Source: an uncultured Dehalococcoidia bacterium (GTDB lineage: Bacteria; Chloroflexota; Dehalococcoidia; Lucifugimonadales; UBA3495). From it: 64,000 bases of DNA. The notes beneath the pieces are model-generated. The model ran no database searches, was not told the origin of the DNA, and worked only from the letters and a program-made list of their open reading frames with translations. A program made the position numbers and the translations under genes. Positions 1 to 64,000 of the stretch are shown one piece after another; positions within the stretch are counted from its first letter, which is position 1; every line of letters begins with the position of its first letter. Location of the stretch: positions 3,464,608-3,528,607 of the forward strand of contig OX638345.1 of NCBI GenBank assembly GCA_951813535.1. The letters are read 5' to 3'.

Positions 1-46
1 GTCGTGGGACCAACCGGCGCCTACCTCCCGTGAATTGAAGTCGCCG

Positions 47-763
47 TTACCCTGCGGGCTTCGCGGCGCCGGACCGGATGGTGAGCACGTTTCTGCCGAA
101 CACGGCCAGCCGCGTCTCGCCGGGGAAACCTGCCGCGGAGAGAGACACCGACCCATCAGGAGCTGGATTGATACGAGCCGCGTCGGTGACCACGCCCGGG
201 TCGATCAGCTCGTCCGTTACCGCCCGTACCTCGTCGGCAATCCGGTCCCAGGACAGCCGGTCCGTAACGCTTCTGCGTTTCACGATGTTTTCCAGGTCAG
301 CCTCCAGATTGGGCGTCCCCCACACCAGGTACACCCCCTTTCGCCCGGCCAGGCTCCCGATGGCCGCATTGGGCTCCATGTCCGGGAACACGAGCACGGG
401 GATCACGAACGGGTTGTAGACCGCGCTCGTGCGATCTTTGATATCGTCGTGCAGATCTAACGTCGCGAGCTTGGTTTCGTCCAGTGGACAAGACTTGACC
501 GGTCGATAACCCTCCTTGGTTTTCAGGCGCCACTCGGCGTCGACGAGCAGGTAATGGCCGCCTTTAACCTGCAGCGCGAACCGGCCCATGTTCTCGATCC
601 AGACGGCGAAGTCGAGCTCAATGCGCTCGTAACCCTTTCGCCACTCGTAAAAGACGAAGCCCCGGCGGTCGCTGCCAGCCAGGGCTTCGTAAACTCGTCT
701 CTCCGCACGCCGTTTGGGTCTATTTCGGCGGTCCGGCGGAAACTCTCTTGGGTAGATGTTCAT
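47..763 (-). CDS. NERD-like nuclease-related protein
   Basis: The protein has 238 residues when started at the ATG at 763, which is preceded by AAGGAG about 11 bases upstream; an in-frame start at 826 has no such site. Near residues 45-75 there is an acidic strand followed by QVKGGHYLLVD, the arrangement of the NERD/PD-(D/E)XK nuclease fold (acidic residue, then Q-V-K). The rest is a mixed alpha/beta domain with a GRKGVYLVWG strand. A diverged relative lies at 7456-8309 (EIKGGQHWIVDG). NERD domains are thought to act on DNA and often accompany helicases. The exact function is unknown, and NERD membership is inferred from this motif alone. Confidence 0.6.
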   Translation of the reverse strand: MNIYPREFPPDRRNRPKRRAERRVYEALAGSDRRGFVFYEWRKGYERIELDFAVWIENMGRFALQVKGGHYLLVDAEWRLKTKEGYRPVKSCPLDETKLATLDLHDDIKDRTSAVYNPFVIPVLVFPDMEPNAAIGSLAGRKGVYLVWGTPNLEADLENIVKRRSVTDRLSWDRIADEVRAVTDELIDPGVVTDAARINPAPDGSVSLSAAGFPGETRLAVFGRNVLTIRSGAAKPAG

Positions 764-1567
764 GTTGCCAATCACTCCTTCGACGGTTTGGGAAAAGCGA
801 GCATCAGCGGTCCGCGCAGCGGGCACACTCTGCTACACCGTTGCCGCCGGAAGCGGATGCCCCAGGATGACATGCTGCTGCAGGACGGGAGCCACCGGGC
901 CTGGGTGGGAGGACCGAGGAACCAAATTCGGCCAGTTGGTGGCGGTAGCCAACGCTGTGGTCCTGGCGACGACGCTGTAAGTTACCTCACGATGTTGGAG
1001 GTGCCAACCGATGGCCTGGTGCATCCCTTTGGCGCTGTACGGTCAAGGCCATGCTGTCTTCAAGCACAACTCCCGCAAGCCGGAGACGGGATCGGAAGCC
1101 ACCCACTTCATCCGGTAACTGCAGGAACCGGGGATCCGGCGGATCTTTTGCCGTTGACTACAGGCGCGGGCCCATTGGGAAACGTCGGGAAGGCCGGCGA
1201 GCAAGTACAGTCTTCACCGGCTCGCGCGTCCACCTTCCCCCCGTTTTATCCCATTCATTGACGCCAATGGCCGCAACCCCATGGTTGCTGTGATCCAAGG
1301 CAGACACAACTCGGTTCTGTTGGGAGATATGCAGGATGTCGCTGTTCTGGGGTTGAGACCACGATTTGCCCACCCGCTCAAGGGACAAAAGCGAACCCTA
1401 GGCCTTCACGCCGGCCATCCGATCGCGTTTGTTGATACCGATGATTACGCGTTTGGCTTTGTGGAGCGCGGTTGAATGCGGTCGGCAGTTGTGAATTTGG
1501 TCGGCAATTGGTCGGCAAAATAGCCAAAACGGCCCCTTTCGGAGCCGTTTCTAAGTAGGAAATCGGG
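764..1567. other. Intergenic stretch, no gene recognised
   Basis: About 800 bases between the NERD-like gene and the att-like sequence. Open frames here have no ribosome binding site and no coherent protein pattern on either strand. Confidence 0.5.
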
Positions 1568-1595
1568 GGAATGGTGCCGAGGGGCGGATTCGAAG
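1568..1595 (-). other. Putative integrase attachment site (tRNA 3'-end remnant)
   Basis: On the minus strand this reads TTCGAATCCGCCCCTCGG followed by CACCA. That is the T-loop, the 3' side of the T-stem, the acceptor strand and CCA of a tRNA. No matching 5' T-stem or tRNA body adjoins it, so it is not a tRNA gene. It lies about 125 bases beyond the 3' end of the integrase gene, where an attachment core left by tRNA-targeted integration would be expected. The partner copy was not found in the window. Confidence 0.55.
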
Positions 1596-1718
1596 CTATC
1601 AGTATTTTGGCTTGTTGCACAGTGTTGCAGATTTAGATTTGCTACTCAAATCTACGAGCGACATACAGGTCGGTGATGTCCCTTCCTTTGAATTTGTCCA
1701 GCATTTGTCCAGCATTTT

Positions 1719-2846
1719 TCATTCGGGCGCTTGCATGGCATCTGCGAAGGCGTCCGCGGCTTCCTGCTGCCATCCCTCGAGGGCGTGGGCGTAAGTTTCC
1801 ATGGTGACTTTGGGGCTTGAATGACCCAGCCGCTCGGCAGCTACGGCGTAGTTTGGGCGCACATCCAGCAACACCGAAGCGTGGAAATGCCGCAGGCTAC
1901 GGGACGTAACACTCGGGTGCCCCGCCCGTTTCGCCAATCGTTTTACGGCGTGCATCACCGTGTTGGGGTGCGCCCATCCGGTCCAATCGCTCCTGGGAAA
2001 TACGATGCCAGGCGGGTCCACGCCCAGCTGACCCGCCAGTTCCTTTTGCATTGTGCGGTGCTTACGCAGGACTCCTACGGTCAGTTCATCCAACGCCACA
2101 ATGCGTTCGCCGCGCGCCGTCTTGGGCGGTTCCAACAACACACCATCGGCCGTCACTACCAGGGACTGACATATCTCGAGCGTACCCTCGTCCAGATTGA
2201 CTCTTTCCCAGGTCAACGCCAGGGCTTCGCCTCGGCGCATGCCAGTGAAAGCGAGGAGGTGGATGAACGGCCATAGGGGGTGCTCTACCCCTTTCCCAAA
2301 TGCCAGCAGGGCAAGCACCTCGTCCACGGCTGGACTATAGGCTTCCTTCTTGGCGAGGGCGGGTGGCGACACCAACGCGACTGGGTCTCTGAATATCAAT
2401 TCCATCCGCAGCGCATGTTTAACGGCACCGCTCAGCACGTGGTGCACCGCCTGCACGCCCTTCGGCGCCATCCCTCCGTGCAAGAGTCTGGACTCCAGAT
2501 CTTGTATTTCCCTCGGGGAGAGCTGCGCCAGCCCGACGTGGCCCAAGGCGGGTTTGATGTGCAGCCGGATGACGCCCTCGTAACGGTCGACAGTTTTCTG
2601 CCGGCGATTGGGCATGATTTTCTCCTGCAGCCATTGGTCCAGCCACTCGCCAAACTTGTACTGGACTTTTGCAGGGGTAATGCCACGGTCCAATTCGGAC
2701 AGGATTTCGCGCAGTCGGCGTTGGGCGTCGGCCTTTTTCCCGCGAACCGTTTCCGTCTTCCGCATGCGTTTGCCGTTGACGTCGCGGCCCAGGAACACCT
2801 GGATTTCCCAGGAGCCCGGGCTGCGTTGCCTGATAGTGCCTTTCAT
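1719..2846 (-). CDS. Tyrosine recombinase / site-specific integrase
   Basis: A 375-residue phage- or ICE-type integrase that would catalyse recombination at an att site. The N-terminal arm-binding domain (about residues 1-60) has the SWEIQVFLGRD..GKRMRKT pattern, followed by a core-binding SAM-like domain (about 65-150) and the catalytic domain (about 165-370). Catalytic residues seen are Arg in TGMRRGEAL, Lys in PPKTARGERIV, Arg in SLRHFHAS, His in LGHSS and the nucleophile Tyr in METYAH. The first His of the HxxR box is replaced (RSLR), a tolerated variation. The start ATG follows a GGAGG-like site. The nearby tRNA-like att sequence and downstream-type excisionase support an integrated element. 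Confidence 0.92.
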   Translation of the reverse strand: MKGTIRQRSPGSWEIQVFLGRDVNGKRMRKTETVRGKKADAQRRLREILSELDRGITPAKVQYKFGEWLDQWLQEKIMPNRRQKTVDRYEGVIRLHIKPALGHVGLAQLSPREIQDLESRLLHGGMAPKGVQAVHHVLSGAVKHALRMELIFRDPVALVSPPALAKKEAYSPAVDEVLALLAFGKGVEHPLWPFIHLLAFTGMRRGEALALTWERVNLDEGTLEICQSLVVTADGVLLEPPKTARGERIVALDELTVGVLRKHRTMQKELAGQLGVDPPGIVFPRSDWTGWAHPNTVMHAVKRLAKRAGHPSVTSRSLRHFHASVLLDVRPNYAVAAERLGHSSPKVTMETYAHALEGWQQEAADAFADAMQAPE

Positions 2847-3081
2847 CTCGATTTACCTCCAGTGATGGTGGTGTTGAGGCCGAACAATTCCCCTAAAGGG
2901 TCGACAGGGGCCGTCGGTCGGACAGTATTTCGCGCAGCCGCCGTTGGGCGTCGGCCTTTTTCCCGCGAACCGTTTCCGTCTTCCGCATGGGTTTGCTGTT
3001 GGTGTCGCGGCCCAGGAACACCTGGATTTCCCAGGAGCCCGGGCTACGTTGTCGGATAGTGCCTTTCATGTCGATGTGCCT
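2697..3081. repeat. Imperfect direct duplication of integrase 5' end
   Basis: The sequence 2697-2858 (ribosome binding site, start codon and first ~50 codons of the integrase) is repeated at about 2921-3081, with roughly ten to fifteen substitutions by eye. The substitutions change several residues (GKRMRK to SKPMRK). Confidence 0.85.
2893..3069 (-). pseudogene. Truncated integrase N-terminus (duplicate copy)
   Basis: A 58-codon frame repeats the integrase start (MKGTIRQRSPGSWEIQVFLG) through the arm-binding domain, then diverges and ends at a TAG at 2893. It keeps its own AGGAGG-type ribosome binding site. It may be a relic of an older element at the same att site or of unequal recombination. 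If translated it would be a free arm-site-binding domain that could compete with the integrase. No catalytic domain remains. Confidence 0.75.
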
Positions 3082-3333
3082 CCTGTTGTGGAGATGTTGA
3101 ATTGGCCGATTTCCCTGAGATGGTCAACAGGGACCTTTGCGTTGTTGGGCGGGCCCGCTATCCGCTATACGTTCACCGCTGACGAGCCAATAGTCGAACG
3201 CCGCGGTCGGAGCAACCCATGCGTGTTCTCGCCAGCAATCTGGGCGAAACACGCGTGCCAACGGCTCCAGTCTATCTCCAGAGCCGCGTCTGTAGGCGTT
3301 TGTCGGACGGGCCAAGGTCTTCGGGTGCAGCGG

Positions 3334-3531
3334 TTACGAGGTTCCGACAGGCGGCTGCGCCTCAGTGCCCATCCCCAATCGCTCCTCCAAGGCCCAGCGG
3401 GGAATGAGCAGGCGAGCGCCCATCTTGACCGAGTAGATGCGCTTCTGGTTGATTTCTTCCCGGACCATCCACTCGCTGACCCCCAGAGCGGCGGCAGCTT
3501 CCTTGACCGTGTACGCCAGTCGTTCTGTCAT
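3334..3531 (-). CDS. Excisionase-like helix-turn-helix protein
   Basis: A 65-residue protein with the MerR/excisionase-type winged HTH (HTH_17) pattern: YTVKEAAAALGVSEWMVREE, then a basic wing (KMGARLLIPRWALEERLG). Proteins of this size beside an integrase usually bind arm sites and set the direction of recombination. It sits upstream of the integrase on the same strand and downstream of the primase-like pair, so all could belong to one element. It ends with TAA. Confidence 0.8.
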   Translation of the reverse strand: MTERLAYTVKEAAAALGVSEWMVREEINQKRIYSVKMGARLLIPRWALEERLGMGTEAQPPVGTS

Positions 3532-3556
3532 ATCTAATCTCCGTTTTCTCGGCTCG

Positions 3557-4309
3557 TCATCGGATCTTGGCGGAGCGGCGGCTCCACGTTATTCGCACAC
3601 ACCCGCTGAGGGCATTGCCGTTGCGTTCAGAAGCGGCCGGGTGTGGCCGGGGATGCAGTCCTGGGCAGGGGCAGCCTTCGTCGAGGTTGCCCTTGTAGAG
3701 GCACTCGTCGCAGGTATTGCCGAGGAGGTCGGCGTCCATCGGGAGCTCACGCTGGTGGCAGCCGGGACAGCCTTGATTTGGGTCCGGCTCGTCGGGGCCG
3801 GAATTGGCGAGTGAGAAACTCGTCTGTTCTGTTATCTGTGAATGAGATATAGACCGGCAGCAAAAATCCTGGTCAGGGATGGAAGGGTTGTTCTGACCCC
3901 CTGAAGTTCTCAGTTTCTCAGTTTTTGGGGGTACGTCTATTGGAGCACTCTGAAACGCGTTTCTTAAGGAGGGGTCTATAGAAAACCCCTGGTTAAAGTG
4001 AGAAAGTGAGGAATGCTCGGTTTCGAACCTAGTGAGTTGGTCCCAGAAATAGGCGTTTACGGACCTCTTGTTTCCTCGCTGGTTCTTCTTTCCCCGACGG
4101 GATGAGGGCCCGCATTTTTCGTTGAGCTTCTGCGTAAAGGCGGTCTTGGTGATGGATGGGCCCGTCTCGCCCTCGTCCTTGCGCCAGTCGAGGTACATCT
4201 GGCAGGCGGTGTGGGAGTCGGCGGACGGCTGGTCAGGATCCTCTCGTGGGGTGAACACCTGGGGTATCAGGTCGCGTTCGACGGCGGGCTTGGCCTGAGC
4301 TGACAGCAT
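3557..4309 (-). CDS. Primase/helicase C-terminus-like protein with zinc ribbon
   Basis: A 250-residue protein. Residues about 30-95 (CQMYLDWRKDEGE, then ITKTAFTQKLNEKCG and a basic stretch) resemble the winged-helix C-terminus of D5-type phage/plasmid primase-helicases, but the helicase domain itself is missing. Residues about 185-225 contain a CPGC...CDEC zinc-ribbon-like motif followed by further cysteines. Its ATG follows AGGAG. The frame upstream (4313-4579) is in phase and separated only by a TAG and one Gln codon, so the two may once have been one gene. The assignment is tentative: it could also be an unrelated element protein with a zinc ribbon. Confidence 0.5.
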   Translation of the reverse strand: MLSAQAKPAVERDLIPQVFTPREDPDQPSADSHTACQMYLDWRKDEGETGPSITKTAFTQKLNEKCGPSSRRGKKNQRGNKRSVNAYFWDQLTRFETEHSSLSHFNQGFSIDPSLRNAFQSAPIDVPPKTEKLRTSGGQNNPSIPDQDFCCRSISHSQITEQTSFSLANSGPDEPDPNQGCPGCHQRELPMDADLLGNTCDECLYKGNLDEGCPCPGLHPRPHPAASERNGNALSGCVRITWSRRSAKIR

Positions 4310-4312
4310 CTG

Positions 4313-4579
4313 CTAGTTCTCCTGCATGGTTCGGCAGCCCGGTGGGGCCGCCGGATTGTGGTCGGGTCCGTAGAGGCAGCGTTGGGCGAGGTGGACCATG
4401 CGGGCCACGTAGGCCTGTCTGAAGGAGCAGTCGTTGTCGCCTGGGTGGTTGGGGTTCAGGCAGGGGGTGCCGTAGGGTTTGGACCCAGTGGGGGTTTGGG
4501 CTATGCTGACGCCGTATAGCGCCTGGACCTGTGCCAAGGTGAACCGATTGGTAGAGTGTTGCTTGATGTGCTCGCGCAT
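4313..4579 (-). CDS. Hypothetical element protein upstream of primase-like gene
   Basis: An 88-residue reading when started at the ATG at 4579; the frame is open to 4810 but the extra N-terminal part is unlike protein. It has a helix-forming start (MREHIKQHSTNRFTLAQVQA), which could be a small DNA-binding segment, and two Cys/His-containing loops (TPCLNPNHPGDND, then C at two positions). It ends TMQEN-TAG, is followed by CAG and the ATG of the next gene in the same frame, and contains that gene's ribosome binding site. I do not recognise the family. Confidence 0.4.
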   Translation of the reverse strand: MREHIKQHSTNRFTLAQVQALYGVSIAQTPTGSKPYGTPCLNPNHPGDNDCSFRQAYVARMVHLAQRCLYGPDHNPAAPPGCRTMQEN

Positions 4580-4639
4580 TGTGGCATCCAGTGTGGTTTG
4601 GGTTTCCGCTACGGTAAACCCGCAACAAAAAAAGTTTGC

Positions 4640-4735
4640 AGGAAAACCCGAACAAAACCCCCTAAAACGCGGGTTTTCACGCAGCCCGGAAGACATGAAG
4701 TTGATTTTTTGAGGGCTTTTTGAGGGGGGTAAATT
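4640..4735. promoter_or_regulatory. AT-rich hairpin region upstream of primase-like genes
   Basis: The stretch is much richer in A/T than its surroundings. It holds an inverted repeat (AAAACCCG and CGGGTTTT, about 18 bases apart) and a short direct repeat (TTTTTGAGGG, CTTTTTGAGGGG). The place, just upstream of primase-like genes of an integrated element, would suit a promoter/operator or a replication origin. Both readings are guesses. Confidence 0.3.
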
Positions 4736-5139
4736 GCGCCCTCGGCGAGGGATTGACGGGTGGTTATAGTGCCCATACCGGTGCCGACGCCGTACGTCAG
4801 CAGGCTGCAATATCGGAGCAGCACCCGGTTGCAGGCGGATTGGCAGTCGCCCCCTTGCAATATGAGCGCCTCGTTTGTGCTTTATTCCCGGGTAAACACC
4901 GCTCGATGACCGGACGACATCAACTCTGGTCGCTTGCCGTCAGACCACTTCAGGAACCAGTATTTTCCCAAGTCGGTTTTCTTCCCGACAGTGGGATGGT
5001 GCGAGTTCGCCTCCCGACCAACCCATTCGTTGATTCGGTGAGGGAACGGCCGCACAAATCGGACCACCCTTGATACCATTGAACCCAGGCTCTCTAATCC
5101 GTGCCGAAGCCTTGGGGCCTCAGCGGCTGCGACAGCAGC
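4736..5139. other. Intergenic stretch, no gene recognised
   Basis: About 400 bases between the divergent primase-like genes and the small gene at 5140. Short frames exist on both strands, but none has a convincing start or protein pattern. Confidence 0.4.
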
Positions 5140-5502
5140 ATGAATATGACCAACTGCGATGACCTGTTCGCCAAGATTGAATCGGCTGTCTTGGCGGCGG
5201 TGCAGGACGGAGACATTGATGCCGCCTTGGAGACCATAGGCGATGCCTTATTGATCGCGGACCCACGCATCGAGCGGCTGGCCGCCGGGCTCACCACCGA
5301 AGAAATCGAGCAGACGTTGCTTGATTTTGCGCGGCGGGCGGGTACTGGCGCAGACGGTGAGCCGGGAAACACGCCGTCCCGGATGCTGTTGACGTTCGTC
5401 TGCCTGGCGGAGTTGAAGAAGCGGGCCGCCGCGGATGGGATGCTGGTCATCGACTGGGCCGGGATGCTGCGGCGCCGACGGTTGACGGATGAATCTCACT
5501 AA
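5140..5502 (+). CDS. Small acidic hypothetical protein
   Basis: A 120-residue protein from the ATG at 5140; a GTG at 5101 would add 13 residues. It is acidic and helical throughout: repeated amphipathic helices (FAKIESAVLAAVQDGDIDAA, TTEEIEQTLLDFARRAG) and an Arg-rich C-terminus (MLRRRRLTDESH). It has no signal peptide or membrane segment. It is the only plus-strand gene between two minus-strand blocks and converges with the UvrD-like gene. Family unknown. Codon use matches its neighbours, which supports real coding. Confidence 0.55.
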   Translation: MNMTNCDDLFAKIESAVLAAVQDGDIDAALETIGDALLIADPRIERLAAGLTTEEIEQTLLDFARRAGTGADGEPGNTPSRMLLTFVCLAELKKRAAADGMLVIDWAGMLRRRRLTDESH

Positions 5503-5646
5503 CTTGGTGTGACCCCAGTTGAGACGATACCGCCATCGCCTGGCTATCGCTGCTCCACCAGTCCGATTCCGTTCGTACACAGCCTGCTAAAGGCCCCAAT
5601 TGCGGTATTGTCCGCTTGGCTGCTCGGTGCCACGTACCGAGAGGGC

Positions 5647-7404
5647 TCACTTCGCCCGTGTACGGTATTCCAGATACAGCGCCGAGTTGGGGGATGGCCG
5701 CAGGGTGAGGACTCCGCGCCTGGGAACCAAGATCTCGACTGACCTTTGCCTGGCGTTGAACTGTTCGAAGCCTGACGGCTTCCCTACACGTGGGCCGCTC
5801 AGTTTCCTGAGGTCCGCGTCGGCCCAGCCGGGTACGCCGTCCAGCACGGAAGTGAACAAAGGGTGCGGCGGCACACTGGCGGAAAATATCAACATGCGCT
5901 GAGCGCGCGAGAAGGCGACGTAGTGCTGTCTGGCCAGGTCGAACATCGCAGCCCGGCCTGGCGGTTCCGCCGACCACCGCGTCAGGTGTGGGCCCAACTG
6001 GCTTTCCAGCTCATCGGGTCGCATGTCCGCGCTGTGGAGATTGCCCACGCATACCACTGGCCACTCGCGCCCCTTGGCCTGGTGAATAGTAGTGATGATG
6101 ACCCTGGCGGTCGAGCGAAGCGGCGCATCGTCGAAAGGCTCGTGCTTGGCAGCGAATCTCTCATCGTGGGAGACGTGAACCGGCACTCCGAGATGGGTCA
6201 GGGCGTCAACGTAGTGACGGCTGTGGCGAGGTTTCACGCTCGGCAGGAGGATGGCCGCCTCGCCCATGTCGGTGATTAATCCCTGCCGTCTGAGCAGCAG
6301 CAGGAGTGCGGCAAGTTTTTGGGCCTCATCGTGTTTATCCTTGCTGAGAACGGAGACGACGGCGGGATGGTCCGCATGGGCGTGGCTGGCCTTGGGCACG
6401 ATGGTCTTGGGGTAGCGGACGTGCCCGCCTGCCTAGTTGCTCCAGTCGAAGGAGGAAATCCACCTGCCGCAGGCCGCCACTATTTCGCGGTGGCTGCGGT
6501 AGTTGGCGATCAGCGCAGGGACCTGAGCATCTGGAAACTGCTGTCGGAATGCGTCAACCCCCTGGGGATTGGCGCCGCGGAAACGGTAAATCAACTGGTC
6601 CTCGTCTCCGACCGCGCTGATACTGCGGTGGGTCTCGGCCATGTGGAACAGGAGCTGCTGCTGGGCGTGGTTGGTGTCCTGGTACTCGTCCACCAGGAGA
6701 TGCCGGACGGAAGCGCTCAACCGGGCGGCCATCGCCGGGTCTTGCGTGAGCATGATAGCTTGGGTCTGGAGGCCGGCGAAATCGATGACGTCGTGGTCCC
6801 TGAGCAGCTGTCGGTAGCCGACGCAGCAGCGGCACAGGGTGGCGGCGAAACGGGAGCGAGGTTCAATCAGGACACTTGGGTCGATGAGCTCGTCGGCATT
6901 GCGGTCGAAGAACCGCCGGGACTGATGAATGACGCGATGCGGGGTACGCCAGCCGTGCTGAGCGAGCGCCGGCAGGTCCGGCCCGAAGATACGGTTGAGA
7001 TTGGATTTCAGCAGGTCCAGCGGTTCACAGCCGCTCAGGACCCTGCGCGGTGGCGACAGCCCAACGTCTCCGCCGTGAGCGGATAGTAACTGGCGGCTGA
7101 GGCCATGGATGGTGGCGATGCGCATGCGGGAAATGTCGCCGCGGTAGCGAACTCTTCCGGTTGCGGCCTCAATGCGTTCTCGCATCTCGCGAGCGGTAGC
7201 CCGGGTCAAGGTGCAAAGCAGCAGGTGCTGAAGCTCCAACCTACCGGTGAGCAGCAGGTTGACGGCCCGCAGGCAGATGCAGGCGGTCTTGCCGGAGCCG
7301 GGTCCGGCCAGGGTGAGCAGCGGCCCGTCGCCGTGGCCGATTACGGCCAGTTGCTCCGGGTCCAGGGACGGATAGAGACGTCTGATGGCGGGTGAGATGT
7401 TCAT
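5647..7404 (-). pseudogene. UvrD/Rep-like SF1 helicase interrupted by in-frame TAG
   Basis: Two open frames (7404-6433 and 6399-5647) lie in the same phase and together make one SF1 helicase of about 585 residues. Motifs appear in order: Q-motif (LDPEQLAVI), Walker A (AGPGSGKT), motif Ia (TLTRATAREMRERI), Walker B (LLVDEYQDTN), motif III (GDEDQLIYRFRGA), motif IV (ANYRS), motif V (TIHQAKGREW) and motif VI (YVAFSRAQ). Only a TAG at 6433-6435 (SN-stop-AGGHVRY) breaks it; CAG (Gln) would restore it. The 2B insertion is shorter than in UvrD. The gene follows the NERD-like gene 7456-8309 with a hairpin between. NERD domains and UvrD helicases often occur together, so a DNA-processing or defence pair is plausible. 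Confidence 0.85.
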
Positions 7405-7418
7405 GATGAATTCAGCAG

Positions 7419-7449
7419 GCGGGAGCCCGGCATAGGGCCGGGTTCCCGC
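7419..7449. other. 31-bp hairpin between NERD-like and UvrD-like genes
   Basis: Two 13-base arms (GCGGGAGCCCGGC and GCCGGGTTCCCGC) pair with one mismatch around a 5-base loop. It lies between the stop of the NERD-like gene and the start of the helicase. No T-run follows, so it may be a processing or attenuation hairpin, or a palindromic repeat, rather than a classical terminator. Confidence 0.6.
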
Positions 7450-7455
7450 GGGCTC

Positions 7456-8309
7456 CTAGCTGAAAGTCGCTCCCGGGTCGTCGTCATCGGCCGACTCCGA
7501 CGGGTCGGTACCGGGTTCCGCCGGGGGGATGATGATGAGGGCGTCGTCCGGCTTTACGGGTGGCAGCGCCTGCTCGGGCGACTGGATAATCACGGTGCCC
7601 TCGTTGTGGATGTGGATGGAAACGCTGGCCGGCGATGCTGCCGGGCCGGTCGGGGCCCTGTCCTCCGCGGCCGGTCCCGGCGCCGCCGCGAGGGCGCTTC
7701 GCCTCCCATTGCCCGCGGACCTGCGCCGGCCGTGACCCTGCGGCGCCCAACCCTCGGGGGGTTGCGGCGGTCGAACGCGGCCGCCTCCGCCTCCACGTCC
7801 AGGTCCGTGGGGGGATTGTACGTCGGATTGTCCTCGGCAAGCTTCCCGTGCTGCTCTTTCAGGTCGTTCAGGCCCCATATCACCTGGACGCGATGGTCTC
7901 GGGCACACTCGGCGATGGCGGGAACCTCCTGAGGCATGTCCGCCAGCACCAGCACCGCGTTTATCCAGGGCTTGTGTCCGTTCAAACGCTTTTCCAGGGC
8001 ATAGCTAACGGCCAGGGCCACCCCCATGGCCTGCTCGACGGGCGTGTACTGCATCTCCGTCACCTCTCCGTCGCCACCTTGGCAATACCACCGGCCGTCC
8101 ACTATCCAGTGCTGTCCGCCCTTGATTTCGTAGACGGAGCGTCCTCCCTTGAACGTCCAGGTGGCTGCGTCCACCTGGCGTCCGACGTTGACGTTATAAA
8201 TGACGCTCCCGGGGATGTCGGCCGTGGCCATGGCGTCGAAGAACTGAATCTCCGCCCGCAGGGCCGGGTTCTGGCGGTGTTCGTCCAGGGGTCCTCTGAT
8301 GATGTGCAT
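7456..8309 (-). CDS. NERD-like nuclease-related protein (frameshift in C-run)
   Basis: The gene starts at an ATG preceded by AAGGA (8 bases). The N-terminal ~180 residues hold the NERD-like core: a hydrophobic strand, GGRSVYEIKGGQHWIVDGRW, and a later VQVIWGLNDL strand. The frame is lost at a C6 run (plus-strand G6 near 7755-7760). Adding one C continues it as NPPEGW...SIHIHNEGTVIIQSPEQ to a TAG at 7456. The C-terminus is disordered and acidic (ESADDDDPGATFS). The break is either a sequencing error or a real mutation. It is first in the likely two-gene unit with the helicase, and related to the gene at 47-763. Confidence 0.6.
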
Positions 8310-8321
8310 TTATAGTTCCTT

Positions 8322-8718
8322 GCGCGTTGTGAATGTGGATTGGCCGGGACACCGGGTCGCGATGCGACTGACGGAACCCCGCCGACGCGCAGGAATCGGC
8401 GGGCACTCTCATCTACCTGCGGTACGGCGCCGGTGCCGATGATGGTGATGATGTTGACCACCGTTTCGCCGTGAGCCTCGCGCTCCTGACCGTTGGGGCG
8501 GCAGGCCTTTCCGGAGTTGTCCAGGAGGCGCCGGATGACGGCGTTGGGGTCGTTTGAGTAGGCGAAGTTACAGGGTTGTCCGTTAACTCGGGATAGGCGG
8601 TCTTGGGCTCGCCGCGGGCGGCGTTGGGGCGGGGGTGGCGATGATGTTGAGGGGCGGCTTGGCCTGGCTCAGGAGGCTGACCGGCTGGCTGATGTCCTCG
8701 AAATGAGCGGGTTCGTCA
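8322..8718 (-). pseudogene. Decayed coding region upstream of NERD-like gene
   Basis: Protein-like stretches appear in sequence but in different frames: DEPAHFEDISQPVSLLSQAK (near 8650-8717), then SNDPNAVIRRLLDNSGKAC and GETVVNIITIIGTGAVPQVD (near 8410-8570), then SRPIHIHNAQGTIN (near 8325). At least two frameshifts are needed to join them. The last part echoes the SIHIHNEGTVII tail of the next gene. Family unknown, and no intact start-to-stop frame exists. Confidence 0.4.
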
Positions 8719-8987
8719 TGGTTGTCCTTTGTTGCGCGGAGTGGGTGTGAAGGGTATACGCGCGCGCGTAGTACGAAACGCGTTGTCAGGAGACATGGAG
8801 TTGGGAAAGGTGATGCGCCGCCGGCGAGGGTGTAACGAGCCGCCGGAGCACACGGAGTTGGTATTCGTGAAAAAGGGAGGGTTTGCGGGGCGCCATGCTA
8901 TAGGGAGCGGGTATAGATGCACTATGTTTGGAGGCATGGACTTGCCGGGTTGGAACCGGCCGGTTATTGGCTGGATATGGCGGGGAT

Positions 8988-9352
8988 TTATCGGCCGGTA
9001 ATCGGGCCGGTATCGGCGTCAGTTGGGGCGCGTGGAGCCCAGGTTTGGTTTATGGCCGTGGTGGCGGCGTTGGTTCGTCTTATCACGCGGTTCGGCGGTT
9101 CGGTGTGCTCGATGAGCCGGCGAGCCTGGTCGAAGTCAGCGGGCTGGCGGGTCCAGCCACGGTGGTGGGCCTTGAACCATGCAGCCCAATCGCAGCTGCG
9201 TTCTCCGGTGAGGATGCGGAGTGGCCAGGTGGCCCAGATGTAGGGAAGTCCCGGGTATCGGTCACGGTGGGGCCCGGGGAGTTGGATGACCTCGAGTCTA
9301 TGGGCCGTGGCGCCGTCAACGCTACGGCCGGCTGTCAGCTGATTACGAAGTC
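8988..9352 (-). pseudogene. Orphan coding fragment without a start codon
   Basis: An open frame on the minus strand reads like genuine protein: LEVIQLPGPHRDRYPGLPYI, ATWPLRILTGERSCDWAAWF, KAHHRGWTRQPADFDQARRL, ending TDADTGPITGR before TAA at 8988. It begins in phase just after the stop of the DUF2283 gene, with no ATG/GTG/TTG in a good place. The Trp-rich, basic pattern recalls the N-terminus of PD-(D/E)XK-type proteins I have some memory of, but no catalytic motif is present, so no function is assigned. It is probably the N-terminal remnant of a longer gene. Confidence 0.4.
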
Positions 9353-9605
9353 ATGCCACCAGCATGACGTTGATGCCCGACTCTTGGAGGAGGGCATAAA
9401 CCTCTTGGTTCTCTGGGTCGGTGAGGCCGGGAATCTGGCGCTGGGCCACGCCGTCGCTGACGTAGAGGAACTGGATGTTGAGGGGTTTTCCATCGGCGTC
9501 GACGTCCACGAAGGTCGCGTCGTCCACCTCATGGGTGCGTTGGATCTTTCCAGGTTGGATTTGGATATAGGCGGCGTCGGCGTCCGGAAATAGCGTGATT
9601 TCCAT
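9351..9605 (-). CDS. DUF2283 domain protein
   Basis: An 84-residue protein started at the ATG at 9605, with GAGG about 7 bases upstream; a TTG two codons earlier is less likely. The pattern (FPDADAAYIQIQPGKIQRTH, then VDVDADGKPLNIQFLYVSDG) is that of DUF2283, a small beta-rich domain common in bacteria and archaea and often found near toxin-antitoxin or mobile genes. Its biochemical role is unknown. It lies in a run of small minus-strand accessory genes. Confidence 0.75.
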   Translation of the reverse strand: MEITLFPDADAAYIQIQPGKIQRTHEVDDATFVDVDADGKPLNIQFLYVSDGVAQRQIPGLTDPENQEVYALLQESGINVMLVA

Positions 9606-9661
9606 GGTCAACCTCGTAGAGAGGATTGTGTAGTTGTGATGGCGAGGGCGCCGTTGGCGGG

Positions 9662-10420
9662 TCAGGCGGGAGTTGATGCGCTTTCGGCATTCGGCGGGTC
9701 AGAGTGGCCGAGGAGGTCTGCTTCTTTGATGCGTCCTTGCGCGCCGGGCCAGTTGTCGATGTTGGGCACGTCGCGGTCCGGGAACGTTCGCAGGTAGAGG
9801 TTGACTGCTGCGCTCCAGGTAGCGCTGTTGTGTTCACCGTCTGATTGGGTCACCACGCCGTCGCCGAGGTGGTATTTGATTACCAACATGGTGGCGGCGA
9901 CCAGTTGGTCGTAGGGCAACATGTCGGTGTTGCAGCGGCCGTAGCCGGGCGTCTGGCCGGCGGGCAGGTTTTCGCCCCATGAGAGCGGATAACGGAAGTC
10001 GTCGCAACCGTCCTCGCGTGCGTTGAAGGATATTTCTGTTGGTGAGAAGACGGGCTGTGCGTCGGGCTCGTCGGCTGAGCGTTGCAGCGGTTTTCCCCAT
10101 GTGGTGGCGAGGGCTTGGACGTCCTTCGCGATGGCGGCGGTCTGCGTAGAGTTTGGGTCTTTGACCCACCATTGGTGGAGGTATTCACCGTCGAGTCCAT
10201 CGCGTTGCCGGGCGAGTCGTTCGTGTGTGGCGGCAAGCCTCCAGCCGGCGTCGCCGATTGAGGCGAGGCGTTGGGGGCCGCGTTTGTAGTGGTCCTCGTT
10301 GATTGGTATTTGGCGCGGCAGGCGTGGTGAGTTGTACAGCGCGGCGAGCTGGAGGGCGATGTCTATGTCTTCGTCATCGGAGGGTACGTGTTCATTGGAT
10401 GAGCCAGTCGCGTAGTTCAT
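9662..10420 (-). CDS. Hypothetical protein
   Basis: A 252-residue soluble protein with no signal peptide. It has an acidic N-terminus (SDDEDIDIALQLAALYNSP), a central basic-aromatic part (EYLHQWWVKDPNSTQTAAI), and a C-terminal helical part (MLPYDQLVAATMLVIKYHLG). The frame is uninterrupted and composition is protein-like throughout. It lies between the DUF2283 gene and the gene pair at 10640-11372, all on the minus strand. I do not recognise the family. Confidence 0.55.
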   Translation of the reverse strand: MNYATGSSNEHVPSDDEDIDIALQLAALYNSPRLPRQIPINEDHYKRGPQRLASIGDAGWRLAATHERLARQRDGLDGEYLHQWWVKDPNSTQTAAIAKDVQALATTWGKPLQRSADEPDAQPVFSPTEISFNAREDGCDDFRYPLSWGENLPAGQTPGYGRCNTDMLPYDQLVAATMLVIKYHLGDGVVTQSDGEHNSATWSAAVNLYLRTFPDRDVPNIDNWPGAQGRIKEADLLGHSDPPNAESASTPA

Positions 10421-10639
10421 TTCTCATCTCCATGTGTTTTCGCTGGTCGTCGATTCCGGCAGTTCTATCTATTGATTTACCCGGCTGGATGGGAGCGTTT
10501 GTGGCGCCTGTGCAGGATTGGCTCAGACATGGATTCTACGAGCCGGCGTTGGGGCCGGCACGGTTATGCTCATTTACCGTGATTCCGCACAGGGGTTACA
10601 GGAGATCTCCTGCGGGATGCGCCCATAGTTGTGGGGGTG

Positions 10640-11086
10640 TCAGGGATTGGGTTTGTTACCGATAGGCTGGTCCGACCCTGGGGGTGGCTCGTTGAAGTCC
10701 GTGCCTTGTTCCTCGGCGTCCTGCTTGCGCTGGAGCCAGGCGTGCCAGAGCGCGTCCCGTCGGGCTTCGTGGCGCTGGATGACTGGGGTAACGAACCTGG
10801 CGACGAGGGATTGATAGACCATGATGGACACCTGGGTCGTTGGATGAGCCATTTTATCTGACGCCCAGTGCGTCGCGCGTCTTGTTGAGCGTCTCGCGTG
10901 GCGTAGATTCCGGCATTGGATCTCGATGCTTTGCACAAAAACCGTTTCTGAGTTGCTCACCGCTCTGCGGATGTGTTCGTTGGACGGCGGTCTTCTGCCT
11001 TGCTGTGGGCTGAGGAGGTCTCGTCCTGCCTGGATGAGGTTGGCCCATTGGATGGGGGCCGGCATCGGGGTGCCGGGTGTCGTCAT
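10640..11086 (-). CDS. Hypothetical protein, N-terminus HEPN-like, possibly composite
   Basis: The ATG at 11086 overlaps the stop of the gene at 11083 (ATGA), implying coupling. The N-terminus (PAPIQWANLIQAGRDLL, then RPPSNEHIRRAVSNS) resembles the first helices of HEPN-type proteins, where an aromatic-rich helix normally follows. Here the sequence diverges at ETVFVQSIEIQ, so this copy may be truncated. The C-terminal ~70 residues (SIMVYQSLVARFVTPVIQRH, then WHAWLQRKQDAEEQG) look like a separate small helical protein that could start at the ATG near 10855. The HEPN idea is weak. Confidence 0.4.
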   Translation of the reverse strand: MTTPGTPMPAPIQWANLIQAGRDLLSPQQGRRPPSNEHIRRAVSNSETVFVQSIEIQCRNLRHARRSTRRATHWASDKMAHPTTQVSIMVYQSLVARFVTPVIQRHEARRDALWHAWLQRKQDAEEQGTDFNEPPPGSDQPIGNKPNP

Positions 11087-11372
11087 AGGTTCAGATCGCT
11101 GCGGTCGGCGTAGGAGATGTTGGGGTAATGGGGTATCTCCAGTTGTTCGAAGAGGTCGCCCATAGCTCGTCGGAACCGCATGAGGACCTGAGTGTCCAGC
11201 TTGGGGTGGTCGTCTTCGAGGATGACCTGGATGTGGACGTAGTCCTCGTCGTCCGGGCCGGGCCGGTTTTCGGCCGTCACATCATAGATGACGAACTCAT
11301 GGGACAGGTACTTGGGGAGTTCGGCTCTGATGACCCTGGGGATTTTTCCAGTGTCTCGGTGTTGGCGATCAT
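11083..11372 (-). CDS. Hypothetical small protein (frameshift in A-run)
   Basis: The likely product is about 96 residues. It starts MIANTETLEK at the ATG at 11372 behind a GGGG-type site, then needs one extra A in a run of five (plus-strand T5 at 11343-11347) to continue IPRVIRAELPKYLSHEFVIY, then HIQVILEDDHPKLDTQVLMR and YADRSDLNL. The pattern is a compact alpha/beta protein. It is translationally coupled (ATGA) to the HEPN-like gene, so it may be its partner, as in two-gene toxin-antitoxin modules. Family not recognised. Confidence 0.45.
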
Positions 11373-12411
11373 GTTGCCCACCCCTGGGAAATCTGTTGCG
11401 GTTGGATGATATTGGCCACGGGAAGACGGGGCAATCGGCGCGGTTGCGACTTCTTGGTGGCTGGTGGTGCCGCCGGGCGTTTTCCCCCAAACCTGTGGCG
11501 TGTGCTATGCGAAGGCGCCGGTTTTGGCGATGCTGGAGCAGCGAGGGTGCAGGGCCGACTCCGGGGGCAGGGTTTCCTTTTGGTCCATGGTGAACACCGA
11601 GGCTGACGTTTTGGGTGCCGAAGCAATCGACCCGACGTAAATCCCTATTGTGCGAACCACAGTCTCTATCAATAGAGTGGAAGACGACGTTGGACAGCTA
11701 TCTCGCGTTCCATGGCTTGGGTACTCTGGGCAACAGGGAGCCGTCATGACCTATTACCGTTTAGCCGATGTGCTATCCATTGCAGTACGTCGTCTACGCG
11801 GGTGCTAGCAACTATCCCATTTCACCGAGGTCTGGTGGCTTGCAGCCGGATCACAAAAGCGTGATTGGGGTGGTCGCTATGACGATCGGAGTCAAAGGGT
11901 CAGCCGGCAATGGCCGATGTGCGGGATGAGGTCCTGTCTGATGATGTCCGCATAGCGTTCTTGGTCTTGATCCGGGCGGAGCACTGCGTCCTACCTGTAC
12001 CAAGTGCACAACCAGTCGCCGACCGACACCGTGCCCTGACGTGGCAGGTTCCGTTCCACTCCATCTACGAAATCGGCGCAGGCGTTGCTATGCCTGGGAC
12101 TCGGTCCCGTACACGGTCCGGGACCGCCGCCGGCGCACTCCGGTGTCGTGCTTGCCTCGGCTGACGGTTATTTCCCAGACGCTCCTGCGCCTTTTTCGCA
12201 TGGTGCCGGTCATATTTCACCTCGTGGTGGAGGGCGAAATCTAGACCGCCGGAATGGCCACAACTTTGACCGGGGGAGTTGGGCGCCGTTTTCCAGCCTG
12301 AATTTTCTTGCAAAACGGGAGGTTACGCCCGTCGATTACGCTGCTGAAAACAAACAATTCCGCCCGACCCGGTTAGCCGGAACGGTCGGCGGTCTGAACG
12401 GGAGGCAGCTA
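11373..12411. other. Long intergenic stretch, no gene recognised
   Basis: About 1 kb separating minus-strand genes from the plus-strand HTH gene. Several open frames exist, but they have low-complexity Arg/Pro/Ser-rich translations typical of shadow frames in GC-rich DNA. I see no RNA gene or repeat. Confidence 0.4.
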
Positions 12412-12793
12412 ATGAGCATCGGCGAAATCGTCCTGCGCTCGATGCACGAGCACGACCGCAGCCCGGGCTTTCTGGACCGCCAATGCGGCGTGGACGTGGA
12501 GCGCCTCATGCTCCTGATCACGGGACAGGCGGCACCCACCGGCGAAGAACTGGAGGCGCTGGCAGCGGCCATGGGGATCGAGGCTCACGAGCTGGCGCAG
12601 TCGGATGAAGCTCCGGCCGTGGCCGATGTGCACCCGCTGAGGTGTTACACCGTGCGGGAGGTGGCCGCCCTGCTGCAGGTGAGCGAAGACACGGTCCGGA
12701 AGGAGATGAGTACCGGCGCTCTTCGCTACATCGTCGTAGGCGCGCGCGCATCGCATCCCCCACGCCGCGCTGCAGTGGAGGGTATCGTTCTGA
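12412..12793 (+). CDS. Helix-turn-helix regulator, XRE-like plus excisionase-type HTH (frameshift)
   Basis: The ATG at 12412 follows GGGAGG at ideal spacing. Residues about 1-65 are a Cro/XRE-like helical domain (RQCGVDVERLMLLITGQAAP, TGEELEALAAAMGIEAHELA). Residues about 75-126 are an HTH_17-type domain (YTVREVAALLQVSEDTVRKE, then MSTGALRYIVVGAR). The ending RIPHAALQWRVSF, expected for this family, is in another frame. The shift falls in a GCGCGCGC run at 12740-12750, where loss of one GC unit would explain it. Two DNA-binding modules in one small protein suggest a regulator of a mobile element. Confidence 0.65.
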
Positions 12794-13040
12794 CCTCCGG
12801 TTCACCGTCAACGGGACTATTCCGCCCCCTGCCGGGCTTTTCGGACGCATGTCCGATGCGACGGCCCGAGTCTCGGCAGGGGGTCCTTAAGGGCGTGTAT
12901 CACACGTCTCGGGAAATCAGACACGGACTTGGGAAAGGCGAAGGGCGCCTTTCGTGCTCAATCCGGCGGCTCCGGAGGCACGGACTTGGAAACGGCCGGA
13001 ATCGCAGCGTATGGCGGGCGCCATGCTTAATGAGTCCTAC

Positions 13041-13523
13041 TTAGTTCCGTAGGGTCGGAGTCACGGACTTGCCAGTGTGCGGCCTGGCCGCTATCCCCTG
13101 CTCTTCTTTTCGGAGCTCGGGCCAGGATGATGAGCCGGGGTTCCGCTGGCCAGGCCGGACAGCGGCGCAGGTCTCGGCAACGTAGGAGCCGGCGTACTCT
13201 GCGCCCTGCTGGACGACGTTGGCGCGGTAGGCGCAGGGGCGGGTGGGGTGGGAATGACGGGTGCCGACCCTGGCTCAGGCCAGCTGTGTCGGCGGGAACA
13301 GTGGGCAGTCTGGGTGGCGGCATCCCAGCGTAGCGGGGTTATCCCGGGACAGGCAGGCCTGGTGGACGGCCCTGCTGCATAGCCAGCACCAGATGCCACC
13401 GATGATGTTGGTCTCGTCGTCGCGCTCTACGACGAGGACGGCGCGGGCTGAGCCGCAGCCCCAGCACATCTCGCGGAACTGGTTGGCGTCAGGGTCGTTG
13501 ATGAACGGCGGCGTGGCGTGCAT
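13041..13523 (-). pseudogene. Cysteine-rich zinc-binding protein with in-frame TGA
   Basis: The first 82 residues carry paired metal ligands: CWGC, then CWLCSRAVHQAC, then CRHPDC, like a small zinc ribbon or B-box-type domain. A TGA at 13275 follows PPTQLA. The same frame stays open for 77 more codons with protein-like sequence (PCAYRANVVQQGAEYAGSYV, AETCAAVRPGQRNPG), ending TAA at 13041. The TGA may be a nonsense mutation, or the second part may be a remnant. No Sec-insertion element was recognised. Function unknown; protein or nucleic-acid binding is possible. Confidence 0.45.
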
Positions 13524-14278
13524 GGTGTCGGTCGCTTTCAGTTCGCTGCGCCGGGGTTGCGGTCTGGCCTCGGGGGAATGATGCCTTGGGGCGTGTCACG
13601 TTCTTCCCGCGGACGTTCGCGAACTCTGCACAAATCTCTCACGAACTACCCGCTCATTTCCACTTAGTTTTCACAATGCGGCCGTACAATGCGAAGCACG
13701 TCAAGTTTCTCGTCGGGCCATCCGCTTTCCGGGTGTTCACAACCATAACTCAGGGGAAATCTTCTCATACGGCATACCGGTCAGACCCATAAATGTCCAG
13801 CAGCCTCGGCACCCCGACGTTACACCGGCGCACGCGGCGGCGGTCCCCATAACCGGAACCACCGCCGATATTATTGCCGGAAGTCCGAAATTGGGTCGCA
13901 ATCAGGTCACCGTGTTCCGGTACAGGCTGGCGTCGGTCTAGGCGCCGTAGTAGTTGCCGATGCGGATACTGGCAAATCTGCTCATCGGCGGCGTGAGCAC
14001 ACGACTGCCCGCGCTTTGGGTTCAGCTGTCCTCAGCTCGGGTGAAGATGGGCAGCACATCGCAAAGGTGTGTCGGGTCGTGTACCGGGTGGCAGGCTCGT
14101 TCAACGAGGGTTGTGTTGATTAACCGCGGCTGTGTTTCGAACCGCGATTTGAACTGAGGCATCGACGTCATGACCCAAGGCTATGCCGGGGAAAGCCGGA
14201 ATTTAATTCCTGAACGGATCGTGAGCGCTTTCCGACCGTGATAGACTGCGCAGACTTGTCGGCGGCCGAGGAGTTAGA
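13524..14278. other. Intergenic stretch, no gene recognised
   Basis: About 750 bases with a lower G+C patch (13600-13800). No convincing gene, tRNA or repeat was seen. The end of the stretch contains the GAGGAG ribosome binding site of the next gene. Confidence 0.4.
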
Positions 14279-14923
14279 GTGCGCAACCGACTCCCCATAT
14301 CAGCACTGTGCATCCTGGTCATAGCCGGTTTCGCCGCGCTGGTATCAAGGGATTGTATTGGCGGGTCATATGGCGGCGTGGATCCAGCCGTCCATGGGGA
14401 TGGCAATGCAGAGGCTGCTGCTGGCGCGGTGTTGTCCGCAGCGGTAGCTTCGAGCATAGCGTTGAGTTTTGCCTTATTTGCGTACAAACCACGCCGGTTG
14501 ATTATCCTTGTGGGCACCAGCATTGCAGCCTATGGTGGCGTGCTCGCGACTAAGGATGCCACGTCGGGAGGTGGTCTTGAAGGCTTGGTTTTGCTCCCGA
14601 TGATTCCGATAGGGGGCTGGGCCGCAATTGTCTTCTTCACGGCCGGATCGCAACTTAGATCCCTCGGAGTCGCGTTCGTGAGCGGGATGTCGGCATGGCT
14701 AGGTTGGCTTGCCATCATTATCGGAGTATTGGCCAATTACGAAATCTGCATCGGTTTCTTCGGAACAACTTGCCCTGAGCCGGAACCTGTGGACATTTTC
14801 CCGTTCGCCCTGATCGCGGGAGGAGTGCCGCCGCTTTTGGCTGCTGTGGCTGCCAGATTCGTTGGTGATTGGTATCGGCCCCCGCGCGACGCCGACGACA
14901 CGAAGCAGGGCAAAGTTCATTGA
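14279..14923 (+). CDS. Multi-pass membrane protein of unknown function
   Basis: A 214-residue protein from a GTG start with GAGGAG about 7 bases upstream. Hydrophobic segments lie at about residues 5-22 (signal/TM), 45-68 (AAGAVLSAAVASSIALSFAL), 73-90, 100-122 (LVLLPMIPIGGWAAIVFF), 130-152 and 175-195, so four to six membrane spans are likely. The tail is short and charged (GDWYRPPRDADDTKQGKVH). No transporter or enzyme signature was seen. It converges with the small gene at 14917-15137, overlapping by a few bases. Confidence 0.7.
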   Translation: MRNRLPISALCILVIAGFAALVSRDCIGGSYGGVDPAVHGDGNAEAAAGAVLSAAVASSIALSFALFAYKPRRLIILVGTSIAAYGGVLATKDATSGGGLEGLVLLPMIPIGGWAAIVFFTAGSQLRSLGVAFVSGMSAWLGWLAIIIGVLANYEICIGFFGTTCPEPEPVDIFPFALIAGGVPPLLAAVAARFVGDWYRPPRDADDTKQGKVH

Positions 14924-15137
14924 CGGGAATCAAGGACGGTCTCCCGTAGCGCCACACTGGTTGAACAGTCTCGTATGTACAGGTTGCTGGAGTCGGAGAG
15001 CCGTAACAATCGACGTCCTCGTCAATGAGGGACAAGGTCCCTTCGACGCCCATGCGGTCGACGCCGCGCAGGTAGTCCCGGGCGTAGCGGCGGCAGATGC
15101 GCCGGACCAGCCAGTAGTGGAGTTTCGCGATCAGCAT
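14917..15137 (-). CDS. Small hypothetical protein (frameshift)
   Basis: The ATG at 15137 follows GAGGGG at good spacing. The start (MLIAKLHYWLVRRICRRYAR) is a basic amphipathic helix that might bind membrane or nucleic acid, followed by GVEGTLSLIDEDVDCYG. A one-base shift near 15000 then gives SDSSNLYIRDCSTSVALRET, ending in TGA at 14917, a far better ending than the alternative frame, which runs 200 bases into the opposite gene. It is last in a minus-strand run of broken genes. Family unknown. Confidence 0.4.
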
Positions 15138-15154
15138 AGTCGTCCCCTCGGCCG

Positions 15155-16355
15155 TTACTGGTCAGCCCTGGTGATGTTCACGGTGTAGACCCGGGCGGCG
15201 CCGTCCTGGGCAGTGACCATGATTGTGATGGTGGTGACGCCCCCGTCCAGCTCGACCTGTGCGCCGGTGGGCGTGGTGCTGGCGAGCGCGTTGGTTGGAT
15301 TGGTCGCGACGGTAAAGACCGCGCCGGGGTTGGCGGGCATGGGCTCGACGAAGGTGCGTTCGGTGGAGTGGGGCACCGACACGTTGTAGCTGTAGACGCC
15401 TGGCGAGAAGCGGGGAGACCATTCGTCAGGTGATGTGCCGCCCAGCATCAGGCCGGACAGCATGGGGTCGTCGGACAGCGGGTCCCGCACCTCCTACCGG
15501 ACCCTGATGTCCAGCGTTGTGCCCACCAGGGCGCCGGTGAGGTTGTCCCAGGTGGCCTGGTCGGCGGCCTGGGGGTAGATGACCAGAGGCTGGTCCGCCC
15601 AGGCCAGGTGTCCCATCTGTCCGGTGGGCTGGACGTATCTGACGTAGTTGCCGGCCCGCAGGACCTCGGCGGCGGTGGCCTGGTAAACCAACCGGTCGGA
15701 CGAGCTCTCACTCCCAGGCTGGGTCGGCATTTTGGGCAGGAGGCCATCCGACGCGTGGACAAGGGCCAGCCCCACGTGAGCCGTGTCGGCGGTTATTGCC
15801 GCCGCGCCCGTCTTGATGATGGCCACCTCCTTGCCCATGATGTAGCGCCCCGGTCCCGGCGCGGACACCACTCGTACCCTCTGAGTGCCCAGGCGCCTGA
15901 TGTCGTGGGCGTTGAGGGTGGCGCTGGATTCGAGGACATCGCTGGCCGGCAGGTTGCCGGCCACGTTGACCGGCTTGTCCGCCAGAATGGGGTCGTTGTT
16001 GCCGTCCAGGGCCCAGCCGGACACTCCGGCTCGCACCCTGCGTCCACGGCGGCGCGGTCTAGGCCTCCAGTGCCGGTTCCGCCTCCGGAGGTCAGCGTGG
16101 AGGTGCTCTCGGTTCCGGTGTCAGTCTGGCCGACCACGCTGAGGGTGTTACCGGCGGTGGTGGCCGACTTGTAGTAGGGTCCCAGGATGTCGCTGGCGTC
16201 GATGCCAGCGCCGTCGAAGGCTGGAATGCAGCGGGCGGGCGTCCCTGCTCGGGTACCGCGCCGCCCGGGGCCATCACGACCGCGCTGGCGGTCAGGGCTA
16301 TTGCCCCGGCCACTGCCAGCGTGGGTACCGTGCTCAGGATGTGCTTCCGGTTCAT
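15155..16355 (-). pseudogene. Secreted protein with cadherin-like C-terminal domain, broken frame
   Basis: The ATG at 16355 overlaps the upstream stop (ATGA). The start is a signal peptide (STVPTLAVAGAIALTASAVV). The reading then changes frame near 16270 (to AFDGAGIDASDILGPYYKSA) and near 16045 (to RAGVSGWALDGNNDPILADK), each fitting a one-base loss. A TAG at 15494-15496 precedes the last ~110 codons, which form a cadherin-like beta-sandwich (SPGVYSYNVSVPHSTERTFV to ARVYTVNI), ending TAA at 15155. The middle (RYIMGKEVAIIKTG, HVGLALVHASDGL) suggests a multi-domain exported protein. It is either degraded or poorly sequenced; partner of the upstream gene. Confidence 0.6.
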
Positions 16356-17593
16356 CTCAGGCTCCATTCCCCGCCCATGAGCTCGGCGCGCCAGGGGTTG
16401 AGGGAGACGTAGAGTTTGTAAGGGGTTCCCGCGATGTCCAGTTCGACGTCGGGGTCGCCGGTGGCGAGAGCGAAGGCGCTGCGGGCGTTGAAGGGAGATC
16501 CGGTCTGGCGGATGTCGGAGAGCCCGTCGGGCGCAGGTCGGCCCGGATGGCAAAGGCGACGTGGCCGTCTTGGTCGGAGTTGGGTATCACCACGTGGCCG
16601 GAGACGGTGCTGGATGCCCCCGCCCGCATCTCGGCACCGTCGAATGAGCCGTCAGTGCTCACGGAGGCGTAGAGGGTCCGCACTGGCGGCAGGGGAGTGG
16701 GACCGCTGCGGTCGGTCCAGTCAATGAAGGGTTGTTCGGTGAGCGCCTTGACCCCCACGGTCGCGGCGCGCTGCCACCGCAGGCGGAGCCCGTCGCAGTG
16801 CGGCATCGGCGCGACCTCCAGGTGCAGCAGCGCGGAGCGGTAGTTGGCGTCGATTGTGTCGCTCGCCAGGAGGATGCGGCCGCTGGCGTCGTGCAGGGAG
16901 ACATAGGCCACATCCTGCTGCCACCGGGCGTCGGGCATGGGCATCCGGGCCAGCTCGGTGTGGCTGTCGTTCCCGCTGTCGGGACCGGTGCGTATGCTCA
17001 GGTACCCCGATACCACGGCATCCGCCGGCACGTCCAGCGCGGCCATCCCGTCCGCGTCGATGGCCACCGGTCGTCCCTTCCGGTGGTTCCAGCCGGTTGC
17101 GGCCGTGACAAGCAGGGCCGGCTCGGGCGTGGCCGTCGGCGGAGGATCCGGCGTCGGCGTGGTGGTCGGCACGAACACGTAGGGATCGGTTGCCACGGTG
17201 CCGTCCGCGGCGAACCCCGGCGGCATGATCGCCATGATCCGGGTGGGTGTGGGTTCCGGCGTGGCGGTGGGGGCGATCTCGTCGCGGCCGTGCTGGTCGG
17301 TCAGGGTGGGGTCGACGCTGTAGGTCTGACTGTCTGCCTCATGGATCAAGTAGCGGTCCTGGAGTTCTCCGCCCTGGTTGTACACGCCGCTCTCCACGTC
17401 CAGGTTGATCTCGGCGATGACGCAGCCGCCGGTCCTAGCGCGTCAGCCGGCTATGCAGGAATGAGCCTGTCTCCGGTGCGTTCAGCGCCTCCGTGGCGTT
17501 GCCGCTCAGGGCCCAAGCTACCCGGGCGACCAGCAAGATGATGGCCAGCGCGGCCGCTGCGGTGATGAGCAGGGTGCCGGTGCGGATGTTCAT
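16352..17593 (-). pseudogene. Membrane-anchored extracellular protein, broken frame
   Basis: It starts with an N-terminal membrane anchor (TGTLLITAAAALAIILLVAR). A frameshift near 17445 leads into GCVIAEINLDVESGVYNQGG, then two Thr/Pro-rich linkers typical of exported proteins around beta-rich domains (ADAVVSGYLSIRTGPDSGND, VAYVSLHDASGRILLASDTI, SGHVVIPNSDQDGHVAFAIR). A second shift near 16520 (C3 where C4 is needed) restores ATGDPDVELDIAGTPYKLYV and the stop TGA, which overlaps the ATG of the next gene. The two are co-translated and probably form one surface complex. Family unknown. Confidence 0.6.
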
Positions 17594-17721
17594 GTGGTTG
17601 TCACCGTTGATCGGGATGCTGCGCAGGATGGCGTTTACGGCGTTCGTTTCCCGGGGAACCGATAATTCCCTCGCTCCCAACGAGAAATGCGCTGCGAGTG
17701 GCTCCTGCGCATCGATTTGGC

Positions 17722-18432
17722 CTACTGCTGGGGTTCCTCGGCCTGGGGCAGGTCAGGCAGGGGCACGTCGCCGGCCAGCAGCATCCAGCCCATGCGGCCC
17801 TTGGTCTGGTGCCACTGGTCCTCTTCCTAGCAGAGGTTGTCTGCGTAGAGGCGCACCAGGGCGCTAACCACCACCGACACGTCGGTCATGATGTCGGCCT
17901 CGATGATCTCCAGGGACGACGTCAGGCCCCGCTGCTTGTAGCAGTCGGGCATCTCGTCGACGAAGTGTGTGAAGGCGTACTGGAATGGCAGCGGCGTGGG
18001 CCGGTCAGGCAAGAGCGCCGGAGCCGAGTCGTCTCAGGCGTGGCTTCGACCACCGCGGCGTTGCTCGGGATCAGCACGATGATTGAGATCAGTGCCCCCG
18101 TTGGGACCCCGATCAGGTATCGCTTGGCGCAGTACTTCGCAGGAAGACGCTCCAAGAGCCCTTCTTTCAGCACCGGTTGTTTGGACCCGCGGCGGGGCAG
18201 ATCGGTCTCCGCGTTGGGGATCCCCCAGACATGGGTCTTATTGGGGCCGGTTTCGTTCTGGTTAACCGCGGGAAAATGCACCTCCAGCGTTGAGAGGGGG
18301 GAGCGCGTAGCCCACCGGGGATATGCCAACCACCAAGGCGAGCATGGTGGGGTTGCTGAACACACCGCCGTAGATGGCGGCCTGGACGCGTTCATCGTCG
18401 GTCCCGACCGTTGTCTTCCGGCGGGTCAACAT
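17722..18432 (-). pseudogene. Two-span membrane protein with frameshifts and in-frame TAG
   Basis: Reading from the ATG at 18432: MLTRRKTTVGTDDERVQAAI, a hydrophobic span (NPTMLALVVGISPVGYALP), a shift near 18300, KTHVWGIPNAETDLPRRGSK, a second span (GVPTGALISIIVLIPSNAAV), a shift near 18030 to PLPFQYAFTHFVDEMPDCYK and DVSVVVSALVRLYADNLC, then TAG at 17827 and 33 more in-frame codons (EEDQWHQTKGRMGWMLLAGD) to a TAG at 17722. At least three breaks suggest decay or sequence errors. It precedes the two broken secreted genes on the same strand. Function unknown. Confidence 0.5.
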
Positions 18433-18787
18433 GGGCTGGATTGTTGACAACCCGAAAGAGTGCGGCAAGGGGGTTTGTCACAGGCGTTCACATATTTGAG
18501 TAGGCAACAACGGGATCCGCCTCTACGTTGTCGCGTGCGCGGGATGGATTGTTGTCGTTTCAACCGGTCGCGGTCGCTTACGTCACGCAGGTTTGGCCAC
18601 GATTTCAAAACGTGACGAATACCCGGATTCAAGGGCGGACAGGTGATATAGTGCCCGCGGCGGCCGGGATGCGGCGGGTAATTGGCCCGCAGCTGCGTTG
18701 AGGTTTGGAGAGAGGCCGTCCCGTCTTCACGGCCGTGCTGCGCCGCCGCTTCCGAACCGTTACGCTGACTCGTTGAGGACTGCCCGC

Positions 18788-19684
18788 ATGACCCAATCGC
18801 GCCAGGGCGTGCTGATCGCCATCGACTGGGAGAACATCCGGCGTGGCGCCCAACTCTACCAGCGCAAAGTAGGGCCGGCAGAGGTGTACCGCGCCATGCA
18901 CGACGTGGGCTCTGTATTCGGAGGAGTGGCGGGTGGCAAGGCCTTCGGTGACTGGTCACTCCGGCCCGATGACGGGCGAGAGTTCGCCGAGCACGACGTT
19001 GTTCCGTATCACGCGCCCCGCACCATCGCCGGGAAGGACCGCGCCGATCCGGCCATCCTGCTGGAGGTCTACGAGTGGGTCCGTGATCGTGACGACTGCG
19101 GAACGGTGATCCTGGGTTCAGGAGACGCCGACTACCAGGTGCTGGTGGACCGGGCTCGTGGTTACGGGAAGCGCATCGTGTTGTGCGCCTTCAGCGCGTC
19201 GGTGTCGCGGGATATGCTGGCCACCGCCCCGCTGTTTCCGCTGGAGGCCGAGTTGGGCATTCAGACGGCGGAGCATGGGGACGTCAAGCTGGATCTCGCC
19301 GCTGCACCGGTGAGCGACGATGTGGACGGCGAGGACGTGGAAAGCGGCCAGGTCCTGGGGCGGTTCGTCCGGCAGATGTACAACTTGGAAAGCCGCATGA
19401 ACTTCGTCGGCTACAGCATGCTTTCAAATCAGTGGATGCTGGACTGGGGTCTGGCCTGGAACGAGTACGAGTGTCGCCGCCTGCTTGACGAGTACCAGGA
19501 GGCGGGGATCGTGGAGCGTCACGAGGTATTCAACCATGCCAACCCGGACTGGCCCACGTCGGCGCTGCGGCTGGTCCGGACCGACGAGCGAGTGCGCCAG
19601 GCATTGGGGTTCAGCGAGGGGCCCGCGTCCAACCCGGTGCTGTCCAATGACGCAGCTCCTGTGCAGCATGGCTCCGCTGGCTAG
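18788..19684 (+). CDS. NYN (PIN-like) domain RNase-type protein
   Basis: A 298-residue protein from the ATG at 18788, with TTGAGGA about 8 bases upstream. The N-terminal ~160 residues are a NYN/DUF88 (LabA-like) domain: an acidic first strand (VLIAIDWENIRRGAQLY), then KDRADPAILLEVYEWVRDRD, then GTVILGSGDADYQVLVDRAR and GKRIVLCAFSASVSRDMLAT. The clustered Asp residues are those expected to bind metal. The C-terminal half (residues 190-280) looks like a winged-helix/LOTUS-type module (WNEYECRRLLDEYQEAGIVE). The family cleaves RNA or is predicted to. It stands alone, divergent from the broken membrane block. Confidence 0.85.
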   Translation: MTQSRQGVLIAIDWENIRRGAQLYQRKVGPAEVYRAMHDVGSVFGGVAGGKAFGDWSLRPDDGREFAEHDVVPYHAPRTIAGKDRADPAILLEVYEWVRDRDDCGTVILGSGDADYQVLVDRARGYGKRIVLCAFSASVSRDMLATAPLFPLEAELGIQTAEHGDVKLDLAAAPVSDDVDGEDVESGQVLGRFVRQMYNLESRMNFVGYSMLSNQWMLDWGLAWNEYECRRLLDEYQEAGIVERHEVFNHANPDWPTSALRLVRTDERVRQALGFSEGPASNPVLSNDAAPVQHGSAG

Positions 19685-20010
19685 ACCGGCCCGCGATTCC
19701 ACCGCGAAACGGTATCAACAGGCTGCGCGGAACATGGTGCAGGCCGGCGCCCTCGCAAATTGCGGAAATCGTCGCGCGTACCACGGAGCAGCATAGGCAG
19801 CGCGACGAAAAGCCGTTACCCAAGCAGACGAATATCGTAATCACGCCCGGCGGACCCACGGTTGACGATTTTCGCCGTCAGTCCGACGGCGGGAACTCCC
19901 GCACGAAGCGATTTACGTAACAGGTCTTGGGCGAATCAAAACGCGTATCAATACGAGCTGCACTGAACCTTTTTGTCGCCCTGAGTCAAACTTGGAAAAG
20001 AGCACCAACA

Positions 20011-20571
20011 ATGAAAACAGCGTATCGCGCAACGATTGGGCGAATAACTGCTAGGTTCGACTGGGACAGATCAGGCGTTTTCTTAGCCGCTTTACTGTTC
20101 TTGGGAGAAGGTCTAGCGGTGATTTTGGCAGGAACATCCTTGGTACTAAAAGACAACGACTGGGGAGCGTGGGCGGCATTGTTAGGCGCCGCGGTCCTCG
20201 CGATTTACGTTCCTCTCGCGATTCGGTTGGGAAAGATTCCGTTCGCGGCTCCCACTGAATACGAGAAACGGAGGAAATACGCACAGAATACGCTAGGCGT
20301 GAGAATTCCGCGCTCTGGGGATAAGACTAAAGAGGGTTGGGCATTGGGCGTCGCGCAGGTGCACCTAGAAGACGGCTCAGACGAATCGATCCGCGCGGCC
20401 GTGGGCCGAGCATACTGCTTGGGAGATCAGGATCTGCAACATTTTTGCAATAGTCCGTGGACGCAAGACGTAAAAGGAAAAGTCTTGCTTGCACAGATCC
20501 AATTGGTTCCACCCACCGCTAGCGGTTCGGCTATCACGGCGCCGCGAGAATTATTCGACAGGTCGCACTAG
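20011..20571 (+). CDS. Two-span membrane protein of unknown function
   Basis: A 186-residue protein from the ATG at 20011; the frame is open from 19927. Two membrane spans lie near residues 20-44 (VFLAALLFLGEGLAVILAGT) and 52-72 (WAALLGAAVLAIYVPLAIRL), followed by a soluble ~110-residue domain (EYEKRRKYAQNTLGVRIPRS, DESIRAAVGRAYCLGDQDL) with no recognised signature. Its A/T content is higher than that of nearby genes, which suggests acquisition. It converges with the methyltransferase/HNH remnant. Function unknown. Confidence 0.6.
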   Translation: MKTAYRATIGRITARFDWDRSGVFLAALLFLGEGLAVILAGTSLVLKDNDWGAWAALLGAAVLAIYVPLAIRLGKIPFAAPTEYEKRRKYAQNTLGVRIPRSGDKTKEGWALGVAQVHLEDGSDESIRAAVGRAYCLGDQDLQHFCNSPWTQDVKGKVLLAQIQLVPPTASGSAITAPRELFDRSH

Positions 20572-20648
20572 GAAGATCAGGAACAAGGGCCCGTTAGCGC
20601 TCAGACCGTCACCGGCGCCACCCTCAACTTCCTAGGAGGGAACCCAAA

Positions 20649-21193
20649 TCACGCCGCGATTCCCAGCTCTCGTAGCCTGGCCACCAAATACTCCTGCGGC
20701 CGGTCGCCCTTCACCCGGTTGCAATGAGCGCACAGCAGTTGCAGGTTCTCGATGTTGTCCTGGCCGCCGGCACCCTGCGGGATGACGTGGTCGACTTCCA
20801 GGATGCGGAATGGAAACTCGCTGCGGCACCCGTTGCACCGGCCTTCCTGCTGTCCGAACAGGACGTGTTTGTTCTGGCGGTACGGCACCGGCACGTCGAT
20901 GTCGGTGCGGGCGGTAACGAACCCTTGTGGGTGAGTCCGGCCGTCTGCAGGACCTGGTACATGGCAGGCTGCTCGTCGGCGATCAGCCCCATCCAGGCCA
21001 CGTCCAGGTCGGACAGCGTCCAGGTGTCCTTGAACGCCGCGCCGGCTGCGGCGCTGCCCACTGGCGCGGCGTAGTTGCGGTTGGAGTTGAACGGCGGGTC
21101 CAGGTAGATGAGGTCAACCGACGCGGAGTTCAGGCCGCGCAGGATGTCCAAGTTGTCCCCGGTCCAGATGGTTCGGTCAGCGAAGTTGGTCAT
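20649..21193 (-). pseudogene. Remnant of DNA methyltransferase joined to an HNH domain
   Basis: The 5' part (from ATG at 21193) reads TIWTGDNLDILRGLNSASVD, then LIYLDPPFNSNRNYAAP: the DPPF catalytic motif of amino-methyltransferases of the DNA N6-adenine/N4-cytosine type. It ends near residue 90 without the SAM-binding FxGxG motif. After a frame change the 3' part is an HNH domain (CNGCRSEFPFRILEVDHVIP, GGQDNIENLQLLCAHCNRVK), ending TGA at 20649 with CxxC, DH and CxxC ligands intact. An internal deletion appears to have joined the two ends of a longer methyltransferase-HNH gene. Methylation activity is very unlikely; HNH activity cannot be excluded. Confidence 0.75.
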
Positions 21194-21532
21194 CTTGTGA
21201 ACCCGGCGAGGTGAGTCTAGTGATGGCAGTGTGCATTAGCAAACCTGCCATATTGATGCCCATCCCCGTTCTGCGGCGTGTTTCCTAAACAGTGGAGGAC
21301 TGTGAATGCTGCCGGCAGCCCAAGTCAGCAAATTCTCCAACCGGCCTAACGAGAACGGAGACGTGCGCCGAACCCGCGCTGGCCAGCCACCAATCAGAGG
21401 ACTAGCAACTCTAGACGAACAGTCGTAATCCGGCGGTCTGCACCATAATCCAAAGCCAGATGGCACCGGAGCGCTATGCTGCGGACTGATCGATCAAACT
21501 TGGCTGCGGAACGCTTGGAATCTCCATTCCTG
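21194..21532. other. Intergenic stretch, no gene recognised
   Basis: About 340 bases between the NACHT gene and the methyltransferase remnant. If the TAG ending the NACHT gene were read through, the frame would add only 12 codons. No repeat or RNA gene was seen. Confidence 0.4.
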
Positions 21533-24500
21533 CTACGTAGGGATGAGTTGCAAGATGCCTCTTGGCAAGTTGAACTCACTGGACGCGTTTTGATCGCCGA
21601 ATTTGCTCGTCCTTTTTCCGAAGATATCCAGCAGAAGACTTGCGTATTGCCGTTGAGATCGGAAATCGTCGGTGGCGATTTGCCTGCCCAAAGCGGACAA
21701 ATATTTGTCACGGTAACGTCCAGCGGCTTCGTTTAGTACAAACGTGTTGATGATCTGTCCATAAATCCCACGGCTGGACTCTGCGAGACGTTGGGTAACC
21801 CCGCTCCACTCTTCGGCGGTGTCGGTTGTCCAAGTTTCTTGGGATAAGTTAATGATGAGCGCAGCCGATCTGAGTTCGGCGGTCTCAAAATAATCTGGTT
21901 TCTGCACCTCTATGCCTCGGGTCGCAAACACCCCTTGCTCAGCTGCCTTCGCCAGTATCGGTAGCAAAGCAACATCGAGGTCGCGTCTGATGTAAGTCTT
22001 GCGCAGCAATTCCGCTACGTCGCTAGACCTCTTGCCATGCACTCCGTAAAATACGAACTCAAAGTTTTTGTTCGTCAAGTGTTCATGAATATCCAATATG
22101 TCGTGCCCGAGCGTATCCAATATCATGATCAAGGCATCGATAGGGATCAATGAATTGGCCGCGACCGAACCGTAAATCGACTTTAGAATGTCAAGATCAA
22201 TGGTCGGCAGATCGTTCTTTTGATCTAGGCCATCGGACACATAAGAGGCCATCAACCCCCAGTTGATCAATGTCGCAACAAACTCTTGGGTCGCCCGACT
22301 GGGAGCAGCGCAGAATACGTCCACCAGTTCTCCTATTCGCTCGCCCGTTTCCGACGGTATGATCATCACCGGCGTCGCCCGCAGGGTGGTGGGAAAGCCA
22401 CAATCTTTGATTCCTCGATCAAACGGCAGGCGGTCATCGGTCATCGACAGTACATCGTCTTTGGTAACTCCGTTCGCGCTCCATCGGTTCTCCGCGGCTT
22501 CCCAATCGCCCACATCGCCGAGATCGCCAAGTCGAGCTCGCGCGGCCATGTCCAATAACTGTGCGTCACTGTTGCAAGCGTTCAAACACGCTAGGATCGG
22601 CCATGGCAGTGTCAGATGCCCGCTCTCTGATAGGACTTCGCAATCCTCAATGAGGGATGGTGCCATCGAGCATAGTGCCGACGCCAATGCTTCTTTGGAC
22701 GGTTTATCCATGAATTCTCCGGCATATTTGTACACCGCCCAACTGGAATGCCAGCCATCAATATCTTTGAAGCGTTTGATGTAATCGGACTCAGGGCTGT
22801 TCAGTCGGACCACGTTAGCGTACCGAACAGTCGAGCCCAACAGTCTGATCTGGTGCCTATGGTAACTTGGCATCAAAACGTTTGCCGCTGCTTCGATTAA
22901 CGGTCCTCCGCTTACAGCACCCCGCTGTCGGAAAACATCCGTGGGACCCAACTCCGCTGCAAGGTTCTTCAGTGACACTGCGGGCAGCAAACTTACGATT
23001 TTCTGTATGGCCCACGGATTGTTCATCAGTTCGTGAGCCGCACCCATGAGCTGAAGTTGATCTGCATGTGCTTCGGGCCAGTTGTCGTCAGCTGCCTGAA
23101 CGGCCCAAGGTATGCGGTCTAACAAAAGGCGCAACAGGCAGTTCCAAGCGCCTACGAAACCGATCCCGCCCCCGGGTTTGATGCGATTTCCGATTTCGGA
23201 TTGGTACAGTTGATCCAATTGGGGTTCGTACACGCTCGCGAAACGGGCATGGAGGCTCGGATGCGCTACGTCCAAACACCTTACAGCAACTCTAGCGATC
23301 ATACGAGCGTATTTGGGTTGACGGAGTGTCAATCCTTCATCGAGTAAGGTGACTGCCAGATCAGAACCTGCAAGTGAAGCGGTTGAAATTGGATCCGAGT
23401 CCAGTTCGTTCAAACCAGCACAAATCGAATAGATTGTGTCACGCAGGTTTCGCCGTTGACTGAAGCATTGGCCGGCTGCGAACAAAAATACGTTCCGCCA
23501 AAACTGGATGGGAGCGATCTCCTTCAGTCGTTTTTGGATGTTTGGTTCACTCCCATCCATTAGACTCTGGGCCGCCATGAATTCTTGCAAGGACCGGATT
23601 TCGAATCCGACCTGGGCTTCTTCCAACTCGACCAAAAGAACTAACCGTTCCGCGACCGCTTCGACTATTTGCTGAGCAAGTTCGCGTAAAGGCTCACCTT
23701 CGTGTCCTTCCTCTCCCAGCTGCGCTTCTACTAGCGAGCTAAACTTATCGCGAGATAACTTAGCGTTGGTACCGCCCGTTTGTTCAGAAGCAATCTGCAG
23801 CAGGAGACCTACTTGATGGTGTAATGTATCGATTTCGGATGAGTAATCGCGTAATATCGCGGATGCTGGGATATCTTTTTCTTCCTCGCGTTGATAGATC
23901 ACCTCGTAGTACGACTTGAAGAGGTTCCATCGTGCCTGAGGTGGTTGGCCTCTTCGGTCCACCAACGCGGTCATGATAGTGACTTGCAACGGAGTGCGCA
24001 TCAAGCGTGAGGTCGACTCATGCTCGAATGCGCGCTCTAACCTTACGAGAACCGTTTCTTTGCGGTCCACGTTGGTGCTGTACCTTGCGTCTACCAATTG
24101 CCGCGCGAAATGCATGCCCAATTCAGGAGACAATTCCGCAAGCCTGCAATGCTTGTAATTTCGAGGTGAAAAGTCATCGTTGTAGCCTTGGGGACGGGTG
24201 GTGGCTATACACAGTATGTCAGCGCCCAATCTTGCCGCGTCGACCCAGAAATCTTTAATCGAGGCCAGCACTTGGCTCCGATTACTAGACGCCGGAACTT
24301 CGTCCAAGCCATCGAAGATGATAACACCAGGGTAATGTGTCAAGAATCGTTGAAGATCGTCTGCCCGTACGTTCTTGTCCGTACGCTTATTGATCCGCCA
24401 TGCCAAATAAGCAAAAACCGAATTCACCCCAGTTTCGGAGTTGTCGGACAATGCAGACGCAAAATCGCTGAGGCTGACCCGAAATGGGAACCTGGGGACC

Positions 24501-25573
24501 ACTTGGTGGTAGAGGTCAATCCCTTCATTGTTGCACCGTTCTTGGATAGTGGACAAAGCCGTACGGGTTTCGCTGGACAAGGTCTCCGAGGGCACTGGGG
24601 AAATAATGGCCGCTCGAAAAATCTGACAGATAAACTGTCCGAGAGTGGTTTTGCCTTGTCCAGGTCCTCCAATCAATACGAAACGGCCATTCATGTCGTG
24701 GGATGCTGCAGATTCCAAAGGCTGCACCGCCTCAGTGACACCTGAAGCACCGATATCGAACCGTTCTGATGCAGCGGAGAGGATCTGTTTGATGAAACCA
24801 TCCTCAAACGAGACTTCATCGTTTAGTGGCAATTCGTCAAAGGATTCGTATGGGAACGTACCACCCATTGCGGGTTCGTTCACCGTTGGCAAGTCTACGA
24901 AAACCCTGGCGAGAGGTATATTCTCCTCTGTTGAATGGCCCGCTTGATCGAGGTTTACGAATTCGTCAGTCAACAACTCTTTTTGCAGGAACCCCACCAA
25001 AGTATCTTCTAAGTCGGCGAGCGACGGATGGACCTGACTGATTATCGCTGACAAAACGTCCCCAGGAGTAACTAGAGGGGCATACGCAATTCGAACGTCA
25101 GCGTCAGCGTCAAGGAACCTGCAGATTTTGTCATAGTCCCAAATGTCATAGCCTTTCAAAGACGTTTGGGATTTGAAGTCTTCAAGTAGTCGCTCCGCAC
25201 GATCTTTGGATCCCCATTCGTGAACCGGAGTTAGCACGGCATTGGTAACGTACACAAAGTAATCTGGCTGGCGTAGACCTCTTTCGTTATTAGCGAACTT
25301 CCTCAGTTCTTTGCGCAATTCGTCTACGGCCCAATTTCCATCTTTCGGTGTATTGCTAGGCCTCTGCAGGAACTTAACCTGGACCACCCCATACCCATCC
25401 CAAGGATCTGCGGCCGAAGGGTATGTGAGCTCGCCATCGAAAGTCGCTTCGCGCCCACCATCCGGGCCGTCTCCAAAGATCGTGATCCCAGGTCCCAAAA
25501 CGTTGACTGCCAGAGACTGAATCAAATGCTCAAATGAACGGCTCGACAATCGGCTCAACGCGTAATCTGTCAC
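21533..25573 (-). CDS. NACHT NTPase with Mrr-like nuclease N-terminus (Avs/NLR-like)
   Basis: A 1346-residue protein from a GTG with GAGG about 8 bases upstream. Residues ~10-160 resemble an Mrr-type PD-(D/E)XK nuclease: SFEHLIQSLA, GDGPDGGREATFDGE and VVQVKF (QVK near 65-67). Residues ~295-480 are a NACHT STAND NTPase: Walker A GGPGQGKTT (~302), Walker B VIIFDGLDE (~417) and TTRPQGY (~458). Residues ~510-700 form a helical winged part. The C-terminal ~650 residues are helical without a clear repeat and are a natural place for a sensor. In this family, binding of a phage component by the C-terminus drives oligomerisation and activates the N-terminal nuclease. It stands alone, is lower in G+C than its neighbours, and is flanked by an integrase fragment and a methyltransferase/HNH remnant. 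Confidence 0.85.
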   Translation of the reverse strand: MTDYALSRLSSRSFEHLIQSLAVNVLGPGITIFGDGPDGGREATFDGELTYPSAADPWDGYGVVQVKFLQRPSNTPKDGNWAVDELRKELRKFANNERGLRQPDYFVYVTNAVLTPVHEWGSKDRAERLLEDFKSQTSLKGYDIWDYDKICRFLDADADVRIAYAPLVTPGDVLSAIISQVHPSLADLEDTLVGFLQKELLTDEFVNLDQAGHSTEENIPLARVFVDLPTVNEPAMGGTFPYESFDELPLNDEVSFEDGFIKQILSAASERFDIGASGVTEAVQPLESAASHDMNGRFVLIGGPGQGKTTLGQFICQIFRAAIISPVPSETLSSETRTALSTIQERCNNEGIDLYHQVVPRFPFRVSLSDFASALSDNSETGVNSVFAYLAWRINKRTDKNVRADDLQRFLTHYPGVIIFDGLDEVPASSNRSQVLASIKDFWVDAARLGADILCIATTRPQGYNDDFSPRNYKHCRLAELSPELGMHFARQLVDARYSTNVDRKETVLVRLERAFEHESTSRLMRTPLQVTIMTALVDRRGQPPQARWNLFKSYYEVIYQREEEKDIPASAILRDYSSEIDTLHHQVGLLLQIASEQTGGTNAKLSRDKFSSLVEAQLGEEGHEGEPLRELAQQIVEAVAERLVLLVELEEAQVGFEIRSLQEFMAAQSLMDGSEPNIQKRLKEIAPIQFWRNVFLFAAGQCFSQRRNLRDTIYSICAGLNELDSDPISTASLAGSDLAVTLLDEGLTLRQPKYARMIARVAVRCLDVAHPSLHARFASVYEPQLDQLYQSEIGNRIKPGGGIGFVGAWNCLLRLLLDRIPWAVQAADDNWPEAHADQLQLMGAAHELMNNPWAIQKIVSLLPAVSLKNLAAELGPTDVFRQRGAVSGGPLIEAAANVLMPSYHRHQIRLLGSTVRYANVVRLNSPESDYIKRFKDIDGWHSSWAVYKYAGEFMDKPSKEALASALCSMAPSLIEDCEVLSESGHLTLPWPILACLNACNSDAQLLDMAARARLGDLGDVGDWEAAENRWSANGVTKDDVLSMTDDRLPFDRGIKDCGFPTTLRATPVMIIPSETGERIGELVDVFCAAPSRATQEFVATLINWGLMASYVSDGLDQKNDLPTIDLDILKSIYGSVAANSLIPIDALIMILDTLGHDILDIHEHLTNKNFEFVFYGVHGKRSSDVAELLRKTYIRRDLDVALLPILAKAAEQGVFATRGIEVQKPDYFETAELRSAALIINLSQETWTTDTAEEWSGVTQRLAESSRGIYGQIINTFVLNEAAGRYRDKYLSALGRQIATDDFRSQRQYASLLLDIFGKRTSKFGDQNASSEFNLPRGILQLIPT

Positions 25574-25976
25574 GATAGAACCTCGGAACTAAGACTGAAA
25601 GAACGCGGGCGGGTAGTACACGGACAGCGTACCCGCTGTATCTCGTCACGCCCGAGATGGCAACGGGATATGGTCTATGACCCCGTAACCTAGGTAAAAC
25701 ATATCATATTCGCATTCATCGCAGCGAGTCCCAGCGATCGAACTTCCAAACTAACTGAGAACGGGGACCGTTGTTGGTTATACTGCCCATTGCATCGAAG
25801 CGATGGGCGAATTGGTCTGGCAAAACCACTCGAAATTTTCGGCTTTAGGAACGCGATGGAGGGAAGTTGCCTCGTCGTCAAGTCATTGCCATCCCCATGT
25901 TTGATGGTCGCTCTGTTCTCTGGCCAGACCAGAATGGCAGACTGTGAACGGAAGTCTGCCATGTTAAACTCGTGGC
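25574..25976. other. Divergent intergenic region upstream of NACHT gene
   Basis: About 400 bases between the NACHT gene and the integrase fragment, transcribed in opposite directions. It must hold the NACHT promoter. The translations of the open frames are not protein-like, and no clear -35/-10 pair can be asserted. Confidence 0.4.
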
Positions 25977-26546
25977 ATGGCGACGCGAGGTCTACCTCAC
26001 TACTGGACTCCTGATTAGGTGAAGATGATCTTGGACGCCATGCCGGCGGGACAGCCGTGGCTCTTCGGGCTGCTGCGCTGGCGGACCGCGCTACGCCAGG
26101 CAGAAGCGCTCAACCTGGAGTGGCGCGATCTGCAGTTCGCGGGCGCTCAGCCGTCGGTCACGGTTCGCAACGGGAAGGGCGGTAAGTATCGGGTGGTTCC
26201 GGCGCATCCGGAGTTGGTGGACGCCTTCCGTTCGGTGCCGCACCGTGGCCTCACGGATCAGGTGTTCGCCGGACGCCGCGGCAAGCCGCTGTCAGCCAGG
26301 ACTGCGGCACGGTGGATCTGTGACGGGATCACTAATGGAGGTCTCCGGTCTGCCGCCACTGGAACCGCCGCCAAAGGCCCTGCCTCCCACAGCCTTCACC
26401 ATAGTTGCGCCCGACACGGGTTGCAGTCCGGCCTCAACGTCAACACCGTTTCGGCATGGCTGGGCCACTGCAGCCCAACGGTGACGCTGAATACATACCT
26501 GGTGCTGGCGCCGGACACGTTGGGCGACATCAGAGAGTTTCCGTGA
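25977..26546 (+). pseudogene. Tyrosine recombinase catalytic domain, interrupted by TAG
   Basis: From the ATG at 25977 the frame reads MATRGLPHYWTPD, TAG (26016-26018), then VKMILDAMPAGQPWLFGLL and TALRQAEALNLEWRDLQF. The usual sequence of this family at that point is TPEQV, so CAG to TAG is likely. Later come the Lys strand (VRNGKGGKYRVVPAH), the His box with HxxH in place of HxxR (SHSLHHSCARHG), LGHCSPTVTLNTY with the Tyr nucleophile, and a TGA stop. A GTG directly after the TAG could restart translation but lacks a ribosome binding site. The changed Arg and the nonsense codon indicate an inactive XerC/D- or integron-type recombinase left by a mobile element. Confidence 0.75.
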
Positions 26547-26560
26547 GGTCTGGCACGTCA

Positions 26561-27160
26561 ATGATTGCGTTCGCGCGTACGCCTTGGTGGGGCATCGTCG
26601 CGGCCCTGGTTTGTCTCGCGTTCGCCTTATCGTGCGCGGCCGGCCGGCACGATGTCGCCGAAGGGTGGAAAACCTACGAACACAACAGGGACCGAGCGCC
26701 GTCGGCCGATTGCGTGGAACGGCCGAACTTTGCCTTCGACGTCCCGTCCAGATGGAGCGTGGAGGAGTCGAATTGTGATTTCGTAGCATTGGTGGCTGCC
26801 AACGAGCCGGCCGAATTGCAAGCTGTCGTCCTGGATCTGCCAGACTATCCTCAGGACGTCGAAGCCGCTCTGGACGAAATGGCATCCCGTTGGCTCCACG
26901 AGATGACTACGAAAGGAGGCAGCGTCGAAAGGGTGCAGCACGACGGGCTTTCGGCGATTTCCCGGACACACGTCGAGCCCGCGTCGCAACAGGACGCGTG
27001 CGAAAGCTACGTCGATGTCTTGGGCGTGCCGTCGAAATCCTGGGCGATCCATGGTCAGCGCGCAGTCGTGCTGGCGGTGGCGAGGTGTACGGACGCTCAC
27101 GATCAGGCCGAGATCGCAACCGCCATCATGGGTTCGTTCCGCCTGGTGGAACCCTACTGA
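26561..27160 (+). CDS. Exported protein, probable lipoprotein, PsbP-like domain
   Basis: A 199-residue protein from the ATG at 26561. The N-terminus (TPWWGIVAALVCLAFALSC) is a signal peptide ending in a Cys, an imperfect lipobox. The mature part starts with FAFDVPSRWSVEESN, the opening of PsbP/DUF1795-like domains, and continues DYPQDVEAALDEMASRWLHE and RAVVLAVARCTDAHDQAEIA. Such proteins sit on the outer face of the membrane with unknown partners. It begins just after the stop of the integrase fragment. A GTG at 26543 is an alternative start. Confidence 0.65.
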   Translation: MIAFARTPWWGIVAALVCLAFALSCAAGRHDVAEGWKTYEHNRDRAPSADCVERPNFAFDVPSRWSVEESNCDFVALVAANEPAELQAVVLDLPDYPQDVEAALDEMASRWLHEMTTKGGSVERVQHDGLSAISRTHVEPASQQDACESYVDVLGVPSKSWAIHGQRAVVLAVARCTDAHDQAEIATAIMGSFRLVEPY

Positions 27161-27212
27161 CCGCAGGGGACCGAGCGATGTCCAGGTGGCGAATTGTTCG
27201 TGGCCGCGTTCG

Positions 27213-27480
27213 TCATGAAATCTCGACGCCCTGCATTGGCGACATCCTTCCCATCGCGTACGATTCGTCAACCTCCGGCGTCGGCCACTGCCCCACCGTC
27301 CCGGCGTCGGGTAGCGCGATTTTGGCCAGGAACTCGCTCTCCGGCGTGGTGATGCCGAACTCCACGTCCCGCTTGGCCCGGATGATCAGGGGCAGCGCCC
27401 GCCGGCATTGCCGGTAAGCCTGGTCCCACGCCGACTGTTGATCTGCGGCCGTCTCTGTGTAATCGCCCGCATTCAGAACA
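27213..27480 (-). pseudogene. C-terminal fragment of an unknown gene
   Basis: On the minus strand the sequence reads DYTETAADQQSAWDQAYRQC, RRALPLIIRAKRDVEFGITT, PESEFLAKIALPDAGTVGQW, ending EIS-TGA at 27213. This is protein-like, with good codon use, but has no start: upstream in this frame it runs into the 5' end of the opposite gene at 27490. It is probably the 3' remnant of a gene cut when the neighbouring nuclease gene arrived. Family not recognised. Confidence 0.35.
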
Positions 27481-27489
27481 GTAGGAGTA

Positions 27490-28359
27490 ATGGCACCACA
27501 AATGCGCAACTTTCTAATAATCCCTTCGGTGATCATCCTAGTGACGCTGCTGGCGTGCTCCATCCTATCGCCGGAGTTGGCGGCACCCACGCTCGGTCCG
27601 CCAACCGAAGAACCGACGGAACAGCCGATAATGGCTCCCACTGCCGTGCTGGCACCGACTCCGACAGAGCCGACGGTGCAGGCCGGCCCAACCTGGCGCG
27701 GAATCACCGTAGCGGCTGAGCACAGGTGCTCTCCCTACGATTCGGACGACTATCCCTATCCGGCGTCGGTTGAACCCAAGATCGTCTCTGCCCGGGGCGG
27801 TATCTACGGCCCATATACCGGAACGTGGTTTACCAGCATCAAGGAGACGGACATCGAGCATATCGTCGCCCGGTCTGAGGCCCATGACAGCGGGCTTTGC
27901 GCGACCAACCCCGCGACTAAAGCCAAGTTCGCATCCGATCTCCTGAACCTCACGCTGGCGTCTCCCAGCGTGAACCGTCACCAGAAGGTGGCCAAAGACG
28001 CTGCTGAGTGGCTCCCAAACCTCAATCAATGCTGGTATGTGGCTCGCACGATTCAGGTCCGTCAGGCGTACGACCTCACAATTGACCAAGCCGAGGCGCA
28101 TGCGATCGATAGAGTGCTGGCCAAATGCGGCTCAACGGAAATGGTGGTATTGGCTCCTGCACAGCGCATCGAACATCCCACACCGACAAGCCCTGCCGCC
28201 GCCCCTGGCGCGGACCCACTGGGTTTATATGACGATAACGGGAATGGCCGCATCACCTGCGCCGAGGCTCGCGCTCACGGTATCGCGCCGGTACGACGAG
28301 GCCACCCGGCTTACCAGTACATGCGCGATGCCGACGGAGACGGAGTAGTTTGCGAGTAG
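27490..28359 (+). CDS. Secreted HNH (DUF1524-like) nuclease with Excalibur domain
   Basis: A 289-residue protein with AGGAG just before the ATG; the ATG at 27502 is also possible. The N-terminus is a lipoprotein signal (FLIIPSVIILVTLLAC), followed by a Pro/Thr-rich linker (residues 30-65). Residues ~95-210 match the DUF1524/GmrSD-type HNH pattern: DIEHIVARSEAHDSGLC, then FASDLLNLTLASPSVNRHQK and WYVARTIQVRQAYDLTIDQA. The C-terminal 40 residues are an Excalibur calcium-binding domain (NGNGRITCAEARAHGIAP ... DADGDGVVCE). It is probably an extracellular, surface-bound, Ca-dependent nuclease for DNA scavenging or competition. The TAG after VVCE is the natural end. Confidence 0.85.
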   Translation: MAPQMRNFLIIPSVIILVTLLACSILSPELAAPTLGPPTEEPTEQPIMAPTAVLAPTPTEPTVQAGPTWRGITVAAEHRCSPYDSDDYPYPASVEPKIVSARGGIYGPYTGTWFTSIKETDIEHIVARSEAHDSGLCATNPATKAKFASDLLNLTLASPSVNRHQKVAKDAAEWLPNLNQCWYVARTIQVRQAYDLTIDQAEAHAIDRVLAKCGSTEMVVLAPAQRIEHPTPTSPAAAPGADPLGLYDDNGNGRITCAEARAHGIAPVRRGHPAYQYMRDADGDGVVCE

Positions 28360-28742
28360 CAGGGTTGGTGCTGCCCTCACAGGGCTTCCGAGAGTGCGTC
28401 ACCAATTGGTTGCCCCCGGACGACAGTGACCGTCCCAGCCTCCGCCGACCACGCACTCGCGAGAACGTGAGCGCATGCCCCTGTGGCGGTCGGGTGCGCG
28501 CCGGGAGTCGCTCCGTCCTTGGCTTTTAATTGGATGCTAGACCCGCGAGATTCCTACCTTAGTCACTGCCGGAGTCTGAACGATGTCGAGCATTTCAAGA
28601 TTTTCACCAAAGCCCACAAAGCCTCGGGCAAAGCCGTTTTTGTGAGAGCCTAAGACCTTTGAGCAGAACGGGACTATGGGCGAGGCCAAACCCACGCGAC
28701 AATACCGGTAATGTTCGCCGCGAACCAAGAATGGGAAGATGA
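28360..28742. other. Intergenic stretch, no gene recognised
   Basis: About 380 bases between the secreted nuclease and the small gene at 28743, with no convincing frame on either strand and no repeat seen. Confidence 0.4.
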
Positions 28743-28997
28743 ATGGAGATCGAATCCACAGTCAAGGGGCGACTAGTCCGGCTCACGGACGACGACGTTC
28801 GATCAGAACTGCGAAATGTCAGACCTGAGGCGGCGCGAATCTATGTGGTTCACGTCGACGGTGTCGCGTTCCCCGTCAAACAGGCATTCGCGATCGTGAC
28901 CGGTCTTTCTCGGTCGGACTTCATAACCGATCATGCCAGGCGAGCCTTCGAGCGTTTGGGTTTTAGGGTTTCACGGATAGATGTCGCCGGCCGCTGA
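28743..28997 (+). CDS. Small hypothetical protein
   Basis: An 84-residue protein from an ATG preceded by GGGAAGATGA. The pattern is IESTVKGRLVRLTDDDVRSE, then RIYVVHVDGVAFPVKQAFAI and TGLSRSDFITDHARRAFERL. The hydrophobic strand plus PVKQ...TGL..SDF..H.AR motif recalls small domains found beside or fused to restriction enzymes, but I cannot name the family. No signal or membrane segment. It stands alone. Confidence 0.6.
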   Translation: MEIESTVKGRLVRLTDDDVRSELRNVRPEAARIYVVHVDGVAFPVKQAFAIVTGLSRSDFITDHARRAFERLGFRVSRIDVAGR

Positions 28998-29457
28998 TTG
29001 GGAATCATCCTCGACGGGTTGCGTTTCCGACAGGGCTTTGTAGATCGTCATCGGACGAGCGATGTTGGGGCTCATCCGCTCTTTCAATTCCGCAACCGTG
29101 GTTTCTCGCGCTGCAGCGCCTTGCCGACCGCCAATTGCGCGGCCACCATCGTCGATAGCCTGACCAAGAATGGGACGCCGTCGGGCAGAGAGTAGGAGGC
29201 GAGGAATCTGATGGCCATCGCGACGCCAATTTAGCGCATTGCCTCACCTAAAACGTTACGCAACGAAAGCGGTTGCCTCAAATAAAATGTTACCGAAAAT
29301 GCGGAGGCGGCCGCGTGGGTGGAGGGATAAGTTGGATCGCAAGGCAAGAATTGTCGGTCTCACTTCGCTCCGCTATCTCGGTTGGCCCGGCGTATAACGC
29401 GCTGCCCCATCAACCGGAGTTTCCGGCTGAATGTCCAGTGGGTCGGCATGGTGCTAT
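28998..29457. other. Intergenic stretch, no gene recognised
   Basis: About 460 bases with no convincing frame. The part 29220-29330 is relatively A/T-rich. Confidence 0.35.
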
Positions 29458-29847
29458 TCAGGGGTCGGCAGTGAGGCGTATGACAGAGGGTTCGTCAGCG
29501 AGGAAGTCGATATTGAGCTCGTCCTCGCCGTTGTGACGGGGCAGGCGTATGGCGATCCAGTAGCAGTGTGGAGCTAGGTTCTCGAGGTGGATGGTGGCGT
29601 TCTCGTGGTGGATGAGGGGATCGGAGGTGAAGATGACGTCGTCGGGCGGTTCTACGCCCCAGGCGTCGAGAGGCGTTGTCGAAGGTTCGGTGAACATGGT
29701 GAAGACGCGGAGGTCGTCGTCGGTCTGGACGGTGAGGGACAGGCTGGATTGGCTCAGGCGGGAGACGGTGACCTGGGTGTTGCGGGCAACGATCTCGTCG
29801 ACGTGTGGTGGGTCGCCTGGGAAGGGACGGACTTCGATGCTATTCAT
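29458..29847 (-). CDS. Hypothetical beta-rich protein
   Basis: A 129-residue protein whose ATG overlaps the TGA ending the IS1182 fragment (ATGA). It is rich in strand-forming and acidic segments (ARNTQVTVSRLSQSSLSLTV, FTSDPLIHHENATIHLENLA, GEDELNIDFLADEPSVIRLT) and has no signal peptide. The overlap is probably accidental, since the upstream frame is a transposase relic. Family not recognised. Confidence 0.5.
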   Translation of the reverse strand: MNSIEVRPFPGDPPHVDEIVARNTQVTVSRLSQSSLSLTVQTDDDLRVFTMFTEPSTTPLDAWGVEPPDDVIFTSDPLIHHENATIHLENLAPHCYWIAIRLPRHNGEDELNIDFLADEPSVIRLTADP

Positions 29848-30026
29848 GGTGCCCGGTCAGTGTTGAGGATTATGTTCGGACTATACCACTCGGCGTAGTC
29901 AGGGTCGCGAAACAACTGCCCCCGCAGCGAGGCCAGCAGGTCGGAAAAGGGGCCCCGGCTCATCATCTTCAGGTATAGATGATCAGCTTCCCAAAGTCCT
30001 CTCTGGTCTGATCGCTCGCCGAGCAT
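29844..30026 (-). pseudogene. IS1182-family transposase, N-terminal remnant
   Basis: A 60-codon frame begins MLGERSDQRGLWEADHLYLK, then FSDLLASLRGQLFRDPDYAE and WYSPN. This is the conserved N-terminus of IS1182-type DDE transposases, which normally continue for over 450 residues. After WYSPN the match ends and the frame stops within 10 codons. A GGAG site lies upstream. The rest of the transposase and both element ends are missing. Confidence 0.75.
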
Positions 30027-30097
30027 CGATCCAATTCACTCCGCCAAGTCAGACGGCCCGGAGTATAACTGGCTATTCCATCAGACGAGGTTTCCGG

Positions 30098-30343
30098 CCA
30101 GATTTCTACACGGAAAGGATTATTGACGAACCGAGTGCGGCTTGTTATCAGTTAGATCGCCCACTCCAGGGAGGGGTCAAAGGCCGAGAAAAACCGGTCA
30201 ATGACCCTGAAACTTACCTACCAGATTTCTACACGGAAAGGATTATTGACGAACCGAGTGCGGCTTGTTATCAGTTAGATCGCCCACTCCAGGGAGGGGT
30301 CAAAGGCCGAGAAAAACTGGTCAATGAGCCTGAAACTTACCTA
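30098..30343. repeat. Tandem duplication, 123-bp unit, two copies
   Basis: The segment 30098-30220 is repeated directly at 30221-30343. Both begin CCAGATTTCTACACGG and end GAAACTTACCTA. The copies differ at only two positions by eye, so the event is recent. The unit encodes no obvious protein. It lies between the IS1182 relic and the gene at 30460, 117 bases before that start. Confidence 0.95.
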
Positions 30344-30459
30344 TGCGATTGGTTGCCTTTCGCGGTTGCGAGCGTTAGGTGGGCTACGCTGCAAGTGGCC
30401 CAATCGCAGTCAACGATCCCAATCAGGGGAGGATGGGGCACGGGGGGTCTGGAATGCCT

Positions 30460-30915
30460 ATGAATCATGATTTAGACTGGGCAATCAGGCTCGTGCGACT
30501 AATACTGCTGAAGACGGAGGTAGAGTTCCGGATGATCATGCAGTGTATACAAACTCTGATCGATGCCAAGCTCGGTAGGCGCAACCCGGCCGATGCCTTG
30601 GAAGAGGTATTGCACACGCTCCTCCAACATGGCGAAGGCGGCGGTAGTTCGGGACACGCAAATTCCCAAGAGGTTTTTAACATGGATAGCATTTTGCATT
30701 GCGCAACCGCGGTGGAAGCCATGACAGCCTGGGCTCATGCCCATGGTGGGGAAGTTTATTTGCCGGAGCTCGCTAAAGCCATTGTAGCAATACGTTTGGG
30801 TGCAGCGACCGACCCAAAAAACGTAGTGTCCGCCCGGCACACATACGCAAGACAGCATCCGGAATTGTGGGAGAAAATTGGGCCGAACCGGTTCCGACTT
30901 AAAGTGTCAAGCTAG
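30460..30915 (+). CDS. Hypothetical protein with C-terminal winged-helix-like domain
   Basis: A 151-residue protein from the ATG at 30460 (an ATG at 30454 is equally possible), behind a G-rich stretch. The N-terminal half is helical (WAIRLVRLILLKTEVEFRMI, LGRRNPADALEEVLHTLLQH). The C-terminal half (AVEAMTAWAHAHGGEVYLPE, LAKAIVAIRLGAATDPKNVV, ELWEKIGPNRFRLKV) follows a winged-helix plan, suggesting a DNA-binding regulator. The 123-bp tandem repeat lies directly upstream and could affect expression. Family unknown. Confidence 0.6.
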   Translation: MNHDLDWAIRLVRLILLKTEVEFRMIMQCIQTLIDAKLGRRNPADALEEVLHTLLQHGEGGGSSGHANSQEVFNMDSILHCATAVEAMTAWAHAHGGEVYLPELAKAIVAIRLGAATDPKNVVSARHTYARQHPELWEKIGPNRFRLKVSS

Positions 30916-31898
30916 GAGGCAGGTTAGGCTTACGAACGGGATCACAAACTGCCGAACCGTCAGGCCGCCCAACCACCTCTGCCGCGAGCGAGCGCACGCT
31001 GCATCGCGACGGAGGGACAATGACTTACTCCAAGGCTGCCTGGGGTGGCACAGGCTGGTGGCACCAGGACCAGTTCGGCAAATCGGTTGACCCTGTTTGG
31101 CGAGATCGTCTTGCCTCGAATTAATCCCTGTGCGATTGGGAGACCGACCAGTTTCGTACCGCAAAGGACGAGATCATGTTTTAGGACTCTCGGCCGCGCA
31201 GGGTTGGGACCTTCTTAGGCAACGCTCCGGTGCCGGGTTATGCAGGGACATTCGGGACGGGATGTGCCGTGGACTAGCTGCGCCCAGGCGTGGCTTGTAC
31301 GAATTATTTGGCCTCAGGCGAAATCAGGGTTCTTATGTCACTGGCATTGAACACTAGACCTGGTAGGGTGCCAGGCATCAGTCGGTCCTTTCGGGTAAGT
31401 CGTCGCTCTGTAGGGCAAGCTCTGCGACGGAATCCCTCATGCGGAGACGGGACTGCGGACCTACCACGCTAGCACTGTGTACCAGGGTCTGGCTGCCGTG
31501 AGTGTCAACCGGACGCCGCCAGTGGGCTCGGCTCAGTTGAAGCTTGATCGTCTACGCACACTGGCTACTCTCCCCTGCGTTCATTTGACGAACTGACATC
31601 TACGATTCGGGTTGATACCGGTAAGGTCGTCATGGTAGTCGAAGTCGACGAAAGCCCAGGAGACCCTTTGGGCTATGACCCGCCTGATGAGGTCGCCTCT
31701 GTTGAAAGCTGCATCAGACCCCGGTGGGCGCGTTTGGTACCACCAGATGCGCCGAACTAACGCCGCGGTTAGAGCGGTGCAGGCGACGTTGGTTATGTTG
31801 TCCGAGGCGCGTTTTGTTGCCGTTAGCCTCAAAACGAGCGTCGCCATCTAAAGGACTACGCTCGTTTTTGTTGCTGACCCGGGCGCATCGGGCCAATG
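30916..31898. other. Long intergenic stretch, no confident gene
   Basis: Nearly 1 kb. A minus-strand frame at 31581-31847 has some protein-like sequence near its end (SWAFVDFDYHDDLTGINPNR) but no ribosome binding site, and I do not support it. No repeat or RNA gene was recognised. Confidence 0.35.
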
Positions 31899-32375
31899 TT
31901 ATGGTCCCCAGTTTTTGGCTCCCAACGAGAGGAGTTCAGAAAATCTTTCTGGGTGCAAGAGAGTGAAGTGGGACGGTGGGGCCCCGTGAGATTCGTCGTA
32001 TATCCGCCAGTTGAAACCGTCGGTGATGACGATGCGTCCGGGAAAGCCTGTACGCTCCCGGAGGGTTCGGGCCACGTCGTCGTACCGCAGGTCGGCCCAA
32101 AGCGAGTGGGCCAGCACGTAGGCTATTTCCTCCTGTTGAGAAAGGATCACCCACTGGTTTGGGGTTTCCGGGACGCGCCGTCTGTAGTGACCGCCGAAGC
32201 CCAGGGCATCGCACAGTGGCTCGACCAGGTGTTCCTGGACCAGGTCGAAATCCTGCCGGAATATTTCGTCATCCGAGCGAACCAATTCTTTGACGATCCG
32301 GATTTCATCCAGGAGCGTTTGAGCTCGTGATGGAGAGATGGCTTCTAGGATTTGGCGGGCGGTTTCGTCGTTCAT
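31899..32375 (-). CDS. HsdR_N-like protein of unknown function
   Basis: A 158-residue protein with an ideal AGGAGG 5-6 bases before its ATG. It has helical segments (TARQILEAISPSRAQTLLDE, FDLVQEHLVEPLCDALGF), then VRTL-type helices and the strand RIVITDGFNWRIYD. The last resembles the TNGxxWRFY strand of type I restriction R-subunit N-terminal domains, but the acidic/QxK catalytic pattern is not clear. It may be a degraded or non-catalytic relative. It lies just left of the IS630-like element, which might have separated it from a partner. Confidence 0.55.
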   Translation of the reverse strand: MNDETARQILEAISPSRAQTLLDEIRIVKELVRSDDEIFRQDFDLVQEHLVEPLCDALGFGGHYRRRVPETPNQWVILSQQEEIAYVLAHSLWADLRYDDVARTLRERTGFPGRIVITDGFNWRIYDESHGAPPSHFTLLHPERFSELLSLGAKNWGP

Positions 32376-33095
32376 GATGACCTCCTTGGTTTAGTTCACC
32401 ATGATGATAGTAACTCCAGATCGGTTTTCGGCGCTGGAGCATGGTGGCTGCCTCGCCTTGAGGCCACACTAGTACTCAGTCAACGTTGGAAAGGCATGGG
32501 TAGAAACGTTGAAGTTTGATCCTGGCGTCATGGGTGCCGAAGCGCCAGTTGATGGGGATGCGGGGCGGCGTGGCGCCGGTTCTCGTAAGCCGTAATGGCG
32601 CGATGCAGGGAGTCGGCGTCGGGGTTTCTCCCTTTGAGACAGGCGCGGCTCAACGCGCTGAACTGAATCTCCGCCATCTTGAGCCGACTGGCTTGCTTGG
32701 GAGTGTGGTGAAACTCGAGACGCTTCACGATGCGCCTGGCTTCGGCGGCGGGGAAGGTCTCGTACAGGGAAGCCATGCGGTGGGTGTTCAGATTGTCCAG
32801 GACCGCGCGGATGACGGTGGCGTGGGGGATAGGCCACGTCCACCAGATGCGGCGTTGGGTGATGGCATGATTGGTCAAGAGCCGCACGCGCCAGCCCGCC
32901 AGCGGCTCGCAGAACAGGAACAGGTTGCGGGTGCCACCGCGTCGGTACTCGTAGTCTTGACGTCGGGGACGTCCCTGCTGGACGGGCAACGGCTCTCTGA
33001 CATCAGCCAGCAGTTGGGTGGAGGTCTCGTCGAAGCACACCACCGGCCGGCTGGGGTCGTAGGGCTCGGCATACAGATCCAGCACGTCCTCCATC

Positions 33096-33124
33096 GCCTG
33101 CCCCGTACTGGATGCGGGGCGGCC
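33096..33124. repeat. Palindromic element inside transposase (imperfect copy)
   Basis: Arms GCCTGCCCCGTA and TGCGGGGCGGCC pair with three mismatches around the loop CTGGA. It interrupts the conserved junction between GEFVAA and MEDVLDLY of the transposase. Loop and arms match the element at 33320-33350 in inverse orientation. Confidence 0.7.
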
Positions 33125-33319
33125 ACGAACTCCCCGTTCATCTGGGAGATGCACCACTGCTGTTTTAGCCAGGGTTTGAGGGTGTTTTTTCAGACGGAGC
33201 CTGACCGTCTCGTATGACAGGCTCTCCACCAGGCCCAACTCAACCACCTTGTCGGCCAATAGGCGCAGGGTCCAGTGGTCTTGGTCCTCTGGATCGTCGC
33301 TGCACGCCAGGGCGATCAG

Positions 33320-33350
33320 AGCCCACCCCGTATCCAGTACGGGGTGGGCT
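33320..33350. repeat. Palindromic element inside transposase (perfect copy)
   Basis: A perfect 13-base stem (AGCCCACCCCGTA and TACGGGGTGGGCT) with loop TCCAG, 31 bases in all. In the transposase frame it encodes an extra HPVLDTGW between GEA and ALIALAC, positions that are adjacent in ordinary IS630 relatives. Confidence 0.85.
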
Positions 33351-33820
33351 TCGCCACGATCATCCAGCTTGCGATACCGGTTGGCCTGGGGATGGTCATA
33401 TAGCACACCGTCCAATTCCTCCTCGGCGTACCGCCGCTTGGTGCGAAACACCGTGCGCGGCGACGTGTCCAGGGCCGCCGTCACCTGAGAAGCGCTCCAG
33501 CCTGCATCGGTCTTGAGCAGGATGCGCGCCCGATTGATGATCCGAGCCGAGCGTTGGCCGCTACGGATCGACCGCTCCAGTTGGCTCCGATCTTCCTCTG
33601 ACAACCGTACCGCGAACTTCTCCTGAGCCATGGCTGCCGCACCTCCCGCACCGCTGCTTGCCACTCACGATAGGGACCATGGCCGATTCTTTCTTATCTT
33701 TGACGGTACTGGTTTGACTGCATACTAGTCGCCGTCGGTAATGGTGAGCACGTCTTGGAGCACCTCGTCAGGGAGTACCGGCGTGTGGTGGTGGTCGCCG
33801 TTCTCGGTACGGGACTGCGT

Positions 33821-34345
33821 TTAGGCGTCGGTGTTGACGTGCTGAACCAAGGCGGAGCCGCGTCTTGCGAACATATCGCTTAGCCAGCGTCCGTAGGCTC
33901 GGTGCAGGGTGAGCTCGGCGCCGGGGTCGACCTCCCTCACGGTCGTGTACGCGTGGATTTCCTGCTTGCCGCGTCGATGTAGGGGCGCACCTGATGTCAA
34001 AGGCCACTCGGGCGCCCTCGCCCCACTGGTCGGGCATTCGTTTGGAGGCTAGGGTGTTGCCGGGCATGACGAGCTCGTGGTCGACCCGGGCGGAGGCATG
34101 GCGGTTATGGATGAGCCGGTTGTGGTCGTGTTCGGTGTAGTCCTAGACGGGGGTGAGCTGCCGGGCCTCGGGAGTCATCATGCGGAACTGTCGAGGAGGG
34201 GCCCCGCAGAGAGTTTCAGTGAACAGGCAGTGCAGGCGTGGCCGAAGTAGTTGATGCGGCGCTTGCCCATCCAGGCGTTGAGCTGGGGGATGTTGATGCG
34301 GGCCTGCATGGGGTTGAGCGGTTTGTGTTGGTTGTTGGCAGTCAT
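33821..34345 (-). pseudogene. Broken gene with possible SET-like tail
   Basis: Starting at the ATG at 34345 (MTANNQHKPLNP), the sequence reads LNAWMGKRRINYFGHA, shifts frame near 34235 to LHCLFTETLCGAPPRQFRMM, meets TAG at 34143 (LTPV-stop-DYTEHDHN), continues in phase LIHNRHASARVDHELVMPGN and EGARVAFDI, then shifts again to EIHAYTTVREVDPGAELTLH and RAYGRWLSDMFARRGSALVQ, ending TAA at 33821. The last part resembles the end of SET domains (PGAELTL...Y), but the N-H-S-C core is absent, so this is a weak guess. Three breaks mark it as decayed. It lies downstream of the nuclease operon on the same strand. Confidence 0.4.
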
Positions 34346-34403
34346 CGTTGGTGTTCGCTTCCGGGGGCAAGGGCGAACGCCGCGTTGCAGGTGTTGATAT
34401 GCC

Positions 34404-35546
34404 TTAAGCCTGGCTTGGCGCTGGTGCCAGCACCAATCCTGTTGACAACTCATCTGCGGACCGCTTGAGTGACCATGCAGTCTGGTCGATATCGGGTTTG
34501 TTCTTGAAGTAAAACAGGTCATCGCCGGTGAGTCCGGTGATGTCCAATGCGAGATTGAGCATGTGCGGTTGGAGGTGGCGGTTCAGGTACATCCCGAGGC
34601 CTGCGCCCGTGATGGTGCCAGCTATCCCACCCACAAGGTTGCCGATTACTGGCACGGCGGTGCCGATGGCTGTTCCGCCCATTCCGCCGGCGGTGGCCAG
34701 TACCGTGGTGATTCCCATTCTCGACATCAGGGTTAACGCCTGTACGACTTGAACCTTGTTCCGGTTGGTTCGGTCGACGGCTTTGAACCGCTGTTCGGTG
34801 CGAATGGCCCCATGTATAAGGCGCGCTGCGGCGAGTATGGCGCCGGCGTAGGGGATGATGTCTCCCACGTTGTCCGGTACGTCGATACCGAGGTTATCGC
34901 TGAGCAGGTCTAGGCCCTCCGTGACGCTTTCGCCCAGTTCGGCGGTTGAGCCGATGTCTACCATTTGCTCAACGAGCTCTGGGTTATTGTCGGCTATTCG
35001 GTCGAACAATTCGCTGCTATTGGCGTAAATGGTATCGGGGTTGTCGAGCATGAGGCTCTCGACATGGCTTGCATTCTCCGCTGCCATTGATTTGACTTGG
35101 ACAGGTAATTGGGTCCCATCAGGGAACGTTGCCCAGAAATCTATCCCGGGATGAGTAGCTGAGTCCGGGAAGGTTACTTGGATGCCTTGCTGCTCTAATC
35201 TTTCGGCGAGATCGAGTTCTGCTACCTTCCCTTTGAGGCCATTGACGAAGCCTTGTTCCGATGCGAGTCCTTGTTCTTTCATCAACGACCAATGTGCATG
35301 CAGCGAGTGGTCGGTTGCCAGCCCTGGGTACTGGGCTTCGTACGAAAGCCTCAAGGTGTCGTCTACGTTCACCTCATCCCAGATGCCCCACATCGCAAAC
35401 GATACTGATGCCGTGAATTCCGCAGCCTGGAAGGCAGGGTCCGTCCCGGCCAGGTCTTCGATTGACTGCCGAGTTGACCGACGACAGTCGTCGGTGGCCG
35501 GTAGTTCCTGTAGTTCCGGCAGCATCTGGAGTGATTGCATGCTCAT
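34404..35546 (-). CDS. PD-(D/E)XK nuclease-like protein with glycine-rich membrane segment
   Basis: A 380-residue protein with GAGG overlapping the upstream stop. Residues ~100-155 hold a restriction-like active site: GKVAELDLAERL (E110), PGIDFWATF (D136) and QLPVQVKSM (Q150-K152). Residues ~229-248 (IIPYAGAILAAARLIHGAI) and ~278-320 (GITTVLATAGGMGGTAIGT, GNLVGGIAGTITGAGLGM) are hydrophobic; the second is a glycine-zipper stretch of the kind found in membrane-inserting or pore-forming proteins. The C-terminus (DITGLTGDDLFYFKNK) is soluble. It is second in an operon with the tail-anchored gene 12 bases upstream. A nuclease held at, or inserted into, the membrane suggests an abortive-infection effector or toxin. 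Not a family I can name. Confidence 0.6.
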   Translation of the reverse strand: MSMQSLQMLPELQELPATDDCRRSTRQSIEDLAGTDPAFQAAEFTASVSFAMWGIWDEVNVDDTLRLSYEAQYPGLATDHSLHAHWSLMKEQGLASEQGFVNGLKGKVAELDLAERLEQQGIQVTFPDSATHPGIDFWATFPDGTQLPVQVKSMAAENASHVESLMLDNPDTIYANSSELFDRIADNNPELVEQMVDIGSTAELGESVTEGLDLLSDNLGIDVPDNVGDIIPYAGAILAAARLIHGAIRTEQRFKAVDRTNRNKVQVVQALTLMSRMGITTVLATAGGMGGTAIGTAVPVIGNLVGGIAGTITGAGLGMYLNRHLQPHMLNLALDITGLTGDDLFYFKNKPDIDQTAWSLKRSADELSTGLVLAPAPSQA

Positions 35547-35557
35547 TGATGCGGACC

Positions 35558-36448
35558 TCAGGCCAGGATGGCGATGACGACTGCTATAACCGCTGCGGCG
35601 ACTGCACAGGATGTGATGACGATGAGGAGTTTGCGGAACTTACGGGCTTGCTCCTGGACTCTGTCGACCGCTTTTTTGTAGTCTTGCTCCTGTTGTTCTT
35701 TCGCTTTCGTCAGCGCTTCATTGTAGGCTGTGCTCATCTCGGTACTGGCCTTTTCCAGAGCGGTTTCGTATTGCGCAGCCTGTTCTGTCAGGGCTTCGGA
35801 GATCACCCTGCCCAGGAGTTGTGGCAGGTCGCCGTGCTCTGCGATGTGCTTGGTGAGCAGCTCGTTTTGTCGGATTACCCGGGGAATAAGAACCTGATTG
35901 ATTTTGTCCTGTTCCTGCCAGAACCTGACCCGTTCTGCAATAGGGGGTGGGTCGTCTCCCTCTTCTGGTCGCTGGTCACTCTGTGATGAGATGCTGCTCT
36001 CCGCGGGCGTGTCTTCGTCGTTGACTTCCCACAAGCGGGGGTTTCCATTGTTGAGGAACTGTTGCTGGTATTGGAGGATGATGTCTTTCAGGCGGGTTAC
36101 GGTGCGGTTGTCCCTCATTCGCCAGGTAACCTCGTCGCCGTCTTCGAAGACGAGCCGTATTTCGCGCTCGTGCCCAGTGCCGGCGACACTGCGTAGGTTC
36201 TCGTAGGTGCAGGCTGAGATGCTCAGTCCGTCGTCGGCCTCCGGGTCCAGGCTGTCGGCGAGTACAATTCCTTGCAGGGTCAGGGCAAGCACTTTGCCGC
36301 CGAAGTCGAAGGTGGTGTGGTGGATGACGTAGTCGCCTGTGCCTTCGATATACCTCGTTATGGCGTCGAGCCCTTCTTGGTTGGTGTCCTCGCTACCCAG
36401 TTTGTGAGGGACCCCTGTGATGGGTGTGATGGTGTGTGGAGAGGTCAT
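35558..36448 (-). CDS. PH-like, coiled-coil, tail-anchored membrane protein
   Basis: A 296-residue protein, first gene of a two-gene operon. Residues ~30-130 alternate strands and loops ending in a helix (YVIHHTTFDFGGKVLALTLQ, REIRLVFEDGDEVTWRMRDN, RTVTRLKDIILQYQQQF), a plan like bacterial PH domains that bind lipids or proteins. A disordered acidic linker follows (~140-175). Residues ~205-268 form a long coiled coil (AAQYETALEKASTEMSTAYN, EALTKAKEQQEQDYKKAVDR). The last 26 residues (LLIVITSCAVAAAVIAVVIA) are a single C-terminal membrane anchor. The product would sit on the inner membrane facing the cytoplasm, as a sensor or scaffold for the nuclease encoded next. PH identity is inferred from pattern only. 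Confidence 0.6.
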   Translation of the reverse strand: MTSPHTITPITGVPHKLGSEDTNQEGLDAITRYIEGTGDYVIHHTTFDFGGKVLALTLQGIVLADSLDPEADDGLSISACTYENLRSVAGTGHEREIRLVFEDGDEVTWRMRDNRTVTRLKDIILQYQQQFLNNGNPRLWEVNDEDTPAESSISSQSDQRPEEGDDPPPIAERVRFWQEQDKINQVLIPRVIRQNELLTKHIAEHGDLPQLLGRVISEALTEQAAQYETALEKASTEMSTAYNEALTKAKEQQEQDYKKAVDRVQEQARKFRKLLIVITSCAVAAAVIAVVIAILA

Positions 36449-36850
36449 GTCGTGGTCCTGTCTTTGTGAGCTGCGGAGCGTTGGCCGGCGGATGGCTCCG
36501 CCCGTTAGGCCAGAAATCGGATGCCTTCGGATTATCTGTGGGGGTGGTCCGACGATGTGATGCTGTCGGACGCGAGGGTGTTGAATTGGCTTTGGGAGTA
36601 TTTCACCCAGCGAAGCGCCTGGTCAACGGTCTGAGATTGTCTCTATATAGCTCACAGGTTGTTCAAGCGCAGGCGTTCTAGCCCTGCGGGTGTGGGAATG
36701 CTCTGGACATCGAGTAGGGCGGCCTATTGCTCACGGTGGAGTCCTGCTGGCGCATGGTGCTGCTGCCCCGTTGGAAAGACGCGCGGCTGGTGACGGGGTA
36801 TCACTGCCGGTGCGGGGTTGTCGATGCGGTCGTGCGCGAATTGTTCGTCT
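36449..36850. other. Intergenic stretch, no gene recognised
   Basis: About 400 bases upstream of the tail-anchored gene. It probably carries the promoter of the two-gene operon; I cannot point to specific elements. Open frames are not protein-like. Confidence 0.4.
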
Positions 36851-37072
36851 TCACTGGACGTATCCCTGCTTGTCAAGGGCGGCGGAAAACTGTACCACTT
36901 GGGCGGCGTAATGCCGGACCACCGGGGCGGTGCCTGACGGCCTGGGCCGGGGCGGTGGGGTGGGGTCCCCCGCATTGACGGCGTTCCGGTTTTCACACCC
37001 GCGGGGCGCTAACCGGCGGCTGACCGTTTGCACGACCGCGTTTACTGCCCTCGTGACGTCTTGGGCGCTCAC
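36851..37072 (-). CDS. Small hypothetical protein
   Basis: A 73-residue protein from a GTG with a textbook AAGGAG 6-7 bases upstream, which decides the start. An N-terminal amphipathic helix (SAQDVTRAVNAVVQTVSRRL), a Pro-rich loop (DPTPPPRPRPSG) and a C-terminal helix (VVRHYAAQVVQFSAALDKQG) are seen. No known motif. It follows another small minus-strand gene after ~200 bases. Confidence 0.5.
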   Translation of the reverse strand: MSAQDVTRAVNAVVQTVSRRLAPRGCENRNAVNAGDPTPPPRPRPSGTAPVVRHYAAQVVQFSAALDKQGYVQ

Positions 37073-37270
37073 CGTATCTCCTTCACAATGCTACCTTCCC
37101 CGGCGCCTCGCCATGCGTTGGAAACATGACGTTGCGTCCGGCCGCGAGGGCGAGGCAGGTTTCTGGCACAACGAAATCCGGGATTGATGGACCCCGGCGC
37201 TCAGCTCACGGTCCCCCGCCGGCCTCCCCGGTTGGCTTGGTTGATGCGGTCGTGCACACAGTGAGGGCGT

Positions 37271-37600
37271 TCAGGGCCCGCCTGCAGGATCGGTATCGTG
37301 GAAGTGGGCCGCCGCCCTAATGAGGCGCAGCACGTCGTGCATGGATGGAGCCCGGTCTGTGTGCCCGCACCTCGTGCAGTGGAACTCGACCCCGCCCACG
37401 GTCTCGTCGGGACGGGTGATGACCAAATCCCACCAGAAGTCGGGATTTCGGCCGGTGAGGGTCCATTGACCAGCTCGCTGTGCCGCGCTTTCATTTGCGG
37501 ACGGTTTCCGACCTGCGGTTGCGCACACTTCCCGAACGTAGAGACCGTCAGGGAGCAGTTCAGCCGGAAGGAGTTCCTGCTCACCGTTGGATGTCGTCAT
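37271..37600 (-). CDS. Hypothetical protein with CxxC motif
   Basis: A 109-residue protein started at the ATG at 37600. A start 13 codons upstream at 37639 is open but less protein-like. It reads ELLPAELLPDGLYVREVCAT, QWTLTGRNPDFWWDLVITRP, then GVEFHCTRCGHTDRAPSMHD with a CxxC plus nearby His that could bind zinc, and ends in a helix. Family unknown. It is probably expressed with neighbouring small minus-strand genes. Confidence 0.5.
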   Translation of the reverse strand: MTTSNGEQELLPAELLPDGLYVREVCATAGRKPSANESAAQRAGQWTLTGRNPDFWWDLVITRPDETVGGVEFHCTRCGHTDRAPSMHDVLRLIRAAAHFHDTDPAGGP

Positions 37601-37648
37601 GATGGTTCCATGGTTCCGTAGCTGCCGGCGGAGTGCCACGGGGTCTAT

Positions 37649-38653
37649 TCAGCTTGGCCGACTTATTGTTGGCATCGGCATCCCGAACGGTAGCGAACCT
37701 TCGGGTTGTTCCGCTTCGCACTCCTGGGTCCGGGGTGACCCGGTGCGCCCGTCAGCATCCAAGTCCAGGTTGATGGTCATGTCCCATCGGACGTTCTCTC
37801 CCCTCACGGCACACCCCGCCTTCCCCACGTCCGCGCCCATCTCCGCAAACGCCTGGACCTGCACGGTGGTGCTACTCATGAGGTTCCGGCACTCCTGTCT
37901 GAACGGAGTACTCGACCGGCACGCGCTCTGCATGCGGTGAAGGTCCGGCGCGCCATGGGAGGCGGCAGTGAGCGGCGACTGCCCAACCTTGTACTGATTG
38001 TCTTGGCCGGGGATGGTCACCGTCGGTCCAACGGCGTGCTGGTGGCTGCTACGCGCCCACTCAAAGCGGGCGTCGGCGAGGCGGACCCGCTCCCCCGGGG
38101 ACTCGACCTGGTTGTCGACCGTCACCGCATGCGCGGGGGCAGTGGTACCTGGGATGTCGGCTCTGGTAGCTGAGGTGGAGGCGCGACAGGGCCACTGCCA
38201 AGCGCAGACTCGGTTCGGCAGGCTGTCGGGACGAGCTTCTCCCGCACCGAGCAGTCGCCGCTCATGCCTGACACGCTGCTCCAGCGTGCCGTGCGTGACA
38301 AACTTCACGGCTGGGGAGTCGGCCATGGCTATCGCGTAACGCCCAAAGTGGGCGCTGGAATCAGCGTTCTGAAGCTTGTGGGCAGCGACCTTGGCGACGT
38401 GCCGACGTCCTGGCGGCGGGGCAACGCTGGAAACAGTCAGGACGCCCTCTGACGTTTCCGCTGGGGCATTGGCCTCGTCCCCGTGGTGCCGCCCTTCCTG
38501 GTCGCCTGCGCCGATGAATAAATTCCCAATCGATGGATCGCTGACTGCACGCATTCCAAAGCTCGGCCGGGTTCCTGACAAAGCAGATTCCGGTAACGCC
38601 ACAAACCGCTCGAGTGTTCCCTCAAGGACCATTGTGTCGATCCCTTTTGACAC
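37649..38653 (-). CDS. Hypothetical protein, uncertain length
   Basis: The frame is open for 334 codons. The first ~250 (TLERFVALPESALSGTRPSF, KVAAHKLQNADSSAHFGRYA, VKFVTHGTLEQRVRHERRLL) have ordinary composition but no family signature. The last 76 residues can stand alone from the ATG at 37879 (SSTTVQVQAFAEMGADVGKA, NVRWDMTINLDLDADG), with AGGAG about 12 bases upstream, and look more like real protein. Either one long gene or only the short distal gene is real. The shadow frames on the plus strand are less convincing. Confidence 0.35.
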   Translation of the reverse strand: MSKGIDTMVLEGTLERFVALPESALSGTRPSFGMRAVSDPSIGNLFIGAGDQEGRHHGDEANAPAETSEGVLTVSSVAPPPGRRHVAKVAAHKLQNADSSAHFGRYAIAMADSPAVKFVTHGTLEQRVRHERRLLGAGEARPDSLPNRVCAWQWPCRASTSATRADIPGTTAPAHAVTVDNQVESPGERVRLADARFEWARSSHQHAVGPTVTIPGQDNQYKVGQSPLTAASHGAPDLHRMQSACRSSTPFRQECRNLMSSTTVQVQAFAEMGADVGKAGCAVRGENVRWDMTINLDLDADGRTGSPRTQECEAEQPEGSLPFGMPMPTISRPS

Positions 38654-39115
38654 CGTCCGAGTGCGGGCTTCTCGCTCCGGCGCACCGTTTCGGTGTCAGG
38701 CTGGCTCACGAGCAGCGTGATCGAAACCATCGAACACCGGCTAGCTCGAACACGCCCTCGCCTGAGGGCAATATAGGACGAATTCCCGATTAGATGTGTT
38801 GCGGCAGCATATTATTTGAGGTAATATTTATCACTTTGATGTGATATGCGTGCGAATCAGTATCTGAAGACGAGCCCAACGAAGGAATTCGGCATGGCCG
38901 GCCAAACGATGGACGGGAACCGCGGGTGACCGGCTGAAGTGCCTTGATTCCACGGACCCGGGCGGTGCCAGATTGGCCGGTATCAGGAAACACCCGGAGC
39001 CCGGGGTTGCGATGAGCCTGGGACGTGGCTGAGTAGTTTTCGGGACGTAACCGGTGGTAGGGCGCGCAGTCTCGCCGGGGCACTACTGAACTGGTGTTGC
39101 TCGGGCCAGCCTTGG
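38654..39115. other. Intergenic stretch, no gene recognised
   Basis: About 460 bases, with an A/T-rich patch at 38790-38860. No gene, RNA or repeat was recognised. Confidence 0.4.
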
Positions 39116-39415
39116 CTGGACTTTACGCATTTTTGGGTGCCATGGAGCGATGACGATTGAGAATGTATGATGGGGGCACCTTGGAGTTCTTAAATGTCTG
39201 GGGTAACTGTGGACAGTGAAAAACCTTCCGGCGCCTGGCGCATGTGGTGCCGTCCCAGAACGGGAACATCCATTGCTCTTTGTAGATTTGGCCTAAAGTC
39301 GAGCAAAGCTCGGGTCATCGCAATCGGCCAACAGATCATCGGCATGATCGAATCATCAACCGACCGCGACTGGATCGGAGCCCACCTAGCGGCCCGACAA
39401 AAATACCGCGCCACC
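39116..39415 (-). pseudogene. Remnant of IS701/IS4-like element, right end
   Basis: The plus strand begins GGCTGGACTTTACGCAT, nearly the same as the left end of the full element at 40842. On the minus strand, AAATGCGTAA precedes that repeat, so the transposase stop TAA lies within the terminal repeat. About 70 bases further in, GGAAGGTTTTTCACTGTCC matches the intact gene's GGAAGGTTTCTCACTGTCC (encoding EGFSLS). This is the 3' tip of a related, older copy in inverse orientation; the rest of the gene has gone. Confidence 0.7.
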
Positions 39416-39425
39416 GCATTCGGGC

Positions 39426-39686
39426 AGCTACGGCAACATCAACGGCCGCACCTTCGCCATCACAATCGACCTCAAGGCCGCGATCTACAACCAGGACGGC
39501 ACCCGGCCCTCGCCCGGCGACGACTTCACCATGGAACCCGGCGACGACCTGAATTCAGGACGGGTCGTTTCGGCCACGTACACCGCGAGCGCCTCGGGTC
39601 TGCACTCCTTCGAAGTGATCCGATCCGATCGCACCGGCAGGACCAGGGGAGCCTACTACTTCACGATCACACAGGTCTCACAATAA
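39426..39686 (+). pseudogene. C-terminal fragment of a beta-rich, probably exported protein
   Basis: An open frame without a start reads SYGNINGRTFAITIDLKAAI, YNQDGTRPSPGDDFTMEPGD, SGRVVSATYTASASGLHSFE, then TITQVSQ and TAA. The alternating pattern is that of an immunoglobulin-like or C-terminal beta-sandwich of a surface protein. Its 5' end abuts the IS remnant, which probably truncated it. It lies 150 bases upstream of the DUF429 gene. Confidence 0.55.
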
Positions 39687-39837
39687 ACCTGACCGCGTCG
39701 CGCAACGTCCCGAAATTCCACCAGAGCGGTTTCCCCAACCGCCAACCGACCGCTGCACAGTCGAACGGACTCCTGGCGCGCCGACCGGCCAACGCTCCGG
39801 GATCCGCACATTCGCAGCCGAACCAAAGGAGATCAAC

Positions 39838-40695
39838 ATGATCGCAGTATTGGGCATCGACGCAGCATGGGCCAGCGGAAACGCCAGCGGCGTCGCCCTG
39901 ATCCGCAAACTGGCCACAAGCGACTGGGAATACGTCGCCGCCGCGCCCAGCTGCGCATCCTTTATCGAGCTCACCGAGGGTCACCCCGTCAACTGGGAAG
40001 CCGTGCCGAGAGCCGGCGCCATTGAACCGAACGACTTACTGAACGCAATCAACGGAGCCTGGCCGGACCTAGACGTCAGAATCGTAGCGGTCGACATTCC
40101 CGTCGGCATCCACCGGGTCCGCGCAAAACGTTTTTGTGATCACGCCATCGACGCTATATTTCGACGCGCCTGGGCCGGGACTCTACCCCCTACAGAGGAC
40201 CTGCCGGGCCCAGTATCCGACCAGCTCATGTGCAACTTAAGGCGAGCGGGTTACCCGCTCGCCACCTGCGATAACGTCCAAACGGACTACCAGGCTGAAG
40301 GGCGCAAGACCATCGAAGTATACCCGCACCCCGCTATCGTACGGCTCCTGAACCTCAAACGCCGACTCCCATACAAAGATGGCAAACGGAGCAGATATTG
40401 GCCGAAAGCCGATACAACCACAAGGCGGCACAACATCGCCACCAGTTTCAACACACTGCACGCCGGCTTGACGACCCCAATCCACGGCATCCCAGACGAC
40501 TACAAACCAACCCAAAAGTACGCACAAGGGCCAAACTCTCTCAAAAAATTCGAAGACACCCTGGACGCGCTCGTTTGCGCTTGGGTCGGCGCCTGCTACT
40601 TCGACAGCCTCGCCGAATGCTTCGGCGACCGCAACGCCGCCATATGGGTTCCATTTCCAAATAACGTAGACCCCAACGCCGCGGCCGCCGCATAA
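39838..40695 (+). CDS. DUF429 family protein (RNase H-like fold predicted)
   Basis: A 285-residue protein from an ATG with AAGGAG 7 bases upstream. The N-terminus AVLGIDAAWASGNASGVALI is the typical first strand and acidic loop of DUF429, followed by VRIVAVDIPVGIH, RFCDHAIDAIFRRAWAG, KTIEVYPHPAIVRLLNL, and FEDTLDALVCAWVGAC near the C-terminus. The conserved Asp, Asp, Glu and late D-D/A positions fit the predicted RNase H-like nuclease fold. Biological role unknown. It sits between an IS remnant and a full IS. Confidence 0.85.
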   Translation: MIAVLGIDAAWASGNASGVALIRKLATSDWEYVAAAPSCASFIELTEGHPVNWEAVPRAGAIEPNDLLNAINGAWPDLDVRIVAVDIPVGIHRVRAKRFCDHAIDAIFRRAWAGTLPPTEDLPGPVSDQLMCNLRRAGYPLATCDNVQTDYQAEGRKTIEVYPHPAIVRLLNLKRRLPYKDGKRSRYWPKADTTTRRHNIATSFNTLHAGLTTPIHGIPDDYKPTQKYAQGPNSLKKFEDTLDALVCAWVGACYFDSLAECFGDRNAAIWVPFPNNVDPNAAAAA

Positions 40696-40841
40696 CCGGC
40701 ACCGGCACGCTTCCGGCCTACCGAACCGGGAACACGATTCCCACGATCGGCCGATCCACATCAGGACAGTTAGGCAGCCAACACCGCCCGCCGTCCTGAT
40801 GACCCACCCGGTACAGCGCCTCGCCATCAACCACGATCTCG

Positions 40842-42306
40842 GCTAGACTTTACGCATAATTTAGAAAAAGTATAAAGGCAGGGTAAGCTGGCCTGACCCC
40901 ATTCGTTACGAAAGGTCTGACCATGCTCACCCTGCCCGATGCGATTGTAGCCGTTCTGTTTCCCTTCGCAACGCTGTTCACCAGCCCGACCTGGCGGAAG
41001 GCCCAGCTGCTGTTGGTGGGCGCCGTCCTGACCCCAGGACAACGCACCGTGGCCGCGGCGCTCCGTGTCATGGGCCGCAGCGAACAGCGCGACTACGCCC
41101 GCTACCACGAGGTGCTCAATCGAGCGGTGTGGTCGTCCCGTGAGGTGGCACACGTCCTGCTGGTACTCCTGCTCCAGCACCTGGATCGCGGCGACGGCCC
41201 GTTGATCTTCGGCATTGACGAAACCCTGGAACGGCGTCGTGGGGCCAAGATCAGGGCCAGGGCCATCTACCGCGACCCGGTGCGTTCTAGCCGCCACCAA
41301 CTGGTCAAGGCCAGTGGATTGCGCTGGATCTCCCTGATGTGGCTAGGCTACGTCCCCTGGGCGGGACGCCATGGGGCGTTGCCGGTGCTCACGGTGCTGG
41401 CACCCTCGCCTCGCTACTACCAGCAGCAGGGACGCCGGCACAAGAAGGTCACCGATTGGGCACGGCAGATGGTCATGCTGTTGCGCCGCTGGCTGCCCCA
41501 GCGTCCCCTGGTGCTGGTGGGCGACAACGGCTACGCCGTACTGGACCTGCTTCACTGGTGCCAATCCCTACGGGAACCGGTTACTCTCAATGCCAGACTG
41601 CGCCTGGACGCGGCCCTGTACGCGCCAACGCCGCCCCGTCAGCCGGGTCAGAACGGCCGCCCTGCACTGAAAAGCCCGCGGCGGCCATCGCTGAAAACTC
41701 TCCTTGATCGCGCTGACGTAACTTGGGCCAGTGTGTCGGTGGCCTGGTATGACGGCACCACCCGCATCGTGGAACTCACCTCCCAGACGGCGGTCTGGTA
41801 CCGCTCGGGCAAACCGCCCGCCACCATCCGCTGGGTGCTGATCCGCGACCCCCAGGGCACCTTCGACCCTCAGGCTCTGCTCTGCACCGATCCGTCGGCA
41901 GACCCAACCCAGATCCTGGAATGGTTTGTGCTGCGCTGGCAACTGGAGGTTACCTTTCAGGAGGTCAGGACCCATCTGGGCGTGGAAACCCAGCGCCAGT
42001 GGTCCGATCTGGCCATTGCTCGCACGACCCCCGCCCTGCTGGGGCTATTCTCCTGGACCGCCCTGGCCGCCCACGCGTTGCAAAAACACCACCCCATCAC
42101 CCAGCGCACCGCGGCCTGGTGTGACAAACCGTCGCCGACTTTCGTGGACGCCATCGCCCTGGTGCGACGCCACCTGTGGCTGGCGTCGGAAGGTTTCTCA
42201 CTGTCCGTCGCTGAGCCCGACACGCAGGAACTCCCGTCGCTCTATACCATCGACTCGTGGATTCCCTCGCCTACGCCGCTTGAAAATGCGGAAAGCCTAG
42301 CTTGGG
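40842..42306 (+). mobile_element. IS701/IS4-like DDE insertion sequence
   Basis: The left end reads GGCTAGACTTTACGCAT. The right end (ATGCGGAAAGCCTAGC) is its inverse with two to three changes, giving about 1,465 bases. The single transposase gene runs through the right repeat because the TAA stop that lies in the repeat of the sister remnant (39116-39415) is GAA here. Confidence 0.7.
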
Positions 42307-42488
42307 GAAGATGTAAGGTGTGGCGGCGTGCCTGGCGCGTGAGGTTTCCGGCTAGGGAGAACACGGGTCGCCGGTGGGTCCTGATGGTCATCACCGGTTC
42401 GCCCAGACTGATACGCGCCGTTCAGCGTGTCAGGTTATGGGCCAAGACCCCGTATCGAATATCGAGCAGCTACTGGACGGCCAGCTAG
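40923..42488 (+). CDS. IS701/IS4-type DDE transposase
   Basis: A 521-codon frame. The N-terminal region (TWRKAQLLLVGAVLTPGQRT, ALRVMGRSEQRDYARYHEVL) and the catalytic parts IFGIDETLERRRG (D), VLVGDNGYAVLDL (D) and WQLEVTFQEVRTHLGVET (E, in a W..E..F..VR box) are those of IS701/IS4-like DDE transposases. The genuine product should end about residue 460, at LENA inside the right terminal repeat. Here the stop is lost and about 60 flanking codons (WGRCKVWRRAWRVRFPAREN) are added. Catalytic residues look intact, so activity depends on tolerance of the tail and the altered end. Exact family (IS701 or IS4) is uncertain. Confidence 0.8.
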   Translation: MLTLPDAIVAVLFPFATLFTSPTWRKAQLLLVGAVLTPGQRTVAAALRVMGRSEQRDYARYHEVLNRAVWSSREVAHVLLVLLLQHLDRGDGPLIFGIDETLERRRGAKIRARAIYRDPVRSSRHQLVKASGLRWISLMWLGYVPWAGRHGALPVLTVLAPSPRYYQQQGRRHKKVTDWARQMVMLLRRWLPQRPLVLVGDNGYAVLDLLHWCQSLREPVTLNARLRLDAALYAPTPPRQPGQNGRPALKSPRRPSLKTLLDRADVTWASVSVAWYDGTTRIVELTSQTAVWYRSGKPPATIRWVLIRDPQGTFDPQALLCTDPSADPTQILEWFVLRWQLEVTFQEVRTHLGVETQRQWSDLAIARTTPALLGLFSWTALAAHALQKHHPITQRTAAWCDKPSPTFVDAIALVRRHLWLASEGFSLSVAEPDTQELPSLYTIDSWIPSPTPLENAESLAWGRCKVWRRAWRVRFPARENTGRRWVLMVITGSPRLIRAVQRVRLWAKTPYRISSSYWTAS

Positions 42489-42605
42489 GCAACATTCGCG
42501 GGGAAGTGTCACGAGGGGATATGGTTCAGACCCACGCCGTACTTCAGGTCGCGGATGGCATTCTCGACCCCTCGATCCGTCCTGCCTCCCCCGTTACTGC
42601 GCCGG

Positions 42606-45600
42606 CTAACCCGCTGGGGCTGCTGGAGTGTCGGCGCGGACCCAGCCAGACCTCTCGCTCACCACTCCATGTTTGTTTATGGCTTGGATGCGGTACACGT
42701 ATTGCTTTTCCGGCTCGACCGTATCGTCGGTGTAGTTGGTGTCCGCCGCGCCGGTGTTACTTGTGAGGGTGATGAAGGTCCCCGACGGGTGAATCTCTGG
42801 GTCCCGGCGCAGGATGACGTATCCGGTAATGGAGTCATCCTGCGGATCGTCCCAGATGATGGTTACGGTGTTGTGCGAGACGCTGGCGGTGGACAGTCCC
42901 GTGGGCTTGGCTGGCGGCTCTGGAGCCGCCACTGCTGCCGTTGCCCCGCTGGTCACTGTTTCCGAGTAGCCGCGGTCATCAGTAAAACTGACCCGCACCT
43001 GGACGGTCTTGCCCTGCTCGGCGGCAGTCAGGGTGTAAGTCGAGCCGGTCGCTCCGCTCAGGTCCGTCCCTCCGGCAAGCCACTGATAGCTGTAGGAAAC
43101 ATTGGTTAGACCGTCATCGTCGGTGATGCCCGAGGTATTCGCGGTTAACGTCTCGCCCACCCGGGCCGTGCCGCTGATGGTGGGCTCACCCGTGGCCGGA
43201 CTGTTCGGCTTCGCGGCAACCGCCGCCGTCGCCGCGCTGGTGAGCGTCTCCTCGTTGTCCGCGTCATCCGTAAAGGACACACGCACTCTGATGGTCTTGC
43301 CTTCGTCTTCGGCATCCAGCGTGTAGGTCGACCCGGACGCGCCCGCGATGTCCGTGTCCGAAGCTCCGTCGTTTCGTATCCACTGGTAGCTGAACGTGGC
43401 ATCCTCCAACCCGTCATCGTCGGCGATGGTGGAGATATTCGCGGTTAACGTCTCGCCCACCCGGGCCGTGCCGCTGATGGTCGGCTCACCCGTGGCTTGA
43501 CTGTTGGCTTTCTGTGGCTGGACAGCAGGTTCAACCTCATCCGTCGCGGCGCTGGTCAGGCTTTCGTCGGTCCTCGCGTCGTCGGTGAAGCTCACCCTCA
43601 CCCGGAGGGTCTTCCCTTGCTCGCTGGCAGTCAGGGTGTAAGTCGAGCCCGTGGCACCGCTCAGGTCCGTCCCTCCCGCAAGCCACTGGTAGCTGTAAGA
43701 AACGTTGGTTAGACCGTCATCGTCGCTGATGCCCGAGGTGTCGGCCGACAGCGTCTCGCCGACCCGTGCCGTGCCGCTGATAGTCGGCGCGCCCGTGGCC
43801 GGACTGTTCGGCTTCGCGGCAACCGCCTCCGTCGCGGGGCTGGTCATAGTTTCCTGATTGCCGACGTCGTCGGTGAATTTCACCCGTACCTGGATGGTCA
43901 ACCCCTCGTCGGTTTTCGTGAGGGTGTAACTGGAGCCGGTGGCACCGGAGATGTCCGAACCTCCAGCGATCCACTGATAGCCGTAGGACACCTTGCTCAG
44001 CCCGTCGGCGTCCTTGATGCCGGAGGTTTGCGCCAGAAGCTTTTCGCGCACGCGGACCTCACCAATGATTTTCGGTCGTCCGGTGGCCGGAGTGTTGGTT
44101 GTCGGGTCCAAGGGCGTAACTTCGGTCTTGTCAGACCGTTCTCCCACACCGGCATCGTTGATGGCTTTCACCCGGTACACGTGCAACACGTCGGGCGTAA
44201 CGTCGGTGTCCGTGTATGAGGTTTGGGCACTGCCCGTGTCCTCGACGATGATCATCAGAGTGTCTTCACCCTCGGTGGGTCGACTCCGGAGGATCTGATA
44301 GCCCGTGACGCCGGCGGTATCCGGGGCTTTCCAGGTCAGCGTAATCGAGCCGTCCGCGTTCGCCGCCGCTGACAGTTTCCTAGGTGCAGAGGGAGCAGCC
44401 TGTTCTTGCTCGTCTTTCGTATCTTTGTTTGAGCCGCTTGATCCCCTGCCTTGATTCCCCTGGCCGGACCCCTCAGGACTGCCGTTCACGCTGATTTCAT
44501 AGAAGCCGGTGTGATCGTTGCCTCCCGATCCGACGGCGATGAAATAGGTACCGTTGGCTGGCGGCGTGAATTTTACACTGACGCTCTCTCCACTGCCGGA
44601 ACTGGCCGTGCCGGCGATCACCGCGCCCTGTGGATCGTGGATCCCGATGATCTTCAGATCAGTAGCCTGATATTTTTCTGGGCTCCTGGTATCCGCCGAG
44701 AGTTCAAACGTGTATTCGTACCCCTCGTCGAGATCGACTTGGAACCAATCCTCGTCCGGTTCATCCTCGCCATGGTCACCCAAATAGCCGTCACCGACCT
44801 CGCCTCTGAAGTCGGGTTCAGTGGTGGCATACAGTTCCCACTCTGTCGATTTGTTCCCTGGCGTGTCCAGGTACGGCATGTATCCCTCGGGCCCTCCCCC
44901 CCAGGGATAGACCAAGGCCCCGTCGCGGTCGTCGCAGATGTTGTTGAGGCGCACCTTTATCTGGTACCTCCCCGTTACACCTTTAACGGAGCCCACTTCG
45001 ATCTGCGGACTGCCCGTGCCTAACTTCACGAGCACCACCCAATGATCGGTTTCGCCGCCAGAATGGGAATGGTCACCGTCAGTAACAAACTCGTGAGTCC
45101 GTCGGGAACGATCCGAGTTCCAGACGGCGAAGATATCCGGGAATTCGAGGGTCAGTTCCCCCGAGTAGGATTTCTGTCCCAGGATGTCCAAGCCGTCCTT
45201 CGCCCCGATGACCTCGATGATGTAGTTCTTGATGGGATGCAGCTCCACGGTCCAGTAGTCTTTTTCGCCCGGAGTGTCGATGGAGCTCACCCGGTCCAGG
45301 AGGATGGTCCGATTGGCGTCATTGTCGCATTTGATCCGGGCCGTCGGTTCTTCAGGGTTGGGTTCTACTCCCACCAAATCAGTGATGATCACCGTAGCCT
45401 CGGCCGTGCTCCCGCCGGTCACGCCGGCGGGCAGGTTCACGAAGCTGAGCTTGACCGTCTCATTGTCGTCGTACACGCTGTCATCATTGGCGGTGAAGGT
45501 GATGGTCTTCTCGGTCTCGTTGCCGGTGAAGGTCACGCTGGCGGGGAAGATCGAGTAGTCGGCGGTCGTTGCTCCGCCCTGGCCAGTCGCGGCAATCTGA

Positions 45601-48600
45601 ATGGTCGCGTCCGTGCCCGGAGCTGCGTTCAGCCTAATGGTGACTTGCGTCGAGCCTCCCTCAGTCACGGAGTATGTCGAGTACCCGAAGTTGACGGTCA
45701 GTGAGTGCTGGGCAGCCACGTTGCTGATGTTGACCGTCGCCTCACCGTTAGTCCCCGCGCTCACGTCGGTGGGCAGGTTCTCGAAGGCCAGCTTGACGCT
45801 TTCGCCTACGTCCTGCAGGTTGTCCTGGATGGCCCTGACGGTGAAGGTCTGCTCGGTCTCTCCCGACATAAACATGACTCTGGTCGGCACGTCGCTGTAG
45901 TCAGAGTCCGTCGCCCCGTTCTGGTTGGTCTTGGCGATGGGTATGGTCACCGTGCGCTCCGGATCTTCGCTGAGGGACACCGTCACATCCACCGTGCCTC
46001 CCTCGGCGACGGTGTAGGAGGACTCCCCGAAGCTCACCAGGACCGCCGGAAGGTCGCCGTCCCTGATCGAGACTTCGGTCTCTGCGGGGTCGCCCTCCGA
46101 CACGCCGCTGGGCAGGGGGCTGCCGAAGTACAGCTTGACCGTCTCGTCGTCGTCGTTATCGCTGTCGTCCTCCGCCGTGAAGGTGATGGTCTTGGAGGTC
46201 TCAGTGGCCCCGAAGATAAGACTGGTGGCCGAGAGCAAGTAGTCGTCGGCCGTCGCCCCGTTCTGGGGGGACGCGCCGATGGTTATGGTTACCGTGCGCT
46301 CCGGGTCTGCGCTGAGGGTCACCGTCACATCCACAGCGCTCCCCTCCGCGACGGCGTAGGTGGCCTGCCCGAAGCTGACCTTCACCGCCGGGTCGTCATC
46401 GTCGGTGATCGAGACGACGCTCACCTTGGTGGCGCCTTCTGACACGCCGTCCGGCAGGGGACTGCCGAAGGTGAGCTTGACCGTCTCGCCGTCGTCGTTG
46501 GCCGTGTCGTGCTTCGCAGTGAATGTGAAGGTCACCTCCGTGTCCCCGGAGTTGAAGGTCACGTTGGCCGGCACCCCCGAGTAGTCGTCGTCCGTCGCAG
46601 TGCCCTGGTTGGCCTTCTCTATTGGGATGACCACCGTCCGCTCGGGATCGGCGCTCAGGGTGACCTTCACCACCACCTCGTTCTCTTTCTCCACCGTAGT
46701 GGCCGCGTCGTCGCTCTCGGCCACGGTGTAGGCGGAGGCCCCGAAGCTCACGTTCACCGCCGGATCGTCATCGTCGGTGATGGAGACCACGCTCGCGGCG
46801 TTCGTGCTGTCCTCCGACACGCCGTCCGGCAGGGGACTGCCGAAGGTGAGCTTGACCGACTCATTGTCGTCGTCCACAGTGTCGTGGGTCGCGGCGAAGG
46901 TGAAGGTCACCTCCGTGTCCCCGGAGTTGAAGGTCACGTTGGCCGGCACCCCCGAGTAGTCGTCGTCCGTCGCAGTGCCCTGGTTGGCCTTCTCGATTGG
47001 GATGACCACCGCCCGCTCGGGATCGGCGCTCAGCTTCACCGTCACCACCACCTCGTTCTCGGTCACGTCCATGGTCGAGGCGTCGTCGCTCTCGGCCACG
47101 GTGTAGGCGGAGGCCCCGAAGCTCACCGTCACCGACGGTACGTCGGTGATGGAGACCACGCTCTCGGCGATGGCCCCCTTGGTGAGGGTCAACCCGGTGA
47201 TGGTGGGCAGGTCGCCGATGGTCAGCTTGACCGACTCATCGTCGTCGTTCAAAGTGTCGGGGGTGGCGGAGAAAGTGAATGTCTCCTCCGTGTCGCCGCT
47301 GATGAAGGTCACGTCGGCCGGCACGCCCGAGTAGTCGTCGTCCGTCGCAGTGCCCTGATTGGCCTTCTCTATGGGGATGGTCACCGTCCGCTCGGGGTCG
47401 TCGCTCAGGGTCACCTTGACCTCCACCGTGCCTCCCTCGTCCACCGCGTAGGTGGCTGCGTCGAAGCTCACGGTGACCTGCGGCACGTCGTTGTCGGTCA
47501 CGTTGACGGTCACGCTGTCGGCGGCGTAGCCGTTATAGCGGCTATCCGGGGAGGTTACCGTGTGGGTGATCACAGCCGGCTGTTCATCGATCTTGTCCGC
47601 ATCGTGGCTGGCCGATACGGTCACTGTCTGGGGGGTCGAAAAGTCTCTGGGCCTAAAGGTCAACGATGCCGGCGCGGCCGTGATCTCAGTGTTGGTCGGA
47701 TCGTTGATGGTTACTGTAACTATGTTGGTGGGCCTGTTGTCCAACACCACCTGGTAGGTCGACGATGCTCCTTCAACTACCGGTAGGGTAGTCGGCGCCA
47801 CGATCACCCCGTCGTTGTCGATGATGACAACGTCTACCATTGTTACACTAATTAAAGCTGTGTTTTTACCAGAACAGTTCAGTTCGAACGAGAACGACTC
47901 CCTCGGCTCTACCACGCCATCGTCGATGATCTCAACGTCTATGTAAAAGACCTGCCGATATCGCGTCTGGCCTGCGCCGTCAACGAACGCGCTAAAGTTT
48001 TCCGCATTCAACCAGATATCAAAGCCCTCATCGGGATCATAGTCTTCGTGCGGCAAAACGAAATCCATGGATGTTGCGCTGTCAGTCAAAATAGAAATGT
48101 CGACTACGTAGTTTCGAACCGGGATTCGCGAATCGACGGTCACGGCCACGAATCCGATGCGCCCGTCGACCATACCTTCTTGCAGGACCCCATCCTGTGC
48201 TGCGAATTGCATGATCGGATCGTTGTCCCTGGAGAATACTTCCACGTTGCTCACGCTGACCCCGCTCGAGTAGTCCCCGCCTTCTACCTGGTGGCGTATC
48301 ATCGAAAATTCATCCACCTGGTTTGAATCATTCTTAACCTCAACGTTTACCGTCTGAGGAGTGCTCCAGTCATGTGTAGTGAAAGTCAGCGACGAAGGAT
48401 CGATGTTAAGAGGTTGGTGGGGAGGGAACTCGGAAACGGTCGTGGTGTGACTGATATTGACCGTAACGTCCGCAGTGGGCTGGGTATCCAGCGCCACCAT
48501 GTACGTCGCGGTGGTTCCCTCATCGATGGTCAGTACGGTGGGAGCAACCGTAATTCCGGTGGTGGCGAGGTCCCTCACGGTGACGGTCACACTGTCGGCA

Positions 48601-51056
48601 TTCAGCCCGCCATAGACGTCATCGGACGAGGAGCTGACCGTGTGCGAAATGGTGACCCTTGGATTGACGCCGACTTCCGCGTCCAATAACGGCGTTACGG
48701 TCACCTCCTGGGGAATGTTCCAGTTCTGGGACGTGAAGGTAGCGGTCTCTCTGTCCACCGACAGGGCCGTATCGGCGAAGCCGGCGATGGCCACCGTGAC
48801 GCCTCCCTCAGGCTGAGAGTCGAGCGCCACCGCGTAGGTCGAGCTGGTTCCCTCGTCGATGGTCAGCTCAGTGGGAGTCACCGTAACACCGGCGGTCTCA
48901 TCGTCTTCGACGGCGACGGTCAGGCTGGCCGTCAGACCGTCGTAGTCGGTGTCGGCGGCGGAAGAGGCGCTGTGCGAGAGGGCATCGGCTTCGTCAACGG
49001 CGTCATCGTCCTGCGGGGCCGTCACCGTCACCGTCTGCGGCACGCTCCAGTCCTGGTTGGTGAAGGTAAGGACCGCTGGGTCCAGGAGCAGACCGGTACC
49101 GGCTGTGCCCTCGATGGCGACGGTCACCTCCCCCTGTGGCTGGGTGTCCAACGCCACCTCGTAGGAGGTCGATTCCCCTTCCGTAGTCTCGAGGGTGACC
49201 TCGGAGATGGCCACTCCTGGATCGTCGTCGTCCTTGACGGTTACAGTCACGTTGTCGGCGTTCAAGCCGTCATAGTCTGCGTCGGTGGCGCTGACGGTGT
49301 GGGTGATGACGACAGGCTGTTCATCCACTTCGTCAATGTCATGCTCGGCGGTCACGGTCACGGCCTGGGGCAGGTACCAGTCGGTGGGGGTGAAAGTCAA
49401 TGAGCCGGGCTCCGCCGTAACCTCGCCATTGGACGGGTCGTTGATGCTAATCGTGACGTCCCCATCGGGTTGCGTGCCCAGCGCCAGGAGGTAGCTCGAC
49501 GTAGTGCCCTCAGCTACTGAAATGGCCGTCGACGCGACACTCACTCCCACGAAGTCATCGTCGATTATCTCCACCGTTGCGGCAACTTGCGAGAATTCAA
49601 AAAAGCCTGGGCTATGTTCGAACACCACTTCGAAATTCTCCGTCTCTTCCGGAAGGTCATCATTCAAGATGCCAACATGAACATAATAGGTGAACCGATA
49701 GCGTATCTGGCCATCAGCATCCACAAACGGAACGAAATAATCTGGCAACACCCGGTTAGTGTCACTGCTTAAACGGCGATAGTCCAAATCCGATCCGCAA
49801 AGCCCAGCAGTTGCAGTTGACCCTTGGGACGTCGTCGAATATTGGAAGGCTTGGCTCGGTGCACCAGGCTCGGTCGTCTCTATTGTGAACCCAACGCGCA
49901 CCTGGCCCTCATTCTCGACCACCGAATAAACCGTCTCCTCCACTATAAAAGCCAGCTCCGGATCGTCGTCGACTGAGGTTACTTCGACCGTGTCCACGGT
50001 CACGCCGCTTGAGTAGTCCCCGCCCCTCACTTGGTGGCGTATCTCGGCTGCGTTGTCGGTGTAGTCGAAATCTTCTCGGGTACTCACCTCCACCGTTTGG
50101 GCAGTGCTCCAGTTCTGCGTCGTGAAGACCAGCTCGTCAGGCGTAGCCTTGATTGTGAAGTGCCCATCCTTTTCGATCTTTATCGTCACGTCCGCGGTGG
50201 GTTGCGTGTCCAGCACCACCGTGTAATCCGAGCTGTCGCCCTCGTCAATGTTGAGTTCGGTATCGGTAAGAGACAGTGTCACACCCGCGGTTTCGTCGTC
50301 GGCAACGGTTACGGTCACGCCAACGGTGCTCAGTCCTTCGTAGCCGCCGTCTGTCGAAGAGATGGTGTGCGTGAGCCTGGTGGTGTCGGCGGCTCCGTCA
50401 TCGTCCTGTCCCGCCGTTACGGTCACTGCCTGCTCCGTATCCCAGTTCCCGGTGGTGAAGTTTAGGGTCGTATTGCCCAAGGTCAGGTCCGTACCGGCGA
50501 AGCCCCCAACGATAACCGAGACATTGGCGGTAGGCTGGGATTCGAGAACCACCGTGTAGGAGGCCGAGCCGCCTTCGTCGATTTCCAGAGTGGTGGCCGA
50601 TATATGGACTGCCTTGTCGTCGTCAATCACGCTCACGGCCACATCGCTGATGTTGATACCGTCATAATCGCTGTCGGTGGAGGTGACCGTGTGGGTGACG
50701 TCAAACTCCGTTTCGTCGTCTGCATCACTGTCATGGGCGGCGGACAATGTGACAGACTGAGGAGCGTACCAGTTTGAGACGGTGAAGGTCAGCGACCCAG
50801 GGTCGGCTGTAACCTCTGGGTTCGACGGATCGTTTACCGTCACGGTCACGGTATCGGAGGGCTCCGTGTCCAATACCACTGCATACCTCGCGCCGGCTCC
50901 CTCGTCGACAAACAGGTCGGTTGGAATAACCGTAACGCCCGGGGTCATCTGCGCCTGGGCAACCGGGGACTGCAAGAGCCCGTACGCTCCGAACAGTCCC
51001 AGTGCCAGCAGGGCGGCGAGGACCCCAGCCGCCACCTTCTTCCGGCGGGGAATCAC
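42606..51056 (-). CDS. Giant secreted Calx-beta / FnIII / Ig-like surface protein
   Basis: About 2,816 residues from a GTG at 51056, with GAGGG upstream and a signal peptide (RRKKVAAGVLAALLALGLFG ... VAQAQ); an ATG at 51146 without a clear site adds 30 residues. First comes a long tract of repeats of the form IDEGxSxxYxVxLDTQP...ITHTVSSTDxxYDG (~47.5-51.0 kb), then Calx-beta repeats (VDEGGTVEVKVTLSDDPERT; ~45.4-47.5 kb), two PPC-like domains (~44.5-45.3 kb), one FnIII, four or more Ig-like repeats (SGTARVGETL...YSYQW) and a final FnIII. No LPXTG or membrane anchor is seen. It is acidic and probably Ca-binding: an adhesin or matrix protein. The MarR gene and hybrid regulator lie directly upstream. 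Confidence 0.85.
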   Translation of the reverse strand: MIPRRKKVAAGVLAALLALGLFGAYGLLQSPVAQAQMTPGVTVIPTDLFVDEGAGARYAVVLDTEPSDTVTVTVNDPSNPEVTADPGSLTFTVSNWYAPQSVTLSAAHDSDADDETEFDVTHTVTSTDSDYDGINISDVAVSVIDDDKAVHISATTLEIDEGGSASYTVVLESQPTANVSVIVGGFAGTDLTLGNTTLNFTTGNWDTEQAVTVTAGQDDDGAADTTRLTHTISSTDGGYEGLSTVGVTVTVADDETAGVTLSLTDTELNIDEGDSSDYTVVLDTQPTADVTIKIEKDGHFTIKATPDELVFTTQNWSTAQTVEVSTREDFDYTDNAAEIRHQVRGGDYSSGVTVDTVEVTSVDDDPELAFIVEETVYSVVENEGQVRVGFTIETTEPGAPSQAFQYSTTSQGSTATAGLCGSDLDYRRLSSDTNRVLPDYFVPFVDADGQIRYRFTYYVHVGILNDDLPEETENFEVVFEHSPGFFEFSQVAATVEIIDDDFVGVSVASTAISVAEGTTSSYLLALGTQPDGDVTISINDPSNGEVTAEPGSLTFTPTDWYLPQAVTVTAEHDIDEVDEQPVVITHTVSATDADYDGLNADNVTVTVKDDDDPGVAISEVTLETTEGESTSYEVALDTQPQGEVTVAIEGTAGTGLLLDPAVLTFTNQDWSVPQTVTVTAPQDDDAVDEADALSHSASSAADTDYDGLTASLTVAVEDDETAGVTVTPTELTIDEGTSSTYAVALDSQPEGGVTVAIAGFADTALSVDRETATFTSQNWNIPQEVTVTPLLDAEVGVNPRVTISHTVSSSSDDVYGGLNADSVTVTVRDLATTGITVAPTVLTIDEGTTATYMVALDTQPTADVTVNISHTTTVSEFPPHQPLNIDPSSLTFTTHDWSTPQTVNVEVKNDSNQVDEFSMIRHQVEGGDYSSGVSVSNVEVFSRDNDPIMQFAAQDGVLQEGMVDGRIGFVAVTVDSRIPVRNYVVDISILTDSATSMDFVLPHEDYDPDEGFDIWLNAENFSAFVDGAGQTRYRQVFYIDVEIIDDGVVEPRESFSFELNCSGKNTALISVTMVDVVIIDNDGVIVAPTTLPVVEGASSTYQVVLDNRPTNIVTVTINDPTNTEITAAPASLTFRPRDFSTPQTVTVSASHDADKIDEQPAVITHTVTSPDSRYNGYAADSVTVNVTDNDVPQVTVSFDAATYAVDEGGTVEVKVTLSDDPERTVTIPIEKANQGTATDDDYSGVPADVTFISGDTEETFTFSATPDTLNDDDESVKLTIGDLPTITGLTLTKGAIAESVVSITDVPSVTVSFGASAYTVAESDDASTMDVTENEVVVTVKLSADPERAVVIPIEKANQGTATDDDYSGVPANVTFNSGDTEVTFTFAATHDTVDDDNESVKLTFGSPLPDGVSEDSTNAASVVSITDDDDPAVNVSFGASAYTVAESDDAATTVEKENEVVVKVTLSADPERTVVIPIEKANQGTATDDDYSGVPANVTFNSGDTEVTFTFTAKHDTANDDGETVKLTFGSPLPDGVSEGATKVSVVSITDDDDPAVKVSFGQATYAVAEGSAVDVTVTLSADPERTVTITIGASPQNGATADDYLLSATSLIFGATETSKTITFTAEDDSDNDDDETVKLYFGSPLPSGVSEGDPAETEVSIRDGDLPAVLVSFGESSYTVAEGGTVDVTVSLSEDPERTVTIPIAKTNQNGATDSDYSDVPTRVMFMSGETEQTFTVRAIQDNLQDVGESVKLAFENLPTDVSAGTNGEATVNISNVAAQHSLTVNFGYSTYSVTEGGSTQVTIRLNAAPGTDATIQIAATGQGGATTADYSIFPASVTFTGNETEKTITFTANDDSVYDDNETVKLSFVNLPAGVTGGSTAEATVIITDLVGVEPNPEEPTARIKCDNDANRTILLDRVSSIDTPGEKDYWTVELHPIKNYIIEVIGAKDGLDILGQKSYSGELTLEFPDIFAVWNSDRSRRTHEFVTDGDHSHSGGETDHWVVLVKLGTGSPQIEVGSVKGVTGRYQIKVRLNNICDDRDGALVYPWGGGPEGYMPYLDTPGNKSTEWELYATTEPDFRGEVGDGYLGDHGEDEPDEDWFQVDLDEGYEYTFELSADTRSPEKYQATDLKIIGIHDPQGAVIAGTASSGSGESVSVKFTPPANGTYFIAVGSGGNDHTGFYEISVNGSPEGSGQGNQGRGSSGSNKDTKDEQEQAAPSAPRKLSAAANADGSITLTWKAPDTAGVTGYQILRSRPTEGEDTLMIIVEDTGSAQTSYTDTDVTPDVLHVYRVKAINDAGVGERSDKTEVTPLDPTTNTPATGRPKIIGEVRVREKLLAQTSGIKDADGLSKVSYGYQWIAGGSDISGATGSSYTLTKTDEGLTIQVRVKFTDDVGNQETMTSPATEAVAAKPNSPATGAPTISGTARVGETLSADTSGISDDDGLTNVSYSYQWLAGGTDLSGATGSTYTLTASEQGKTLRVRVSFTDDARTDESLTSAATDEVEPAVQPQKANSQATGEPTISGTARVGETLTANISTIADDDGLEDATFSYQWIRNDGASDTDIAGASGSTYTLDAEDEGKTIRVRVSFTDDADNEETLTSAATAAVAAKPNSPATGEPTISGTARVGETLTANTSGITDDDGLTNVSYSYQWLAGGTDLSGATGSTYTLTAAEQGKTVQVRVSFTDDRGYSETVTSGATAAVAAPEPPAKPTGLSTASVSHNTVTIIWDDPQDDSITGYVILRRDPEIHPSGTFITLTSNTGAADTNYTDDTVEPEKQYVYRIQAINKHGVVSERSGWVRADTPAAPAG
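46525..47000. repeat. Near-identical 375-bp coding repeats in Calx-beta tract
   Basis: The sequence starting GTGAAGGTCACCTCCGTGTC occurs at 46525 and 46900, 375 bases (125 codons) apart, and stays almost identical for about 90-100 bases. It is one of several DNA-level repeats in this gene and points to recent repeat expansion. Confidence 0.8.
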
Positions 51057-51210
51057 CGCTGTGCCGCCCTCACTCAGGCGGCAAACTGCTCTCGATAGAA
51101 TTAACCGCAGGCCACCGGGGCCCGCCCTCCCAACACGCATCTTCATTCTCTGACTCTCTGCCGTCCTTCTTCAGGGTTCGTGCCGCGTCCGGTTCGGACG
51201 CGTTGCCGCG

Positions 51211-51717
51211 CTACTGTGGCGGTCCGATCTGTGGGGGATTCTGTTGCACCAGGTCCGCGTAGTTCGACATGACGGTCGAGGTGACGGACATCAGGACCGC
51301 GATCTCATGCTCGCCGACACCCTGGCACAGGCCGGCCTCGAATGCCTGGACACGTCCGTACAGCTCTCGCGTCACGGCCGTGCCCGCTTCGGTCAAAGTC
51401 AGGATGACGATCCTCCGGTCGCTGAGCAGGCGTCGCCTCTGGATAAAGCCCCGGTACACCAGCTTGTTGACCGTGCGGCTGATGCTCGACGGAGCGAGCG
51501 GTACCACCCGGGCCAGCTGGGTCGTAGTCCACTCCTCGACTTCCAGAAAGAGCCTCAGGAGCGCGTAATCGATGTGGGTAAGATCGTTGTCGGCCGCTAT
51601 CTGCGCCGTTCCCCGGGACAGGGCGTTGACCAGCTGGTTCACACACGGCCCCAAAACGGAGGCCGATGTCACCCCCCGCGTTTCGAATGACGTCTCTGAC
51701 TCTGTTTCTGAATCCAT
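51211..51717 (-). CDS. MarR-family transcriptional regulator
   Basis: A 168-residue protein with a MarR winged helix. The N-terminal helix is VNQLVNALSRGTAQIAADND, then THIDYALLRLFLEVEEWTTT, the recognition helix region LAPSSISRTVNKLVYRGFIQ, a wing with the conserved DRR (RRRLLSDRRIVILTLTEAG), and a C-terminal dimerisation helix. It would bind a palindromic operator and respond to a small ligand. It lies between the hybrid regulator and the giant surface gene on the same strand, so control of either is plausible. TAGGGA adjoins the ATG rather than sitting at the usual distance. Confidence 0.88.
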   Translation of the reverse strand: MDSETESETSFETRGVTSASVLGPCVNQLVNALSRGTAQIAADNDLTHIDYALLRLFLEVEEWTTTQLARVVPLAPSSISRTVNKLVYRGFIQRRRLLSDRRIVILTLTEAGTAVTRELYGRVQAFEAGLCQGVGEHEIAVLMSVTSTVMSNYADLVQQNPPQIGPPQ

Positions 51718-52073
51718 TCCCTACCGTGCCGAACAGAAATATTCTTGCCGGAATAGATTCTCCGACCTCGGTATGAAAGTGGCGTGAAAATGCCCGTGAG
51801 AGTCCGGTGAGGATTGCGATGGCGGCAGAAGGGAAGAGAATGGAGGAAGCCGGGTTCTTGAGCAGCGCACGCCGGGCGGAACGTTGAAGCGTTCCGGCCG
51901 GCTCCGTACGCTGCCTGCGTATCAATCCGGCGCGCCGTCCTCACGGGTGAGGGGGCGGAATAGGAGGTTGGGATACGGCGGCAGGTCCGAGCACGCGAGC
52001 AGTCGCGGCGTTGCAGTCGTGTGAGCGGCCGTTCACGATCATTCGTGCCACGACGCGCCTCGCTCCAGACCTG
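51718..52073. other. Intergenic stretch upstream of MarR gene
   Basis: About 350 bases between the hybrid regulator and the MarR gene. It probably holds the MarR promoter. No confident elements or frames. Confidence 0.4.
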
Positions 52074-54434
52074 CTATGTGCTCGAACTCCTGGCCATGCG
52101 GTAGCCCACGCCGAGTTCGGTGAAGATGTACTCCGGGTGTGCGGCGTCGTCACCCAGCTTGCGTCGAAGCTCCTTGACATACGTCCGCAAGATCCGTGAG
52201 TCGGTGGAGTGCAGCGGTCCCCAGACCCGTCTCAACAGCTGTTCGTGGGTCAACGCACGCCCGGAAGCCGTCGAGAGCTCGGTCAGCAGCCTGTACTCGG
52301 TCGCGCTCAGATGCACTGCGTGGCCGGCGATGCTCACCTCGCGCTCGGCGTAGTTGATGGAAAGGTCGCCGCTCTGATACTGCCCGGAGGTTTCCCTCGA
52401 TCCCGCGGCGGACCTCCTCCGCAGGGCCACGTCGATCCTCGCCAGCAACTCCGTGGCGGTGAATGGCTTGGCGATGTAGTCGAAAGCGCCGAGCTCGAAT
52501 GCGCGGCCAATCTGCCGCTCCCATCCGGGACCGGCCACGAAGATGATCGGCGCGTCGGAGATCCTCGTCACCTGGGCCAGCATCTCGAAACCGTCCGCCC
52601 GGGGCAGCGTGGGTTCCAGGATGACCACATGGGGGTCCTTATCCGCTATGATCAGTTCGACTTCATCGGGGTCGCTCGCTACCAACGGGATGAATCCGGC
52701 CTGCGAAATGGTGTTCCGGAGGTATCTTTGAGTCGCCGGGTTGTCGCCGACCGCCAGTATGCGCGCCCGCGCTCCAAGAGGGTCGCGATTGGACGGCGCC
52801 GTTGCCGGTTCTCGTGATTGGGCTGCCTCATCGACCAATGGGACCGTGAAAGTGACGCTGCCGCGGCGGTCCCCTTCACCATCCTCGACGGATAGGCGGC
52901 TCCCGTGTGCTTCGACTATCCCCGCGCAGACCGCTAGGCTCAGGTCCTCCCGTCCGTTGCCGGCGACTCTCGAATTGCCATGTGGCCGACGAGGCGTCAG
53001 GAGTGTTGGCGTGTCGGTTCCCTCGACATGCACCGTAACCGCAATTAACGGGTCTCTCCGAGCAACGTCGATCTTCACGACGGACGATCCGGGCGTGTAA
53101 CCAGCGGCGCGGGCGAGGAGGATGTCGAGGACCTGCAGGATTCGTCGCCGGTCTATCATGACCCTGGGGAGCCCGGAAGGAAGGGCGATCTCGACGAGAT
53201 TGGTGGCCGTACTGGTGTGGACTCGTGCCTCTCTCGCTTCCTCCAGCAGGTCCGCCAGCTCCGTGGGTTCCGGTCTTACCGACAGCGTCCCGGATTCGAT
53301 ATGCGTCATGTCGACCAGGTCGTTGATCAGCTGACGCATCTGGTCCGACTGTTCGTCGATCACTCTCAGGAACTGGCGGGTTTCGTCGGGGCCGAGCGGG
53401 TTGGGAGAGCCGAGCAGGGTGGACGTCGAACCCTTGATGGCGCTCAGTGGCGTGCGCAGCTCGTGGCTCAGGTTTTGCAGGAACTCCGCCCGCTGCCTCT
53501 TCACCGCCTCCAACGGCGTGATGTCCTGGATGGTGGCGACGACGGACTCGACCTCCCCGTCGTCCCGGCGGATAGGCCTGGCGTTGATGAGCGTCGTAAT
53601 GGCCTGTCCGTTCGGCAGATGGATGACAACCTCATCAGCGAACACGTTCTCGCCGGCCGTCAGCGCTCTGATGACGGGAATCTCCTCAATCGGGATGTCG
53701 CTGCCGTCCGCCCTGCGTAACGCCACTACCTTCGTGATTTCCTCCAGCGTTCTGCCCGTCTGATTCAGACTGCCAAAAACCCGCCGGGTCTCGTCATTGG
53801 CCTTTACCAGCACTCCCGTCTTTCCGTCGAAGACCAGTACTCCCACTGGAGAAATATTGAGCAGGGCCTCCAAATCGGCCCTTGCCCGGTGCTCCTCCCG
53901 GTATCTTCGCGCGTTGGCAATCGCGGAACCCGCCTGGGAGGCGAACATCACCAGGACATCTTCGTCCTCGGCGGTAAAGTCCCGGCCCCCATCCTTCTCC
54001 GCCAGGTAGATGTTGCCGACGTGCTCACCGAAATGGTGTATGGGCATTCCCAGGAAGGTCTTCATCGGCGGGTGGTTTTCGGGGAATCCGACGGAGCCGG
54101 GATGACTGGCTATCTCGCTGAGCCTCAGGGGTTCTCGGATCTCGTTCAAGTGTCCGAGCAGTCCTCGGCCCTGAGGCAGGACGTTCATCGCCTCGATCTC
54201 CTGGGGGGAGAGTCCGGATGTGATGAAGTCCTGAATGCTCCCGGACGGCTGGTAGGTGAGGAGCGCGCCGTACCGGGCGCCGGTCAGGTAGCGGGCGTTG
54301 TCGATAACTTCTTGGAGGACAACGTTGACGTCGAGATGCTGGCTGACGCGGCAACTTGCCTCGCTCAGCTTGGAGAGCAACGCTCTCAGAGATTCAATTT
54401 CCCGCCGCAGGTCGCCGGCTCCTCGGCGCGTCAT
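52074..54434 (-). CDS. Hybrid sensor: GAF-PAS-kinase-like-REC-winged helix in one chain
   Basis: About 786 residues from the ATG at 54434; a TTG at 54455 is possible. In order: an N-terminal helix; a GAF domain (~30-180; RYGALLTYQPSGSIQDFITS); a PAS domain (~185-300; SPVGVLVFDGKTGVLVKAND); HisKA with the phospho-acceptor (NLSHELRTPLSAIKG, ~315); an ATPase-like domain (~400-520); a receiver (~545-660); and an OmpR/PhoB winged helix (~680-780; RILRTYVKELRRKLGDD ... GVGYRM). The ATPase domain lacks a normal N-box (LLARAAGYTP) and the DxGxG box, and the receiver has Glu at the phospho-Asp site (VVILEPTLP). Signal transfer may therefore be non-canonical. Lies directly upstream of the MarR gene. 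Confidence 0.88.
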   Translation of the reverse strand: MTRRGAGDLRREIESLRALLSKLSEASCRVSQHLDVNVVLQEVIDNARYLTGARYGALLTYQPSGSIQDFITSGLSPQEIEAMNVLPQGRGLLGHLNEIREPLRLSEIASHPGSVGFPENHPPMKTFLGMPIHHFGEHVGNIYLAEKDGGRDFTAEDEDVLVMFASQAGSAIANARRYREEHRARADLEALLNISPVGVLVFDGKTGVLVKANDETRRVFGSLNQTGRTLEEITKVVALRRADGSDIPIEEIPVIRALTAGENVFADEVVIHLPNGQAITTLINARPIRRDDGEVESVVATIQDITPLEAVKRQRAEFLQNLSHELRTPLSAIKGSTSTLLGSPNPLGPDETRQFLRVIDEQSDQMRQLINDLVDMTHIESGTLSVRPEPTELADLLEEAREARVHTSTATNLVEIALPSGLPRVMIDRRRILQVLDILLARAAGYTPGSSVVKIDVARRDPLIAVTVHVEGTDTPTLLTPRRPHGNSRVAGNGREDLSLAVCAGIVEAHGSRLSVEDGEGDRRGSVTFTVPLVDEAAQSREPATAPSNRDPLGARARILAVGDNPATQRYLRNTISQAGFIPLVASDPDEVELIIADKDPHVVILEPTLPRADGFEMLAQVTRISDAPIIFVAGPGWERQIGRAFELGAFDYIAKPFTATELLARIDVALRRRSAAGSRETSGQYQSGDLSINYAEREVSIAGHAVHLSATEYRLLTELSTASGRALTHEQLLRRVWGPLHSTDSRILRTYVKELRRKLGDDAAHPEYIFTELGVGYRMARSSST

Positions 54435-54640
54435 TTCAATTCGACCTAATGCCAAGGTAAACTCCGCCGGTCGGCAAGGCGGCCCTCCCGGCGCGCCTGG
54501 AGAGGCACGGTTGAACCCGGGCTTCCGGTCGGCGGGCCGGTTGCCCCGCTTCCCTCGCGGCTCGAAGCACCAATGCAGGTCTCCCTTCGACGAGTTGGGC
54601 GATTTCTTGCCGTATTCCTCACCGTAAGCAAACGCCTGCG

Positions 54641-55344
54641 TCAGCGGGTTACGTTGATCGTGTGGCTCTTGGTAGTCATTTCGTCAGCTGCGGTGATGGT
54701 GATCTCGTTGTCGCCCGGGCTGAGGTCGACCCTGTCGTTGGTGACCGACGAGTCGGTGTCGGCCGTGATGGTGTAGGTCGCAAAGAGGTTGCTCACCTTG
54801 GGCGTGAGCGTAATCGTGGACGTATCTGAGGGCACGGCGAGACCATAGGCGACCGTGTCGCTCGCGAAGTCCGGCGAGAGGGTGCTAACGCTGGTCTCCA
54901 GCGCCAGAAGGTCGGCGCTATTTCGACACGGCGACTCCATCGGCGGCAGCCGGCTGGCCAGGTGCTCGTTGTCCGCGCCCCAGCAGGCGAACGGAGCTCG
55001 ATCCAAGGAGATCATCGTGTACCAGAGCGTGTCGTTATCGGGCACATTTTTCAGGTGAGGGAAGAAAGTGCTGCCAACCCGGGTCTGATCGTTGGGTTTG
55101 TTCCAGGAGGTGACGGTCCCATCGGCCTTGAGGCCGCATATCCCTGTGCTGTAGCCATGTCGACCATCTGGAACTCGTCGCCAGCGGGCGTAGGGCTGGG
55201 GAAGTGGTAGGCGTTTCTCGGGTACCAATCGTGCTTCTTTTTCCACTGCCAGCAGTACAGGGTGTCGTCGGCAGCCCGGATCCCGCACCCATTCCGCCCC
55301 CGGCGCCAATGTGCTGGTACGCAACGTCGGAATAGGGGGTCCAT
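54641..55344 (-). pseudogene. 5'-truncated secreted protein with RCC1-like and cadherin-like parts
   Basis: RCC1-type strands appear in two frames: NGCGIRAADDTLYCWQWKKK and SPTPAGDEFQMVDMATA (to ~55150), then after a one-base shift ICGLKADGTVTSWNKPNDQT and MISLDRAPFACWGADNEHLA. A C-terminal cadherin-like beta-sandwich follows (SDTVAYGLAVPSDTSTITLT, VDLSPGDNEITITAADEMTT), ending TGA. No start or signal peptide remains. It lies just after the end of the related 1,702-residue gene and may be a paralogue's tail. Confidence 0.6.
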
Positions 55345-55399
55345 CTCTATGGCGGCGAAGCCCCATCTCCTGTTATCTCCCCTCCAGCCCTACGACGCG

Positions 55400-58300
55400 T
55401 CAGCTGAGACGGTTTACGATCACGGTGTAGGTGGCGGAGTCGGCGCCGTTGGTCACCGTGATGGTGATCGTGTTGTTGCCCGGGCTAAGGCTCACCTGGT
55501 ATCCGTCTGTGCCGGTGTCGTTGTCGTCGGGGTCGATGTCCACGCTCGAGGTGTCGAACGCCGCTTCTGCCGTGACTGTTACAGAGGCGGTGGCGCTCGG
55601 CACCTGCACCGTGTACGCCCGGCGGCCGCTGGAGAAAACGAAGCTGACCCCCGACAGCTCCAAGGAACTCAACAGCGGACTTTCCGGCATGTTGAATGCA
55701 TGGAGCTCGTTGCTCCCGTCGTATATCCACATAGTGGTCCCGTCGGACCATGCGCTCTGTGGGTGCGAGATTTCCGCGGTCTGAAGAGAGCCGCGGCTGA
55801 TGTCTAGATCGGTCCTACGGTCGCCGGTGGCCAAGTCGTAGGCGAGCACATTGTTGTCAAATAGGCCGGATACCCACATGGTGGTTCCGTCGGACCACAG
55901 ATCCCGGGCCCAATGATTGCCGGTTGCCGAAAGAGCTATGTCGCTGTCCGGAACACGGTCGCCGGTGGCCAGGTCGTAGGCGTACAACTTGTGGTTAGCC
56001 CAACCGACAACCCACATGATGATTCCGTTGGACCATAGACCCTGCAGGCAATAGACATTGACGGCGATGTCGCGGCTTGCCATTCGGTCGCCGGTGGCCA
56101 AGTCGTAGGCGTACACCTTTTTGTCATAGAAGTCGGATACCCACATGATGATTCCGTCGGACCACAGACCCCCTGGCTCGGAGATGCCGGATGCCGAAAG
56201 ATTGTTTATGTCGCTGCCCGGAACACGGTCGCCGGTGGCCAAGTCGTAGGCGAGGATCTTCCGCTGCGACCGGTCGACCGCCCACAGCGTGGTGCGGTCA
56301 GACCAAATCCCCTCAAGATCCGGGTCGTTCTCCAACGTGATGTCTTTGGTGTAGTTCCAATCGAAGGCGGCGTCCGAGGCCCGGATTACGGTGATGATGT
56401 AGCTCTTGACCTGGGTCCCGTCGGTCGACTCCACGGTGACTACTATCTTGGTGACGACCCCGGTGAGGTGCACCTGATGGCCGGTGGCGTCGCCGTCGTC
56501 GTCGTCGGGGTCGATGTCCACTTCAGAGCCGGAGACGGCGGGCGTGGCCGTGATCGTGGTGGCGACCACGCTGTCGGCGACATAGGCCCGGTACTCGCGC
56601 GTGGCAGCGTCGAAGGCGCCGATGTCGATGCCCGACAGCGACAGCGCGCTCAGATTGGCGTCTCCGGAGAGCATCGCAAAGCCTGTCCGGGTGACGGTGA
56701 GGGTATAGGTGGCAGTGTTGGCGCCGTTGGTCACCGTCACGGTGATCGTGTTGTCGCCCGGGCTAAGGTTCACCTGGCTTCCTAACGTACCGGCGTCAGC
56801 GTCGTCGGGGTCGATGTCCACGCTCGAGGTGGCGAACCCCGCTTCTGCCGTGACCGTCACAGAGGCGGTCGTGCTCGGCACCCGCACCGTGTACGCCCGG
56901 CGGCCGCTGGAGAACAAGAAGCTGGCCCCCGACAGCTCCAAGGAACGCAACAGCGGAGTTTGCGGCATGTTGAACGCGTGGAGCTCGTCATTGTTTGCGT
57001 CGCTTATCCACATAGTGGTCCCGTCGGACCATACGCCCTTGGGCCGATAGCTTCCCCTGGACTCAAGAGAGGCCCTGCTGATGCCCAGATCAGCCCTTAG
57101 GGCGCCGGTGGCGAGATCATAGGCGCGCACCTGGCTGCCCCTGACCAAGTCATATTTGACCACCCACAGGGTGGTCCCATCAGACCACAGATCCCGGGCA
57201 CGAGAGAAATTTAGGGGTATGTCGGCGCCCGGTGCGCGGTCGCCGGTGGCCAGGTCGTAGGCGTACACTTTTCGCTCACCCCAACTGGCAAACCACAGGG
57301 TGGTCCCGTCGGACCACAGACCCTGGGAGCACTCGTCCCCGACGCCGATGTCGCGGCTTGGCCTTCGGTCGCCGGTGGCCAAGTCGTAGGCGTACACCTT
57401 CTCGGCATGGCAGTCGGATACCCACATGATGATTCCGTCGGACCACAGGCCCCGTGGCTCGGAGTTGCCGGATGCCTGAAGTTTGTTTATGTCGCTGTCC
57501 GGAACACGGTCGCCGGTGGCCAAGTCGTAGGCGAGGATCTTCCGCTGCGACCGGCTGACCGCCCACAACGTGGTGCGGTCAGACCAAATCCCCTCAAGAT
57601 TCGGGTTGTTCTCCAACGTGATGTCTCTGGTGGGGTTCCAATGGAAGGCGGCGTCCGAGACCCGGGTGACGGTAATGGTGTAGCTGGTCATCTGGCCGCC
57701 TGAACTGGCGACAACCGTGATGGCGGTCTCCGAGCCGGGACCGCCCAGCGCGACCTGGATCCCGGGATTGATCGTGTCGCGGTCGACCGGCGCCGAGGTG
57801 ACTGATGCTCCGCCGCTGCCCGTCGCGTTGACCGTCACCTCCGACACGTCGTGGTCCACCGTGGCGGTAAAGTCGTAGGCGCCGGGCCCGAACGGCGGCA
57901 CCAGGTCCGTTGACGAGACGCTCAGTTCACTCAATGCGGGAGGGTCGTTGCGAGACAAGATGCTGCGGGCCGAGCGTGCCGGCACGGTGCGCGTGTCACG
58001 CACCTGCGCGTCGTTCGGCGGAGTCGAAGTCCTGGTGATGAGTGTCAGGTAGAGGCTCTGGCTCAGCCCATCGGCGGAGGTGACCCGCACGATCACCAGC
58101 GTGTCCCCGGTCTCGGAGAGCCGGACCTGGCGCCCAGCCACGTTGGGGTCCGCGTCGTCTTCGTCCACCACCAGGCCCTTGGCGCCGGCGCGCACTACGA
58201 ACACCTCCACCGTGGCGCCGGTGTCGGAGCGGCTGGCCACCACAGTGGTCTGCGACTCGCCCGTGGGTGCGGGCAGCTCATAGCGGATCTGTTGGTCGTC

Positions 58301-60508
58301 GAAGTCCAGCGTTCCCAGTCCGGTCAGCTGCATGTCGTTCAGCGTCGACGAGACGTCCCCGGCCGCCGACGCCTCGCTGACCACCAGCCAATAGCGCACC
58401 ACCGTAGCGCCGTCGGGCGCCGTCACGGCCACCGAGATGGTGGTCTCCGCTCCTGCCGACAGCGCGACCTGATGGCCCACGGCGGACAGGTCCGCATCCT
58501 CGGGAATGATAGATACCGTCGCGCCCTCCGCGGACCGGGACGCCTCGGCGTGCACGGTGATTTGCGACCCCCCGGACGCAGCCTGGGCGGTATACAGCGT
58601 CTCGAGCGGATCGAAGGCCGTGTCCATCACGGCGCCGTCTACGGCCAGCGATGCCAGCGAGGCGTCCGCAAGCTGGGCGGCCATTGTGGCGGGCCCAGGC
58701 ACCGTCAATGTGGGATGGTAATGCAGACCATCGCCGTCGCCGCTGCAGATGGCGCCCTGCTCCTGGCAGCCGGCCGCCTTGTACAGAGAGACACCCACGT
58801 CGGCGTCTGAATCCGGCTCCACGGTGATCAGCCAGGCCTTACCTCCGGACACGCGTTGTACCTTTTTGACGGTTCCTCCGTCGACCACCAGGCCGTGATG
58901 CCTGAGGCCCTCGTCCGTGATGGCGACGTCCCCGGTGAAGTTGAGCCTGAACTCAAGAGTGTCTACTCCGTTGTGATCGCTCGGTATATTCGAAAAATAC
59001 GCGGTGGGCGGCGCCTGCTCTCGCGTCGGAAGCGGCGCTTGGTCCATCGTTAGACTCACATCGACCGTCTCGCCCGGCGTCCAGCTGAAACCCCTGTCTC
59101 CCCACCAGTAGCTGCCCGGCCACCTGGCCGGCTGAATCGAACTGTCGCGGCCCGCGTACTCGTAGTCGCCAATTCGCAGTATGAAGTCCGACGGCAGCTC
59201 CCGGTTCACCGCGAAGAACAGGCCTTCGGCCAAGTGGAACACGTAAGCGACCACGTAGGTGGTCCCGTCCAGCGTGAACTCCGCCGGAGCAAGATCCGTA
59301 TCCTGAATGACCTGCCTGGAGTATCCGGTGGCGACGGGCGCCAGGGTCTCGGTCTTACCCACGGTCAGCGTAGCCGACCACTCCGGTATGACCTGGTCCG
59401 TTGACACGCTCTCCAGACCTCCGTGTGTATAGCCTGCGCGGTCGGTGTAAGACACGCGCACTTTGACCCAGCGCCCTGAATCCGCCGCCGTAAGGGTGTA
59501 TTCGGAGTTCGTCGCCCCCGCGATGTCCCGGTCGGTCGAGCCATCGAGCCAGACCCACTGGTGCTGGAACTTCACACGGTCCAGACCGTTCGCGTCGGCA
59601 ATGCCTGACGTGTCCGCGGTGAGCGTATTGCCCACCTCTGCAGTTCCGTTGATGACAGGGTGTCCCGTTGGCGCTGCGTTGCCTGGCCGCTCACGGTCTT
59701 TGGCGTCTGATTGGTCGGTGCTGGACATGAACAACCATTGGGACCAGTCCGAAGTGCCGATTTCATTGCTGGCGCGCACCCTGAAATTGTAGGAAGCATC
59801 CTCATGCTGCAATCCACTTACGACGGCCCCCGCACCGTACAGTGCGACCTCCACGCTGCCGTGGGGCAGGTCGATGTGATCTCCGGTCTGCGCATCGTAG
59901 AGTTGAACCTCGTAATGGTCCGCTCCCGGTACCTCATTCCACTGCAGGTCGACTCCACCCTGGAAAATCGCCTCCCCGGTGAGGTCCTGCGGCGTGCCGA
60001 GGCTCGATGACTGTGATCGCTCCCGGGTCGGATTGGGCGTCGGTTCGGGCTCAGGTGTGGGGGTGGGCTCGGCCGACGGGAGGGTCACGTTGGCCAGGTT
60101 CGACATTTTGCTCACCTGGTCGCCCCGCAGCGCCTTGACCCGGTAGTTGTACTGCTCCCCGGCAACGGTGGCGTCTTTATCGGTGTAGGAGGTTGCAGTC
60201 GAACCGGTGTCGGCCACGACGACCGTCGGTTTCGGCTCTCCCTGCCGGGGCAGACGGCGCAGGACCTGGTAACCGGTCACCGACTCAGCGTCCTCGGCGG
60301 GAGCTTCCCAGCTGAGCTTCACACCCTTCTCTGGGATGATCTCCGCGGTCAGGTTCCGTGGCTTCGTCGAGTCGCTCTGCGCCTGGGCTGGCCCGACCAG
60401 GGTCAACGCCATCACGGCGACGATCAATCCCACCACGACCAACGCCGGAAAGATTGCCCGCAGGGGCCATGGAACAGATTGCAGACGCGCTTTAATACCA
60501 GCCTCCAT
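55400..60508 (-). CDS. Large secreted FnIII / Ig-like / cadherin-like / beta-propeller protein
   Basis: 1,702 residues from the ATG at 60508, with AAGGA 6 bases upstream, followed by a signal peptide (AIFPALVVVGLIVAVMALTL). Domains in order: FnIII, a Pro/Thr linker, a second FnIII, an Ig-like domain (NGTAEVGNTLTADTSGIADA), a beta-rich region, and several cadherin-like beta-sandwich domains (ending in VTVTR-type strands). Two similar cassettes follow, each with five or six propeller blades of the form LWSDGTTMWVSD...VYAYDLATGDR plus a cadherin-like domain. No C-terminal anchor is seen. Such proteins act in adhesion or glycan and protein binding. The two propeller cassettes are close duplicates about 1.28 kb apart. 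Confidence 0.85.
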   Translation of the reverse strand: MEAGIKARLQSVPWPLRAIFPALVVVGLIVAVMALTLVGPAQAQSDSTKPRNLTAEIIPEKGVKLSWEAPAEDAESVTGYQVLRRLPRQGEPKPTVVVADTGSTATSYTDKDATVAGEQYNYRVKALRGDQVSKMSNLANVTLPSAEPTPTPEPEPTPNPTRERSQSSSLGTPQDLTGEAIFQGGVDLQWNEVPGADHYEVQLYDAQTGDHIDLPHGSVEVALYGAGAVVSGLQHEDASYNFRVRASNEIGTSDWSQWLFMSSTDQSDAKDRERPGNAAPTGHPVINGTAEVGNTLTADTSGIADANGLDRVKFQHQWVWLDGSTDRDIAGATNSEYTLTAADSGRWVKVRVSYTDRAGYTHGGLESVSTDQVIPEWSATLTVGKTETLAPVATGYSRQVIQDTDLAPAEFTLDGTTYVVAYVFHLAEGLFFAVNRELPSDFILRIGDYEYAGRDSSIQPARWPGSYWWGDRGFSWTPGETVDVSLTMDQAPLPTREQAPPTAYFSNIPSDHNGVDTLEFRLNFTGDVAITDEGLRHHGLVVDGGTVKKVQRVSGGKAWLITVEPDSDADVGVSLYKAAGCQEQGAICSGDGDGLHYHPTLTVPGPATMAAQLADASLASLAVDGAVMDTAFDPLETLYTAQAASGGSQITVHAEASRSAEGATVSIIPEDADLSAVGHQVALSAGAETTISVAVTAPDGATVVRYWLVVSEASAAGDVSSTLNDMQLTGLGTLDFDDQQIRYELPAPTGESQTTVVASRSDTGATVEVFVVRAGAKGLVVDEDDADPNVAGRQVRLSETGDTLVIVRVTSADGLSQSLYLTLITRTSTPPNDAQVRDTRTVPARSARSILSRNDPPALSELSVSSTDLVPPFGPGAYDFTATVDHDVSEVTVNATGSGGASVTSAPVDRDTINPGIQVALGGPGSETAITVVASSGGQMTSYTITVTRVSDAAFHWNPTRDITLENNPNLEGIWSDRTTLWAVSRSQRKILAYDLATGDRVPDSDINKLQASGNSEPRGLWSDGIIMWVSDCHAEKVYAYDLATGDRRPSRDIGVGDECSQGLWSDGTTLWFASWGERKVYAYDLATGDRAPGADIPLNFSRARDLWSDGTTLWVVKYDLVRGSQVRAYDLATGALRADLGISRASLESRGSYRPKGVWSDGTTMWISDANNDELHAFNMPQTPLLRSLELSGASFLFSSGRRAYTVRVPSTTASVTVTAEAGFATSSVDIDPDDADAGTLGSQVNLSPGDNTITVTVTNGANTATYTLTVTRTGFAMLSGDANLSALSLSGIDIGAFDAATREYRAYVADSVVATTITATPAVSGSEVDIDPDDDDGDATGHQVHLTGVVTKIVVTVESTDGTQVKSYIITVIRASDAAFDWNYTKDITLENDPDLEGIWSDRTTLWAVDRSQRKILAYDLATGDRVPGSDINNLSASGISEPGGLWSDGIIMWVSDFYDKKVYAYDLATGDRMASRDIAVNVYCLQGLWSNGIIMWVVGWANHKLYAYDLATGDRVPDSDIALSATGNHWARDLWSDGTTMWVSGLFDNNVLAYDLATGDRRTDLDISRGSLQTAEISHPQSAWSDGTTMWIYDGSNELHAFNMPESPLLSSLELSGVSFVFSSGRRAYTVQVPSATASVTVTAEAAFDTSSVDIDPDDNDTGTDGYQVSLSPGNNTITITVTNGADSATYTVIVNRLS

Positions 60509-61189
60509 GCCCGTCCTTAGTGGATATGTGGAGCGAACGCCGAGGCTGCTCCCAGACATCGACACCAACGATAGGCCGGGGGACTAGGGATGTGCGTTGC
60601 AGCAGTGTGATATTTGGGGGATTATTTATGCAGTTCGTATGACGCCGATGCTGACGAGCACCGTTTCCACCGTAGGGAAGTAACCCTTTGGGTCGCGCCG
60701 AATGTCGAAGGCACAGCAAGACCGAACGATAGCCAACCCGGGTGTGAGTACGCCTCAGCCATCCCCTCCGACCCCAGTAGCGCCTTTCTTCGTAGTATCA
60801 ACCGGGATATTGCCAAGCGTTTTGACCATGACCACCGCCAAGACGACGGCAGCAACCCGACCTGGCTGTGGTGACGGTAGGTTGGTTAGCCTGTCGTCGC
60901 GCCGGAGGAGTCGGCGCAATCAGCTCCGGTGTGGGTTATGGGGAACCGTAAACAAACCTATCTATTGACGCGGGGGCGTTGACGGGACGAATTGCACGGC
61001 CTTTTGGGTTGGCCCGACGGTCTAACCGTGCGTATCGTCGTCCGCAGGGTGAGGCCGTCTCCCGGCTCCCATCCAGAGCCCATCGCGAACGATAGGTGTC
61101 GCGCTTTCATCGCTCACCGGAAGGACGACACACCGGGAAACTGCTCGAATACCGAAGCTGCTACCTACTGCGCGGTTGCGGATTGTGTC
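60509..61189. other. Intergenic stretch, no gene recognised
   Basis: About 680 bases between the large surface gene and the IS21 remnant. It should hold the promoter of the surface gene; frames here are not protein-like. Confidence 0.4.
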
Positions 61190-61963
61190 TGGCGACAATT
61201 GCCGCCACGTCATCAACTCGCTGGTGCGCAAACCGGTAGGCTTCGCCGGTACCGGTTCAGAGAGCAGCTGTTTCCCACCCTGCGCTTCCCGCTCAGTCAC
61301 GATCCGCTCAAGGAGTGGCGCGGAGAGGATGCGGACGTGCTCCATGTCCGCATCCTGCGCCTGGTGACGCAGACCATGGAGGCCGATGTGGACAGCATGA
61401 TGCTGCTGGAGGCGCGTCAGCCCTTTGACTACGCACAGGTGCGGGAACTGGCCGAGCTCAAACCGCCCGAGGCTCCGGCGTAGGTGCTGTCGGGGAAGCC
61501 GAACTTGACGATCTACGACGACCTGCTCACCGTCAGCCTGGCCGGATCGGAGGGGCGTGGAAACTGCTCACTCCGTCCTTTCGCACCGGCTTACCGTCTG
61601 GTGCAGGACCTGCTGGCCGCCAAGCGCGACTTCGACCTGCCACGGCAACTGCGCAAGCTGGACTACTTCTACATTGCTTTCCTGGATGACCTGGGTTACC
61701 TGCCTCAGGGCAACGAGAAGTCCGAGGTCCTCTTCACCCTCATCGCCGAACGCTACGAACGTCGGTCCCTGGGCATCACGTCCAACCTGGTCTTCTCTGA
61801 GTGGGAGCGCATCTTCGCCAATCCCATGGCCACCGCGGCGGCGATTGACCAGGTCGTCCGCCACGCCGTCATCCTGGAGTTTGACGTCCCCAGCTACCGG
61901 ACTGACGCAGCCCAGCAACGCGGCGAGACTGCCGCGGCCGAGGAGGTGAACCGGCAAAACTAA
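61190..61963 (+). pseudogene. IS21 remnant: IstA C-terminus joined to IstB C-terminus
   Basis: The 5' part reads DNCRHVINSLVRKP, shifts frame near 61245, then REQLFPTLRFPLSHDPLKEW, DVLHVRILRLVTQTMEADVD and PFDYAQVRELAELKPPEAPA, the end of IS21 transposase IstA. After a TAG (61481) the same frame continues VLSGKPNLTIYDDLLT and then the C-terminal half of the helper ATPase IstB: APAYRLVQDLLAAKRDFDLP, YFYIAFLDDLGYLPQGNEKS (Walker B), RRSLGITSNLVFSEWERIFA and HAVILEFDVPSYRT. Walker A is missing. A deletion has fused the two genes; the element is dead. Confidence 0.8.
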
Positions 61964-62125
61964 TCGGCGACAATTCGGCAAGTCTAGTTGACGCGGGACA
62001 GGCGGCGCCGAGCCAAGAGGCCAGACACAGTGCCACGACAGCGTTTAGCGCGGGCGTGCAGAAAGCGGAACTCGGCAAGTAAGCCAGCCAGTCCCTTCAG
62101 CCACTGGCTGGTCGTCCATGGTCTC

Positions 62126-64000
62126 CTACTCCGACCGCAACGCACGTTGGTACACCCGCTCCAACTCTTCATCGTGCCAGACCACTACGGCATCTTCGCG
62201 CCGTTCGCCCGGCAGGGTCTGTTGCAGGGCGAAGAGCTCATCATTGCTGGCGCTCTCCAAGCCTCTCTCCTTGATTACGGCCTGAAAGAGTTTTATTTCG
62301 CCCAATGCCTTCCCATATTCGGGGAGCCCGATGTTCTCCCAGTAGGCATCGCTATAGGGGTCGAACCCGAGGCGTTCGACGTGCGCACGGCATTCCACCC
62401 CATTTTCACCCATGCAGTTGCCCCGATGGATGCTCATGTATTCTTCGGCTTCCTCGCGGGTGGGGGTGAGTTGGCGGCGTTCTACCTCTGCCTGTTCGAT
62501 GAATTTATCGATGACGGCCACGATGGACTTTTCCACCGCCGCGCCCCTGGTCATGGACTCGTCCGTCATCATCCAGAATTCAGCATACTGTCGGATGTCC
62601 CCATGGGTCACATCGTTTCCCTGCACGGTTGCCACCACCATCGTGTCTCCGTCTTTGGGTTCCAGGGCATCCTTGAGGGTCGATCCATCCCGCAGTCCGA
62701 TGTCTTCACCCGTAACGTCTTCGCCCTCTACAGCAGCCACCACTTCCGAGTTGCCGTCTTCGGATTCGTAGGCATCGCCGCGGTTGTCACTGTGTTCAAG
62801 CGGTGGCTCATTCCGATGGGTGGTTCCATACCTGGACCCCGTATCGGCGTCAAACGCTACCACACCCACCGAAAAGTCCCGCCGGGCTTCCTCCGGTGTA
62901 ATGCCGGCCGTGCGCCATGAACCCCGGGCTTCTACCACCCAGACCAACGTGTCCGGGATTGCCGGGGACGATGATCCCCCTTGCATCGCATCAAACTCGC
63001 TCCTGCGCATCAAGCGGGCAGTTGGCGAGTGAGGTTTTCCGGTTACATTAAGCCCGGGGTAGTTGAAGCTCAGGTGCGCCAGTCCCAATCGGGCGGCCAG
63101 TCGTTCGGAGATTCTGGGGCCTCCGTCCATCCCAACCGGCCGATGCTCATCCGGTATTTTCCTCCACACTGACCGCGTTACGACCGGGTCCGTCATGATG
63201 CCACGCGAGAGTTCTCCCGTCTCCAGCCAGAAAGCCCGCACGACCGACGTGCCGTCCGAGAGCCGGATGCCGAGGAAGTAGCGTGGCCCGTCATGTCCAC
63301 GGTTCTGCTGATCCACCGGCGCTTCGAGCACCATGTCGACGAACCGCTCAATGGCGTGCCCGTCATCCATCGTGCCCAGGATGGTCAATTCGTTATCGTC
63401 AACGAGCACGTCTATGGCCGTGACCTTGCCCCGTATGTCCAGCAAATCCTCGCCGGTTTTGGCGGATGGGTTCGTGTCGGCTTCATACAGGATCGCCCTG
63501 CCCTCCTCCAACGTCCCCAGCCGGAACTTCGGCGAGTAGCCCATTACCTCAAAGACCTGAGTTCCCGGATTCAGGTGGGTGGAGTCGCCATCCTGGTACC
63601 GATACTCAGAGTCCGCATACCCGTCGCCTCTGAAGGCAACCCGGTACAGCTCTGGGCCCAGGTCTTCGACTGCCAGGTCGCGGTCATATCGGACATTTTC
63701 TTCTCCGGTGGAGCGCGACTTCCTCACGTACTGAATGCCGCCGAACTGCACTAAAGGAACCCAGCCGATGGTGTGCGGCCGAGGGCTCAGGTCCCCGCCG
63801 TTCGTCAGGCGCTGCACGACGAGAGCCACTGTGGGCCCGTCACTGAGAACTGTATCCAAGCGGTTCGCGCCGTCTGCCCGTCCGTCGTGTCGCTGCACGA
63901 CCCTGCCTTCGCTATCCAGAATGGCTTGAGAGCCCGACGCGACGTGAGTGATGTAGGCCACCCGTCCAGGCATCTCCGGAGTCAGTCCCTCCACGAAAGT
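62126..64000 (-). CDS. Secreted protein with SurA-like domain, 5' end outside window
   Basis: At least 624 codons, open to the window edge; the GTG at 63994 is probably not the start. The N-terminal and middle parts are beta-rich (VQRLTNGGDLSPRPHTIGWV, RYFLGIRLSDGTSVVRAFWL), including a repeated VWVVEARGSWR-type unit. The last ~170 residues (MVVATVQGNDVTHGDIRQYA, VEKSIVAVIDKFIEQAEVER, ETYW-like helices, LGEIKLFQAVIKERGLES) match the N-terminal helical domain of SurA/PpiC-type chaperones, without the parvulin domain. It probably acts outside the membrane in protein folding or binding. It ends in TAG. Confidence 0.7.
   Translation of the reverse strand, partial: TFVEGLTPEMPGRVAYITHVASGSQAILDSEGRVVQRHDGRADGANRLDTVLSDGPTVALVVQRLTNGGDLSPRPHTIGWVPLVQFGGIQYVRKSRSTGEENVRYDRDLAVEDLGPELYRVAFRGDGYADSEYRYQDGDSTHLNPGTQVFEVMGYSPKFRLGTLEEGRAILYEADTNPSAKTGEDLLDIRGKVTAIDVLVDDNELTILGTMDDGHAIERFVDMVLEAPVDQQNRGHDGPRYFLGIRLSDGTSVVRAFWLETGELSRGIMTDPVVTRSVWRKIPDEHRPVGMDGGPRISERLAARLGLAHLSFNYPGLNVTGKPHSPTARLMRRSEFDAMQGGSSSPAIPDTLVWVVEARGSWRTAGITPEEARRDFSVGVVAFDADTGSRYGTTHRNEPPLEHSDNRGDAYESEDGNSEVVAAVEGEDVTGEDIGLRDGSTLKDALEPKDGDTMVVATVQGNDVTHGDIRQYAEFWMMTDESMTRGAAVEKSIVAVIDKFIEQAEVERRQLTPTREEAEEYMSIHRGNCMGENGVECRAHVERLGFDPYSDAYWENIGLPEYGKALGEIKLFQAVIKERGLESASNDELFALQQTLPGERREDAVVVWHDEELERVYQRALRSE

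Follow-up and report, generated by a model that had tools for sequence, protein, structure and literature searches.

Previously described NACHT and Avs systems

The STAND receptors Avs1 to Avs5 (AVAST) combine a swappable N-terminal effector with a large C-terminal sensor, and Avs1 to Avs4 sense phage terminase or portal. Mammalian NLRs (NOD2, NLRP3, and NLRC4) are built around a NACHT domain followed by a helical domain and a winged helix. Bacterial proteins bNACHT25 and bNACHT32 join a PD-(D/E)XK nuclease to a NACHT module; their nuclease is required for defense, and DNA is degraded upon infection (PMC12169576).

Here, we describe a gene within a 64,000-nucleotide stretch of DNA (the window), whose product shares the general layout of the Avs receptors and resembles, when compared by description, the clade 6 proteins bNACHT25 and bNACHT32: an N-terminal PD-(D/E)XK DNase, a central NACHT, and a presumed C-terminal sensor, all encoded by a single gene. 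An earlier note had proposed an antiphage STAND protein with this architecture, and the architecture stands; however, it is less novel than the note implied, because two nuclease-NACHT antiphage proteins, bNACHT25 and bNACHT32, were known before (PMC12169576). Clade 6 members bear an NCH1 C-terminal helical domain, whereas Pfam scans reported none in the window protein or its relatives, the presence of an NCH1 model in the library being unconfirmed. Compared with bNACHT25 and bNACHT32, the present family also lacks the winged-helix histidine. The mammalian NLR arrangement of NACHT, helical domain, and winged helix is predicted in the window protein as well, but a nuclease takes the place of CARD or PYD, no leucine-rich repeats were found, and the same histidine is absent.

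An intact gene with conserved nuclease and ATPase motifs

The open reading frame claimed in the earlier note, which had left its strand unmentioned, is genuine: 1,346 codons run uninterrupted on the minus strand at window positions 21533 to 25573, many stops occur on the plus strand across the same interval, and a homologue from the same phylum is 45% identical over its full length. As seen in Table 1, the domain order is nuclease, linker, NACHT module, and variable C terminus.

Table 1. Features of the REase-NACHT gene and its flanks (window coordinates)
Feature	Residues	Position	Strand	Basis or remark
Whole gene, REase-NACHT STAND protein	1346 aa	21533..25573	minus	GTG start, stop codon included; intact ORF and homologue
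Putative ribosome-binding site GAGG		25581..25584	minus	7 nt before GTG; sequence reading
Mrr-like PD-(D/E)XK nuclease domain (predicted effector)	1-185	25019..25573	minus	D38/Q65/K67 conservation, predicted a-b-b-b-a-b order, weak Pfam Mrr_cat
Catalytic motif FGDGPDGGREA ... VVQVKF	33-68	25370..25477	minus	Sequence and alignment
Linker with conserved LQKELLxDxxxxLxQAG segment, variable elsewhere	186-290	24704..25018	minus	Alignment
NACHT-type P-loop NTPase	291-480	24134..24703	minus	Conserved motifs, family profiles, fold matches
Walker A GGPGQGKTT	302-310	24644..24670	minus	Alignment
Walker B with NACHT DGLDE signature (421-425)	416-426	24296..24328	minus	Alignment
Sensor-1 strand TTRPQGY, R460 invariant	457-464	24182..24205	minus	Alignment
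NLR-type NACHT module: helical domain, winged helix, and the helices after it	481-770	23264..24133	minus	Alignment, predicted fold, NLRC4 profile match
Winged-helix motif VGFEIRSLQEFMAA; Ile659 at position of canonical NACHT His	655-668	23570..23611	minus	Alignment
Mostly helical, fast-evolving presumed sensor	771-1346	21536..23263	minus	Alignment, self-comparison
Methyltransferase-HNH gene remnant (residues 11-101 and 374-471 of intact relative, middle deleted)		20711..21193	minus	Comparison with intact copy
Tyrosine integrase C-terminal remnant, HxxR to HxxH, N-terminal part missing		26019..26546	plus	Pfam Phage_integrase 2e-16

The REase-like motifs, Walker A, Walker B, and the TTRPQGY strand were all found where they had been claimed (residues 33-68, 302-310, 416-426, and 458-464). 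Upon alignment of 25 relatives, residues D38, Q65, K67, G302, G305, G307, K308, T310, D421, G422, D424, E425, and R460 were invariant or nearly so, and therefore the motifs are not due to chance. The catalytic and ATPase residues are intact, and the combination of an Mrr-like nuclease, a NACHT STAND switch, and a variable C terminus is borne out.

Next, regarding the N-terminal domain, the D ... (E/Q)xK active site of Mrr-like PD-(D/E)XK nucleases is present, with D38 and Q65-x-K67 conserved, and the predicted order of secondary structure elements is a-b-b-b-a-b. Pfam Mrr_cat (PF04471) was matched weakly by 6 of 19 relatives, with E=0.0085 at best, and not by the window protein itself.

In the central module, five positions of the Walker A motif GGPGQGKTT are unchanged across the 25 relatives, and the DGxDE form of Walker B that characterizes NACHT, with a small residue behind the first Asp and then two more acidic residues, is present as DGLDEV (residues 421 to 426), with D421, G422, D424, and E425 invariant. 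Alone, the window protein is marginal in Pfam (AAA, E=8e-4; NACHT, E=0.016). This single-sequence NACHT match sits below the cut-off, and the label is firm only at the family level, where NACHT (PF05729) was matched by 21 of 25 relatives, the best at 5.9e-16. A PDB profile search matched NLRC4 (E=2e-5), Foldseek on the predicted core model (pLDDT 60) placed NOD2 (E=5.6e-5) and NLRP2 at the top, and VIA on the same model gave Z scores of 12.7 to NLRP3 and 12.3 to NLRC4. Overall, family profiles and the predicted NLR-type fold, a model of moderate confidence, assign the core to the NLR NACHTs. The solved structures of Avs3 and Avs4 were not among the listed fold matches of the core, an absence that proves nothing.

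A winged helix without the canonical histidine and a variable C terminus

A histidine of the winged helix, located near the nucleotide phosphates, is common in NLRs, though it is not part of the NACHT definition, and is thought to help keep NLRs inactive. In the alignment, Ile, Val, or Leu occupies this position in all 23 family cores, and the histidine is present in L008, L009, and L085, which include the two cyanobacterial NACHTs. The absence of the NLR winged-helix histidine marks the core family, as judged from the alignment, as a mildly unusual clade, and the switch may therefore operate differently.

The C terminus is the most variable part of the family: identity to the closest homologue is 55 to 64% in the N-terminal domain, the NTPase, and the winged helix and falls to 31% and 27% in the C terminus, for which a profile search recovered only the close group and part of one further protein. 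Self-comparison detected no internal repeats in this region, in agreement with the earlier note; nevertheless, its estimate of about 650 unclassified residues was too long, the figure being nearer 575 (residues 771 to 1346), because the winged-helix region reaches about residue 700. A C-terminal model predicted from four sequences reached a pLDDT of 42.8 and was left out of the fold searches. Because this model is unusable, the rear half is labeled a sensor by its position and its variability; it probably senses phage.

Interchangeable nucleases and cores among the relatives

The relatives, several of them plasmid-borne, are spread over Chloroflexota, Actinomycetota, cyanobacteria, Bacillota, and Proteobacteria, and the distribution of the gene family is sporadic and mobile. 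The same core carries an Mrr nuclease in most members, a Cap4 nuclease in L012 and L013 (Pfam Cap4_nuclease, 8e-20; PADLOC LmuA, 1.8e-17), and an HNH nuclease in L084 (core profile, 328 bits), which agrees with the suggestion of a swappable N-terminal effector. Conversely, in a Dpd cluster of cyanobacteria, with DpdJ, DpdD, DpdK, and DndB as neighbors, the same N-terminal domain (54 to 55% identity) is joined to a NACHT of unrelated type; trees were built. The parts are thus interchangeable, as nucleases swap on one core and one nuclease swaps cores. We also observed that the strongest immediate defense context, this Dpd cluster, belongs to relatives that have the N-terminal domain alone in common with the window protein.

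Two other named families were considered. The PADLOC candidate system PDC-S73 was matched by 15 of 25 relatives (best 1.4e-9) and has an apparently similar layout of REase and P-loop, but the window protein matches it at the Walker A stretch only (E=0.0086). EruA (NCBIfam NF058535) is a NACHT antiphage protein by annotation; however, its substantial match falls on the different NACHT core of a cyanobacterial relative, with none in the window genome, and this lead was set aside.

A pattern search of viral contigs gave no match, nor did the window protein match phage genomes. For the Klebsiella relative, only two Vibrio tectivirus-like records matched among phage genomes (22.8% identity), one of them annotated as bNACHT01-like, and no near match was found in E. 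coli genomes.

Genomic setting

The gene has a G+C content of 51.6%, compared with 61.6% in the remainder of the window, a decrease already pointed out in the earlier note. The integrase and methyltransferase remnants that it had placed at the flanks are both there, as judged by a Pfam match and by comparison with an intact relative, respectively. Together with the plasmid-borne relatives and the sporadic distribution, these features support a mobile, defense-like setting. Among the matches listed, the receptor gene had no DNA match in 13 congeners. An NYN gene used as an anchor for the empty site in the congeners is multicopy and hence useless for this purpose.

Alternative explanations

It is quite unlikely that the protein is a divergent Avs receptor sensing phage terminase or portal. 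The tripartite order, size class, and nuclease effector are alike, and the window genome contains a full-length Avs2 (L080:10052-14782, 1399 bits) and an Avs4 fragment; yet the PADLOC and NCBIfam libraries that found both gave no match of Avs1 to Avs5 models to the window protein at E<=1, and none in its relatives. The placement in a known Avs clade that the earlier note had named as the end of its novelty claim was not found. Furthermore, the family core profile met the Avs2 of this genome at the P-loop only (6.7 bits; E=5e-4, with four sequences in the file), whereas it aligned with a bNACHT01-annotated protein along most of its length (54.8 bits).

The many plasmid-borne relatives and the adjoining integrase remnant would also suit a protein that acts not on phage but on plasmids and other kinds of mobile DNA, or a module for mobile-element maintenance or competition. 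Nevertheless, plasmids commonly carry defense genes, and the loci share no antitoxin-like partner gene. Known nuclease-NACHT proteins target phage (PMC12169576), and we regard this explanation as unlikely. In a methylation-linked system, the product of the adjacent methyltransferase-HNH gene might instead mark self DNA, and the NACHT protein would provide restriction by cutting unmarked DNA. An intact copy directly adjoins the closest homologue on the same strand in G372 (L082:14562-16004), so that this gene lies beside the receptor gene in two distant genomes, and because there are few copies per genome, chance adjacency at both loci is unlikely. However, the window copy has lost an internal part next to an intact receptor gene, the two loci do not share a gene order, and no other relative examined has the methyltransferase-HNH gene beside it, which makes a methylation-linked system very improbable. 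As an obligate partner, the methyltransferase was set aside because the window copy is broken. Finally, remnants on both flanks might suggest a nonfunctional relic, but the 1,346 stop-free codons and the conservation of every active-site residue make this extremely improbable.

Proposed function

We consider it likely that the gene encodes an antiphage receptor of the bacterial NLR-like (NACHT-STAND) type, whose effector would be a DNase and which would oligomerize on a trigger and degrade DNA. In the resting state, the NACHT module would hold a nucleotide and the variable C-terminal half would keep the protein closed. The C terminus would bind either a phage product or a host protein that infection has changed, and the NACHT module would then exchange its nucleotide and oligomerize. 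The oligomer would gather the N-terminal Mrr-like PD-(D/E)XK domains, which would cut the DNA of the phage and probably that of the host, halting the infection at the expense of the cell. Ligand sensing, oligomerization, DNA cleavage, and phage resistance are inferred.

More tentatively, the family may represent a new bacterial NLR clade, in which the winged helix lacking histidine would imply a lock of the off state unlike that of animal NLRs, and one conserved switch, combined with three nucleases (Mrr, Cap4, and HNH) and quickly replaced sensors, would form a modular platform.

The protein is a large bacterial relative of the human NLR immune receptors, and its relatives add a widespread nuclease-NACHT family that lies outside the named-family models of PADLOC and NCBIfam used here. 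The absent histidine offers a simple mutational handle on how the resting state is maintained. With natural chimeras that place different nucleases on one switch and one nuclease on different switches, it becomes directly testable in bacterial NLRs whether the trigger and the killing mode are each determined by one half or the other.

Domain organization of the window protein

The gene is a minus-strand frame of 1,346 residues with a GTG start and GAGG 7 nt 5' of it, in a complete genome of 4.38 Mb; the plus strand across the same interval is closed by stops throughout. It carries the nuclease and Walker motifs and the TTRPQGY strand that the earlier note had read there, and alignment shows D38, Q65, and K67 to be invariant or nearly so across the family. 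In the predicted model, the nuclease domain runs helix-strand-strand-strand-helix-strand, with its first strands short and of low confidence, an order that would match Mrr-like PD-(D/E)XK enzymes. Pfam Mrr_cat matched weakly in 6 of 19 relatives (best, 0.0085). The C-terminal region matched nothing in Pfam, PADLOC, or NCBIfam, and self-comparison found no internal repeat there, as the first reading had it; the predicted model of this part (pLDDT 42.8) was too poor for use.

Coordinates of domains and genes discussed (residues are those of the window protein; L080 and L081 are other loci of its genome, G000; L082 surrounds the closest homologue; L085 is a Vibrio tectivirus-like record)
Feature	Location	Remarks
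Window gene	window 21533-25573, minus	
Nuclease domain	residues 1-185	FGDGPDGGREA ... VVQVKF, D-(Q)xK site
P-loop NTPase	residues 291-480	GGPGQGKTT, DGLDEV, TTRPQGY
Helical region with winged helix	residues 481-770	winged helix ends FEIRSLQEF
C-terminal region	residues 771-1346	predicted almost wholly helical
NYN-domain gene	window 18698-19684	
Methyltransferase-HNH remnant	window 20711-21193	two gene ends joined
Lipoprotein-like protein	window 27490-28359	GmrSD_C (HNH-type) and Excalibur domains
IS630-type transposase	window 32528-33664, minus	DDE_3 plus HTH
380-residue protein	window 34404-35546, minus	
Avs2, full-length	L080:10052-14782 (G000:C1:3400051-3404781)	PADLOC PDLC02164, 1399 bits
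Avs4 C-terminal fragment	L080:6964-9651 (G000:C1:3396963-3399650)	up to 896 aa
Second NACHT-like protein	L081:3492-8192 (G000:C1:3569491-3574191)	up to 1567 aa
Intact methyltransferase-HNH gene	L082:14562-16004	PADLOC type II/III methyltransferase
bNACHT01-annotated NACHT gene	L085:12520-14310	near element end

The window protein is a NACHT and matches no Avs model

Alone, the window protein falls under the Pfam NACHT cut-off; 21 of 25 relatives match that model (best, 5.9e-16), and a PDB search with the family profile reached NLRC4 (E=2e-5). A predicted model of residues 1 to 741 (six sequences; pLDDT 60) retrieved NOD2 first with Foldseek (E=5.6e-5), and in a second fold comparison NLRP3, NLRP9, NOD2, and NLRC4 led with Z near 12.5. 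The high overall rmsd (for NLRC4, Z 12.3 and 7.0 A over 230 residues) arises because inter-domain angles are uncertain. The protein is a NACHT, as first proposed.

Comparison with Avs models had also been suggested, and the Avs models of PADLOC and NCBIfam left the window protein and its relatives unmatched. This negative is informative because the same libraries detected a full-length Avs2 (~81 kb away) and an Avs4 fragment in the same chromosome, both about 80 to 90 kb from the gene; the fragment covers only model positions ~751 to 1577, without the nuclease and NTPase start. Avs membership was not supported by these models. The family core profile met that Avs2 at the P-loop only and aligned over most of its length to the bNACHT01-annotated Vibrio virus protein. 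The gene for the latter is possibly a virus-borne defense gene. Separately, the window genome encodes a second NACHT-like protein.

Interchangeable parts and a substituted histidine

The family is modular. Two cyanobacterial proteins, L008 and L009, carry a nuclease domain 54 to 55% identical to that of the window family on an unrelated NACHT; in trees, these domains fall among the family's and their cores far outside. Conversely, Ktedonobacterales-like L012 and L013 join a Cap4 nuclease (PF14130, 8e-20) to a family core 48% identical to that of L011, which bears the Mrr-like domain, and in L084, from an Arthrobacter plasmid, the core bears an HNH nuclease (core profile, 328 bits). The N-terminal effector is swappable, as anticipated. 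The window protein and its closest homologue share 55% identity over the nuclease domain, 57% over the NTPase, and 64% over the winged helix, but the values drop to 31% and 27% for the two quarters at the C terminus, making it the fastest-diverging part. A profile of the five close C termini found, among relatives with the common effector and core, only part of L024 besides, and short members (~900 to 960 aa) lack most of this region. Such a pattern is expected for a constant switch with an exchangeable nuclease and a variable, putatively sensing, C terminus.

In NLRP3, whose winged helix helps to keep the protein locked in its inactive state, a histidine of this domain contacts the phosphates of the nucleotide (PMC7711157). 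In contrast, the position equivalent by sequence alignment is Ile, Val, or Leu in 23 of 23 family cores; the histidine is retained in the NACHTs of the cyanobacterial proteins and in the Vibrio virus protein (FSHQTFQEY, THKSIQEY). Judged from this alignment, the switch appears modestly unusual.

Neighborhood and distribution

The gene has a G+C content of 51.6%, against 61.6% in the remainder of the window, and both flanking remnants described earlier were recovered. Upstream lies the C-terminal part of a tyrosine integrase (motif HxxR changed to HxxH); downstream, residues 11 to 101 of a methyltransferase-HNH protein are fused to residues 374 to 471, numbered on an intact relative. In congeners, these two ends lie ~1.2 kb apart, as in intact genes, and an intact copy adjoins the closest homologue on the same strand. 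Methyltransferase-HNH fusion genes are multicopy genus-wide, several per genome, and may mark integration hot spots.

Other genes in the window were also recorded. The NYN-domain gene occurs about nine times in this genome, counting partial as well as full copies, and one to eight times per congener, a number unusual for a PIN-like RNase fold. The 380-residue protein, without a Pfam match, has an E...D...QVK nuclease-like motif before a glycine-rich hydrophobic C terminus; it could be a nuclease that is secreted or linked to the membrane. The transposase DNA has many matching sites in this genome and congeners.

The gene was absent from 13 of 13 congeners in a protein-level search, and none of the congener DNA matches listed covers it. 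A full-length homologue (L010; 45% identity) occurs in another Chloroflexota genome, G372, and long relatives in Solirubrobacter, Micromonospora, and Patulibacter; any match was found in 36 of 400 genomes of the phylum, mostly to the NTPase alone. The family is mobile: plasmid-borne relatives, which share residues 1 to ~770, occur in Rhodococcus, Gordonia, Streptomyces, Arthrobacter, Priestia, Variovorax, and Klebsiella. The cyanobacterial nuclease-domain relatives lie amid DndB-like, DpdJ, DpdD, and DpdK genes. The Klebsiella plasmid relative has a Lit-family phage exclusion gene in its vicinity, and L031, the relative from Arthrobacter, has a type ISP restriction gene nearby.

Putative function

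In bNACHT25 and bNACHT32, which share with the window protein a PD-(D/E)XK domain on a NACHT, that domain is needed for defense, and DNA is degraded upon infection (PMC12169576). By analogy, the likeliest function, which we regard as quite probable, is trigger-dependent DNA destruction: the receptor would sense a trigger and oligomerize, and the nuclease domain would cleave DNA, aborting phage infection. Overall, these results support the first interpretation, and the window protein adds to an already known kind of protein.

Follow-up and report, generated by a model that had tools for sequence, protein, structure and literature searches.

A hybrid histidine-kinase/response-regulator chain that has probably become a phosphorylation-independent transcription regulator, and a related branch with candidate selenocysteine

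The window, meaning the whole stretch of 64,000 nucleotides that was analyzed, encodes a 786-residue protein, P0001, which is probably a hybrid histidine-kinase/response-regulator chain turned phosphorylation-independent one-chain transcription regulator. We infer from its motifs that P0001 should be unable to run its own relay, because the ATP-binding motifs are lost and the receiver lacks the Asp. The gene, its domains and the active-site codons are as follows.

52074..54434, minus strand: gene of the one-chain regulator P0001, 786 aa, stop codon included (open frame, six Pfam domains, orthologues L163 and L164)
53916..54335, minus strand: GAF domain, residues 34-173 (Pfam GAF_2/GAF; Pfam GAF at 36-172)
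54291..54293, minus strand: Arg48 codon CGC, at the GAF column that holds TGA in some homologues (homologue alignment)
53517..53876, minus strand: PAS domain, residues 187-306 (Pfam PAS_9 and PAS_4; Pfam PAS at 196-306)
53289..53495, minus strand: HisKA dimerization/phosphoacceptor domain with SHELRTPL intact (Pfam HisKA 314-382, 70.6 bits)
53463..53465, minus strand: His324 codon CAC (alignment with intact homologues)
52836..53153, minus strand: degenerate HATPase_c domain, residues 428-533 (Pfam, 26.6 bits; N-box, D-box and G2 residues lost)
53109..53111, minus strand: Arg442 codon at the N-box Asn position (alignment with intact homologues)
52434..52760, minus strand: receiver domain classed as a pseudo-receiver, residues 559-667 (Pfam Response_reg, 61.8 bits; active-site losses)
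52614..52616, minus strand: Glu607 codon GAA at the phospho-Asp position (alignment)
52533..52535, minus strand: Ala634 codon at the Ser/Thr switch position (alignment)
52095..52322, minus strand: OmpR-type winged helix, Trans_reg_C at 705-780 (Pfam, 72.5 bits)

The frame runs from an ATG at 54434 to a stop at 52074, and an in-frame TTG lies at 54455. A first-pass annotation had described a GAF-PAS-HisKA-ATPase-receiver-winged helix chain, and all six domains were found with Pfam, HisKA, HATPase_c, REC and the DNA-binding domain lying in one open frame. Among the best 25 of 130 NCBIfam models matched, none scored over its cut-off; the top model was KdpE (141 versus a cut-off of 325).

The HisKA domain scored as high as in intact family members, and alignment to intact homologues placed the phospho-acceptor His, which the first-pass annotation had called intact, at His324. 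HATPase_c was barely above its Pfam cut-off (26.6 versus 26.4 bits); two orthologues scored 39.5 and 36.4, and the four intact family members that were scanned scored 84.8-102. The earlier reading of an ATPase-like domain without the N-box Asn and DxGxG was borne out: Arg442 stands at the Asn position and the D-box reads V470-E-G472-T-D474, with the Asp and second Gly lost and the first Gly retained. The G2 box reads EDLSL instead of the TGLGL of intact homologues. Judged by motif (N, D/G1 and G2 boxes), this is not a competent ATPase. The receiver is recognized by its profile (cut-off 30.2 bits), but the stretch with its acidic pair reads VGDN instead of VDDD, Gly563 replacing one Asp while Asp564 is retained. 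Glu607 occupies the phospho-Asp position, as had been seen at first pass, and the Ser/Thr switch is Ala634; Lys656 is retained. Neither Gly563 nor Ala634 had been noted at first pass. The set expected of a phosphorylatable receiver (Asp, acidic pair, Ser/Thr, Lys) is incomplete.

Pseudo-receivers are defined by the absence of key phosphotransfer residues in the available part of a recent review (PMC12632262), and by its replacements (D to E, S/T to A and one acidic Asp to Gly) the P0001 domain is classed among them. Pseudo-receivers and aspartate-less receivers include NblR and JadR1 (PMC12632262) and also ChxR. Glu at the D position and Ala at the T position are common replacements in this class (PMC12632262), and P0001 has both. 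Where the review describes Asn at the second acidic position, P0001 instead keeps Asp564 and has Gly563. The P0001 domain also differs in sharing its chain with a pseudo-kinase and a GAF-PAS sensor, so that the whole relay would be disabled in one molecule. CikA and ShkA, which are hybrid kinases under pseudo-receiver control (PMC12632262), resemble P0001 in carrying HisKA and a pseudo-receiver on one chain; however, they keep an active kinase controlled by the pseudo-receiver, whereas P0001 is without kinase motifs and has a DNA-binding output. According to the same part of the review, remarkably little is known of how pseudo-receivers work outside plants. Taken by its motifs, a one-chain hybrid with pseudo-kinase and pseudo-receiver together is a new variation on known hybrid regulators.

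The output domain of the hybrid two-component systems (HTCS) of Bacteroides is AraC-type, whereas that of P0001 is OmpR-type, and P0001 differs further in having lost the ATPase and receiver active sites. HTCS also combine a sensor kinase, receiver and DNA-binding domain in a single chain (PMC11253607). Like P0001, they unite sensor, HisKA, ATPase, receiver and a DNA-binding part within one protein and form a family expanded by paralogy. Their sensors are membrane sensors in the available text (PMC11253607); P0001 has GAF and PAS domains.

In an order-wide search (250 genomes, the own genome included, E≤1e-208), the closest homologues found were L163 and L164, at 61% and 59% identity. Their hosts belong to two other families of the order, and the trio formed with P0001 spans three taxonomic families. 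P0001 (L001), L163 and L164 form a single clade with support 1.0 in a tree of 90 homologues. Orthologues are known from 3 of the 250 order genomes, and no more above 49% identity at E≤1e-195 were found among 393 class genomes, a set that overlaps the order set; the remoter homologues, at 49% identity or less, are mostly intact.

All three members of the trio carry SHELRTPL with His324, Glu607-Pro608, Ala634 and Lys656, with Tyr653 also retained in the receiver, and all three have lost the D-box Asp (position 470), the second D-box Gly (474) and the first G2 Gly (497). The acidic pair varies (GD, VA, CH); two members still have the first D-box Gly, and L163 still has the second G2 Gly. The N-box residue is Arg in P0001 and Ser or Asn in the two orthologues, L164 being the member that retains Asn. 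The first-pass annotation had proposed to check whether both the N-box and the phospho-Asp substitutions are conserved in relatives; Glu607 is, but N-box loss is not a fixed feature, and we dropped it as a hallmark. Thirteen in-domain residues are fixed in the trio yet occur in fewer than 5% of the other 87 sequences. Six of the 13, including D607E and S634A, are receiver residues, and they point to re-specialization besides decay. The receiver changes are not a matter of chance, because the two orthologues have the key ones too. Across the 90 homologues Glu occurs at position 607 in four: the trio and L002, a gene of the own genome. Asp is found in L097, L102 and L110, which are closely related to L002.

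These data bear on local decay, in which P0001 would be a pseudogene on its way out. That was our initial reading from a tree of 83 homologues, where P0001 sits on a long branch, N442R is private and D607E is common only to the distant paralogue L002, in which Glu was gained independently. The order-wide search overturned it. Close homologues with an intact relay, which the first-pass annotation had associated with local decay, were not what was found: L163 and L164 have Glu607, Ala634 and the losses of the D-box Asp and first G2 Gly. The same receiver changes thus occur in two other families, the 786-aa frame is open, and dN/dS is 0.08-0.40 in every computable domain comparison. Local decay is largely refuted by the orthologues and these ratios, and we consider it very improbable.

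Glu607 could also imitate phospho-Asp constitutively and lock the receiver in an active dimer, leaving regulation to protein level only. Glu is present in all three members alongside the retained Lys656 and Tyr653, and in the available part of PMC12632262 Glu at this site can partly activate many response regulators and is found more often than any other residue where receivers lack the Asp. However, all three have Ala in place of the Ser/Thr that pairs with the phosphoryl group, the acidic pair is broken, the idea has been disproved in some cases (PMC12632262), and an always-on protein would not need a strongly conserved GAF domain. A constitutive mimic is therefore unlikely, and the earlier suggestion that Glu reproduces the active state is weakened. 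We dropped Glu607 as the full explanation, since Ala634, equally fixed, removes the switch hydroxyl.

Selection along the chain was assessed by comparing identities within the trio with those of 995 pairs drawn from 54 intact members with overall identity like that of the trio. GAF identity was 0.73-0.78 in the trio versus a mean of 0.48 in intact pairs, and winged-helix identity 0.74-0.75 versus 0.55; HisKA was 0.64-0.80 versus 0.65. The order was reversed for the ATPase domain (0.43-0.45 versus 0.65) and the receiver (0.50-0.60 versus 0.65). The difference between ATPase and GAF identity was −0.28 to −0.35 in the trio, and in the 995 intact pairs it had a mean of +0.17, a standard deviation of 0.075 and a minimum of −0.08. 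Values for dN/dS within the trio were 0.11-0.19 for GAF (residues 49-173), 0.08-0.14 for the winged helix, 0.37-0.40 for the ATPase domain and 0.26-0.29 for the receiver. Note that these ratios were below 1 wherever computable, with dS near saturation in several comparisons and two values not computable. The constraint on GAF and winged helix argues that sensing and DNA binding by P0001 are probably still in place, and a ratio near 0.4, below 1, suggests that some constrained role remains for the apparently dead ATPase domain. PAS identity was 0.68, 0.39 and 0.40 in the three trio pairs versus a mean of 0.58 in intact pairs; because two of these pairs show such low PAS conservation, a shared signal would more likely enter via GAF.

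The first-pass annotation had proposed that ligand sensing by GAF/PAS controls DNA binding directly, without phosphotransfer. Control without phosphotransfer is favored, because the relay-dead state is kept across three families; the contribution assigned to PAS fits less well with its two low identities. In the mechanism that we propose, GAF, perhaps with PAS, would sense a small molecule or redox state, and the signal would travel as a conformational change along the coiled HisKA dimer and the ATPase domain, itself catalytically dead. The pseudo-receiver, whose pocket contains Glu607 and Lys656 and which lacks an Asp to accept phosphate, would serve as a platform for dimerization, after which the winged helix would bind DNA. 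Ligand control, like kinase loss and the target, is deduced here rather than observed.

The main loose end of this phosphate-free mechanism is the retention of His324, and its presence within SHELRTPL in all three members counts against it. So do the N-box Asn of L164, the D-box and G2 Gly residues that some members keep, the remaining constraint on the ATPase domain, the divergence of PAS, the small number of known orthologues and the distant likeness of the giant genes described below. Phosphorylation of His324 by another kinase is possible. An intact paralogue might phosphorylate His324 in trans and pass the phosphate to its own receiver, P0001 serving as an allosteric subunit of a heterodimer. 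The HisKA core is retained in all three members and the genome has six full-length paralogues, of which L003 and L004 retain His, N-box, D-box, G2 and the receiver Asp. At one orthologue's locus, L196, a paralogue lies divergently upstream and is intact as far as the sequence runs, although the receiver passes the end. Such cross-talk is nevertheless quite unlikely: P0001 is without an acceptor Asp of its own, the paralogues are 41-45% identical to it, and HisKA is also a dimer hinge, which could account for its conservation.

For the phosphorylation-independent regulator, the neighboring genes suggest a target.

51211..51717, minus strand: MarR-type regulator, next downstream (Pfam MarR; BLASTP)
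42606..51146, minus strand: giant Calx-beta/fn3 protein, 2846 aa, downstream, proposed target (Pfam Calx-beta, 6 stretches)
54641..55366, minus strand: cadherin-like protein, 241 aa, upstream (Pfam Cadherin-like)
55400..60568, minus strand: giant cadherin-like/fn3 protein, 1722 aa, upstream (Pfam Cadherin-like, 5 stretches)

A giant Calx-beta gene lies downstream of the regulator on the same strand in all three members of the trio, with a MarR gene between the two in two of them. Directly downstream of the orthologue in L196 lies a MarR-type gene, to which the window's MarR is 54% identical by BLASTP, and next a gene for a Calx-beta giant with a length of 2103 aa or more. In L195 the Calx-beta giant has 2404 aa or more, and its gene comes after a DegV gene, which is L163's next neighbor instead of MarR. 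The giants of L195 and L196 are alike (46% over 2156 aligned positions, most of the available length); the window's giant is distantly similar to that of L195 (24% over 766 aa), and among the matches listed it had none to that of L196. As a control, giant-like matches were found in the flanks of 7 of 89 loci, two from the trio and 5 of the 86 others, where flanks spanned 1-1.5 kb (less near contig ends) and the trio's two giants were themselves among the queries; the third trio giant starts 1.7 kb from its regulator, beyond the flank span. With three cases, the link between regulator and giant is suggestive. The likely target of P0001 is the adjoining giant Calx-beta gene together with its own cluster.

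The wider family is expanded in the own genome (4.38 Mb, one contig), which encodes six more full-length relatives at 41-45% identity, or seven copies in total. Relatives were found in 23 of 60 genomes, the own one included, at E≤1e-60, with up to 14 matches each; the named genome contigs held no full-length relative and 26 partial ones. Matches covering query residues from below 45 to above 770 gave the alignment of 83 full-length sequences (the window's own included), leaving out L068, L119, L120 and L125-L132 as shorter pieces and five partial matches. The set of 90 adds the order-level L163-L169; the class-level L171-L192 were not added. Note that these 90 were gathered by likeness to P0001 and are a biased sample. 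Most have an intact relay, 54 of the 90 passing a strict pattern (His, N-box Asn, one D-box Gly, one G2 Gly, acidic pair, Asp, Ser/Thr and Lys). Of the 90, 29 lack the His, 22 the N-box Asn and 5 the receiver Asp, which on the tree requires at least 8, 2 and 3 changes, respectively. Disabling of the relay is thus a recurrent path in the family. A clade of 20 without the N-box retains the receiver Asp in all 20 (L055, L047, L062, L116, the L005 group of four, L075 and the 11 of a TGA group), and P0001 lies outside it.

This TGA branch, outside the window, is more surprising than P0001 itself. An in-frame TGA occupies one and the same GAF column, corresponding to P0001 residue 48, in nine genes from seven genomes of the genus. 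Among the 90 full-length homologues this column holds Arg in 63, Cys in 16, TGA in 9 and Ser in 2. The TGA genes of the own genome, L006 and L007, are in tandem (C1:1817214-1822145). An NHL-repeat gene, 97% identical between the two genomes, lies next to this tandem pair and also next to the tandem pair of G001. The clade of 11 comprises the nine TGA genes, one with Cys (L115) and one with Ser (L123), and L114 (TGA) and L115 (Cys) are sisters. All 11 have Glu or Ala in place of the phospho-acceptor His, and all 11 have Cys at the receiver switch, where none of the 79 others has it. L122 carries a TAG in frame as well and is perhaps a broken gene. By its sequence P0001, with Arg at this column, is a second, separate branch that appears relay-dead.

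Selenocysteine is very probably inserted at the TGA. L006 and L007 have an in-frame ATG 54 codons ahead of it, preceded by AGGA or AGGAGG, and dN/dS ahead of the TGA was 0.16-0.56 in 8 of 9 pairs (1.15, with few changes, for L006-L007). The 12 lowest of 646 twelve-codon windows for synonymous differences in the TGA genes start at residues 41-52, with values of 0.16-0.25 versus a gene mean of 0.45; such windows overlap and are not independent. The same columns are ordinary in the 79 non-TGA members (0.53 at 49 versus 0.49, rank 515 of 774). A consensus hairpin directly follows the TGA, with one base pair changed on both sides in two genes and broken in a third, and four of its outer pairs break in one to three of the nine genes. 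Its folding energy is modestly low (mean z −1.15 versus −0.13 in 81 others, with 7-25% of shuffles as low per gene) and by itself gives weak evidence. The own genome encodes SelA, SelB, SelD and a tRNA-Sec (anticodon tca, above cut-off), and SelD itself carries one in-frame TGA, presumably at the usual Cys/Sec site. The presence or absence of SelB was uninformative as a test of the clade, SelB being found in 207 of the 250 order genomes.

The TGA branch resembles known bacterial selenoproteins in its in-frame TGA with Cys homologues, a candidate hairpin after the TGA, and SelA/SelB/SelD/tRNA-Sec (available parts of PMC9312934 and PMC12013277). Most bacterial selenoproteins are thought to act in redox reactions, according to the available text of a 2022 review, and the chances that selenocysteine has a sensing role here seem about evenly balanced. 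Titles and abstract starts in the open-license PMC literature on selenium yielded no selenocysteine-containing transcription regulator, the terms "histidine kinase" and "GAF" are absent from the available text of PMC9312934 and PMC12013277, and that of PMC2702500 mentions neither a Sec kinase nor a Sec regulator. The nearest items in the available literature are a putative FmdB-family regulatory protein tabled as a selenoprotein (PMC9312934) and a single Sec "histidine kinase", unverified, from a deltaproteobacterial genome (PMC8318568). The evidence for a selenocysteine-containing transcription regulator is drawn from sequence and is strong.

Taken together, the family may repeatedly have given rise to phosphate-free switches, and we tentatively suggest, with somewhat less than even confidence, that L006, L007 and the seven TGA genes in six other genomes constitute a selenium-based redox or metal sensor directly controlling transcription. 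If true, the TGA branch would be a conserved selenocysteine-containing transcription regulator. One family, and one genome, offers a natural series from an intact one-chain phosphorelay to chains with degenerate kinase and receiver, in which the sensor end and the DNA-binding end are still under selection, and this series makes directly testable how a GAF signal reaches DNA without phosphate.

One GAF column of the relay-dead P0001 paralogues is occupied by an in-frame TGA. The genes concerned are:

own genome, C1:1817214-1822145 (L193, positions 7323 and 9876), two tandem TGA-bearing paralogues, L006 and L007
other loci, TGA-bearing genes: L067, L114, L118 (two genes), L121, L122 and L124

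Synonymous constraint surrounds this TGA. When the tandem pair was compared, L006 and L007 differed little before the TGA (pS 0.06) and strongly over the rest of the GAF domain after it (pS 0.47), a pattern like that left when gene conversion has acted on the N-terminal portion. Near the pair, L011 (C1:1826346-1826636) matches the winged-helix domain only (58%).

A fragment, L009 (C1:3533830-3534030), lies ∼15 kb from P0001 in the same genome and, with 82% identity to residues 7-73 of P0001, is a partial copy of its N-terminus. The P0001 gene and the MarR gene are located between two giant-protein genes, all on the same strand:

window 42606-51146, same strand, giant repetitive Calx-beta/fn3 protein
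window 55400-60568, same strand, giant repetitive cadherin-like/fn3 protein

Relay residues are also altered in other branches. In a separate clade (L002, L097, L102 and L110), the phospho-His is replaced by Tyr and the N-box is retained; L002, from the own genome, also carries Glu at the receiver Asp site. L005 (own genome), L096, L109 and L113 form a further degenerate-kinase branch, in which Gln replaces the phospho-His, the N-box position is His, the receiver Asp is retained and the switch position is Leu.

Selenocysteine machinery is encoded in the genome with TGA-bearing paralogues. Its SelD (L200, C1:1105770-1106690) scored over the cut-off and contains a single in-frame TGA (context HCAG-TGA-AAK); SelD is probably a selenoprotein in the same genome as the TGA-bearing paralogues. 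The TGA-bearing relay-dead paralogues are candidate selenocysteine transcription regulators.
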